DNA of 37,223 bases from SAR116 cluster bacterium AG-325-F22 (lineage in GTDB: Bacteria; Pseudomonadota; Alphaproteobacteria; Puniceispirillales; Marisalimonadaceae): positions 1 through 37,223 of the forward strand of contig QBYJ01000013.1 in the NCBI GenBank assembly GCA_003282885.1, in the 5' to 3' direction. The stretch's first letter is position 1; every line of letters begins with the position of its first letter. Positions 1-37,223 of this stretch are shown in pieces. The notes beneath the pieces are model-generated. The model was not told the origin of the DNA. It saw nothing but the letters and a program-made list of their open reading frames with translations, and ran no database searches. The translations under genes and the position numbers were made by a program.

Positions 1-2
1 CT

Positions 3-713
3 ACACCTTTCAAGTATTTATTTGCAGAGAATATTTATATAGGCGTGGCTTCAAATTTTTTGAAACCTATAAAGTTATTAAAAGAGAACTTTGAAAGTAT
101 AAATAATTGTGAAATATTTGTTTTAACTGGATCTAGTGGCAGTTTATATACACAAATTATAAATGGAGCCCCACTAGATATTTTTTTATCAGCTGATCAA
201 GCTTTACCGCAAAAACTTGAAAAAACTTCAAAAGCGATACTAGGAACTCGGTTCACATACGCTACAGGTAAATTAGTTGTTTACAGTACGAAACAATTTC
301 TTTTTAAACAAAGTTTTCCTCAGTTCTTAACTTCAAACAAAATTAGTTATATTGGAATTGGAAAAACAGAATATGTTCCATATGGAAGAGCCGCTAAAGA
401 AGTTTTGAAATCATTAAATCTTTTTAATGAGATATCTTCAAAATTAGTTTTTAGTAAGAATGTTAACCAAGTTTTCTTAATGAGCTACTTTGGTAATTTA
501 GATTTAGGTTTTATTTCTATGGCAGACTTTTTAAGCAATAATAAAAAGGGAAAAATATGGGAAATACCACAAAGTTTATATTCTCCTATAAAACAAGATG
601 CTATTTTACTTAAAAATGGAAAGAAAAAAAATAATGCTATACTTTTTCTAAAATTTCTTTCTTCTAAAATTACCAAAGAAAACTTAAAAAAATTTGGTTA
701 CACTTACGACTAA
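3..713 (+). CDS. modA: Molybdate ABC transporter periplasmic binding protein, ModA-like (5' truncated by window edge)
   Basis: The reading frame is open to the left edge, so the real start lies outside the window; a GTG at 45 is internal. The first visible residues end in 'LFA' followed by 'ENIYIGVASNF', which looks like a signal-peptide end followed by the first strand of a ModA-type binding protein. Other family marks are 'GSSGSLYTQI', 'GAPLDIFLSADQ' and a C-terminal 'FLKFLSSK...FGY' helix. Family knowledge: ModA captures molybdate or tungstate in the periplasm for the ModBC importer. No modB or modC is visible downstream; the next gene is on the other strand and overlaps its end by 4 bp. 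Anion specificity cannot be settled from the sequence. Confidence 0.8.
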   Translation, partial: TPFKYLFAENIYIGVASNFLKPIKLLKENFESINNCEIFVLTGSSGSLYTQIINGAPLDIFLSADQALPQKLEKTSKAILGTRFTYATGKLVVYSTKQFLFKQSFPQFLTSNKISYIGIGKTEYVPYGRAAKEVLKSLNLFNEISSKLVFSKNVNQVFLMSYFGNLDLGFISMADFLSNNKKGKIWEIPQSLYSPIKQDAILLKNGKKKNNAILFLKFLSSKITKENLKKFGYTYD

Positions 714-1315
714 TACTTATTCAAGTTAATAATCTTTTTTATTATAGATTCTTCATTCTCGCCCCAAGCAATGGTTCCTCTAAAACTCCCTATGCTATCA
801 AGCATAAAAACAGTCGCAGTATGGTTCAGATTATAATTTTCTTTTGATGAGTCAATAGTCTCAAAAAAAACATTCCAGTTATCTGCAAATTTTTTAAGTT
901 CATTAATTTGACCTGTAATAGCAATTACATTTTTATTGAAATATTGAATATATTCTTTTAAGTGATGTTGTGTGTCACGTTTAGGGTCTAATGTGACAAA
1001 TATAATGTTAGTTAAATTAATTGGAGTTTGAAGATTTTCTGTAACCTCTGATAATTGACTTAGTGTTGTTGGACAAATCTCAGGACAGTGAGTGAAACCA
1101 AAAAAAAGTAATGATGGCTTACCATTTAGGCTTGCTTTATTAAATTGATCGCCTTTATGATCAATTAAACTTAAATTTTTAATTACATCATATATTTTTT
1201 TGGGAGTGTTTTGGCGAGATAAATGCTCTGCAAAGATAAATGTTGCGATAAGAATGCTAACGAATGAAATTATAATTATAGTTAATAATACTATTTTTTT
1301 ATTTTTGAAGGTCAT
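710..1315 (-). CDS. SCO1/SenC family copper chaperone / thioredoxin-like protein
   Basis: The 201-residue protein has one N-terminal membrane anchor (about residues 8-30) followed by a thioredoxin-like domain facing the periplasm. The copper-binding signature is present: C77 and C81 in 'HCPEICP' and the distal histidine H165 in 'NHTATVF'. Family knowledge: SCO proteins deliver copper to, or reduce, the CuA site of cytochrome c oxidase. No oxidase subunit gene is present here. A possible 45-codon membrane ORF lies 54 bp upstream on the same strand. Its 3' end overlaps the convergent modA-like gene by 4 bp, so there is no room for a separate terminator. Family assignment is secure; the exact client is not. 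Confidence 0.9.
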   Translation of the reverse strand: MTFKNKKIVLLTIIIISFVSILIATFIFAEHLSRQNTPKKIYDVIKNLSLIDHKGDQFNKASLNGKPSLLFFGFTHCPEICPTTLSQLSEVTENLQTPINLTNIIFVTLDPKRDTQHHLKEYIQYFNKNVIAITGQINELKKFADNWNVFFETIDSSKENYNLNHTATVFMLDSIGSFRGTIAWGENEESIIKKIINLNKY

Positions 1316-1369
1316 AAATTTAGGTTAAAATAATTTTACTTACTTTTGTACTCTCTAATAAAAATGTTG

Positions 1370-1507
1370 TCATTTTATAAATGTTATACAATATGATAAA
1401 AAATCATTTAAAAAATTATTTTCTCTAGCCATGAAAGGAAACAGCCAAGCAACAACAATAAAAGCTAAACCCCAAAAGATAAACAAAAAAGTATTTTTTT
1501 TTTTCAT
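1370..1507 (-). CDS. Possible small single-pass membrane protein (45 aa)
   Basis: An ATG at 1507 opens a 45-codon frame ending in TGA at 1370. The product starts with three lysines, then a hydrophobic stretch containing 'FLFIFWGLAFIVVAW' (about residues 7-26), then a short polar tail. That is the pattern of a tiny inner-membrane protein with a positive-inside N-terminus. It sits 54 bp upstream of the SCO gene on the same strand and could be cotranscribed with it. No clear Shine-Dalgarno sequence precedes it, and the run of eleven A's after the ATG could be fortuitous, so this is only a candidate. It is the only thing I can support in the gap between 1316 and 1603. Confidence 0.35.
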   Translation of the reverse strand: MKKKNTFLFIFWGLAFIVVAWLFPFMARENNFLNDFLSYCITFIK

Positions 1508-1603
1508 TTTATAATTTAATAAACTTATTTTAAGATATATTAAATTATTTTAATAAAATTTTAAATTAGTTAATTTTATAATAGGTGTGCATGAGGAACT
1601 TTA

Positions 1604-1960
1604 ATGAAATTTCTTTATTTAATAATTTTTTGTTCATTTTTTTCTTTTAAGTCTTACGCATTGGAATATTCATGTATAGATAAAAAATACGGTCGTTTTT
1701 CAAAAATGTTTATAGAAGACCAATTACTAAAATATGAGGACGAAAAGGCTGAACCAGCAACCTACAGAATTGTGGAGAATTCTGAGAAAATATTAATGGC
1801 TATTAGTAAAGGCAATAAAGATATTGATCCAATCCTTAATTATGTATTTATTATTAAAGACAAATCCTTAGCTTTTAACGCTATTTTAAGGTCTATAAAA
1901 GACAGCTACAATGAAATATATACTAATGATTTAACCTTAAAATGTATTAGTAATGAATGA
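1604..1960 (+). CDS. Unknown small secreted protein
   Basis: The 118-residue product begins with a typical signal peptide (MKF, hydrophobic core, 'SYA' before about residue 20). The mature part is short and charged, with one cysteine near each end (about residues 24 and 114) that could form a disulfide in the periplasm. I do not recognise a domain. It stands alone, with about 40 bp to the bactofilin gene downstream. 'GAGGAACTTTA' just before the ATG gives an acceptable ribosome-binding site. The start and signal peptide make it a believable gene; the function is unknown. Confidence 0.65.
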   Translation: MKFLYLIIFCSFFSFKSYALEYSCIDKKYGRFSKMFIEDQLLKYEDEKAEPATYRIVENSEKILMAISKGNKDIDPILNYVFIIKDKSLAFNAILRSIKDSYNEIYTNDLTLKCISNE

Positions 1961-1997
1961 TTAAATTCTAATTTATTATTGATTTTAATTAAAAAAT

Positions 1998-2381
1998 TTG
2001 CATGATAAATATTGTTGGTTAATTGGAAAAAAATTGAAACACTCAATTAGAATTACAAAAGATTCTTTCTTTAGGGGTGTATATTCTGGTTCTGGAGATT
2101 TAGAACTTTATGGAAGTTTTGAAGGCTCATTAAATGTCAAGAACTTATATGTTAAGAAATCAGGTATATTCATTGGCTATATATCTGCTAAGAACATTAT
2201 AGTTGAAGGTGAAATGAATGCAGATATTCAAACTGAAAATCTACATTTAAAATCATCTGGTATAGTAGATGGAGATGTTATGTATCGCAATATAGTCATT
2301 GATTCAGGTGGAATGTTGAAATCTCAGATGGTTCAAAACATTTCTAAATTGAACAATTTAATTAAATTTCACAAAAATTAA
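1998..2381 (+). CDS. Bactofilin (DUF583 family)
   Basis: The body of the protein is a run of short beta repeats typical of bactofilins: 'GSGDLELYGSFEGSLNV', then 'VEGEMNADIQTENL', then 'SGIVDGDVMYRNI'. These pack as a right-handed beta helix that polymerises without nucleotide. Family knowledge: bactofilins form cytoskeletal scaffolds near the membrane for cell shape, stalks or peptidoglycan enzymes. At about 127 residues it is near the small end of the family. The start is uncertain: the longest frame begins at TTG 1998, and another TTG at 2034 would still leave the whole repeat domain. Neither has a strong Shine-Dalgarno. Four bases separate it from csaA, suggesting one transcript. Confidence 0.85.
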   Translation: MHDKYCWLIGKKLKHSIRITKDSFFRGVYSGSGDLELYGSFEGSLNVKNLYVKKSGIFIGYISAKNIIVEGEMNADIQTENLHLKSSGIVDGDVMYRNIVIDSGGMLKSQMVQNISKLNNLIKFHKN

Positions 2382-2385
2382 ATTA

Positions 2386-2733
2386 ATGAATTTATCAAAT
2401 GTAGAAGAGATTTCTATTAGTGACTTTACTAAATTAAATCTTGTATTGGGATCAATTATAGAAGCATCTGAGAATGTTAAGGCTAAAAATCCAGCATATA
2501 TTTTAAAAATTGACTTTGGTAAAAATATCGGTCTCAAATATACGTCAGCTCAGATTACTAATTATTCTTTAGAAGAATTAATAGGCAGACAAGTTGTTGC
2601 TGTGTGTAATTTACCTTCAAAAAAAGTTGCAGGGTTTACGTCTGAAGTTCTTATATTAGGAGCTATTTCAGGTAAAAGCGTCCACTTGTTACGTCCAGAT
2701 ATTGAACTTGAAAATGGTACTTTAATTGGATAA
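2386..2733 (+). CDS. csaA: CsaA-like tRNA-binding-domain protein / export chaperone
   Basis: At 115 residues this matches the length of CsaA, a stand-alone OB-fold domain of the EMAP/Trbp111 tRNA-binding type. Recognisable parts are 'LNLVLGSIIEA' at the start, 'YILKIDFGKNIGLKYTSAQI' in the middle and 'CNLPSKKVAGFTSEVLILGA' near the end, which corresponds to the conserved segment leading to 'SEVLVLG' in the family. Family knowledge: CsaA from Bacillus binds preproteins as a chaperone, and relatives bind structured RNA; the role in proteobacteria is poorly defined. It lies between the bactofilin (4 bp upstream) and the DHDPS-like gene, which overlaps its last 8 bases. Confidence 0.88.
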   Translation: MNLSNVEEISISDFTKLNLVLGSIIEASENVKAKNPAYILKIDFGKNIGLKYTSAQITNYSLEELIGRQVVAVCNLPSKKVAGFTSEVLILGAISGKSVHLLRPDIELENGTLIG

Positions 2734-3649
2734 AGAAAAAAAAATAATTACTGGTTTAAGAGGAATTATCCCTAGTTTACACACTCCTTTTTCTGATCAG
2801 AAAAAAATTGATATTCCCAGTTTAAAAAAACTTATTGATCACACAATTGCCACTGAATGTTCAGGCATGCTTGTTGGAGCAGTTGCAGGTGAAAACTCTA
2901 GTTTAAACTTTGATGAAAAGAACAGGATTATCGATGAATGTTTAAGTTATAATAACAATAGAATACCAATAATTATAAGTTGTAGTGCAAAAAATCAAAA
3001 AGATAGAGTTGCTTTATCAAAAGTTGCAAAAAAAGCAGGAGCTGATTGGATATTGTGCCAAACGCCTGACAAAGTTTCTGGAAATGAATTATTATATTGT
3101 TTTAACGAAATTACCGAGGTGGGTCCAAGTAACTTAATGATACAAGATTTGTCTTGGGTAGATAATGGAATGAGTGATGAAGACATAATGTTACTGTTTG
3201 AAAACATTAATAAATTCAGAGCTTTAAAAATAGAAGTATTAAATTCTGGTCCTAAATATTCTCGGATCTTAGAAGCAACAAATCACCAATTACATCTTAG
3301 TGGTGGATGGGCAATTATGGGAATGATAGAAGCATTAAATAGAGGAGTACATGCATTTATTCCTTCAACAATGGAAATTATCTATAATAAAATTTATAAA
3401 TTATTTACTGAAAATAAAATTGAAGCTTCCAGAGAATTATTTAATCAAATTTTACCCATTTTATCTTTTACACACCAGCATATTGATATAGCTATTAAAT
3501 TTTCAAAATTGTTACGTGTTCAAGAAGGAATTTTTGAAAATAGTACATGCCGATCACCTATCAAGAATTTTGATTCTTTTCAACATGAAGAGGCTTTAAT
3601 GCATATAAATCAAGTTGAAGCCTTACAATATAGTTTATCTTTAAGCTAA
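2726..3649 (+). CDS. Dihydrodipicolinate synthase / N-acetylneuraminate lyase family aldolase
   Basis: A 307-residue TIM barrel of the class I aldolase family. The substrate loop 'GAVAGENSSL' (residues 51-60) matches the family GxxGE motif, the Schiff-base lysine is K168 in 'ALKIE', and 'GGWAIMGM' (193-200) matches the late glycine-rich turn. The tyrosine expected in the 'YNxP' strand is absent: the equivalent stretch reads 'LMIQDLSW' (137-144). True lysine-pathway DapA normally keeps that tyrosine, so this is probably a different aldolase or hydratase of the family; its substrate is unknown. It starts at TTG 2726 inside the end of csaA and is followed by a strong terminator. Confidence 0.82.
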   Translation: MDKEKKIITGLRGIIPSLHTPFSDQKKIDIPSLKKLIDHTIATECSGMLVGAVAGENSSLNFDEKNRIIDECLSYNNNRIPIIISCSAKNQKDRVALSKVAKKAGADWILCQTPDKVSGNELLYCFNEITEVGPSNLMIQDLSWVDNGMSDEDIMLLFENINKFRALKIEVLNSGPKYSRILEATNHQLHLSGGWAIMGMIEALNRGVHAFIPSTMEIIYNKIYKLFTENKIEASRELFNQILPILSFTHQHIDIAIKFSKLLRVQEGIFENSTCRSPIKNFDSFQHEEALMHINQVEALQYSLSLS

Positions 3650-3711
3650 ACTTTTTTTTAGAATGTCGTTACTATGATTAGAAAGTAATTAAATTATATT
3701 CCTCCTTATTT

Positions 3712-3739
3712 AAAATAGAGACCATAGGGTCTCTATTTT
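3712..3739 (+). terminator. Rho-independent terminator of the bactofilin-csaA-aldolase operon
   Basis: A perfect 12-bp stem (3712-3723 with 3728-3739) closes a four-base loop 'ATAG'. The core 'TAGAGACC/GGTCTCTA' is flanked by A's on the left and T's on the right, and the T run continues after the stem. Because the A and T runs are symmetric it may also end transcripts coming from the other strand. Confidence 0.9.
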
Positions 3740-3804
3740 TTATTGTTGTTAGACCATTTCAAACAATATATAAATTTAGTCCATTTCTTATTTAGAGTTT
3801 CTTT

Positions 3805-4677
3805 ATGCAAAATAATATCCTTTTAGGAATATGCCTAATGGTCGTGACTACATTTATGTTTTCAGCCATGGATGGTGTGTCAAAGTTCTTAGCCGAACGT
3901 AATAATGTATTCACATTAGTTACTATGCGTTATTGGTTTATTGCTCTAATTATGATCATCTTATGTTTATTTATTAAAAATAGTTTTAAAAAAATATTAT
4001 ATACTAAACAACCATATATACAATTTACAAGAGGTCTAATTTTATCACTAAATAATTGTCTGGTAGTTTATACATTTACCCTCTTAGGTCTAGTTGAAAC
4101 ACATGCAATTATCGCCTGTTATCCTCTGATTGTAGCAGGTTTATCTGTTCCTTTTCTGGGTGAAAAATTTGGTTGGAGACGGTGGACGGCAATATTTGTA
4201 GGTTTTGTTGGTGTAATAGTTATTTTAAGGCCTACATCAAACATTATTTCTGAGGGATCAATCTTTGCACTAATAGGTGCTGTAATGTTTGCAGCTTATC
4301 TAATTTTAACAAGATATGTTTCCAAGCAAGATTCAGCCATTACTAGTTTTTTCTGGATGGGTATAGGAGGGACTGTAACTATGAGTATAATCAGTTTGTT
4401 TATTTGGAATAATATTCCTGAAGAGGATTATTTGTGGCTTTTTATCATGTGTTTGTTAAGTGCTAGTTCACATTTTATGATGGTAAAAACATTACAAGTT
4501 GCAGAAGCATCTGTTATACAACCTTTTTCTTATCTTCAATTAGTTTTTGGATCTATAATTGGCGTAACAATTTTTGCTGAAAGCATTAATTTAATGATTA
4601 TTATAGGCGTCGTGATAGTCATTGGGTCTGGATTATTTACTACATGGCGTGAGTATAAAAAAAAATATAATGCCTAA
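3805..4677 (+). CDS. DMT superfamily (EamA) permease
   Basis: The 290-residue protein has about ten hydrophobic segments arranged as two EamA repeats, roughly residues 7-140 and 150-285. Typical family stretches are 'FSAMDGVSKFLA' at the first helix, 'LGEKFGWRRWTAIFVGFVGVI' closing the first repeat and 'VIQPFSYLQLVFGSIIG' in the second. Family knowledge: drug/metabolite transporters of this type export or import small metabolites, such as amino acids or S-adenosylmethionine, across the inner membrane. Substrate is not readable from sequence. It stands alone after a terminator and before the zinc dehydrogenase, so I see no operon partner. Confidence 0.87.
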   Translation: MQNNILLGICLMVVTTFMFSAMDGVSKFLAERNNVFTLVTMRYWFIALIMIILCLFIKNSFKKILYTKQPYIQFTRGLILSLNNCLVVYTFTLLGLVETHAIIACYPLIVAGLSVPFLGEKFGWRRWTAIFVGFVGVIVILRPTSNIISEGSIFALIGAVMFAAYLILTRYVSKQDSAITSFFWMGIGGTVTMSIISLFIWNNIPEEDYLWLFIMCLLSASSHFMMVKTLQVAEASVIQPFSYLQLVFGSIIGVTIFAESINLMIIIGVVIVIGSGLFTTWREYKKKYNA

Positions 4678-4690
4678 GAAATATTCTTGT

Positions 4691-4719
4691 TTGACAAATT
4701 GCTTATTAAATGGATTCAT
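4691..4719 (+). promoter_or_regulatory. Possible sigma-70-type promoter of the zinc alcohol dehydrogenase
   Basis: A perfect TTGACA (-35) at 4691-4696 lies in the short gap before the dehydrogenase, with an 'ATTCAT' (4714-4719) 17 bases downstream as a poor -10. The -35 is convincing but the -10 matches only half of the consensus, so this is tentative. Confidence 0.28.
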
Positions 4720-4742
4720 AAATTCTTAGATAAACTTTGGTC

Positions 4743-5882
4743 ATGTCAATGAAATTTAAAGGAAAAACATCAAAAAATTTTCCAATTCCTGAGAAAATGA
4801 AAGCTTGGGTTCTAGGAAATCCAGGTGTGTTATCCTTGGTAGATAAAATAGTAGAAATGCCAGATAAATCAGAAGTGCTGATTAAAATAGACGCAGTAGC
4901 TATTTGTGCAACCGACCTTGATGTTATAAGTCGTGGTCCTCCTGCATTAATAGAGGGAGGATTACCTTTTAATAAAAATTTTACCCCAGGACATGAATAT
5001 ATGGGAACAGTTGTAGCTTTAGGACCTTCAGTTGATGAATTTAATATTGGAGACAGGGTTACTGTAGAAATTCATTCTGGATGTGGGCAATGTAAGAGGT
5101 GTCGTATGGGCATGTATACCTCCTGCCACAATTATGGTCTAAACTATGGAGATGTAAATAAAGGTCACAGAGCAAATGGCTTTACAACAGATGGTGGATT
5201 TAAACAATATGCTGTAAATAATATAAACACATTAATAAAAGTGCCAGACACTATGTCTGATGAAGAAGCAACTTTGGTTGTTACAGCTGGTACTACTATG
5301 TATGGGCTGACAGAGTTAGGAGGTCTTATTGCTGGTGAAAGTTTGGTAATTATTGGACCTGGTCCAATAGGATTGTTAGGTGTTGCAGTTGGAAAGGCTT
5401 TGGGCGCAGGCCCGGTAATTCTAATTGGTACAAGAGATAGTCGCCTGGAAATTGGTAGAAAACTTGGTGCTGACTTCACACTCAACATAAAAAATGAAAA
5501 AGATATTGTTCAAGCTGTTAAAAAAATAGTTGGTGAAAAGGGTACAGATTATGTAGTGGAATGTGCGGGAACTGAACAGGCATTAAATGATGCTATTATG
5601 ATGACAAATAGGGGAGGAAAAATATGCTTGGCAGCTTTCCCTCATAAAGCAGTTGAAATCAACATACCGCATATGGTTATAAATAACATTTATATGTTTG
5701 GTATTAGAGGTGAGGGTAAAAGTGCTACTCATAGAGCTATGGAGTTGATGAAAGAGAAAAGGTTTGATGCAAAATTAGTACATACTCACACATTTAACTT
5801 AATTGAGCTTCCCAAAGCATTGAAGTATGCAAGAGAAAGAATAGATGATGCCATTAAAATTGTTATTAAACCATGGTGTTAA
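4743..5882 (+). CDS. Zinc-dependent medium-chain alcohol dehydrogenase
   Basis: The protein has both metal sites of zinc alcohol dehydrogenases. The catalytic zinc ligand region includes C55 and 'GHE' at 83-85; the structural zinc uses C114, C117, C120 and C128 in 'CGQCKRC...C'. The NAD-binding turn 'GPGPIG' is at 205-210. Numbering assumes the ATG at 4743; a TTG two codons earlier and another ATG at 4749 are alternatives, and no strong Shine-Dalgarno decides. Family knowledge: such enzymes oxidise alcohols, polyols or hydroxy acids with NAD(P). The substrate is not predictable. The small gene 61 bp downstream with a strong ribosome-binding site may be cotranscribed. Confidence 0.88.
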   Translation: MSMKFKGKTSKNFPIPEKMKAWVLGNPGVLSLVDKIVEMPDKSEVLIKIDAVAICATDLDVISRGPPALIEGGLPFNKNFTPGHEYMGTVVALGPSVDEFNIGDRVTVEIHSGCGQCKRCRMGMYTSCHNYGLNYGDVNKGHRANGFTTDGGFKQYAVNNINTLIKVPDTMSDEEATLVVTAGTTMYGLTELGGLIAGESLVIIGPGPIGLLGVAVGKALGAGPVILIGTRDSRLEIGRKLGADFTLNIKNEKDIVQAVKKIVGEKGTDYVVECAGTEQALNDAIMMTNRGGKICLAAFPHKAVEINIPHMVINNIYMFGIRGEGKSATHRAMELMKEKRFDAKLVHTHTFNLIELPKALKYARERIDDAIKIVIKPWC

Positions 5883-5943
5883 CAAAAAATTTAGTAAAAC
5901 AATTAAAGATTTTTAATTACAGTACTGATGAGGAGTTGAAAAC

Positions 5944-6264
5944 ATGTATGCAGTAACAAAGTCAATCAAGTTTCAAAATAAACTTGCTAAAGAAGCTATA
6001 ATTAATGCATTAAAAAGTAAAAGTAAGACAATGTTTGTCGAAGGTATGATACTGAGATGCTTTATGAATGTAACTGAAAATTCGATCGAGATGTTTCATG
6101 TATTTAAAAATAAGGATGTAGTTAATAAAGCAAGATCTTCATGGACTAATCAATTTTGGCAAGATATTCGAGAAATGGGAGGAACAGTTTCTGGTTTAGA
6201 AGGAGAATGTGAAGTAGAATACTCGCCTGAAATTAATTTGGACGATTTTACTAAAATAGAGTAA
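5944..6264 (+). CDS. Small unknown protein, possibly ABM-type alpha/beta barrel
   Basis: A 106-residue soluble protein without signal or membrane segment. An 'AGGAG' about eight bases before the ATG is one of the better ribosome-binding sites in the window and supports the start. The order of a short strand, helix, then 'MFHVFKNKDVVNKARSSW' resembles dimeric alpha/beta-barrel proteins such as antibiotic-biosynthesis-monooxygenase domains, but no catalytic signature is visible, so the fold is a guess. It follows the zinc dehydrogenase by 61 bp and is convergent with hpt. The region after its stop holds the interlocked stems described at 6288-6375. Confidence 0.6.
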   Translation: MYAVTKSIKFQNKLAKEAIINALKSKSKTMFVEGMILRCFMNVTENSIEMFHVFKNKDVVNKARSSWTNQFWQDIREMGGTVSGLEGECEVEYSPEINLDDFTKIE

Positions 6265-6287
6265 AACAAGATCTCAATTTGGCACAG

Positions 6288-6375
6288 GATTTGCAAAAAT
6301 TTATCAATGGGAATAGCTTTTTGTAAATCTCCACGATTATCCTACCTAAACGGTAAATAAATTATGCTATTCCCA
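6288..6375. other. Interlocked inverted repeats (H-type pseudoknot geometry) between convergent genes
   Basis: Two pairings overlap. Stem 1 joins 6288-6299 with 6318-6329 (12 bp, one G-U on the plus strand). Its loop contains 6308-6317 ('TGGGAATAGC'), which is exactly complementary to 6366-6375 ('GCTATTCCCA', 10 bp). Stem 2's 5' arm directly abuts stem 1's 3' arm, so the topology is that of a classical H-type pseudoknot, or of two alternative hairpins. The element fills the 113-bp gap between the stops of the 5944 gene and hpt. No known riboswitch or sRNA family is recognised; neither strand has a clear U tract. Confidence 0.4.
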
Positions 6376-6377
6376 AC

Positions 6378-6920
6378 TTATTTCTGAACAACTTTTCCAA
6401 TAAAAGGTAAATGTCTGTTGTCTTGAGCATAATCAATGCCATATCCTACAACAAACTCGTCAGGTATATCAAAACCTACCCATTTGCTTTCAACATTTGT
6501 TTCGCGCCTAGAAAATTTATTTAATAAACAGCAAACTTCAAGACTTTTCGGCTTCCTGTTATTTAGCAATTTAACAACTTGATTAAGTGTATGACCAGTA
6601 TCAATAATATCTTCAACTAACAAGACATCTAAGTTTTTTATATCTGTGTTTAAGTCTGTTAAGATTCTTATATTGTTAGATGATTGCATGGAATTGCCAT
6701 AACTAGATGCTGTCATAAAATCTACTTCTACTGGTATTTTTAATTCACGGACCAAATCTGCTATAAATACAAAGGATCCTCTTAAAAGACCAACAACAAG
6801 AAGTTTATTTGTATTTTTATAAAATTGGTTTACTTCGCGTCCCAGTTCAGTAATTCTTTCCTTAATTTGTTCTTCAGAAATAAGAGTATCAACCGAGTAA
6901 GATATTTCATTTTCATTCAT
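6378..6920 (-). CDS. hpt: Hypoxanthine phosphoribosyltransferase
   Basis: The 180-residue protein is the normal length for bacterial hypoxanthine(-guanine) phosphoribosyltransferase. The PRPP-binding signature 'VLLVEDIIDTGHTL' (residues 99-112) with the acidic pair E103-D104 is intact. 'VVGLLRGSFVF' (42-52) supplies the pyrophosphate loop, and 'KWVGFDIPDEFVVGYGIDY' near the end is the purine-binding segment. It salvages hypoxanthine (and guanine) to IMP (GMP) in the cytoplasm using PRPP. It stands alone, divergent from the TMEM205-like gene and convergent with the 5944 gene, with the interlocked stems ending two bases past its stop. Confidence 0.95.
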   Translation of the reverse strand: MNENEISYSVDTLISEEQIKERITELGREVNQFYKNTNKLLVVGLLRGSFVFIADLVRELKIPVEVDFMTASSYGNSMQSSNNIRILTDLNTDIKNLDVLLVEDIIDTGHTLNQVVKLLNNRKPKSLEVCCLLNKFSRRETNVESKWVGFDIPDEFVVGYGIDYAQDNRHLPFIGKVVQK

Positions 6921-6947
6921 TATTATTTCTCAAGATTTTTTTTTAAA

Positions 6948-6961
6948 ACAATATATATTGT
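6948..6961. repeat. 14-bp palindrome between divergent hpt and the TMEM205-like gene
   Basis: 'ACAATATATATTGT' reads the same on both strands and lies 28 bp upstream of the hpt start. It could be an operator or simply a -10-like AT palindrome; in DNA this AT-rich chance is a fair explanation. Confidence 0.25.
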
Positions 6962-7025
6962 ATGATATTATTAAATTTTAAAACATTTAATTTTTAGAAA
7001 GAAATTTATTTATGAGGATAAAGAT

Positions 7026-7412
7026 TTGTTAATATTTGTTGCTGGAGCTATTTTGAGCTTTATGATTTTTTTTCCACTAGTAGTTGCCACCTCAGTATTT
7101 AAAGTTTTAGACGAAAAGCAGTCATCTAGTTTTTTAAGAATTTTTTTTCCTAAATATTATCTGTTTGGATTTATTTTGAGTTTATCTGGTATTATTTTAT
7201 CCATTTTTGAAAAAAGTAATATTTCTTTATTAGTTTTTTCTTTTATTATGCTTGGCTTTATTTTTTCTAGACAAATCTTAATGCCAATGATTAATAAGGC
7301 AAAAGATGAAAACAATCATAATAAATTCGACAAATTACATAAGTTTTCAGTGTTTATTAATTTTGTTCAAATAATTGCAGTTGTTTTTTTGTTGGTAATA
7401 TATTTGAAGTAA
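7026..7412 (+). CDS. TMEM205/DUF4149-like membrane protein
   Basis: The product has about four hydrophobic helices in 128 residues. The segment 'RQILMPMINKAKDE...FDKLHKFSVFINFVQI' follows the pattern of TMEM205/DUF4149 domains, where a helix pair is joined by a polar loop ending in 'F..LH..S...N'. Start choice: TTG 7026 is preceded by 'GAGGA' (7014-7018) with seven-base spacing, whereas the nearby ATG at 7012 is out of frame and stops at once. The function of the family in bacteria is unknown. It ends 28 bp before pobA and may share its transcript, though nothing suggests a link to aromatic metabolism. Confidence 0.72.
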   Translation: MLIFVAGAILSFMIFFPLVVATSVFKVLDEKQSSSFLRIFFPKYYLFGFILSLSGIILSIFEKSNISLLVFSFIMLGFIFSRQILMPMINKAKDENNHNKFDKLHKFSVFINFVQIIAVVFLLVIYLK

Positions 7413-7440
7413 CAATAATAGCTTCCAAGGAATATTTTTA

Positions 7441-8610
7441 ATGAAAACAAATATAGTCATAATAGGAGGAGGTCCATCAGGCTTGTTGTTGTCAAGACTT
7501 TTATCTTTAGAAGGTATTGATAATGTGGTTCTTGAAAAACATTCCCAAGAACATGTAATTGGTAGAATTAGAGCAGGAGTTTTAGAAAGTGGGACTATAG
7601 AAATGCTAAAAATGGCAGGTGTTTCTAGCAGATTAGAAAAAGAAGGCTTTAAACATGACGGAATACAATTATCTTTTAAGAACCATGGTTTTAGAATAAA
7701 TCTAAAAAAATTAACTAATAAATATGTAACTGTTTATGGTCAAACTGAAGTAACAAAAGATCTATATGAAATTATACAAAAAGAAAATGGAACTATAATA
7801 AATAATGCTGAAGAGGTACTTCCAAAGGATATTGATACAGAAAACCCACATGTAACTTTTAAAAAAAATGGTATTGAGACAAAAATCAATTGTGATTTTA
7901 TAGTAGGCTGTGATGGATACCACGGAATAAGTAGAAGAACTATACCTAAGAATATTATTAGAACCCATGAAAGGGTTTATCCATTTGGATGGCTAGGTAT
8001 TTTATCTGAAACATCTCCAGTAAGTGACGAACTAATTTATGCAAATCATGGAAGTGGTTTTGCCTTAGCCTCTATGAGAAACCAGAATTTAAGTAGATAT
8101 TACATTCAGACATCCTTGAATGACAAAATTGAAGATTGGCCAGATATAAAGTTTTGGGATGAATTAAAAAAAAGACTTCCAACAGAAGCTGCGGATACAA
8201 TTATAACAGGACAATCAATAGAAAAATCTATTGCACCTCTTAGATCGTTCGTTTGTGAACCAATGAGCTGGAAAAAGTTATTTTTAGTAGGAGATGCCGC
8301 TCATATCGTACCCCCTACTGGTGCAAAAGGTTTGAATTTAGCTTTTTCAGATGTATATTATTTATATAAAGCTTTTAAACAATTTTATAAGTTCGACATA
8401 AATGATGATTTAGATATTTATTCTTCAAAAGCTTTATCAAGAGTTTGGAAGGCAATCAGATTTAGTTGGTGGATGACAACAACTTTTCATAAGTTTCCTG
8501 ATCAAACATCATTTGATCAACGTATACAAGATTCCGAATTAGAATATTTAGAAAATTCAGTTGCATCCCAAACTGTTTTGGCTGAAAATTATGTTGGTTT
8601 ACCTTACTAA
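7441..8610 (+). CDS. pobA: 4-hydroxybenzoate 3-monooxygenase (p-hydroxybenzoate hydroxylase)
   Basis: At 389 residues it matches the well-studied Pseudomonas enzyme in length and motif order: the FAD-binding 'GGGPSG' (9-14), E32, 'GRIRAGVLES' (41-50), 'GCDG' (156-159) and 'VGDAAHIVPPTGAKGLNL' (283-300). The substrate pocket residues that bind the 4-hydroxybenzoate carboxylate and hydroxyl are conserved: Y200, S211, R213 and R219, in 'IYANHGSGFALASMR...SRY'. It converts 4-hydroxybenzoate plus NAD(P)H and oxygen to protocatechuate in the cytoplasm. Its product is the substrate of the next two genes, pcaH and pcaG, so the three form a two-step catabolic unit. Confidence 0.95.
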   Translation: MKTNIVIIGGGPSGLLLSRLLSLEGIDNVVLEKHSQEHVIGRIRAGVLESGTIEMLKMAGVSSRLEKEGFKHDGIQLSFKNHGFRINLKKLTNKYVTVYGQTEVTKDLYEIIQKENGTIINNAEEVLPKDIDTENPHVTFKKNGIETKINCDFIVGCDGYHGISRRTIPKNIIRTHERVYPFGWLGILSETSPVSDELIYANHGSGFALASMRNQNLSRYYIQTSLNDKIEDWPDIKFWDELKKRLPTEAADTIITGQSIEKSIAPLRSFVCEPMSWKKLFLVGDAAHIVPPTGAKGLNLAFSDVYYLYKAFKQFYKFDINDDLDIYSSKALSRVWKAIRFSWWMTTTFHKFPDQTSFDQRIQDSELEYLENSVASQTVLAENYVGLPY

Positions 8611-8647
8611 ATTAATTTGTAGTTAAGTTAGTATCCTAGGAAAAAAA

Positions 8648-9370
8648 ATGGTTGAAGCACTTATAAAAAGAAATCTTAAAACACACCCTCAATTAAACTT
8701 TCCTGATTATAAGTCTAGCCGTTTAAGGGCCCCTAAAAATAAAAAGATTTCTTTTTCATCCACATCAACAGAGATTTCTGGGCCTGTTTTCAAGAAAGAT
8801 ATTATAGGTAAGTTAGATAATGATTTAACATTAAATTTTTCAAAGAATAATATTTTACCTATAGGGCACAAAATAATCGTTTTTGGAACAATTTCTGATC
8901 AATTTGCTAATCCAATTGAAGGAGCGCTCATTGAAATTTGGCAAGCTAATGCCGCTGGTAAATATCTTCATCATAATGATAATAATACTGCTCCTGTTGA
9001 TCCTAATTTTGCTGGTTGCGGTAGATATATAACTTCCTCAAAAGGGTATTACGAATTTATTACAATTCAACCTGGCCCATATCCATATCCAAATCGTGGA
9101 ATAGAATGGAGACCAATGCATATTCATTTTTCTGTATTTGGAAAGAGTTTTGGTCAGAGGTTAATTACTCAAATGTATTTTGAGGGCGATCCTCTTATAA
9201 ATTCTTGCCCTATGGTAAATTCGATATCTGATAAAAAAGCTAAGCAAAGCTTGATAAGTACACTTGACACATCAAGGTATAACACAAAAAAATTATTATC
9301 CTATAAGTTTGATATTATTCTAAGAGGCACAAACCAAACTTTTTTTGAAAACAGGAAAGAGGGGTTATAA
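8648..9370 (+). CDS. pcaH: Protocatechuate 3,4-dioxygenase beta subunit
   Basis: This is the iron-bearing subunit of the intradiol dioxygenase. All four Fe(III) ligands can be assigned: Y106 in 'AGKYLHHND', Y145 in 'GPYPYPNRG', and H158 and H160 in 'RPMHIHFS'; the catalytic arginine is R155. 'DPNFAGCGRY' and 'MYFEGDPLINSCP' are further family marks, and the 240-residue length is normal. With PcaG it opens the protocatechuate ring between the two hydroxyls to give 3-carboxy-cis,cis-muconate. It lies 37 bp after pobA, and pcaG starts one base after its stop. Confidence 0.95.
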   Translation: MVEALIKRNLKTHPQLNFPDYKSSRLRAPKNKKISFSSTSTEISGPVFKKDIIGKLDNDLTLNFSKNNILPIGHKIIVFGTISDQFANPIEGALIEIWQANAAGKYLHHNDNNTAPVDPNFAGCGRYITSSKGYYEFITIQPGPYPYPNRGIEWRPMHIHFSVFGKSFGQRLITQMYFEGDPLINSCPMVNSISDKKAKQSLISTLDTSRYNTKKLLSYKFDIILRGTNQTFFENRKEGL

Positions 9371-9371
9371 A

Positions 9372-9953
9372 TTGAGTGATATCAAAACAGTTCTAGATGA
9401 AACACCATTCCAAACAGCTGGTCCTTTTCTTCATATTGGGTGTTTACCTAATGCAATAAATATTGAGGGAGTTTTTGATAACGATTTGGGTGTGAAACCT
9501 TTTGCTAACAAACATTATGACAAGTTTATAACGATTACTGGTTCAGTATTTGACGGTGATGGTAAAGCTTTAGATGATATTATGCTTGAGACTTGGCAAA
9601 GTGATGAAAATGGAGTGTATTCCCCTGAAAGCGGTTTTGCTCGATTTGTTCCAAACAGTTTAACCAAGAAATTTAATCTTTATACTTTAAAACCTGGGTT
9701 TATCAATAACATTGATGGCAAAGCACAAAGTCCTCATATATTATTATCAATATCTTCTAGAGGATTAAATATGACACTAAACACCCGGATATATTTTGAG
9801 GGGGATGATTTAATTAATGATCCTCTTTTATCCATTGTAAAGAATAGCAGAAATGATGTAAGTAGTTTAATAGCTAAAAAAATTGATGAAGATATTTATT
9901 TATTTGATATATTTTTACAGGGTGATAAAGAAACAATATTTTTAGATATTTGA
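9372..9953 (+). CDS. pcaG: Protocatechuate 3,4-dioxygenase alpha subunit
   Basis: The protein aligns with the structural, non-iron subunit: 'TPFQTAGPFLHIG' at the start, 'ITGSVFDGDGKALDDIMLETWQ' in the core and 'TRIYFEGDDLINDPLL' near the end. The iron ligands of PcaH are absent, as expected. Start choice: the longest frame begins at TTG 9345 inside pcaH, but TTG 9372, one base after the pcaH stop, follows the purine-rich 'AAAGAGGGG' at good spacing and gives 193 residues starting 'LSDIKTV', which fits the family length. The tight junction indicates translational coupling of the two subunits in the heteromeric enzyme. Confidence 0.92.
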   Translation: MSDIKTVLDETPFQTAGPFLHIGCLPNAINIEGVFDNDLGVKPFANKHYDKFITITGSVFDGDGKALDDIMLETWQSDENGVYSPESGFARFVPNSLTKKFNLYTLKPGFINNIDGKAQSPHILLSISSRGLNMTLNTRIYFEGDDLINDPLLSIVKNSRNDVSSLIAKKIDEDIYLFDIFLQGDKETIFLDI

Positions 9954-9967
9954 TACTTTGAATTAAG

Positions 9968-10159
9968 ATGGAGAAATTATTGGCCAGATCTAATTTTATG
10001 ATGAATCATTATAAGAATTACAAAGAAGAATTAGAAATAATTGAAGAAGAAAGTAAAAAATTTAAACCAAAACCATGGTGGGCTTATGGTCTGTTTTACT
10101 GTTATTTACTATTTTATGGTTATATCTTTTGGATGGAGCCATTAAAAATTACTGGGTAA
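9968..10159 (+). CDS. Unknown small membrane protein after pcaHG
   Basis: The 63-residue product has a charged, probably helical N-terminal half rich in Glu and Lys (about residues 15-34), then 'PKPWWAYGLFYCYLLFYGYIFW', an aromatic-rich single membrane helix (about 36-56). It looks like a small tail-anchored inner-membrane protein. I do not recognise a family. It starts 14 bp after pcaG and ends about 33 bp before the cyclic-nucleotide-binding gene, all on one strand, so it is probably part of the pob/pca transcript. The ribosome-binding site is weak. Whether it works with the dioxygenase or with the binding-domain protein is unknown. Confidence 0.6.
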   Translation: MEKLLARSNFMMNHYKNYKEELEIIEEESKKFKPKPWWAYGLFYCYLLFYGYIFWMEPLKITG

Positions 10160-10192
10160 CTAATTTAAGATGTTTTGAAGAGGAAACCTCAC

Positions 10193-10669
10193 ATGTTAGA
10201 TAATGGAAAGTCAGCCATATGGGAACCAGGTGAAGTTATATATGAAGCTGGGAGCTTACCCAAAGAGGCATACTTGATATTGGAGGGATATGTTAATTTA
10301 GAAACAAAAGATGGTTTAAAACTTAATAGGTTAGGGATAGGTGAAATCTTTGGAGAAAGTTCTATACTGTTAGACGTTCCTAGAACGGTAACTGCAAGGG
10401 TATGTGCCCAAAAGTTAGTGGCAAAAAAAATACCAAAATCATATTTTACCAAAATGATTAAATCTAACGTAATACTCAGTGCATTAATTAGGAAAACACA
10501 AATAAGATTGATAGACTCGAATAAACAGAGTAATGAATTAGCAAATGAAATATCAATGTTACTAGACCAACTTGACTCAAAGTCACCTCCAAAGAAAAAT
10601 TTAATTGAAGAGAGAATTAAAAAAATTAGAACTAATATAAATAAAATACAGAAGCTTTCAGAGACTTGA
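10193..10669 (+). CDS. Stand-alone cyclic-nucleotide-binding domain protein
   Basis: The first ~115 residues form a CRP-type beta-roll: 'PGEVIYEAGSLPKEAYLILEGYVNL' (12-36), 'GEIFGESSILLDVPRTVTARV' (50-70) and a following C-helix. The phosphate-binding cassette is intact, with E55 and R64-T65 at the family positions, so nucleotide binding is plausible. After it comes a charged, coiled-coil-like tail rather than the helix-turn-helix of CRP/FNR regulators. It could act through protein contacts. Start choice: ATG 10193 is preceded by 'GAAGAGGA' at eight-base spacing; the longer frame from TTG 10175 would place the Shine-Dalgarno inside the gene. It follows the pob/pca genes on the same strand. 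Confidence 0.8.
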   Translation: MLDNGKSAIWEPGEVIYEAGSLPKEAYLILEGYVNLETKDGLKLNRLGIGEIFGESSILLDVPRTVTARVCAQKLVAKKIPKSYFTKMIKSNVILSALIRKTQIRLIDSNKQSNELANEISMLLDQLDSKSPPKKNLIEERIKKIRTNINKIQKLSET

Positions 10670-10673
10670 GTAT

Positions 10674-12287
10674 TTATGCTAAAATAAAATCTTCAAAATT
10701 ATTTTTTTTAACGTCATCACATATTTTACTATATCTTGGAAGCCCGCCTGCGTAGGGCATAAATACACGAGGTTTACCTGGAATATTGGCGCCCAAGTAC
10801 CAAGAATGTTTAACGGTAGGTAATAATGTTTTATTAGCAACTCTGTTTACTTCTTGACCCCATTTTTTTGCTAAATTTGGACGTGCTTCAATAGTAGTAT
10901 ATTCTTTTTTAATCATAAAGCTTATACAATCTCTTATCCATTCTACATGTTGTTCTATTGCCATTGGCATGTTTGTTAAAACTGACGGGCTACCAGGTCC
11001 AGTTATAGTGAATAAATTTGGAAAACCAGGAATTTGAAGTCCTAAAAATGTTTTTGGTCCTTCCTTCCAGACATTTTTTAATTTTAAATTATTTTTTCCA
11101 AATATATTCATATTTAAAAGCGGTCCAGTCATGGCATCATAACCTGTAGCAAAGACAATAATATCTAAATCAAAATTGTTTTTTTCAGTTTCAATTCCAG
11201 TCTTATTTATACATTTAATTGGATCACGTCTGAGATCTATAAGGTTAATATTATCTCTATTATAAGTTTCAAAATAATTGCTATCAATAGGAGGTCTTTT
11301 GCCTGCGTAAGGGTGGTCAATATCTGACAGAATAGAAGCAAATTTTTTGTTTAAAACAGTTTCATTAATTTTATTTTTAATAAAATCAGATGCTGTTTTG
11401 TTGGCCTCAAAGTTAGTAACTAAGTCATTAAAAGCAGCTCGGAATTGCAAGCCACCTTTTTCCCATGCTTTTTCGTATATATGCTTCATTTCTTCTGAAT
11501 TAACATCTGCAACAAGACGATCTGAAATTTCAAAAGGATGTGCGTTAGGTGTTCTTTTAATCAAATCTTTATAATATTGAAAATTTTCTTTAACTTGTTT
11601 TTTAAATTTTTCTGTTAATGGTTTGTTCCTAGCAGGAATACTATAATTAGCTGTTCTTTGAAAAACTGTTAAATGTTTAGCTTCAGCTGCAATTACGGGC
11701 ACTGCTTGTATACCTGTAGAACCTGTTCCAATTTGTCCTACTGTTTTATTTACAAATGAAACACCATTTTTAGGCCAGTTTCCTGTATGGTAATAACTAC
11801 CTTCAAAATTTTCTAACCCTTTGATTTTAGGAATATTGGTGTTTGACAAACATCCCACTGCCGTAATTAGAAATTTACATTTAAAATTATTACTATCAGT
11901 TTTTACATTCCAATTATTACTATCTTCTATAAATTTAGCACTTGTCACTTTTTGTTTGAATAAAATATCTTTTTTAAGATCAAACTTACTAGCTACAAAA
12001 TTCATATATTCTCTAATTTCTTCATGACCTGGATATCTTTCTGACCACGTCCATTCTTTTAACAGTTCATCTGAAAAATAATAAGAATATGCATGGCTCT
12101 CCGTATCACATCGCGCACCTGGATAACGGTTCCAATACCAAGTTCCACCAACATCATCTCCTATCTCAAGTACTACGCATTTAAGATCAAGCTGATCTCT
12201 CAGACATATCAACTGATATAAACCTGAAAAGCCTGCTCCTACAATTATGGCGTCATATTCTTTGGTGGATGAATGGATGTGGTTCAT
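10674..12287 (-). CDS. Flavin-containing Baeyer-Villiger monooxygenase
   Basis: A 537-residue type I Baeyer-Villiger monooxygenase. The FAD turn 'GAGFSG' is at 17-22, followed by 'GGTWYWNRYPGARCD' (47-61). The fingerprint FxGxxxHxxxW is exact at residues 161-171 (F161, G163, H167, W171), and the NADPH turn 'GTGSTG' is at 187-192. Family knowledge: these enzymes insert oxygen next to a ketone, giving esters or lactones, with NADPH and oxygen; relatives accept cyclic ketones, phenylacetone or steroids. The substrate here is unknown. 'AGAGGA' precedes the ATG. It converges on the cyclic-nucleotide-binding gene with a 4-bp gap and has no partner esterase nearby. Confidence 0.93.
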   Translation of the reverse strand: MNHIHSSTKEYDAIIVGAGFSGLYQLICLRDQLDLKCVVLEIGDDVGGTWYWNRYPGARCDTESHAYSYYFSDELLKEWTWSERYPGHEEIREYMNFVASKFDLKKDILFKQKVTSAKFIEDSNNWNVKTDSNNFKCKFLITAVGCLSNTNIPKIKGLENFEGSYYHTGNWPKNGVSFVNKTVGQIGTGSTGIQAVPVIAAEAKHLTVFQRTANYSIPARNKPLTEKFKKQVKENFQYYKDLIKRTPNAHPFEISDRLVADVNSEEMKHIYEKAWEKGGLQFRAAFNDLVTNFEANKTASDFIKNKINETVLNKKFASILSDIDHPYAGKRPPIDSNYFETYNRDNINLIDLRRDPIKCINKTGIETEKNNFDLDIIVFATGYDAMTGPLLNMNIFGKNNLKLKNVWKEGPKTFLGLQIPGFPNLFTITGPGSPSVLTNMPMAIEQHVEWIRDCISFMIKKEYTTIEARPNLAKKWGQEVNRVANKTLLPTVKHSWYLGANIPGKPRVFMPYAGGLPRYSKICDDVKKNNFEDFILA

Positions 12288-12391
12288 TTAAAATTCCTCT
12301 TTGATATAATTAATATGTTAAAAGAAAAAAATATGAACAGTCAAGAAATCTTAGTGTATAGAATATAATTTTAATTATTTTGGTTTGTTAA

Positions 12392-13402
12392 ATGGATCCT
12401 GTAAGTCAAGGTGCGTTTGGAGCAATTTTTGCTCAGACGATATCGAATAAAAAGAAAATTCTTGTTGGCTCAATAATTGGTTGTCTCGCCGGTTTAGCTC
12501 CTGATTTAGATATATTGATTAGATCAAACTCAGATCCTTTGTTGAAATTGGAATATCATCGGCAATTCACTCATTCATTAATATTTATTCCTTTAGGGGC
12601 TTTGATTGTAACTTTATTTGTACGTTTATTTTCAAGTAAATTTTTAAGTTGGAAGGAAACGTACTTTTATTGTTTTATTGGATATGCAACTCACGGATTG
12701 TTAGATGCTTGTACTAGTTATGGAACACAACTTTTGTGGCCATTTTCTGATGAAAGAATTTCTTGGAATACCATATCTGTTGTTGATCCGCTTTTAACTG
12801 TTCCATTAATAATTTTAATAATTATTGCAATTTTAAAGCAAAATAAATTGATTACTTTTTTTGGTGTGATTTATATTTTTCTTTATCTTGTTTTAGGATT
12901 ATTTCAAGAAAATCGTGCAGAGAAAATTGGTAAATCTATTGCCAATTTAAGAGGGCATGAAAGTAAAAGATTAACAGTGAAACCAAGTTTAGGAAATTTA
13001 TTTTTGTGGAAAGTTATCTATGAAGATAATGGTTTTTACTATGTAGATGCAGTCAGATTGCTTTCAAAATCTGAATATTGTAAGGGAACTAAAATTAAAA
13101 AATTAGATTCATCAATTAGTTTCATGGAATTAAGTCAGAATAGTCAACAATATAAGGATATTCAGAGGTTTGATTGGTTTTCTCAAGGTTATTTAGGTTT
13201 TGGAAATCAAAAAAATATTATAACTGATGTAAGATATTCTGCGGTACCAAATGAAGTTGATGGTTTATGGGGTATTCAAATAAATCCTAAGAAGGACAAA
13301 TCTAAGCATGTAGATTGGGTTGTTAATAGAACTAATTATAAAGCTAAGTGGAAAAGATTTTTTGACTTAATATTAGGGAAAGGTTGTGAAAAGATTGATT
13401 AA
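12392..13402 (+). CDS. YdjM/DUF457-type membrane-bound metal-dependent hydrolase
   Basis: The N-terminal half carries the conserved pattern of this family: 'MDPVSQGAFG', 'GLAPDLD' (34-40), 'YHRQFTHS' (H56, H61) and 'THGLLDACTSYGTQLLWPFSDERISW' split over residues 100-125, with H101 and D105 as likely metal ligands. Hydrophobic segments at about 63-80, 92-103 and 133-170 place it in the inner membrane. The C-terminal ~150 residues are soluble and poorly conserved. Family knowledge: E. coli YdjM is SOS-induced, and a phospholipase or hydrolase role is suspected but not proven for the family. Its stop overlaps the convergent MmgE/PrpD gene by 4 bp. Confidence 0.85.
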   Translation: MDPVSQGAFGAIFAQTISNKKKILVGSIIGCLAGLAPDLDILIRSNSDPLLKLEYHRQFTHSLIFIPLGALIVTLFVRLFSSKFLSWKETYFYCFIGYATHGLLDACTSYGTQLLWPFSDERISWNTISVVDPLLTVPLIILIIIAILKQNKLITFFGVIYIFLYLVLGLFQENRAEKIGKSIANLRGHESKRLTVKPSLGNLFLWKVIYEDNGFYYVDAVRLLSKSEYCKGTKIKKLDSSISFMELSQNSQQYKDIQRFDWFSQGYLGFGNQKNIITDVRYSAVPNEVDGLWGIQINPKKDKSKHVDWVVNRTNYKAKWKRFFDLILGKGCEKID

Positions 13403-14781
13403 CTGAAATCAATATTTTCTAGCTCACTTAGATCTTTACAACTGAAAATATTATCAACTAGAAATTTAAGTTTTTTAATTTCATTTCTTTTTATATTTGC
13501 GAAATCTAAATTAGCATTAAATTTGTCAACAGCTTCTTCAAAACTTAAGGGAGCTTTTCTTCCCCCTCTTAAACAATCTTGTTTGGCTGACAAAACATCT
13601 CCATTTTTCATAAAAACAGAAATATCACCGGAATAATTTTTAGGATATTCATCGTTAGGATTAATCTCATAATTAATTTTTTGAGATAGCTTTTTTATTT
13701 CTGGATCCTTTACACGTTTTTCTGTAAATTGTTTTAGTCCAGCAACTCCATCAATAAGTCCGACGGCAATACAATAAGGAACAGAGAATTTAGCTCCATA
13801 TGGAGAAGATGGACTTTGTTTTTCCTTGATTGGTTCCCATAATCTATGAACTGTTCCTTCGCCTACTTGGGCTACGACTTTTTCTATTTCATTAAAATTA
13901 GTAATTTTATCTTTGAGTTTAATGGCACAGTCTATAAAGGGTTGAGCCATTGTTCCACAGGCATAAGGCTTTATAGCTAAATTACTGCATTCCCATCTAT
14001 CTCCCAATTTATCTGTTATATGTGTAAAGTCAGGTTGTATGTTTTTTGTTGCAAAACTATTAAAAACTCCGTGAGTTCCCTCAAAAACTGTCCTTGGGCC
14101 AATAAATCCTGATTTTGCAAAATTAGCAGATTGCCATCCACAACCTGCGGCCCATCCAGGATGAAGGCGTTTTGTTGAGGTGCCCTCAGCTAAATATTCT
14201 ATTATTCCTGATGCCATGCTACCTACAATTCCTAGGGCAGAACTTATCTGATTAGGTTTGTTTCCTATTATAGATGAAATTCCTACTGAAGAACCAAAAG
14301 CTCCAAAAATAGCTGTTGGATGAAAACCTTGTCGGTGAACAGCTGTCGGTGAAACTAAAGCAAGCCTGCATATGAGTTCAGAACCGATAGCTAAACCTTT
14401 TAAAAACTCAACTCCAGATAGTTTTTTTTCTTGGATTGTTGCTAACATAGCTGGAACCATTACAGCCCCAACATGAACTGGGGTTCCCTCAAATGTATCG
14501 TCAAAATCTTCACCGTGAACAGCTGTTCCATTTATAATTGTGGCATTAAATGGTGTTAGTTTTTTATTATGACCAATTAAACTACAGTTACCATTTTCTT
14601 GAAGGGCTTCAATTAAACTTTGAACATAGGGTTCATTTTTTGCAGACGCCATTAAGCCTAAAGAATCCATTACGACAATTTGTAATTTATTTTTTACTTC
14701 TTCAGGAATATCATTAACATCTAAATTACTGGTCCATTCAGCATATTTCTCTGCAACAAAGATATTATTGTTTTCATTCAT
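13399..14781 (-). CDS. MmgE/PrpD family protein (2-methylcitrate dehydratase-like), in the TTT operon
   Basis: The 460-residue protein has the family's N-terminal all-helical domain with 'NGTAVHGEDFDDTFEG' and 'HRQGFHPTAIFGAFGSS', and the 'KPYACGTMAQPFIDCA' segment of the second domain. Family knowledge: members include 2-methylcitrate dehydratase, cis-aconitate decarboxylase and other enzymes acting on branched tricarboxylic or dicarboxylic acids, with no cofactor. The substrate cannot be read from sequence. It is the last gene of the minus-strand unit with the TTT transporter (18 bp after tctA), which suggests it acts on whatever that transporter brings in. A distant paralogue is at 28567. 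Confidence 0.88.
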   Translation of the reverse strand: MNENNNIFVAEKYAEWTSNLDVNDIPEEVKNKLQIVVMDSLGLMASAKNEPYVQSLIEALQENGNCSLIGHNKKLTPFNATIINGTAVHGEDFDDTFEGTPVHVGAVMVPAMLATIQEKKLSGVEFLKGLAIGSELICRLALVSPTAVHRQGFHPTAIFGAFGSSVGISSIIGNKPNQISSALGIVGSMASGIIEYLAEGTSTKRLHPGWAAGCGWQSANFAKSGFIGPRTVFEGTHGVFNSFATKNIQPDFTHITDKLGDRWECSNLAIKPYACGTMAQPFIDCAIKLKDKITNFNEIEKVVAQVGEGTVHRLWEPIKEKQSPSSPYGAKFSVPYCIAVGLIDGVAGLKQFTEKRVKDPEIKKLSQKINYEINPNDEYPKNYSGDISVFMKNGDVLSAKQDCLRGGRKAPLSFEEAVDKFNANLDFANIKRNEIKKLKFLVDNIFSCKDLSELENIDFS

Positions 14782-14799
14782 ACGATTATCTTTTTAAAA

Positions 14800-16272
14800 T
14801 TATTTCTTAGAGAAAAACTTTGTCCAAAATGGTGATGATAAACTTAAAAAAGTAAGTACAAAAAACAATAGGACAACGGGACTTTCTAAGAGTGCAAAAA
14901 AGTTATTGTCATGAATAATCATAGATTGTGAAAAGCTTTCCTCAACCAGTTTACCTAGAATTAATCCCATAACTAAAGGTGCAGCCGAAAATCCATTTCT
15001 ATCCATAAAATATCCCACAAGACCAGCCGCGAGCATTACCCATACATCAAACATAGATGATGCAAAAGAATAAGAGCCAATCATTGAAAAAATAAAGACA
15101 GCAGGCCAAAGTAATTTTTTTGGAATAAATGCAACTAGTGAAAAGAACTTAGCTCCAATTAATCCAATAAATAAAAAACCTAAATTAGCAATTAACATTG
15201 CCCCAAAAATTGCATAAACAAATTCTGGTGTCTCACTAATTAAATAAGGTCCCGGTCTAAAACCATGCATTATGAGAGCGGCAAGTATTAAAGCAGTAGA
15301 TCCACTTCCAGGTATACCCAAAGCTAAAGTTGGAACCATAGCTCCCCCTGCTGCTGCATTATTTGCGGCTTCAGGACCTACTATACCTTCAGGTGATCCT
15401 TTTCCAAATTTATCTTTATCTTTAGACCATCTTCTTGCTTCATTATATCCAATTATAGCAGCAACTGTTGATCCTTCTGCTGGAAGTATGCCTATAAAGG
15501 TGCCAATTCCTGAAGATCTTAGAATTGTGTATTTTAATTTTTTTAATTCTGCAAGGGATGGAAGTCTCAAGGCTTTAGCTTGAATCCGTTCTACAATGGC
15601 ATTTAATTTTTCAGATTGCTTAAATAACTCACTGACAGCAAATAAACCAATAAGCACTGGAACAAAATGAATACCTTCTTCAAGGTCTGGGATATCAAAA
15701 GTGAATCTTTCTACTCCAGTAGTAAGGTGGATACCAATTGTTCCGATTAATACGCCAACTAAACCAGAAATTAGGTTTCTTAGAGATGATTTTCCACTCA
15801 TTGATGCAAGCATTGACAGAGCAAATACTGCGAGTCCAAAATACTCAGCTGGACCAAATTCTAAAGCAAGTTTTGCTAATAATGGTGCAGCAAAAATAAA
15901 AATTATTAAACTAAAAATACCACCAAAAACACTTGATACCGCTGCAAGCCCAAGTGCTCGCCCAGGTTCGCCATTTTTGGCCATTGGATATCCATCTAAA
16001 GCAGTTGCTACGGCGGGTGGTGCTCCTGGAGCATTTATTAATATAGCTGTTATGGATCCACCAAAAGTCCCTGCACAATATAAAGCGGCCATCATAGAAA
16101 TTGCCGCAACTGGATCTAGAGAAATTGTAAAAGGGATTAACAAAGCAATAGCCATAGGTGAACTAAGACCTGGCAATGCTCCTACTAAAACGCCTATTAA
16201 AACACCTGATAATATCAAAATTATATTTTCAAATTCTAATAATAGACCTAAACCTTTTGCTACATCTTCCAA
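14800..16272 (-). CDS. tctA: Tripartite tricarboxylate transporter, large permease TctA
   Basis: A 490-residue, highly hydrophobic protein with the family's duplicated architecture of about 11-12 membrane helices. Diagnostic segments are 'GALPGLSSPMAIALLIPF' near residues 31-48, 'GTFGGSITAILINAPGAPP' near 68-86, 'DGYPMAKNGEPGRALG' near 92-107 and 'PTLALGIPGSGSTALILAAL' in the second half. Family knowledge: TctA is the transport channel of TTT systems, driven by ion gradients and fed by a periplasmic TctC protein. It follows tctB by 13 bp. The family carries many carboxylates besides citrate, so the substrate is open. Confidence 0.95.
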   Translation of the reverse strand: MEDVAKGLGLLLEFENIILILSGVLIGVLVGALPGLSSPMAIALLIPFTISLDPVAAISMMAALYCAGTFGGSITAILINAPGAPPAVATALDGYPMAKNGEPGRALGLAAVSSVFGGIFSLIIFIFAAPLLAKLALEFGPAEYFGLAVFALSMLASMSGKSSLRNLISGLVGVLIGTIGIHLTTGVERFTFDIPDLEEGIHFVPVLIGLFAVSELFKQSEKLNAIVERIQAKALRLPSLAELKKLKYTILRSSGIGTFIGILPAEGSTVAAIIGYNEARRWSKDKDKFGKGSPEGIVGPEAANNAAAGGAMVPTLALGIPGSGSTALILAALIMHGFRPGPYLISETPEFVYAIFGAMLIANLGFLFIGLIGAKFFSLVAFIPKKLLWPAVFIFSMIGSYSFASSMFDVWVMLAAGLVGYFMDRNGFSAAPLVMGLILGKLVEESFSQSMIIHDNNFFALLESPVVLLFFVLTFLSLSSPFWTKFFSKK

Positions 16273-16285
16273 CTTTTAATCCTTG

Positions 16286-16804
16286 TTAATTTTTTAATAA
16301 ATCTAATAATCCTGGTTCAAAGTGAACGCCAAGAATTATATTAAATAAAACTATTACAAATAATGGAAATCCAATTATGTAAGAAATTAATACTTTCAAT
16401 TTTCTCTCGCCCCAATATAGAGGTAAAGAAATGCTCACAGCAATGATAGTTAATGCAGCTCCTAGTAATTGAGATGAAGCAATGATGGCAGTCAAAATAA
16501 TCATTGTACCTATAGTAGATTTTTCTACAGGTTTTGATCTAGCTGAATCTATATTTTTCCCACTTTTTTTTAAGAAAATATGTTCAAAAGGAATAATCAG
16601 TATCATTCCTAAAATAATTAGAAGTAGAATTTGAGGAAACATTTCAGGGGGTATATTGTTAGAAAATAAATCTGGAACTTTTTCAAATTTAGTTGTCTCA
16701 AACCACAGGAAAGCAATTATAGCAATCATTACTATTGCAATGATTGTGTCTTTTTTATTAAATAATGCACCCAGATTACTGGGTGCAGTTTTATCATTTT
16801 TCAT
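16286..16804 (-). CDS. tctB: Tripartite tricarboxylate transporter, small membrane subunit TctB
   Basis: At 172 residues with four hydrophobic segments (about residues 21-38, 55-73, 94-125 and 140-165) it has the size and layout of TctB. The sequence of this subunit is poorly conserved in general, so the call rests on 'LFSNNIPPEMFPQILLLIILGM', which is the usual 'G..P.FPR' region of the family, and on its place between tctC and tctA. It is thought to help couple the binding protein to TctA. A short stem-loop lies just upstream, between tctC and this gene. Confidence 0.85.
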   Translation of the reverse strand: MKNDKTAPSNLGALFNKKDTIIAIVMIAIIAFLWFETTKFEKVPDLFSNNIPPEMFPQILLLIILGMILIIPFEHIFLKKSGKNIDSARSKPVEKSTIGTMIILTAIIASSQLLGAALTIIAVSISLPLYWGERKLKVLISYIIGFPLFVIVLFNIILGVHFEPGLLDLLKN

Positions 16805-16812
16805 TTCTATAA

Positions 16813-16830
16813 AACCTACAACTTTAGGTT
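16813..16830 (-). other. Short intergenic stem-loop between tctC and tctB
   Basis: On the minus strand 'AACCTA' and 'TAGGTT' flank a six-base loop, followed by a short T-rich stretch, in the 28 bp between the tctC stop and tctB start. It may protect the tctC 3' end or weaken read-through. The six-base-pair stem is short, so this is tentative. Confidence 0.35.
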
Positions 16831-16832
16831 AA

Positions 16833-17828
16833 TTACTTAACTAAACCAAGCTCTTTTAGAGCTGCCTCAGCTACTTTATATTCAGCCTTAAGGTGTTTGT
16901 CCCATACCTTAGTACCAGCCACACTTGTTTCTACTGTTAGACCTGCACCAGCAAGATAACTTTTGAAAACGTCATGTTTCATTGCCTTAACCATAGCCTT
17001 TGATATTTGATCAATAATTGGCTGTGGTGTTGATGCTAAAACAGCATAACCTCTAGTTGTGGAACATTTAGCTTTTATTCCTTTTTCAAAAGTTGAGGGA
17101 ACATTAGGATAGTCTTTAAGTCTATCTTCGGCCATAACAGCTAGGGCTCTGAAACTTCCGTCAGCTACTTGGTTTGCTGCTTCACTAACGTTTGGTAAAG
17201 TAGCATCAATTTTTCCAGCCATTAAAGCTTGAACCATTTGTGCTCCAGAACCAAAAGGAACAACCTTGAATTTTATTCCAGCTTCTTTGGCAAATTGAGC
17301 TAAACCAATATGCTCTGTTCCTCCAATTTGAGCAACACCCCAATTTAGAGGGGCCTTTTTTGAAGCGGACACAAGGTCTTCTAGGGTCTTAAAATTACCT
17401 TTGCCGGACACAGCTATAAAAGTAGGGTCATCCATTGCTCTTGCTACACCAACAATGTCATTAATCTTCATCTTAGATTTACCTCTTGCCATAGTATAAA
17501 GATGAGACTGGGTTAAAGCCATTATAGTATATCCGTCTGCAGGCTTAGATAAAACATAGTTTTGTGCTTTTGCACCTGAACCACCTCTTTTTGCAACTAT
17601 TGAGATGTCAGCTTTTAAATTTCTACGAGTTCTAATCGAAACCATTCTTGCAGTAGTATCTGTTCCACCACCATATTTTGCGTGGATAACAAGTTCAATT
17701 GCTTTGCTAGGGTACTTGTCTGCACTAGCTGTAGAAACTAGGCCAAAGGCACTTATTCCTGCTATAGCGACGACACCCAATCCAGCTTTTACAATATTTC
17801 TTCGAAAAGAATTATTCTTTTGCGTCAT
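16833..17828 (-). CDS. tctC: TTT transporter periplasmic binding protein TctC (Bug family)
   Basis: The 331-residue protein opens with a signal peptide containing 'SFRRNIVKAGLG' and ending in 'ASA' at about residue 36. The twin arginine resembles a Tat signal, but a Sec route cannot be excluded. The mature part begins 'DKYPSKAIELVIHAKYGGGTDTTARM', a standard Bug-family start, and includes 'PADGYTIMALTQSHLYT' and 'VPFGSGAQMVQALMAGKIDAT'. Bug proteins trap carboxylates and related anions in the periplasm. The gap to the upstream dioxygenase gene is 108 bp and 'GGGAGAG' precedes the ATG, so it may have its own promoter. Confidence 0.94.
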   Translation of the reverse strand: MTQKNNSFRRNIVKAGLGVVAIAGISAFGLVSTASADKYPSKAIELVIHAKYGGGTDTTARMVSIRTRRNLKADISIVAKRGGSGAKAQNYVLSKPADGYTIMALTQSHLYTMARGKSKMKINDIVGVARAMDDPTFIAVSGKGNFKTLEDLVSASKKAPLNWGVAQIGGTEHIGLAQFAKEAGIKFKVVPFGSGAQMVQALMAGKIDATLPNVSEAANQVADGSFRALAVMAEDRLKDYPNVPSTFEKGIKAKCSTTRGYAVLASTPQPIIDQISKAMVKAMKHDVFKSYLAGAGLTVETSVAGTKVWDKHLKAEYKVAEAALKELGLVK

Positions 17829-17936
17829 ATTACTCTCCCAGTTTTAAAATTAAGAATTAAGTTTGCATTTGAAAAGTCCATAAATCAACTAATCTTTTAA
17901 ATAATTTAATCGATTGATTAATTAGTTTAAATTTAT

Positions 17937-18791
17937 TTATGCAGATATTTTCATTTCACCTTTTAATTGAGTTCGATGCATTATTCTTCTTGTGTTTGGG
18001 TCAAATGCATCTCTCTTATGAAGAACATTTAAGTTTTTCCACATTAATAGATCACCTTTTTCCCATTTTTGTGTCCAGGTAAATTTTTCTTGAGTTGCGT
18101 GTTCCCATATTTGATCTAACAAATTTTCACTTTCTTCTATTTCCATACCAATTATGTAAGCATGTGGTCTTCTTCCTAAAAAGAGGAGTTTTTTCTTAGT
18201 ATTATTATCTGTAATAATTATTGGGTGTCTGGCCCCAGGTGTTTCAGGCGGATTATCAACTTCTAAATAGCCTTTTCTTAGCATACCTGCACTGTTATGA
18301 GCAGAATCATGGATCAAAACTTTACCATCAATTTTTTCCTTAAGTTTATAGGGTAATTCATCATATGCTAAAGTCATATTTGCAAAGTGAGTGTTACCCT
18401 GATTTTCTGGTACCTCTAGAGCATATAAAATTCCTGCTTTCGGAGGGATTTCTTGATATGTCATGTCTGCGTGCCAAACAGCTTCACCGTCTCCCAAATT
18501 TCCGATAGGAGTACCTTCTTTATTTTTTACATTTGAAATTACATTTATTTCGGGAAACTCTGGTAAAAAATTTATCCCATATGGATTAGGCCCAGGGGGA
18601 TCCAATTCTCCAAAATTTTTACTAAAGTTTATTAATTTGTTATCATCTAAATCCTGTTTTTTAAAGACTAAAACTAACCGTTCATCCCAACATTGATTTA
18701 AAAAATTTATCTGTTCTTGATTTAATTTTTCGCTAAGATCTATCCCTAAAATTTCACCGCCTAAGCTAGCAGCGCTTTTTAACAATTTCAT
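17937..18791 (-). CDS. TauD/TfdA-family Fe(II)/2-oxoglutarate dioxygenase
   Basis: The iron facial triad of this family is present: H107 and D109 in 'VWHADM' and H258 in 'NVLHKRDAF'. The 2-oxoglutarate-binding arginine is in 'NTRRIMHRTQLKG' (R269 or R273). The 284-residue length is normal. Family knowledge: these cytoplasmic enzymes hydroxylate a substrate with oxygen while decarboxylating 2-oxoglutarate, often releasing sulfite, a phenol or an amine from taurine, phenoxyacetates or quaternary amines. The substrate here is unknown; its position between the MLE-type enzyme (19 bp upstream) and the TTT transporter suggests the imported compound. Confidence 0.92.
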   Translation of the reverse strand: MKLLKSAASLGGEILGIDLSEKLNQEQINFLNQCWDERLVLVFKKQDLDDNKLINFSKNFGELDPPGPNPYGINFLPEFPEINVISNVKNKEGTPIGNLGDGEAVWHADMTYQEIPPKAGILYALEVPENQGNTHFANMTLAYDELPYKLKEKIDGKVLIHDSAHNSAGMLRKGYLEVDNPPETPGARHPIIITDNNTKKKLLFLGRRPHAYIIGMEIEESENLLDQIWEHATQEKFTWTQKWEKGDLLMWKNLNVLHKRDAFDPNTRRIMHRTQLKGEMKISA

Positions 18792-18810
18792 TCTTTCTTC
18801 CTTAATAAAT

Positions 18811-19905
18811 TTATTTATATATGACTTCTTTATAAATACTGTATTTTTCTAATTTATCTCTGTCAATTTGCAGTTTCCAATTATCTTCAGTCTCTAAAAA
18901 GCCATTTTGAAATTTAATAGGGTTGGATAAAATTCTAGCTTCAGGTTTTATTTTTAAAAATCCATTATATTCACCGGCATTTTCAATCAAGCCACTTGCA
19001 ATTTTAGCTTCCATCCAACAATTTATTTCAGAGCCTAATCCGTCACCAATTACAATTTCCAAGCCTAAACTATGAGCGTAATTAATTGATTCTGTTAATT
19101 TTGAAATAGAGACAAACCTTTTTAGTTTTAGTTTGCATAAGCTCACACCCTCAATGCGTGATGCTTTTTCAATATCTTGCATGCTGCAAATAGGTTCATC
19201 TAACATAATTGGTACGCTTGATATTTTTGCAACTGCTGCATTAGCTTCCCAATCGTCGGCATCACAAGGTTGTTCAAATAATTCTATAAAGTTAGGTTCC
19301 AAACCTGTTACAAATTTGCAGCCTTCAACTCTTGTATATGCTCGATTAGCATCTATTCTAAGATTAGCTCTTCCATTTAAGTTTTTTTGAATAGCATCAA
19401 TCTTTTTGAGATCTAAACTCACATTTCTACCGACTTTTATTTTGATTGTTGTAAAACCCTGTTCAGTGACTTTGTCTAATTCATCCCTTATTTCTATTTC
19501 TTCTTCTGCATTAAATGCCGTTAACAATTTCATTTTAATAGGATCTTTACCGCTTAAAATACTAGGATTTGTGAGCATTTCAATTGCAATATGTAAGGCA
19601 GTAGATGCAACGATACTTACATGAGAGTGAGATAGAATAATTTCTTTGGCTTCATTAAATGTTTTATTCAAAATTAATTTTGATAATATTCTTGAGAATG
19701 TCCATCCACCATCTCTTGTTTCATTACTTGAGCCAGGAGAAATATGTTGTTCTCCCCATCCCTCATTACCTTCATTATCAATAATGTGAATTAAAAGAGG
19801 TTCAAAAGAATGGAACGTTTTATATGATAATTTGTAAGGTTTAATTAAGGGTAAATCTAACCGGTAAATTGAAATTTTAGTTATTATGCTATCTTTATTA
19901 CTCAT
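18811..19905 (-). CDS. Enolase superfamily, muconate-lactonizing-enzyme/dipeptide-epimerase subgroup
   Basis: The 364-residue protein has a capping domain (about 1-125) and the TIM barrel of the superfamily. Key residues are the 'KxK' pair K155 and K157, the three magnesium ligands D185 ('RIDANRAY'), E211 ('ELFEQP') and D236 ('IMLDEP'), and the opposite-face lysine K258 or K260 in 'CKLKLK'. Lysines on both faces mark the muconate-lactonizing/dipeptide-epimerase subgroup, whose members do cycloisomerisation, 1,1-proton-transfer epimerisation or dehydration. The reaction is not predictable from sequence. It is the first gene of the minus-strand unit with the dioxygenase, TTT transporter and MmgE/PrpD protein. 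Confidence 0.88.
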   Translation of the reverse strand: MSNKDSIITKISIYRLDLPLIKPYKLSYKTFHSFEPLLIHIIDNEGNEGWGEQHISPGSSNETRDGGWTFSRILSKLILNKTFNEAKEIILSHSHVSIVASTALHIAIEMLTNPSILSGKDPIKMKLLTAFNAEEEIEIRDELDKVTEQGFTTIKIKVGRNVSLDLKKIDAIQKNLNGRANLRIDANRAYTRVEGCKFVTGLEPNFIELFEQPCDADDWEANAAVAKISSVPIMLDEPICSMQDIEKASRIEGVSLCKLKLKRFVSISKLTESINYAHSLGLEIVIGDGLGSEINCWMEAKIASGLIENAGEYNGFLKIKPEARILSNPIKFQNGFLETEDNWKLQIDRDKLEKYSIYKEVIYK

Positions 19906-19949
19906 AAAAAATCCTTAAAGTTTATCAATAAATATATTAACAACTCTAA

Positions 19950-19976
19950 AAAAGTATATACTGTAAATATACTTTT
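19950..19976. promoter_or_regulatory. Inverted repeat, candidate operator of the MLE-TTT operon and gamma carbonic anhydrase gene
   Basis: Perfect 10-bp arms 'AAAAGTATAT' and 'ATATACTTTT' flank a seven-base spacer 'ACTGTAA'. The site sits in the middle of the short divergent gap, 44 bp upstream of the MLE-type gene start and 28 bp before the preferred start of the carbonic anhydrase gene. That placement and symmetry suit a dimeric repressor. No regulator gene is adjacent. Confidence 0.45.
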
Positions 19977-20004
19977 AATGATGATTTCTGATAAAGGAGA
20001 AGAA

Positions 20005-20535
20005 ATGCCAATTTACAGCTTAGGTGAAAAAAAACCTCAACTTCCAGAACAAGACTTATATTGGGTGGCACCTGATGCACATATTATTGGAAATGTTATT
20101 TTAGGCAGAGACGTTGGTATTTGGTTTGGATCAGTTTTAAGAGGAGATAATGATGTTATTAAAATTGGTAATGAGACTAATATCCAAGAAAATACCATAA
20201 TTCATGTTGATCCAAGTTGTCCTGTAACTATAGGTGATAATTGTACGATTGGTCATAATGCAATTATTCATGGATGTACTATTGGGAATAACTCTTTAAT
20301 TGGTATGGGAGCAACAATTCTCAATAATGCAAAAATTGGTAATAACTGTCTTGTAGGTGCAGGAGCTCTGGTAACCGAAAACAAAGAATTTCCGGATGGA
20401 TCACTAATAGTTGGTTCACCAGCTAAAGCAGTAAGAGAATTGAGCCAAGATATGATTGATAACATGACGCGCTCTTCTAAACACTACGTTATAAATTTCA
20501 AAAGATTTGTTGATGAAATGAAAGAAATCAAATAA
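20005..20535 (+). CDS. Gamma-class carbonic anhydrase family protein (YrdA/PaaY-like)
   Basis: A left-handed beta-helix protein of hexapeptide repeats. The three zinc histidines of gamma carbonic anhydrases can be placed at H67 ('NTIIHVD'), H84 and H89 ('GHNAIIHG'), with R46, D48 and Q61 also conserved. Family knowledge: some members hydrate CO2, while others (PaaY, CaiE) are linked to CoA-ester metabolism, as a thioesterase in the case of PaaY. Start choice: ATG 20005 follows 'AAGGAG' at five bases and gives 176 residues starting 'MPIYSLG'; the longer frame from 19978 would overlap that site. Its stop overlaps the convergent CoA-transferase gene by 8 bp. Confidence 0.9.
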   Translation: MPIYSLGEKKPQLPEQDLYWVAPDAHIIGNVILGRDVGIWFGSVLRGDNDVIKIGNETNIQENTIIHVDPSCPVTIGDNCTIGHNAIIHGCTIGNNSLIGMGATILNNAKIGNNCLVGAGALVTENKEFPDGSLIVGSPAKAVRELSQDMIDNMTRSSKHYVINFKRFVDEMKEIK

Positions 20536-21739
20536 TTTTATCTTCAATTAAATTTTGGATGTCTTTTTCAGAATATCCTAATTTATTAAGAATTTCTGAA
20601 TTATGCTCTCCAAGTTTAGGCGCTCTTTTAATATTTGCAGGAGTTTTTGAAAATTTCCATGGTGTTCCATGCACTTTCATATTTTTATTGAGTTCTGGAT
20701 ACCATACTTCAGTTACATAATTATTTTCTTTTAAATTAGGATCATTAGACGCTTCTAGCATTGTATTGACGTGAGTAGATATCATGTCAGCATTTCTTAA
20801 AATTGAAATCCAATGATCTCTTTTGTTAGTTGAAAATAATTCAGCAAGCTTGCTTAAGATCTGGGTTTTCTTTTCATCAGACTCAAATGCAAGACCAAGA
20901 TCAATAAGATTTTCTTTTTGAAGCACATCAAAAAAATTGAGCTCCTTCATTGCTTCTTGCCAATCATCTGGATCAAGTTGAAGTGCAAAAGGTTTACCAT
21001 CAACGTCATTAAAACAAGCAGCAATTCCTGGGCGTTCTCTTGTACCATTGATTCTTGCACCGGTTATTGGTGGTCTGTTACTCCACATAGCTGTTGTCAT
21101 TGTCCAGCCAAGAAGTCTAAAAGCACTTCCAACCAGAGACGTTTCTAACTTTTGTCCTTTACCAGTTTTCTGTGCATTTATATAAGCTGCTAAAATGCCC
21201 CCAAATGTTAAAATTGCACAACTTTCGTCAGCAACTGAAGCTACACCTGTTCTCAAATTATTACCTGGTATCGAATAAGCTTCGGCTATACCGCTCAAAG
21301 CTTGACCAACAGCATCAGTTCCAGGTAAATGTCCATCAGGAGCATCAGGTCCATAAGCAGAAACAGAAGCATATACAATTTTAGGATTTATTTTACTAAG
21401 TGTATCATAATCAAAGTTTAATTTTTCAGCAACACCAGGTCTAAAATTTTGTCCGAATATATCGGCATCTTTTACTAAATCATGTAGTATTTTTTGACCT
21501 TTATCAGACTTAAGATTAAGCGTTAAGCTTTTAACTCCTCTATTATTCGTTTCAAAAAATGATCCAGTTGATCCCATTAAATAGCCAGAGCCTCTATTAT
21601 TATCACCTTTGCCTGGCGTTTCTATCTTAATTACTTCAGCTCCAAGATCTGCCATAAGCATGTAGGGTACTGTTCCAGCTTGAGCTGTTGAGCAGGCAAC
21701 TATTTTAAGGCCTGAAAGAGCGCCATTTATCTCACTCAT
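20528..21739 (-). CDS. Class III (CaiB/BaiF) CoA-transferase, paired with a crotonase
   Basis: The 403-residue protein has the family's interlocked-ring fold segments 'MADLGAEVIKIETPGKGD' (29-46), 'ETNNRGVKSLTLNLKS' and 'GQNFRPGVAEKL'. The catalytic aspartate that forms the acyl anhydride is D171 in 'ASVADESCA', at the place of D169 in formyl-CoA transferase. Family knowledge: these enzymes move CoA between organic acids such as carnitine/crotonobetaine, formate/oxalate or succinate/itaconate. The substrate is unknown. It is 8 bp downstream of the crotonase gene, so the two probably form a two-gene operon for one acyl-CoA. Confidence 0.92.
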   Translation of the reverse strand: MSEINGALSGLKIVACSTAQAGTVPYMLMADLGAEVIKIETPGKGDNNRGSGYLMGSTGSFFETNNRGVKSLTLNLKSDKGQKILHDLVKDADIFGQNFRPGVAEKLNFDYDTLSKINPKIVYASVSAYGPDAPDGHLPGTDAVGQALSGIAEAYSIPGNNLRTGVASVADESCAILTFGGILAAYINAQKTGKGQKLETSLVGSAFRLLGWTMTTAMWSNRPPITGARINGTRERPGIAACFNDVDGKPFALQLDPDDWQEAMKELNFFDVLQKENLIDLGLAFESDEKKTQILSKLAELFSTNKRDHWISILRNADMISTHVNTMLEASNDPNLKENNYVTEVWYPELNKNMKVHGTPWKFSKTPANIKRAPKLGEHNSEILNKLGYSEKDIQNLIEDKII

Positions 21740-21747
21740 CTTAACCT

Positions 21748-22557
21748 CTATTTTTCTTCTAGTTTGGGCATATTGTATCTATCTTCAGGCTTGAGCCAGC
21801 CTTTATAGTTTGGTTTTCTTTTTTCAGCAAAAGCACGTCTGCTCTCCATTCTATCTTCTGTATCTCCATGAAGGTGAAGTTTCTCAGCTAGATCAGCAAT
21901 GTTTGGACTAATTCTTGGTGCCATATGCTTCATCATATAAAGTGTGTTAACTCTGGCAGCAGGAGGGAGTGTAAGAAGGTGTTCAGCCATAGAATATGCT
22001 TCACTCATTAAATCTTTAGCTTCCACAAGACGATTAATGAAACCAACCTGATGCATTCTTTCTGCTGTAATTCTGTATCCAAATGCCATTTCTGTTGCTA
22101 CTGGATGAGGTAGATTTCCATAATGACCATGATTATAACCACCAAGAAGCCACCTCTTGGCCTCTGACATTTCAAATATAGCTTCTTTTACAGCTATCCT
22201 TAAATCTGTTCGTTCAACCAGCATGAAACCACCACCCATAGCAAAACCATTTACAGCTGCTATAACTGGTTTTTTTAGCGCTCCAGTTTGAAATGGATCT
22301 ACCAAATTTTCTTCAACAAATTCTTTTGGAGAGCCAGGAATACCTCTATCTAGTGACTCTTTCATGTCTTCACCCGCACAAAAACCTCTACCTGTCCCTG
22401 TCAAGATTGCGACTTCAAGATCATTATCCTCATGAAACCTCTTAAATGCTTCCGCCATACCAGTTCTTATAACAGTACTCAAGGCATTCAATCTTTCAGG
22501 ACGATTTAACCTTATCGTTATAATCTGTCCATTTATTTCAGTTTCAACAAAACTCAT
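21748..22557 (-). CDS. Enoyl-CoA hydratase/isomerase (crotonase) family protein
   Basis: The crotonase oxyanion-hole segments are present: 'FCAGEDMKE' (59-67) and 'NGFAMGGGF' (103-111). The region that normally reads like 'E..lGl.P..G' with the second catalytic glutamate is 'SEAKRWLLGGYNHGHYGNLP' here, with an insertion, so it may not be a standard hydratase. Start choice: ATG 22557 follows 'TAGGAG' at good spacing and gives 269 residues starting 'MSFVETEI'; the 21-residue extension to 22620 has no family match. It is cotranscribed with the CaiB-type transferase and divergent from frmA. The acyl group handled is unknown. Confidence 0.88.
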   Translation of the reverse strand: MSFVETEINGQIITIRLNRPERLNALSTVIRTGMAEAFKRFHEDNDLEVAILTGTGRGFCAGEDMKESLDRGIPGSPKEFVEENLVDPFQTGALKKPVIAAVNGFAMGGGFMLVERTDLRIAVKEAIFEMSEAKRWLLGGYNHGHYGNLPHPVATEMAFGYRITAERMHQVGFINRLVEAKDLMSEAYSMAEHLLTLPPAARVNTLYMMKHMAPRISPNIADLAEKLHLHGDTEDRMESRRAFAEKRKPNYKGWLKPEDRYNMPKLEEK

Positions 22558-22680
22558 AGATTTACTCCTACATATATAGAATCTTACGAAAATAATTTTA
22601 TATACTAAAAATTCTTGCAAGTCATCGATATTAAATCATAATAAATTAATCGTTTCTAAATTGTTATTAAGGGGTAAATA

Positions 22681-23790
22681 ATGAAAACTAGAGCGGCAGT
22701 GGCTGTTGAGGCAGGTAAACCACTTGAAATTATGGACGTAGATCTAGAGGGTCCTCGTCCAGGAGAAGTTTTAGTCGAGATTAAAGCAACTGGTATATGT
22801 CATACGGATGAATTTACACTTTCTGGAGATGACCCAGAAGGGCTTTTCCCAGCAATCTTAGGACATGAAGGAGCTGGAATTGTCAGAGAGATTGGCAAAG
22901 GTGTGACTTCATTGAAAGAGGGTGACCACGTAATCCCACTTTATACACCTGAATGCAGAGAATGTGAGTATTGTCTACATCCAAAGACTAACTTGTGTCA
23001 GGCTATAAGAGTAACTCAAGGTAAGGGAGTTATGCCAGACGGAACTAGTAGATTTTCGATAAGTGGAAAACCTATTCTTCATTATATGGGAACATCTACC
23101 TTCTCTAACTATACTGTTGTACCAGAAATTGCACTTGCTAAGGTAAATGAAAAAGCTCCCTTTGATAAAATTTGTTATATTGGTTGTGGTGTTACTACTG
23201 GTATTGGCGCTGTAATGAATACTGCAAAAGCAACAGCTGGCTGCAATGCTGTCGTATTTGGATTAGGCGGTATTGGTCTCAATGTTATCCAAGGTTTAAG
23301 AATGATAGGCGCCAACATGATTGTTGGCGTCGACATGAATAATAAAAAAGAATCCTGGGGTAAAAAATTTGGAATGACCCACTTTGTAAACCCTTCGGAG
23401 ATAGAAGGTGACTTAGTAAATCACTTAGTTGAACTCACAGGAGGTGGTGCCGATTATTCTTTTGAATGTATTGGAAATGTAAATGTAATGAGGCAGGCTT
23501 TAGAATGCGCGCATAAAGGTTGGGGAGAGAGCATTATTATTGGAGTTGCAGGAGCAGGTCAGGAAATTAAAACTAGACCTTTTCAATTAGTTACGGGCAG
23601 AAGTTGGAAGGGTACTGCTTTTGGAGGTGCTAGGGGCAGAACAGACGTACCTAGGATTGTAGAGTGGTATCTTCAAGGGAAAATTGATATTGATCCAATG
23701 ATTACTCACACATTAGAATTAGAGGATATAAATAAAGGTTTTGATTTAATGCATGCAGGCGAATCAATTAGATCTGTAGTTGTTTTTTGA
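22681..23790 (+). CDS. frmA: S-(hydroxymethyl)glutathione dehydrogenase (class III alcohol dehydrogenase)
   Basis: The 369-residue protein follows class III alcohol dehydrogenases throughout. Catalytic zinc ligands are C40 ('[10 protein letters not shown]'), H62 ('GHEGAG') and C169 ('[10 protein letters not shown]'); the structural zinc cysteines are C92, C95, C98 and C106. The NAD turn 'GLGGIG' is at 194-199. It oxidises the spontaneous adduct of formaldehyde and glutathione to S-formylglutathione in the cytoplasm. A good 'AAGGGG' lies before the ATG. The next gene, frmB, starts on the last base of its stop codon, completing the pathway to formate. No formate dehydrogenase is in the window. 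Confidence 0.96.
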
Positions 23791-24614
23791 TGGAAAAATT
23801 GTTTGAAGCATTTTCTTTTGGTGGGAAACAATTTGTCTTCAGTCACGCATCTATTGTAAATGATTGTAAAATGACTTTAGCAATCTTTACTCCCCCAAAA
23901 GTTAAAAATCCCCCAGTTTTATGGTACTTATCTGGATTAACTTGCAGTCATTTAAACGTTATGGAAAAAGGTGAATATAGAAAGAAGGCTGCAGAATTAG
24001 GCATGGTAATTATTTGTCCTGACACTAGTCCAAGAGGTGATCAAGTGCCAGATGAAAAAGATAATTGGCAGTTTGGATCTGGGGCAGGATTTTACCTAGA
24101 TGCAACACAAGAGCCATATGATAAAAATTATAATATGTATAGTTACTTAAATGATGAACTTCCGAAACTTGTAGAAAATAATTTTGACTTTGATATGTCC
24201 AGACAAAGTATCTTTGGTCATTCGATGGGCGGGCATGGAGCTATGATAATGGCTTTAAGAAATCCTGAGAAATATAATAGTTGTTCAGCATTTGCCCCTA
24301 TCGTAGAACCTTCAACAGCTAGTTGGTCAAGTGAAGCATTTAAAAAATACATTGGATTAGATAAAGATGACTGGCAAATGTATGATAGTGTTGCCTTAAT
24401 TAAAAATGGTTATCGTTTTCCTGAAATACTTGTTGATCAAGGGGAAGCAGATAGTTTTTTAGAAGAAGGATTAAGACCTTGGCTTTTAGAGGATGCGTGC
24501 AGAAAAGCTGGTATCAAATTAAATCTTAGAATGCAGCCTAATTATGATCATTCATACTTTTTCATTTCAACTTTTATGGCTGATCATTTGAATTGGCATA
24601 GAGAAAGAATTTAA
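23790..24614 (+). CDS. frmB: S-formylglutathione hydrolase
   Basis: An esterase-D-type alpha/beta hydrolase of 274 residues. The catalytic triad is S145 in 'GHSMGGHG', D221 in 'VDQGEADSF' and H254 in 'YDHSYFF'; 'LSGLTCS' (47-53) supplies the oxyanion-hole loop. It releases formate and free glutathione from S-formylglutathione. Start choice: ATG 23790 overlaps the frmA stop as TGATG, a standard coupling junction; a TTG one codon earlier gives no advantage. Its end lies 3 bp from the end of the convergent thioesterase gene. Confidence 0.95.
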   Translation: MEKLFEAFSFGGKQFVFSHASIVNDCKMTLAIFTPPKVKNPPVLWYLSGLTCSHLNVMEKGEYRKKAAELGMVIICPDTSPRGDQVPDEKDNWQFGSGAGFYLDATQEPYDKNYNMYSYLNDELPKLVENNFDFDMSRQSIFGHSMGGHGAMIMALRNPEKYNSCSAFAPIVEPSTASWSSEAFKKYIGLDKDDWQMYDSVALIKNGYRFPEILVDQGEADSFLEEGLRPWLLEDACRKAGIKLNLRMQPNYDHSYFFISTFMADHLNWHRERI

Positions 24615-24617
24615 ATT

Positions 24618-25034
24618 TTAATCTTTTGGAATTGAGTAAGTCAATGACGCATGAGCTACAGGCTCATCAATATCCTCAGAATATATTAATACATCTCCTA
24701 CACTTAGAGTTTTACCTAATTTTAAAATACGAGCTTCACTAATCAAGTTTTTTTCATTGGGTTTTCTTAAAAAATTAATTGAACAATTAGTCGTGACAGT
24801 GAGACTTTTTGGTCCTATTACACTGAGTGTTGCTAAGTAAAAAGTAACGTCGGCTAGTAGAAACATTGTTGGGCCTGAAACCGTGGCTCCTGGTCTAAGG
24901 TGTTCACTGGAAATATGCATAAGCATTGAAAAATTTTTATTGCTTACTTTTAAAATTTCAAAGTTTTTATTAACTTGAGGAAACTCTTTTTCTAGAAAAT
25001 CATTAAGTTCCTCTTTTGTCATTAATTGGTTCAT
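24618..25034 (-). CDS. PaaI-type hotdog thioesterase
   Basis: A 138-residue single hotdog domain. 'SSEHLRPGATVSGPTMFLLADVTFYLA' (about 50-76, spanning the family's 'H.rpgG.vhGG...aLaD' region) and the following 'TVTTNCSINFLRKP' strand match PaaI/YbgC-type acyl-CoA thioesterases; 'DVLIYSEDIDEPVAHASLTY' ends the sheet. Family knowledge: such proteins hydrolyse stalled or aromatic acyl-CoAs in the cytoplasm. An 'AGGTG' before ATG 25034 fits, with a second ATG at 25022 possible. It is the last of a four-gene minus-strand unit, 16 bp after the PcaB-like lyase, and probably clears CoA esters of that pathway. Confidence 0.83.
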   Translation of the reverse strand: MNQLMTKEELNDFLEKEFPQVNKNFEILKVSNKNFSMLMHISSEHLRPGATVSGPTMFLLADVTFYLATLSVIGPKSLTVTTNCSINFLRKPNEKNLISEARILKLGKTLSVGDVLIYSEDIDEPVAHASLTYSIPKD

Positions 25035-25050
25035 TATACACCTAATACTT

Positions 25051-26397
25051 TTATCTATTAATTAAAAGTCTACTTGCCATAGCTGGAGCTGCCCCAAGAT
25101 AATTAGCTGGATCAACAATTTTTGACAAATTATCTCTATTAAAAATATTAGAAATTTTTTCGTCTTTTAAAAGTGAGTCAATAAATGCAATATTATTTTT
25201 TATAGAGTGACGACAGCAGTCATAAACTATATCATGAGCAATTTGTCTGCCAAGATGAGGGGCGAGTGCCATCATAACAGCTTCTGCAACAATTAATCCA
25301 TTGGTTTTGTCAATATTTTCCTTCATTTTTTGTGGAGAAATTTCCAGTCCTTCTAAAAGAAATTTAGCGGCACTAAAAGATGAAGAAGCAATTATAAAGG
25401 CGTTAGGTAATACATACCATTCAACATGCCATTGACCAGTTGCTCTTTCATGGTCAAGAACCATAGCATCAAGCATAGACGAATGATGTTCCCGTAGTAG
25501 TTTTGAACAAGCTAATATTACCTCTGAAGAAATAGGATTTCTTTTCTGGGGCATTGTGGAAGAAGAACCTCTTCCATGAAGGAAAGGTTCAGCAACTTCC
25601 TGTGTTTCAGTTTGCATCATTAACATTACGTCATAGGCTATTTTACCTAGCGAAGCTCCTACCAAAGCAAGCCAACCAGTTACTTCACAAAAGTTATCTC
25701 TAATTGAATGCCAACTTACATCAGGCACATTTAAATTTAATTCGTCTGCTAATACTGATTGAGTTTTTAATCCATCAATTTCACCCAGTGAAGCAAGAGT
25801 TCCAGCAGCACCGAAGAATGAAAGATTAAAAACACGTGCCTTAATTTCTTCTAGTCTTTTTATATGTCTATCAATACTAGACAACCAAGTTGATGCCTTA
25901 TAGCCAAAAGATACTGGTAAGGCGTGTTGTAAGTGAGTTCTTCCTGCCATTGGGGTTTTTATATGCTCATTGATAATTTTAACTAATGCATTTGAAATAG
26001 AATCTAAATCTGAAGACAGTAGTTTAAATCCTTCCCTTATTTGAATTACATCAGCAGTATCCATAATATCTTGGGTAGTAGCGCCCCAGTGACAATATTG
26101 TCCATAACCATCACTTACATTATCACTTAATTGCTCTACTACAGGTAAAATAGGGTAGCCAACAATTGATGTCCTCTTTTGTAGTTTTTCCCAATCAATT
26201 ATATCTATTTTGGCTGCGTCACTTATTTTTTGTCCAGCCTCACTCGGTATAATACCTAATTTAGACTGTGATCTTGCTAAAGCGGCTTCGACATCTAAAT
26301 ACAATTGAGTGGTTTTTTCATCTGAAAACAAATAATGCATTTCACTTGTTCCAAACATTTCACCCCATATTTTTGAATTAGTAACTAAGGCTGGCAT
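25051..26397 (-). CDS. Fumarase/aspartase superfamily lyase, PcaB-like (3-carboxymuconate cycloisomerase or relative)
   Basis: The 448-residue all-helical protein carries the superfamily signature 'GSSSTMPQKRNP' (277-288), plus 'HWGATTQD' (103-110) and 'GRTHLQHALP' (152-161), which build the active site from three subunits of a tetramer. It reads closer to 3-carboxy-cis,cis-muconate cycloisomerase and related lyases than to adenylosuccinate lyase, whose usual signature has 'MPYKRNP'. If it is PcaB it would use the product of pcaHG, encoded 15 kb away. Its operon partners (tautomerase, crotonase, thioesterase) also allow a different C-N or C-C lyase role. It starts 3 bp after the crotonase stop. 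Confidence 0.75.
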   Translation of the reverse strand: MPALVTNSKIWGEMFGTSEMHYLFSDEKTTQLYLDVEAALARSQSKLGIIPSEAGQKISDAAKIDIIDWEKLQKRTSIVGYPILPVVEQLSDNVSDGYGQYCHWGATTQDIMDTADVIQIREGFKLLSSDLDSISNALVKIINEHIKTPMAGRTHLQHALPVSFGYKASTWLSSIDRHIKRLEEIKARVFNLSFFGAAGTLASLGEIDGLKTQSVLADELNLNVPDVSWHSIRDNFCEVTGWLALVGASLGKIAYDVMLMMQTETQEVAEPFLHGRGSSSTMPQKRNPISSEVILACSKLLREHHSSMLDAMVLDHERATGQWHVEWYVLPNAFIIASSSFSAAKFLLEGLEISPQKMKENIDKTNGLIVAEAVMMALAPHLGRQIAHDIVYDCCRHSIKNNIAFIDSLLKDEKISNIFNRDNLSKIVDPANYLGAAPAMASRLLINR

Positions 26398-26400
26398 TAT

Positions 26401-27207
26401 TTATTTCCCTATCAATTTTTTTTGATACCAAGAGGCAACTCTCTTCTCAAGAAAACTATTTAATCCCTCAGTTGCTTCGCTAGTCATTCTCTTTTGAGAA
26501 TGCTCTAGTATTAATTCTTCAAATTTATCGTCTGATAATATTAAACCACTTTCAATTAATGCTCTCTTTTTTGTCATTTCCAGTGCAATAGGAGCACACA
26601 TTAACAAACTTTCAATAATAGACTTCACAGCATCATTCAGCTCTCCTGTTTTACAAATCTGGTGGACCAGACCAATATTTTTGGCTTCATAAGCATCAAA
26701 ACGTTCACAAGTTAACGCGTATCTTCTAAGGTTTCTGACACCTATACTATTATTTAGATGAGGAATAATGATTCCTGCCATTACACCCCATCTTGCTTCA
26801 GCAATAGAAAAAATAGCATCTTCGCTAGCAACAACAATATCAGCTGCAGCTGCAATACCTGTACCCCCTCCAAAGCAGCCTCCATGGATCATAGCTATAG
26901 TAGGTTTAGGAAATTCTGTAAGTCCCTTTATTGCAGAGGCTGTTTTTCTAGACACCTCTAAATTTTCTTCTTTATTTAATTTACCAATCTCTTTTAGCCA
27001 CTCTAAATCTGCACCACCTTGAAAGTGTTTTCCATTACCTCTTATAAGAACTACTCTAACATCATTATTATTATATAAAGATGTAAAACTTTTAATTAGC
27101 TCGTCAATCATAGTTTCATTATAAGCATTGTTTCTTTCAGGACGATTTAAGATAACCTCAGCTATACCTCTGCTATCTATACTTGTTAAAACAACACCCT
27201 CACTCAT
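26401..27207 (-). CDS. Enoyl-CoA hydratase family, methylglutaconyl-CoA-hydratase-like
   Basis: The 268-residue crotonase has 'FQGGADLEWLK' (the oxyanion-hole loop) and 'HGGCFGGGTGIAAAADIVVA', and keeps a glutamate in 'IAEARWGVMAG' at the catalytic position. The pattern 'GADL.W...' followed by 'KPTIA' and 'LTCERFDAYEAKNIGLVH' resembles the AUH/LiuC group of methylglutaconyl-CoA hydratases in leucine breakdown, but no other leucine-pathway gene (such as a carboxylase) is nearby. It may serve another branched or aromatic acyl-CoA. It lies 33 bp after the tautomerase gene and 3 bp before the PcaB-like gene in one minus-strand unit. Confidence 0.85.
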   Translation of the reverse strand: MSEGVVLTSIDSRGIAEVILNRPERNNAYNETMIDELIKSFTSLYNNNDVRVVLIRGNGKHFQGGADLEWLKEIGKLNKEENLEVSRKTASAIKGLTEFPKPTIAMIHGGCFGGGTGIAAAADIVVASEDAIFSIAEARWGVMAGIIIPHLNNSIGVRNLRRYALTCERFDAYEAKNIGLVHQICKTGELNDAVKSIIESLLMCAPIALEMTKKRALIESGLILSDDKFEELILEHSQKRMTSEATEGLNSFLEKRVASWYQKKLIGK

Positions 27208-27240
27208 TTTTCATCCTTCTAAATTAATTCAACAATTAAC

Positions 27241-27585
27241 CTATTCTTTTAAGTCTAGAGCGGTTATGCAAGTCTCTTTAAAAGAAAACGCCCTAAGTCT
27301 TACAAAAACATTAAATTCATTTTTTAAAATATCACCTATTTTTTTTAGACATTTTTTCATACTATTTACAGTTCTACTTTTTTTCTCTCTAAATTTCATT
27401 TCTCCATAAAGTTTATAATTTGAAGTAAAGGTTTTGCTTTCAACCCAAATAATTTGACAATTATCTTCTTTAGCATCGAGATCATTTATAATTATGTCTG
27501 TCATCTGTTTTTCAATAACCTTGATTTCTGACTTTTTAAAATTATAATTTAAGCTTTCATCGATATGTAAAATTAAAGAAGGCAT
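27241..27585 (-). CDS. Tautomerase-superfamily protein, 5-carboxymethyl-2-hydroxymuconate isomerase-like
   Basis: The product begins Met-Pro ('MPSLILHIDESL'), so removal of Met would leave the catalytic N-terminal proline of tautomerases. At 114 residues it has the length of two fused beta-alpha-beta units, as in HpcD/HpaF isomerases, rather than the 62-residue 4-oxalocrotonate type. The second half 'YGEMKFREKKSRT...FNVFVRLRAFSF' fits the second unit loosely. Family knowledge: these enzymes shift double bonds in ring-cleavage products. The assignment rests on the N-terminus, length and context, so it is moderate. It is the first gene of the minus-strand unit that continues with a crotonase, a lyase and a thioesterase. 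Confidence 0.6.
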   Translation of the reverse strand: MPSLILHIDESLNYNFKKSEIKVIEKQMTDIIINDLDAKEDNCQIIWVESKTFTSNYKLYGEMKFREKKSRTVNSMKKCLKKIGDILKNEFNVFVRLRAFSFKETCITALDLKE

Positions 27586-27690
27586 ATTGAAATTCCACTT
27601 ATTTTGATATTTTATTAATTGATAATAATATATCTTTTATATTAAATAGTTTTTAATAATATTACTTTAAAAAAATTTGAGGTTCAGCAA

Positions 27691-28548
27691 ATGAATAATG
27701 AAGAATTAGATATCAATCATTTAAATAAATGGCTTGGCAATATAGAAATGGTTACAGATTATCTTACACCAATTGTTGAACAAAGGTATAGGGCCACTCT
27801 AAACATTGATCCAGGTGATCCTGCAATTGGTGACGCTGCGACTACTGGGTTACATTGGATGTTAGGTTGGAATTTAAAAAAGAATGATGAACTCGGTGTA
27901 GATTCTCATCCCGCACGTGGTGACTTTCTTCCACCAGTCCCACTGCCAAGAAGAATGTGGGCAGGAAGCCAAATTAAAGTAAAAGCCCCTCTAAGAGTAG
28001 GTGATAAGGTAATAAAAAAATCTAAAGTAGCTGACATCAAATTAAAAGAAGGTCGAACAGGTAAGTTATGTTTTGTAACTGCAGAATATGAATATTTAGT
28101 TGATGACGAAGTTCGTTTACATGAATTACATAATATTGTTTATCGTGATGTAACTAAGGCTGGGGGAGGGTCTGGAGTATCAGATGTTATACCAAAAGAT
28201 GCAGATTTCACTGAAACAATTTTTATGCATCCTACTATTTTATTTCGTTATTCGGCAATTGGTTTTGTTGGGCATAGAATTCATTATGATTATCCATATT
28301 CTAAAAATGAAGAAAATTATCCTGATTTAATAGTGCATGGTCCCCTACAAGCAACATTCTTACTTAGGGCTGCAGAAAAACTTAAAGGTAAACCTGTTAC
28401 TTCTTTTAATCACAAAGTCATGGCTCCTGTTTTTGCTAATAGCGACTATATAATTGGCGCTAAAGAAAATACAGATGGAAGCGTTACTTGTTGGGGTGCA
28501 GTTGAAGGTTCGGGTATGACCATGCAAGCTGAGGCTCATTTTGAATAA
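27691..28548 (+). CDS. Two-domain hotdog hydratase (HTD2/FAS1-like, mesaconyl-C4-CoA/itaconyl-CoA hydratase type)
   Basis: The 285-residue protein has an N-terminal hotdog-like domain with 'FLPPVPLPRRMWAGS' (79-93) and a C-terminal hydratase domain with the active-site stretch 'GFVGHRIHYD' (191-200; H195, H198, D200) and 'LIVHGPLQATFLLR' (213-226). This arrangement is that of mesaconyl-C4-CoA hydratase, itaconyl-CoA hydratase and the mitochondrial Htd2 group. Family knowledge: the first adds water to mesaconyl-C4-CoA, giving citramalyl-CoA. It opens a plus-strand run that includes two CoA-transferases, a CitE-like lyase and a MaoC hydratase, which supports a C5-acyl-CoA role but does not prove the substrate. 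Confidence 0.83.
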   Translation: MNNEELDINHLNKWLGNIEMVTDYLTPIVEQRYRATLNIDPGDPAIGDAATTGLHWMLGWNLKKNDELGVDSHPARGDFLPPVPLPRRMWAGSQIKVKAPLRVGDKVIKKSKVADIKLKEGRTGKLCFVTAEYEYLVDDEVRLHELHNIVYRDVTKAGGGSGVSDVIPKDADFTETIFMHPTILFRYSAIGFVGHRIHYDYPYSKNEENYPDLIVHGPLQATFLLRAAEKLKGKPVTSFNHKVMAPVFANSDYIIGAKENTDGSVTCWGAVEGSGMTMQAEAHFE

Positions 28549-28566
28549 AAATTATAGGAGGAAAAT

Positions 28567-29889
28567 GTGGTATCTATAACAAAATTGTTTGGTAGTTATG
28601 GTTCTAATTGTAAATTAGATAGTTTTAACGATGAAATGAGATTTTTTGCAAAAATGTCTATATTAGACTGGTGTGGTGTTGCATATGCTGCAAAAAAAGA
28701 ACCGGTTTCTAAAATTGTTTCTGATATGGTTAAAGAAGAAAATGGTGTTAACCAAGCAAGGGTAATTTCTACTGGTCATAAAGTTTCCTCCAGAGGAGCA
28801 GCTCTAGCTAATGGAGCAACAGGGCATGCATTAGATTATGATGACACGCATTTTCTTTTCGTCGGCCATCCAACTTCCAGTGCATTACCAGCTGCTTTGG
28901 CATTAGGAGAAGAATTAGGTTCTTCGATTGAAGATATATTACTTGCCTATATGGCAGGAGTGGAGGTTTCAACGAGAATAGGACATATTTTAGGATACTC
29001 TCATTATAACGCGGGTTTTCACCAAACCGCTACTAGTGGTTCGTTTGGTTCAACAATTGTTGCTTCAAAACTATTAGATTTGAATGAAGATCAAACAATA
29101 AATGCTCTTGGATTAGTATCCACCAGAGCTTCAGGAATAAAATCTCAATTTGGAACTATGGGTAAACCATTTCATGCCGGAATGGCTGCATCAAATGGTA
29201 TTGAAGCTGCTAAATTGTCAAAGCTTGGATTTGTATCAAAAGAAAATGGTATTGAATGTGAGCAGGGTTTTTTCTTGACACACGGTTGGGATAAAAAAAT
29301 TCCTCCTAGAGCTATAGAAAATTTAGGCACAGATTTTTTATTTCCTGAAATTAAATACAAGTTCCATGCATGTTGTCACGGCTTGCACTCTTTCTTAGAG
29401 GCACTGGATGAGATGAAGTTAGAAAATAATTTTAACCCTGAAACAATAGAGGAAATCGCAATTGAGACTAACCCTTCATGGTTGAAAGTTTGCAATATTG
29501 AAGAACCAAAAACAGGCTTAGAATCAAAATTTTCTTATAAATTAACTGCAGCGATGTCTATTTATGGCAAAGATACGTCTGACTTAGATACATATAGCGA
29601 TGAAATTTGTTTTGATGATAATTTAAATAATATTAGAGATAAAGTAAGAGTGGTACCCAATGATAATTTAAGCAACACTCAATCTTTAATTTCAATTAAG
29701 GATGGTTCTAGTAATGTCAAAAACAAACACGACTTGTCAGATAAAATTGAGAATAATATTCTAGAAACTAAAATTGTAAATAAGTCAGTTTCTTTACTTT
29801 CAGAGACCAAATCAAATCAAATTTCTAAAATATTAAATGCCCCTAATGAAAATAAAGTAGCTTCTCTAGTTGATTGTTTGGTTAGTTAA
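28567..29889 (+). CDS. MmgE/PrpD family protein in the CoA-transferase/lyase cluster
   Basis: A 440-residue member of the 2-methylcitrate dehydratase-like family: 'NGATGHALDYDDTHFLFVGHP' in the helical domain (split over residues 77-97), 'GFHQTATSGSFGST' and 'KYKFHACCHGLHSFLEAL' in the second domain. The GTG at 28567 is the start: 'AGGAGG' ends five bases before it, and the overlapping ATG at 28565 is out of frame and stops after four codons. Its stop overlaps the next gene's ATG (TAATG). Family members act on branched di- or tricarboxylates, fitting the neighbours. It differs widely from the paralogue at 13399, so it is not a recent duplicate. Confidence 0.88.
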   Translation: MVSITKLFGSYGSNCKLDSFNDEMRFFAKMSILDWCGVAYAAKKEPVSKIVSDMVKEENGVNQARVISTGHKVSSRGAALANGATGHALDYDDTHFLFVGHPTSSALPAALALGEELGSSIEDILLAYMAGVEVSTRIGHILGYSHYNAGFHQTATSGSFGSTIVASKLLDLNEDQTINALGLVSTRASGIKSQFGTMGKPFHAGMAASNGIEAAKLSKLGFVSKENGIECEQGFFLTHGWDKKIPPRAIENLGTDFLFPEIKYKFHACCHGLHSFLEALDEMKLENNFNPETIEEIAIETNPSWLKVCNIEEPKTGLESKFSYKLTAAMSIYGKDTSDLDTYSDEICFDDNLNNIRDKVRVVPNDNLSNTQSLISIKDGSSNVKNKHDLSDKIENNILETKIVNKSVSLLSETKSNQISKILNAPNENKVASLVDCLVS

Positions 29890-31046
29890 TGATTGCACAA
29901 AATTCATCCAAAGATTTAGAGGGTTTGCTGGTAGTAACAGTTGAACAAGCCGTTGCAGCTCCGTACACATCATGTAGACTAGCTGATGCAGGTGCTAGAG
30001 TAATTAAAGTTGAAAGACCAGAGGGAGATTTTGCCAGGAATTATGATAGTAATGCACTTGGCAATAGTGCCTATTTTGTTTGGTTAAATAGGGGCAAAGA
30101 ATCTATTGCCTTAGATCTTAAAAATAAAGAAGATATGGCAGTTTTTGAAAATATTATTTCTAAATCAGATATTTTAATTCAAAACTTAGCCCCAGGTGCA
30201 TTTGAACGTCTTGGTTTAGATTTAAAAGAATTAAGATTAAAATATCCTTCTTTAATTACATGTTCTATTTCTGGTTTTGGAGATGAAGGCCCTTATAAAA
30301 ATCAAAAAGCCTATGACATGTTAATACAAGCTGAAACTGGAGTTATTGATATTACTGGTCTACCAGATAAAGAGGGATTTGATGGAAGAGCAAAAGTTGG
30401 TCCATCAGTTTGTGATATTTCTGCAGGTATGACCGCATATCAAGCAATTTTGCAAGCAATAATTAAAAGAAGTATAACTGGAAAAGGAAGACACATTTCA
30501 GTATCAATGTTTAATTCACTCGCTGATTGGATGAACCCTTTTTATTTGGGTTATGTTTATAATCAAAAAGTTCCCAAAAGAAATGGTATGACACACCCAA
30601 TAATTGTCCCATATGGTGCGTACGCTTGTAAGGACAAGCTAACTTTATTGATAGCAATCCAAAATGACAGAGAATGGGCCAATTTGTGTAAAATAGTGTT
30701 GGATGATGAATTTATGGCAAATGATAATCGTTTTAAAACTAATTCCGATCGAGTGGCTAATAGAGAACTAACAGAGAAAATTATTCAAGATAAATTTATG
30801 AAATTCGAACGAGAAGAATTAATTAGAAAACTTGAAGAAGCTAGTGTTGCTTATGGAAGAATTTCTGATATGGAACAATTAAAAAAACATCCACAAAATA
30901 ACTTTTTAGAAATTGATACAAAAAATGGAAAGGTAAAAGTTTTAGGCCCTGGTGCTATACATGATAATTTTATACCAGATGTAAACAAAATGCCTGAATT
31001 AGATGAGCATGGCAAAATGATTAGAACTGAATTTAGTTCTATATAA
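29889..31046 (+). CDS. Class III (CaiB/BaiF) CoA-transferase, first of two in the cluster
   Basis: The 385-residue protein has 'LADAGARVIKVERPEGDFAR' (31-50), 'WLNRGKESIALDLKN' and 'NLAPGAFERLGL'. The catalytic aspartate is D176 in 'GPSVCDISAG'. Family knowledge: such enzymes include mesaconyl-CoA C1-C4 transferase (intramolecular CoA shift) and succinyl-CoA:itaconate or :citramalate transferases. Which of these applies is not readable. Its ATG shares one base with the stop of the MmgE/PrpD gene, and the lyase gene follows 24 bp later, so the three are almost certainly one transcript and are partly translationally coupled. Confidence 0.92.
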   Translation: MIAQNSSKDLEGLLVVTVEQAVAAPYTSCRLADAGARVIKVERPEGDFARNYDSNALGNSAYFVWLNRGKESIALDLKNKEDMAVFENIISKSDILIQNLAPGAFERLGLDLKELRLKYPSLITCSISGFGDEGPYKNQKAYDMLIQAETGVIDITGLPDKEGFDGRAKVGPSVCDISAGMTAYQAILQAIIKRSITGKGRHISVSMFNSLADWMNPFYLGYVYNQKVPKRNGMTHPIIVPYGAYACKDKLTLLIAIQNDREWANLCKIVLDDEFMANDNRFKTNSDRVANRELTEKIIQDKFMKFEREELIRKLEEASVAYGRISDMEQLKKHPQNNFLEIDTKNGKVKVLGPGAIHDNFIPDVNKMPELDEHGKMIRTEFSSI

Positions 31047-31070
31047 AACTATAAAAAACAGGAGTTTACT

Positions 31071-31883
31071 TTGAGAAGCATTTTATTTTTACCAACAGAC
31101 AAAATAGAGAGATTACCTAAAGCTCTAGGATCTGGAGCGGACAAAGTAATTTTTGACTTAGAAGATGGTCTGGCTCACGATAAAAAAGCCCTTGGTAGAT
31201 CTAATTTTGCTGATTTAGCAAATAGAAACTTTGATGGTCAACCGGACAAGTTTTTATTACGAATTAACGCCTTGGACACTGACGAATATCAAGATGATAT
31301 AAAGATGTTAAAATCTCTATCAACTCTTCCTTATTCTATAGCCATCCCCAAAATAGAATCTGCCGATGAGTGTAGAACTTTTTTAAAAGACCTCGGAACT
31401 AATATTTTAATATTACCTCAAATAGAAACTCCACGGGGTATCGCAACAGTTGAGAGTTGGGATTGTTCAAATATAGAATTTTCTGGAATTGGATTTGGTT
31501 CAGCAGATTATTGCGCATCTACAGGTGGGGACATGGGCAAAGCTAGTTTAGCTTACGGCAGAGGTAAAATTATTAACGCCGCTGCTCTATACAATGCCGA
31601 TGCCCTTGACGGTGTATGGTTAGATTTTAGAGATCCTGATGGTTGTAGAGAAGAAACCCAATATGTCAAAACTATGGGATTTAAAGGGCGGTTTGCAATT
31701 CATCCAGATCAAATTAAACCAATTCATGATGCTTATAGACCTACAAGTCAAGAATTAGAATGGGCGAATGGTGTTTTAGAAGAAGCTAAAACTGCAGGTA
31801 CTGGAGCCTTCAAATATCAAGGCAAGATGGTTGACGCACCTGTATTAGCAGTAGCTAGACAGATTATATCAAGGGAGGATTAG
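31071..31883 (+). CDS. HpcH/HpaI-type CoA-ester lyase (CitE-like; citramalyl-/malyl-CoA lyase group)
   Basis: A 270-residue TIM barrel of the CitE/malyl-CoA lyase family. 'KVIFDLEDGLA' (25-35), the acyl-binding arginine R64 in 'LLRINA', the magnesium ligands E119 ('PQIETPRG') and D146 ('GSADYCAS'), and 'GRFAIHPDQI' near the end are all present. Family knowledge: members cleave malyl-, methylmalyl- or citramalyl-CoA, yielding acetyl- or propionyl-CoA plus pyruvate or glyoxylate. It lacks the long C-terminal extension of classical malyl-CoA lyases, closer to CitE and citramalyl-CoA lyases. Start is TTG 31071 after 'CAGGAG'. The MaoC gene begins directly after its stop. Confidence 0.9.
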   Translation: MRSILFLPTDKIERLPKALGSGADKVIFDLEDGLAHDKKALGRSNFADLANRNFDGQPDKFLLRINALDTDEYQDDIKMLKSLSTLPYSIAIPKIESADECRTFLKDLGTNILILPQIETPRGIATVESWDCSNIEFSGIGFGSADYCASTGGDMGKASLAYGRGKIINAAALYNADALDGVWLDFRDPDGCREETQYVKTMGFKGRFAIHPDQIKPIHDAYRPTSQELEWANGVLEEAKTAGTGAFKYQGKMVDAPVLAVARQIISRED

Positions 31884-32423
31884 ATGGATGACAATACATA
31901 CGGAATTAGAAAAATAGGGCCACAAAGGTATAGAGAAGATCCAGGCAGATATTTTGAAGATTTTCAAGTTGGCGATGTTTACGAACATTGGCCAGGTAGA
32001 ACAGTAAGTGAAGCTGACAATATATGGTTTACCAACCTAACAATGAATACACACCCAATACATTTTGATGCAAATTATGCATCTAAGTCAGAATTTGGAA
32101 AATATTTAGTGAACTCTGCCTTCACATTGGCTCTAGTAACTGGAATGTGTGTTAGCGGTACAAGTCAAAAAGCTATTGCTAATTTGGGATGGGAAGAAAT
32201 TAAAATCCCAGCACCTGTATTTGTTGGAGATACTTTATATTCTGAAACAGAAGTCTTAGACAAAAGAGAATCAAAATCCAGACCAACTCAAGGTATTGTT
32301 AAGGTTAGACATATTGGGAAAAATCAGGATAAAGTTGTCGTTATGGATATGGTTAGGTCTTTCCTTGTGGCTAAACGAGGTCATAGTGTAGTAGACAAAA
32401 TTATAGAAGAAACCGCTAATTAG
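31884..32423 (+). CDS. MaoC-like single-hotdog hydratase
   Basis: A 179-residue MaoC-type (R)-specific hydratase domain. The active-site stretch is 'LTMNTHPIHFDANYA' (52-66), with N55, H57, H60 and D62 in the positions of the family's 'D.NPiH.D' motif, except that the first acidic residue is replaced by the 'MN' pair. 'FEDFQVGDVYEHWPGRTVSEADN' is the usual N-terminal region, split over residues 24-46. Family knowledge: related proteins include mesaconyl-C1-CoA hydratase (beta-methylmalyl-CoA dehydratase), commonly encoded beside a CitE-type lyase. Its ATG follows the lyase stop with no gap, and a CaiB-type transferase gene follows 12 bp later. Confidence 0.9.
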   Translation: MDDNTYGIRKIGPQRYREDPGRYFEDFQVGDVYEHWPGRTVSEADNIWFTNLTMNTHPIHFDANYASKSEFGKYLVNSAFTLALVTGMCVSGTSQKAIANLGWEEIKIPAPVFVGDTLYSETEVLDKRESKSRPTQGIVKVRHIGKNQDKVVVMDMVRSFLVAKRGHSVVDKIIEETAN

Positions 32424-32435
32424 AGAGTAATATTA

Positions 32436-33641
32436 ATGAGTTTACCTTTATCTGGCGTAAAAGTAATTGCCTTTGAACAGTACGGTGCAGGTCCATTTGG
32501 AACACAATATTTAGCGGATATGGGTGCAGACGTTATTAAAGTTGAGCCAGCAGGAACTAGCGGAGATTATTTGAGAGATATTGGCCCTTATTTCATAGAT
32601 GGGGACAATAAGAATTCTGCGTCCAGTATCTTTTTTCAAGCACTTAACAGAAATAAAAGAAGCATAACCTTGGATATATTAACCAAGGAAGGTAAAATTA
32701 TACTCCAGAAATTAGTGGAAAATGCTGATGCTGTTTGTAATAATTTAAGAGGTGATGTTCCAGAAAAACTTGGAATAACTTATGAACAACTTAAGCCATT
32801 TAATAAAGCTATTGTTGCTGCACATTGTTCAGCATATGGAAGAGAAGGTCCTAGAAAAAATTGGCCTGGATATGATTACTTGATGCAGGCTGAAGCAGGC
32901 TATTTTTCATTAACAGGTGAGCCAAGTGGACCACCAGCAAGATTTGGACTTTCAATTGTAGATTATATGTCAGGACTTACAATGTCTTTCGGTTTAGTCA
33001 GTGCTGTTTTGTCAGCAAAATCTCACGGTTTGGGAAGAGACGTAGATGTAAACTTGTTTGACACAGCCATGTTTAATCAAAGCTACATGGCTGCATGGAC
33101 ATTGAATACGGATTTTAAAAGTGAAAGATTGGATAGATCAGCTCATCCAATTTTAGTTCCGTGTCAATTATATAAAACAAAAGATGGCTGGATTTTTTTA
33201 ATGTGTAATAAGGAGAGTTTTTGGCCAATATTGTGTAAAAAAATTGGTAGAGAAGATTTAAGTAAAGACCAAAGATTTGAAAACTTTGCTTGTAGACAAG
33301 AAAACCGAGACGAAATTACTAAAATTCTAGATAATGAATTAATGAAAAAAAACACATCAGATTGGTTGAAGGAATTTGGTGGAATAGTGCCAGCAGCGCC
33401 AATCTTAGATTTAAAAGAATCTCTTGAAAATCCATTTTTACAAGATAGAAAAAATATACAACATCTAAAAACTAAACGTGGAGAAGATATAAGTTTATTG
33501 AAAACCCCAGTTCATGTGTCAGATAGCAATTTTCGTGATAAAACTGCTCCAGAACTCGGTGATGACACGCATGATGTACTTGAGGAAATTGGTTTTAATA
33601 AAGAACAAATAAGTAATTTTAAAAATAAAGGCATAATATAG
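32436..33641 (+). CDS. Class III (CaiB/BaiF) CoA-transferase, second of two in the cluster
   Basis: The 401-residue protein has 'QYLADMGADVIKVEPAGTSG' (24-43), 'NRNKRSITLDILTKEG' and 'NNLRGDVPEKLGI', with the catalytic aspartate D176 in 'LSIVDYMSG'. It differs clearly from the transferase at 29889 along its length, so the two probably do different steps rather than backing each other up. Family role: moving CoA between carboxylic acids, here probably between a central donor such as succinyl-CoA and an imported or intermediate acid. It ends the enzyme part of the cluster; 111 bp separate it from the TRAP binding-protein gene, and I see no terminator there. Confidence 0.92.
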   Translation: MSLPLSGVKVIAFEQYGAGPFGTQYLADMGADVIKVEPAGTSGDYLRDIGPYFIDGDNKNSASSIFFQALNRNKRSITLDILTKEGKIILQKLVENADAVCNNLRGDVPEKLGITYEQLKPFNKAIVAAHCSAYGREGPRKNWPGYDYLMQAEAGYFSLTGEPSGPPARFGLSIVDYMSGLTMSFGLVSAVLSAKSHGLGRDVDVNLFDTAMFNQSYMAAWTLNTDFKSERLDRSAHPILVPCQLYKTKDGWIFLMCNKESFWPILCKKIGREDLSKDQRFENFACRQENRDEITKILDNELMKKNTSDWLKEFGGIVPAAPILDLKESLENPFLQDRKNIQHLKTKRGEDISLLKTPVHVSDSNFRDKTAPELGDDTHDVLEEIGFNKEQISNFKNKGII

Positions 33642-33685
33642 TTAAAATTACATAACATATTAATCAATTTCTTCTATTTCATCGC

Positions 33686-33705
33686 AATTAGGGGTTTACC
33701 TAATT
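33686..33705. promoter_or_regulatory. Inverted repeat upstream of the TRAP transporter genes
   Basis: 'AATTAGG' and 'CCTAATT' flank a six-base centre 'GGTTTA', 47 bp before the preferred dctP start. It lacks a following T run, so it suits an operator better than a terminator. A seven-base arm is short, so confidence is low. Confidence 0.3.
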
Positions 33706-33752
33706 CTTATAAAGCTATAGTTTGTGATTCTAAATATTTGGAGGAAATTTTA

Positions 33753-34922
33753 ATGAAATTTACTAAATTATCACTTTTGGGCGCAGTTAGTGCTGTAGCT
33801 CTTACGTTTGCAGCGGGCACTAACCTAGCTATTGCAGACGGACATGCGGTTAAACCTATTAAGATGCGTTGGGCCTCAGACCACTCTGGTCCTCCCCACC
33901 CTGCTGCGATTGCGGAGATGTTTTTTGCCGAGCAGGTTGAGAAAAAAATTCCTGGAAGTAAAGTTCAAATTTATTGGGCTAAGTCTTTATATAATGTTCC
34001 TAAGGGAACACAGGCCTTAACCAAAGGTAACCTAGAGATGATGACAGGTCAGTTTGGAAAAACCTCTAGTGTAGAGCCATATGCTAACACAATTGTTGGT
34101 GCAGGAAAGTTAACAACACCTGGTGCAATAAATGGTTTGGACGGAACAAAAACTTTTGCACAACTCAAAAAGGTTTTTAATGACAAGCATGGAATAACAA
34201 TTTTTGGTTCAGGACACCTAAGTATGTATATGGGTGCTGGTGCTGTAAAAAGTAGAATGTTAGTCCCTAGTGACTTTGCTGGAAAGAAAGTAAGAAGTAT
34301 GGGTCCGGCTGAAAATGCTTTGTTAGGTGCATTAGGTGCTAATCCGACCACAATGGCTTTTGGTGACGTTCCACCTGCTCTGCAAACAGGGGTTATTGAC
34401 GGATTGTTAACTAGTTTAGGTGGATTTAATGCCACTAAGGAGCAAGCCCCTTACTTTACAGTTGCAGGTATCAACGGAATTGTAGGTGACTACTACTGGA
34501 TGGGTGCATCAAACAAATGGTGGTCCACACTTGATAAAAAGCAACAAGCAGCTCTAACTGATATCATTATGAATGACTTCATACCATATCAAAAGGCGAT
34601 TAACTTTTGTAATGATAAGAGATTGGTTGATAAGTTTAAGGTTACTGACAAAAGTGCCCCTGGTATTTATGTGATGAGTCCTGCTGAAGCTGGCGTATTG
34701 CAGAAAAAAGAAGGTGGTGCTACAAATGAATGGATTAAAACTAAAGTTGATGCTACAGGTGATAAAATGGTTGACCAGTTTACAGCTGAAGCTAAAGCAT
34801 TAGTTGCAGCTAATCCTATGGGTTCAAGTAATCTAGAAAAAACTGACTGTACAGCGTTTGCCTCAGATTTTGCTAAATTTGCAAAGGGAACTGCTCTATA
34901 TAAGAAAAAGTCTAGAAAATAA
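33753..34922 (+). CDS. dctP: TRAP transporter periplasmic substrate-binding protein, DctP family
   Basis: A 389-residue exported binding protein. The signal peptide 'MKFTKLSLLGAVSAVALTF' leads to a likely cleavage after 'AIA' at about residue 29. The mature domain contains 'PIKMRWASDHSGPPHP', the middle segment 'LVPSDFAGKKVRSMGPAENALLGALG' (split over two strands) and 'PPALQTGVIDGLLTSL', all typical of TRAP binding proteins whose conserved arginine (here in 'KVRSMG') pairs with a substrate carboxylate. Start choice: ATG 33753 follows 'GGAGG' at about eight bases; the TTG at 33738 lies within that site. A stem-loop follows the stop, then dctQ and dctM. Confidence 0.94.
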   Translation: MKFTKLSLLGAVSAVALTFAAGTNLAIADGHAVKPIKMRWASDHSGPPHPAAIAEMFFAEQVEKKIPGSKVQIYWAKSLYNVPKGTQALTKGNLEMMTGQFGKTSSVEPYANTIVGAGKLTTPGAINGLDGTKTFAQLKKVFNDKHGITIFGSGHLSMYMGAGAVKSRMLVPSDFAGKKVRSMGPAENALLGALGANPTTMAFGDVPPALQTGVIDGLLTSLGGFNATKEQAPYFTVAGINGIVGDYYWMGASNKWWSTLDKKQQAALTDIIMNDFIPYQKAINFCNDKRLVDKFKVTDKSAPGIYVMSPAEAGVLQKKEGGATNEWIKTKVDATGDKMVDQFTAEAKALVAANPMGSSNLEKTDCTAFASDFAKFAKGTALYKKKSRK

Positions 34923-34925
34923 TAT

Positions 34926-34961
34926 ATCAAAGAAGGTCTGACTTTGTCAGGCCTTCTTGAT
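34926..34961 (+). terminator. Intergenic stem-loop between dctP and dctQ, partial terminator
   Basis: A 5' arm at 34926-34942 and a 3' arm at 34946-34961 pair over about 16 bp, with one bulged A and one G-U, around a 'TTT' loop; the T-rich 'TTGAATTTTTATT' follows. The position right after the binding-protein gene suits a processing or partial termination site that keeps dctP mRNA above dctQM mRNA. Confidence 0.65.
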
Positions 34962-34974
34962 TTGAATTTTTATT

Positions 34975-35526
34975 ATGCACAGCTTTTATAACATTTCTCA
35001 TAAAATACAAGACTTGATAACTTCTATTTTGGGAAGATGTTCTGCAACTTTAATGATAGCTGTTACACTATTTGCATTAGCTGAAATTATTAGAAGATAC
35101 GTTTTTGGTGTTGTTTTTGAGTGGGGCCAGGATGCTGTGATTTATATGATGGTTTCTTCGGTTGCATTTTATATATGCGTTACTCAAATCAACAGGAGCC
35201 ATTTAGTTATGACTGCTGTTCTACAATTATTAAATACTAAAGGGTTCCATCGAACTGTAGGCTTTTGTAAGATTTTTATCTCCATGTTTGTCTCAGTTTT
35301 TACCGGATCTTTAACTTACACGGCTTATTCAACAATTGAGTACTCTATTCAAATTGGAGAAAGAACTGAGAGTTTATTTTTTTATATGTGGCCATTTTAC
35401 TTCATATTAGCTATTGGAATGGGACTAATGTCTCTAGTTGCCCTTCTACAATTTATTGAAGATGTGCATAGTTACATCAAGGGTGATCATTTTACGGCTA
35501 CAGTCGAAGCTGCAACCGATGTATAA
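34975..35526 (+). CDS. dctQ: TRAP transporter small membrane subunit, DctQ family
   Basis: The 183-residue protein has four hydrophobic segments (about 20-45, 55-75, 97-120 and 137-160). 'EIIRRYVFGVVFEWGQDAVIYMM' (split over residues 38-60) is the typical region in which a membrane helix is followed by a tryptophan or glutamate near the start of the second helix. DctQ is the small partner of DctM and is needed for docking the binding protein. No clear ribosome-binding site precedes ATG 34975, which lies in T-rich DNA just after the stem-loop. dctM follows by 24 bp. Confidence 0.92.
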   Translation: MHSFYNISHKIQDLITSILGRCSATLMIAVTLFALAEIIRRYVFGVVFEWGQDAVIYMMVSSVAFYICVTQINRSHLVMTAVLQLLNTKGFHRTVGFCKIFISMFVSVFTGSLTYTAYSTIEYSIQIGERTESLFFYMWPFYFILAIGMGLMSLVALLQFIEDVHSYIKGDHFTATVEAATDV

Positions 35527-35550
35527 TATATTTAAAGTAGGAAATTTATA

Positions 35551-36834
35551 ATGTGGGCTCTTGGTGGATCTTTATTTACCCTTTTATTTGCAGGTGCTCC
35601 AATTGGAATTGCCCTTGCTGGCGCTACAGCACTTCTAGTTTTATTTGATGACTTTTTAACATACAGCACACTATTTGAAGCTTTTTTTAGTTTTCTTACA
35701 AAATATACATTAGTCGCAATACCATTTTTTATTTTTGCTGGGTTTTTAATGGAAAAAACAGGACTAGTAGCCGGTCTGTTTAGATTTGCTGATTCAGTTG
35801 TAGGATGGGTTCCTGGTGGATTTGCCTATGCTACTTTACTTGCAGCTGTTTTATTTGGAGCTATCTCAGGTTCGTCAACTGCTATGGCAGCTGCAATGAG
35901 TGTTATTGCATACCCTGAGTTGATCAAAAGAGGCTATCCTAAATGGATGGCAGCAGGTGTAATAGCTTCGGCTGGTGGCATTGCTCTTCTAATACCTCCA
36001 AGTATTACTCTTATTTTATTTGGAGTAATTACGGAAATGTCTATAGTTGATTTGTTTTTTGCTGGTATTATTCCTGGTATAATGCTCGCTATTAGTGACG
36101 CAGTAATTATAGTAAGTGTCTCCCTGTTTATAAAATTACCAAGAGGTAAATTTGATTTATGTGAGGTATGGCGTTCATTTAAGGATGCTGTTCCTGCTCT
36201 ACTAATGCCAGTAATTATTCTTGGAGGTTTATATGGCGGCTTGTTTACTCCTACAGAAGCGGGAGCAGCAGCGGCTAGTTATGCTCTTTTTTATGGATTA
36301 ATTTTTAAACGCAAAACATTTGTTAAAGAGTTAATGCCCACAACTCTTAGAACAATGAACTTAACAGCAGTTGTTTTCTTTTTATTAGGTTGTGTGGGTA
36401 TTTTCCAATTTTATCTTGCCAATATGGGTTGGCCGCAAATGATTGCAGAATGGGCTGGCGAACTAGGATTAACTCGTTTAGGCTTTTTATTTGCTTTGAT
36501 GGGATCTTTGTTATTTTTATCAATGTTTTTAACGGGCGTAGCTATTTTGGTATTAACTGTTCCTATTTACTTTCCTGTAGCATTAGCACTTGGTGTAGAC
36601 CCGATCCATCTCGGAATACTAACTGCTCTTTGTATAGAGATTGGTAGTGTAATTCCTCCAGTTGGTTTAAATTTGTTTGCTGTAAGTGGCGTCACTGGTT
36701 TACCAGTTACTACAGTTATAAAAGGCTCATTCCCCTTTTGTATTTCTGATACGTGCGTTTTAATTATTGTACTTTTATTTCCTGCATTAGCTTTAACACT
36801 GCCAGAGCTTTTAGTGGTATCTCACTTTAAGTAG
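35551..36834 (+). CDS. dctM: TRAP transporter large permease, DctM family
   Basis: A 427-residue permease of about 12 membrane segments. Recognisable family parts are 'GAPIGIALAGATALL' near the start, 'AIPFFIFAGFLMEKTG' (about 56-71), 'GAISGSSTAMAAAMSVIAYPELIKRGY', 'PPSITLILFG' and 'IGSVIPPVGLNLFAVSG'. It is the ion-coupled transport subunit; TRAP systems use a sodium gradient to bring in the acid held by DctP, often C4-C6 di- or monocarboxylates, sugar acids or ectoine. 'TAGGAA' precedes the ATG. Its last 13 bases overlap the end of the convergent amidase gene. Confidence 0.95.
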   Translation: MWALGGSLFTLLFAGAPIGIALAGATALLVLFDDFLTYSTLFEAFFSFLTKYTLVAIPFFIFAGFLMEKTGLVAGLFRFADSVVGWVPGGFAYATLLAAVLFGAISGSSTAMAAAMSVIAYPELIKRGYPKWMAAGVIASAGGIALLIPPSITLILFGVITEMSIVDLFFAGIIPGIMLAISDAVIIVSVSLFIKLPRGKFDLCEVWRSFKDAVPALLMPVIILGGLYGGLFTPTEAGAAAASYALFYGLIFKRKTFVKELMPTTLRTMNLTAVVFFLLGCVGIFQFYLANMGWPQMIAEWAGELGLTRLGFLFALMGSLLFLSMFLTGVAILVLTVPIYFPVALALGVDPIHLGILTALCIEIGSVIPPVGLNLFAVSGVTGLPVTTVIKGSFPFCISDTCVLIIVLLFPALALTLPELLVVSHFK

Positions 36835-37223
36835 GTATTCATAATAGTATTAGCATAATCTAAAAGTTGGTTATCATTTCCAAATTTTGTGACTAGCTGG
36901 CAGCCAATTGGCAGTTCTTTATCTCCCTTAAATAAAGGTAAGGTAACACAAGGGTTACCATTCAGGGACCATGTAGTATTAAACATCGGCGAGCCTGTAT
37001 ACCCGAGACCTTCAAGAGCTTCACCAGGAGCACTTGGAGTGATAATCATATCAATATCGTTAAAAATTAAATCTGTCTCATGTTTTAAAATATTTAGTTT
37101 TTTAAGGGCAATTTTATAGTGTTCATTTGTTACTTGATATCCATCATTTAATCTTCCGTTTCTCAACTGATCACTTAATTCGTCATAATGATTAAATCTC
37201 TCAAAAGAGATAGATCTTTTAAA
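36822..37223 (-). CDS. Amidase-signature family protein, C-terminal part (truncated by window edge)
   Basis: Only the C-terminal ~130 codons lie inside the window; the frame stays open to the right edge, so the TTG at 37166 is not the real start. 'DIDMIITPSAPGEALEGLGYTGSPMF' (split), 'NGNPCVTLPLF' and 'ELPIGCQLVTKFGND' are the usual closing segments of GatA-type amidases. The Ser-cisSer-Lys catalytic triad would be in the missing N-terminal part, so activity cannot be judged. Family knowledge: these hydrolyse amide bonds of many small molecules or, as GatA, take part in tRNA amidation. Its end overlaps dctM by 13 bp. Confidence 0.82.
   Translation of the reverse strand, partial: FKRSISFERFNHYDELSDQLRNGRLNDGYQVTNEHYKIALKKLNILKHETDLIFNDIDMIITPSAPGEALEGLGYTGSPMFNTTWSLNGNPCVTLPLFKGDKELPIGCQLVTKFGNDNQLLDYANTIMNTYLK

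Follow-up and report, generated by a model that had tools for sequence, protein, structure and literature searches.

A conserved nine-gene operon in SAR116 bacteria

The window analysed here is the whole 37,223-nucleotide stretch of contig QBYJ01000013.1 from SAR116 cluster bacterium AG-325-F22. All nine plus-strand open reading frames of the original prediction were found between positions 27691 and 36834, and family-profile searches agree with the enzyme and importer families that it named. The run begins with ICH2 (27691..28548), an HTD2/double-hotdog acyl-CoA hydratase of the itaconyl-CoA hydratase (P. aeruginosa Ich) family, followed by MMGE (28567..29889, GTG start), an MmgE/PrpD-family isomerase-like protein recognised by Pfam PF03972 and PF19305, and by CAIB1 (29889..31046), a class III CoA-transferase of the Ict (itaconate CoA-transferase) clade whose gene overlaps MMGE by 1 bp. 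CITE (31071..31883, TTG start), which Pfam and NCBIfam models and its tree identify as a CitE-like acyl-CoA lyase of the RipC-side lineage, precedes MAOC (31884..32423), a single-domain MaoC hydratase resembling RipB/Ich of Yersinia, and CAIB2 (32436..33641), a further class III CoA-transferase. A complete TRAP importer closes the operon, with the substrate-binding protein DctP (33753..34922; PF03480; ATG at 33753 preferred over TTG at 33738 as start codon), the small permease DctQ (34975..35526; PF04290) and the large permease DctM (35551..36834; PF06808, with TIGR00786 above cutoff). Most of the genes nearly touch, as predicted, with successive intergenic gaps of 18, -1, 24, 0, 12, 111, 52 and 24 bp. 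Between DctP and DctQ lies a 13-bp hairpin (34930..34958, plus strand; pattern scan only) that could possibly act as an attenuator or 3' stabiliser, and a promoter scan returned no excess over shuffles.

Comparison with related genomes recovered the same gene order in 20 SAR116 loci from four genera of one SAR116 family, so the gene run is more than a chance arrangement. CAIB1 is missing from the operon in two of the SAR116 genera, and the operon is rearranged on one SAR116 single-cell contig. The cluster had been described as self-contained; the nine-gene run stands, but in relatives the unit extends past it. An amidase gene cut by the window end (36822..37223, minus strand) is the convergent neighbour of the operon, and in relatives (L212-L214) it is followed, just outside the window, by genes for another MmgE/PrpD protein (MmgE3) and for an acyl-CoA dehydrogenase. 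An NCBIfam search of the SAR116 acyl-CoA dehydrogenase and Msi-context MmgE proteins returned no informative model.

Enzymes of two itaconate-type lineages are joined in one operon

The itaconate-type pathways of P. aeruginosa and Yersinia are treated in the literature as convergent alternatives. The enzymes of the SAR116 operon derive from both lineages and form two modules, ICH2-MMGE-CAIB1 of P. aeruginosa type and CITE-MAOC-CAIB2-TRAP of Yersinia RipB/RipC type. In a tree that holds no biochemically characterised Ict sequence, CAIB1 nests with support of 100/99 inside a clade of transferases encoded beside Mcd, Ich and Ccl, and the orthology of Msi and Ict to PA0881/PA0882 rests on gene context and the clades of alphaproteobacterial clusters. 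CITE, whose PDB matches are Ccl and RipC, falls with the RipC of Y. pestis and outside the PaCcl clade (100/98), and CAIB2 falls in a clade found beside RipB-type MaoC and acyl-CoA dehydrogenase genes (100/98). The second CaiB-type transferase had been read as a sign of an extra entry step; the CaiB and CitE trees explain it instead by the joining of two modules.

Gene context in other bacteria shows how these modules otherwise occur. CITE-MAOC-CAIB2 recurs with TRAP genes as a unit in loci L182, L197, L180 and L136, the last two also with an acyl-CoA dehydrogenase. None of 79 other HTD2-hydratase loci carries a RipB-type hydratase as well. A homolog of Mcd (62%) is encoded elsewhere in the same genome, unlinked to the operon. 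No operon enzyme passed a substrate-specific curated model: MAOC scored 234 bits on the RipB/Ich model NF038241, below its cutoff of 340, and CITE scored 163 bits on the RipC model, below its cutoff of 375. Because the true P. aeruginosa Ccl, run as a control, itself reaches only 155 bits on the RipC model, the failure of CITE there is uninformative, and we dropped it as evidence against Ccl activity.

Family models also bear on whether these genes could carry out the second half of the 3-hydroxypropionate bi-cycle, or receive their substrate from glyoxylate plus propionyl-CoA, as had been suggested. The broad classes overlap (CitE-like, MaoC, CaiB and HTD2), but the Mct model TIGR04253 gave 27 and 60 bits against a cutoff of 725, and the Mch and Mcl models NF041625 and NF041626, both haloarchaeal, gave 71 against 560 and 34 against 500 bits, respectively. 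MAOC has one domain and matches only half of the profile of the two-domain mesaconyl-CoA hydratase (Mch), CITE sits with RipC, and the operon is devoid of carbon-fixation genes. We consider this route highly improbable and rejected it on the Mct, Mch and Mcl family models. The family trees, proposed as a check, placed CAIB1 in the Ict clade and CITE with RipC.

MMGE retains the catalytic residues of characterised isomerases

In the PDB, MMGE matches IDS epimerase and the IRG1 homolog of B. subtilis. All seven aligned positions of the His/Asp/His/Tyr/His/Lys/Lys catalytic set of IDS epimerase and methylsuccinate isomerase are kept, a set also present in relatives of other or uncharacterised function and so not proof of substrate. 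Homologs with 39-41% identity belong to canonical Ict-Mcd-Ccl-MmgE-Ich clusters at L177 and L036. The original prediction took the MmgE/PrpD gene as a hint of an entry step outside either known scheme; the gene is in fact standard in P. aeruginosa-type clusters, where its product acts as a methylsuccinate isomerase (PMC12290011, PMC9875883).

The ICH2 hydratase was remodelled after a SAR116-specific duplication

ICH2 matches the P. aeruginosa-type HTD2 itaconyl-CoA hydratase in family and fold, with a phmmer score of 175 bits against 8khg/8huc and an AlphaFold2 model (pLDDT 91) whose best match is the P. aeruginosa itaconyl-CoA hydratase 8khg (TM 0.88), bearing out its assignment as a two-domain HTD2 enzyme. 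The TFN motif is absent: a motif survey found IGFV in the active-site loop where relatives have xTFN, and TFN is retained by nearly all ICH2 homologs and by a second HTD2 copy located elsewhere in the same genome, at 871-1713 of contig C19. A duplication tree identifies ICH2 as the divergent copy from a SAR116-specific duplication, after which the Thr and Asn of the loop were lost and the sequence was strongly conserved. Since the paralog with the canonical motif was kept, the operon copy may act on an acyl-CoA other than that of the canonical family.

This history could fit an operon that handles a related but distinct branched dicarboxylate, such as a C6 acid (3-methylglutaconate, 3-hydroxy-3-methylglutarate, 3-methylglutarate or 2,3-dimethyl-substituted succinates), with ICH2 reshaped for that substrate and the same chemistry yielding either acetyl-CoA and acetoacetate or propionyl-CoA and pyruvate. 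The top NCBIfam match of CAIB2 is a succinate-glutarate CoA-transferase model, well below cutoff, a divergently encoded enoyl-CoA hydratase scores highest, though below cutoff, with a model for gamma-carboxygeranoyl-CoA hydratase, and a C6 route through 3-methylglutaconyl/HMG-CoA could also accommodate RipB-type MaoC with CitE and acyl-CoA dehydrogenase. However, CAIB1 lies deep in the Ict clade, MMGE has its homologs in canonical C5 clusters, and the searches run gave no closer tie of the operon enzymes to HMG-type families. We regard such a substrate as a possibility of some weight, though on balance unlikely.

A neighbouring lyase is probably PcaB

CMLE (25051..26397, minus strand) encodes a divergent lyase of the PcaB/Tad1 superfamily and is a conserved neighbour of the operon. 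Some observations would fit a trans-aconitate decarboxylase that supplies the operon with itaconate. U. maydis Tad1 ranks second among the PDB matches of CMLE (423 bits), the Tad1 clade and the SAR116 CMLE clade are sisters in the tree (97/94), and true Tad1-like lyases adjoin Ich and Ict in other bacteria. Despite this sister position, we rejected CMLE as a bacterial Tad1 on its motifs, which are the canonical GRTHLQHA, NPISSE and WHVEW (QWHVEW), whereas Tad1 and its bacterial relatives have RSNLxQA and PWEIxW. PcaB is also the simpler assignment, because six SAR116 genomes contain no PcaB-like protein other than CMLE and protocatechuate dioxygenase genes are present in the window. CMLE is thus probably the organism's PcaB and not clearly part of the operon system, and a decarboxylase role is very unlikely.

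Separately, plasmids of other bacteria carry three clusters that seem to specify an aconitate-to-itaconate degradation pathway, so far undescribed and equipped with a decarboxylase of Tad1 type. The Tad1-like lyases concerned are those of L127, L131 and L043.

A putative uptake and degradation system for branched dicarboxylates

The best reading of the operon is uptake of a branched C5 diacid followed by CoA activation, hydration and carbon-carbon cleavage, and we give about an even chance to its being a hybrid uptake and degradation system for acids of the itaconate, mesaconate, citramalate or methylsuccinate class. The substrate, the CoA donor, the products and the ICH2 reaction are what we infer here. 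The free diacid would be imported by the TRAP system, a CaiB-type transferase (CAIB1 and/or CAIB2) would load CoA onto it, probably from succinyl-CoA, and MAOC and/or ICH2 would add water to the unsaturated CoA ester, giving a 3-hydroxyacyl-CoA of the citramalyl-CoA type, which CITE would cleave to acetyl-CoA and pyruvate. Methylsuccinate and other saturated substrates would come in through an acyl-CoA dehydrogenase, and MMGE (and MmgE3) is predicted to interconvert free-acid stereoisomers. Import of a C5 branched diacid and its conversion to acetyl-CoA and pyruvate had been predicted; the importer and the transferase, hydratase and lyase set, with CAIB1 in the Ict clade, CITE beside RipC, MAOC on the RipB/Ich model and ICH2 structurally an Ich, are in line with this, and the glyoxylate plus propionyl-CoA origin is abandoned. 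The DctP model (pLDDT 42) is unusable for ligand inference.

More speculatively, the joining may be functional and not redundant, with the duplicated ICH2 acting on an acyl-CoA new to it and the operon breaking down a branched dicarboxylate that no described bacterial pathway covers; we consider this less likely than not. If true, an abundant ocean lineage would use an undescribed branched-dicarboxylate pathway. Should the operon act on a C5 branched diacid, SAR116 would be predicted to consume itaconate-class acids in seawater; among the papers searched, none names SAR116 and itaconate together. Parts of two convergent alternatives are kept in one operon across a SAR116 family, with one hydratase remodelled and then strongly conserved, and the two adjacent hydratases with a canonical third copy elsewhere offer a clean system for studying shifts in hydratase specificity.

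Comparison with known systems

P. aeruginosa PA0878-PA0886 (ich-mcd-rdo-msi-ict-ccl-ictPQM) combines ich, mcd, mmgE, ict and ccl with a TRAP importer (PMC12290011, PMC9875883, PMC12599236). The SAR116 operon likewise clusters an HTD2 hydratase, MmgE/PrpD, an Ict-clade CaiB, a CitE-like lyase and a TRAP importer, but it lacks mcd, relatives having a different acyl-CoA dehydrogenase to the right of the window; its CITE belongs to the RipC side and not to the PaCcl lineage, it adds a RipB-type MaoC and a second CaiB, and its ICH2 is without TFN. Its DctP is also not close to 9ht3, which we take to be IctP (29 bits only). The P. aeruginosa cluster has already been transferred to P. putida KT2440 for growth tests. 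With the Yersinia rip operon (RipA-RipB-RipC) and alphaproteobacterial RipB-type clusters (L182, L136) it shares the CITE-MAOC pair of RipC/RipB lineage, and with L182 the CaiB2 and TRAP genes too. RipA is a class I CoA-transferase; by contrast, the SAR116 operon holds no RipA-type transferase, only class III (PF02515) CaiB proteins, and an HTD2 hydratase and MmgE are placed in front. The likeness to the 3-hydroxypropionate bi-cycle (Mcl, Mch, Mct, Meh) ends at broad enzyme classes, whereas the family models fail and the operon has neither Mct nor a two-domain Mch.

Organization and distribution of the operon

All nine of the plus-strand genes predicted at 27691-36834 are present and belong to the families originally assigned, comprising ICH2, MMGE, CAIB1, CITE, MAOC and CAIB2 followed by a complete TRAP importer (DctP, DctQ and DctM). 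Gaps between genes range from -1 to 24 bp, except at two places: DctP is preceded by 111 bp, and 52 bp separate it from DctQ, an interval that contains a 13-bp hairpin (34930-34958). The host draft genome is 1.6 Mb and 63% complete, and the named genomes closest to it are those of SAR116 cluster bacteria. The lyase gene was detected in 46 of the 58 family genomes searched and is almost absent elsewhere in the order at this similarity. The gene order ICH2-MMGE-(CAIB1)-CITE-MAOC-CAIB2-TRAP is kept in 20 loci from four genera, with a single-cell contig as the one exception. On the SAR116 single-cell contig QBXD01000021.1 (L047), the operon reads through CAIB1 and then back inverted, an arrangement that is probably an amplification chimera. 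CAIB1 is absent from the operon in two of the genera; most of their genomes that were checked encode an Ict-like transferase (62-63%) elsewhere, adjoining a second Ich gene in both genomes examined.

Enzyme identities and the proposed pathway

ICH2 matches P. aeruginosa itaconyl-CoA hydratase (PaIch) in sequence, and its predicted structure (pLDDT 91) has the PaIch fold (TM 0.88). MAOC is a single-domain hydratase whose nearest model is RipB/Ich, and among solved structures CITE matches those of P. aeruginosa Ccl and Y. pestis RipC. For MMGE, the matches are the B. subtilis IRG1 homolog and IDS epimerase; it also retains every one of the seven catalytic positions considered in IDS epimerase and methylsuccinate isomerase (PMC12290011). 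The best reading of these assignments is that an acid would be imported, receive CoA by transfer, be hydrated as its CoA ester and undergo C-C cleavage to acetyl-CoA and pyruvate; saturated stereoisomers would require additional dehydrogenase and isomerase steps. The main rival to this reading is that the operon acts on a related C6 diacid. By contrast, the 3-hydroxypropionate bi-cycle invoked in the original prediction is disfavoured, because its family models fail.

Remodelling of ICH2

In nearly all homologs, the loop that follows the central helix in the second hotdog domain carries RYSAxTFNxHRIHYD, whereas it reads RYSAIGFVGHRIHYD in 19/19 island copies sampled. SAR116 genomes, including that of the window, possess a second HTD2 copy with the TFN motif; in the latter this itaconyl-CoA hydratase paralog (contig C19, 871-1713) adjoins a beta-hydroxyacid-dehydrogenase-like gene. 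In the HTD2 tree, a single duplication maps inside SAR116 (100/100), and the branches of the island copies are short. This indicates strong conservation after the motif change, and the island copy is therefore probably functional, though its substrate need not equal that of TFN-motif homologs.

Two lineages within one operon

In the CaiB tree, CAIB1 falls inside the transferases that adjoin Mcd, Ich and Ccl (100/99), and CAIB2 inside those that adjoin RipB-type MaoC, mostly together with an acyl-CoA dehydrogenase (100/98). In the CitE tree, CITE groups with RipC of Y. pestis and with lyases encoded at RipB-type loci, separately from PaCcl (100/98). CITE-MAOC-CAIB2 recurs with TRAP genes at L182, a locus from another alphaproteobacterial family, and CitE-MaoC-CaiB with TRAP is also found at comparison loci L197 and L180. 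HTD2 hydratase and RipB-type MaoC occur together in 20 of 23 SAR116 loci and in none of 79 non-SAR116 HTD2-hydratase loci (56 of them >15 kb), a non-independent sample in which many are Bradyrhizobium. Lineage mixing is not unique to the SAR116 operon: at L135 and L137, RipB-type MaoC is accompanied by transferases of the Ict clade.

Flanking genes

Just past the right end of the window, relatives carry a convergent amidase, beyond which lie a third MmgE/PrpD gene and one for an acyl-CoA dehydrogenase of the RipB-cluster kind (L212, 723-4684; also L213 and L214). The dehydrogenase is ~60% identical to its RipB-type-cluster counterpart, and the third MmgE/PrpD is 41-44% identical to that of a Shinella Mcd-Ich-Ict-Ccl cluster. 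An Mcd homolog (62%) is encoded in the window's own genome, unlinked to the operon.

Left of ICH2, a divergent operon is conserved too and encodes a hotdog thioesterase, CMLE (25051-26397, minus strand), an enoyl-CoA hydratase and a small tautomerase-like ORF. CMLE was considered as a trans-aconitate decarboxylase; although its clade is sister to the Tad1 clade, it keeps the canonical motifs and Tad1's are missing. At 7441-9953 of the window, this small SAR116 genome encodes an FAD monooxygenase (PobA-like by sequence), then two protocatechuate-dioxygenase-family subunits. Given these dioxygenase genes, and with no other PcaB-like protein than CMLE across six SAR116 genomes, PcaB is its simplest and probable assignment. 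The minus strand at 13399-19905 encodes what would be a second set for taking up and degrading carboxylates, with another MmgE/PrpD, a TctCBA-type tricarboxylate transporter, a TauD-family dioxygenase and an enolase-superfamily enzyme.

Tad1-like plasmid clusters in other bacteria

Plasmids of Bradyrhizobium (L127, 3770-9359), Azospirillum (L131, 2288-8362) and Cupriavidus (L043, 9977-17600) carry Ich and Ict beside a Tad1-clade lyase and carboxylate transporter genes, together with a Ccl-like lyase in the first and a PrpF-family isomerase, of the same family as fungal aconitate isomerase Adi1, in the other two. Their Tad1-clade lyases are 56-58% identical to U. maydis Tad1, have its changed active-site motifs in common and form one clade with it (100/100). 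From this gene content, we predict a bacterial pathway that would degrade aconitate via itaconate to acetyl-CoA and pyruvate, of which no description was found in the literature searched. Such a pathway could also account for a comparable locus in C. necator that was left unassigned in PMC12290011. These clusters appear rare, as 0 of 398 sampled Pseudomonadota genomes had a Tad1-type lyase above the search threshold.

Comparison with known itaconate systems

P. aeruginosa PA0878-0886 codes for Ich, methylsuccinyl-CoA dehydrogenase, a lactonase, an MmgE/PrpD methylsuccinate isomerase, Ict, Ccl and the IctPQM TRAP importer, and gives growth on itaconate, both methylsuccinates, citramalate and mesaconate; the P. 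aeruginosa-type and Yersinia-type pathways are regarded as convergent (PMC12290011, PMC12599236, PMC9875883). As in the window operon, MmgE/PrpD and a TRAP importer stand beside these enzymes, so the presence of both genes is not new, and the suggestion that MmgE/PrpD marks an extra step outside known schemes is not supported. Overall, the window operon is a hybrid of the two itaconate-type systems already known, in which one hydratase has been remodelled, and is new as a variant of these.
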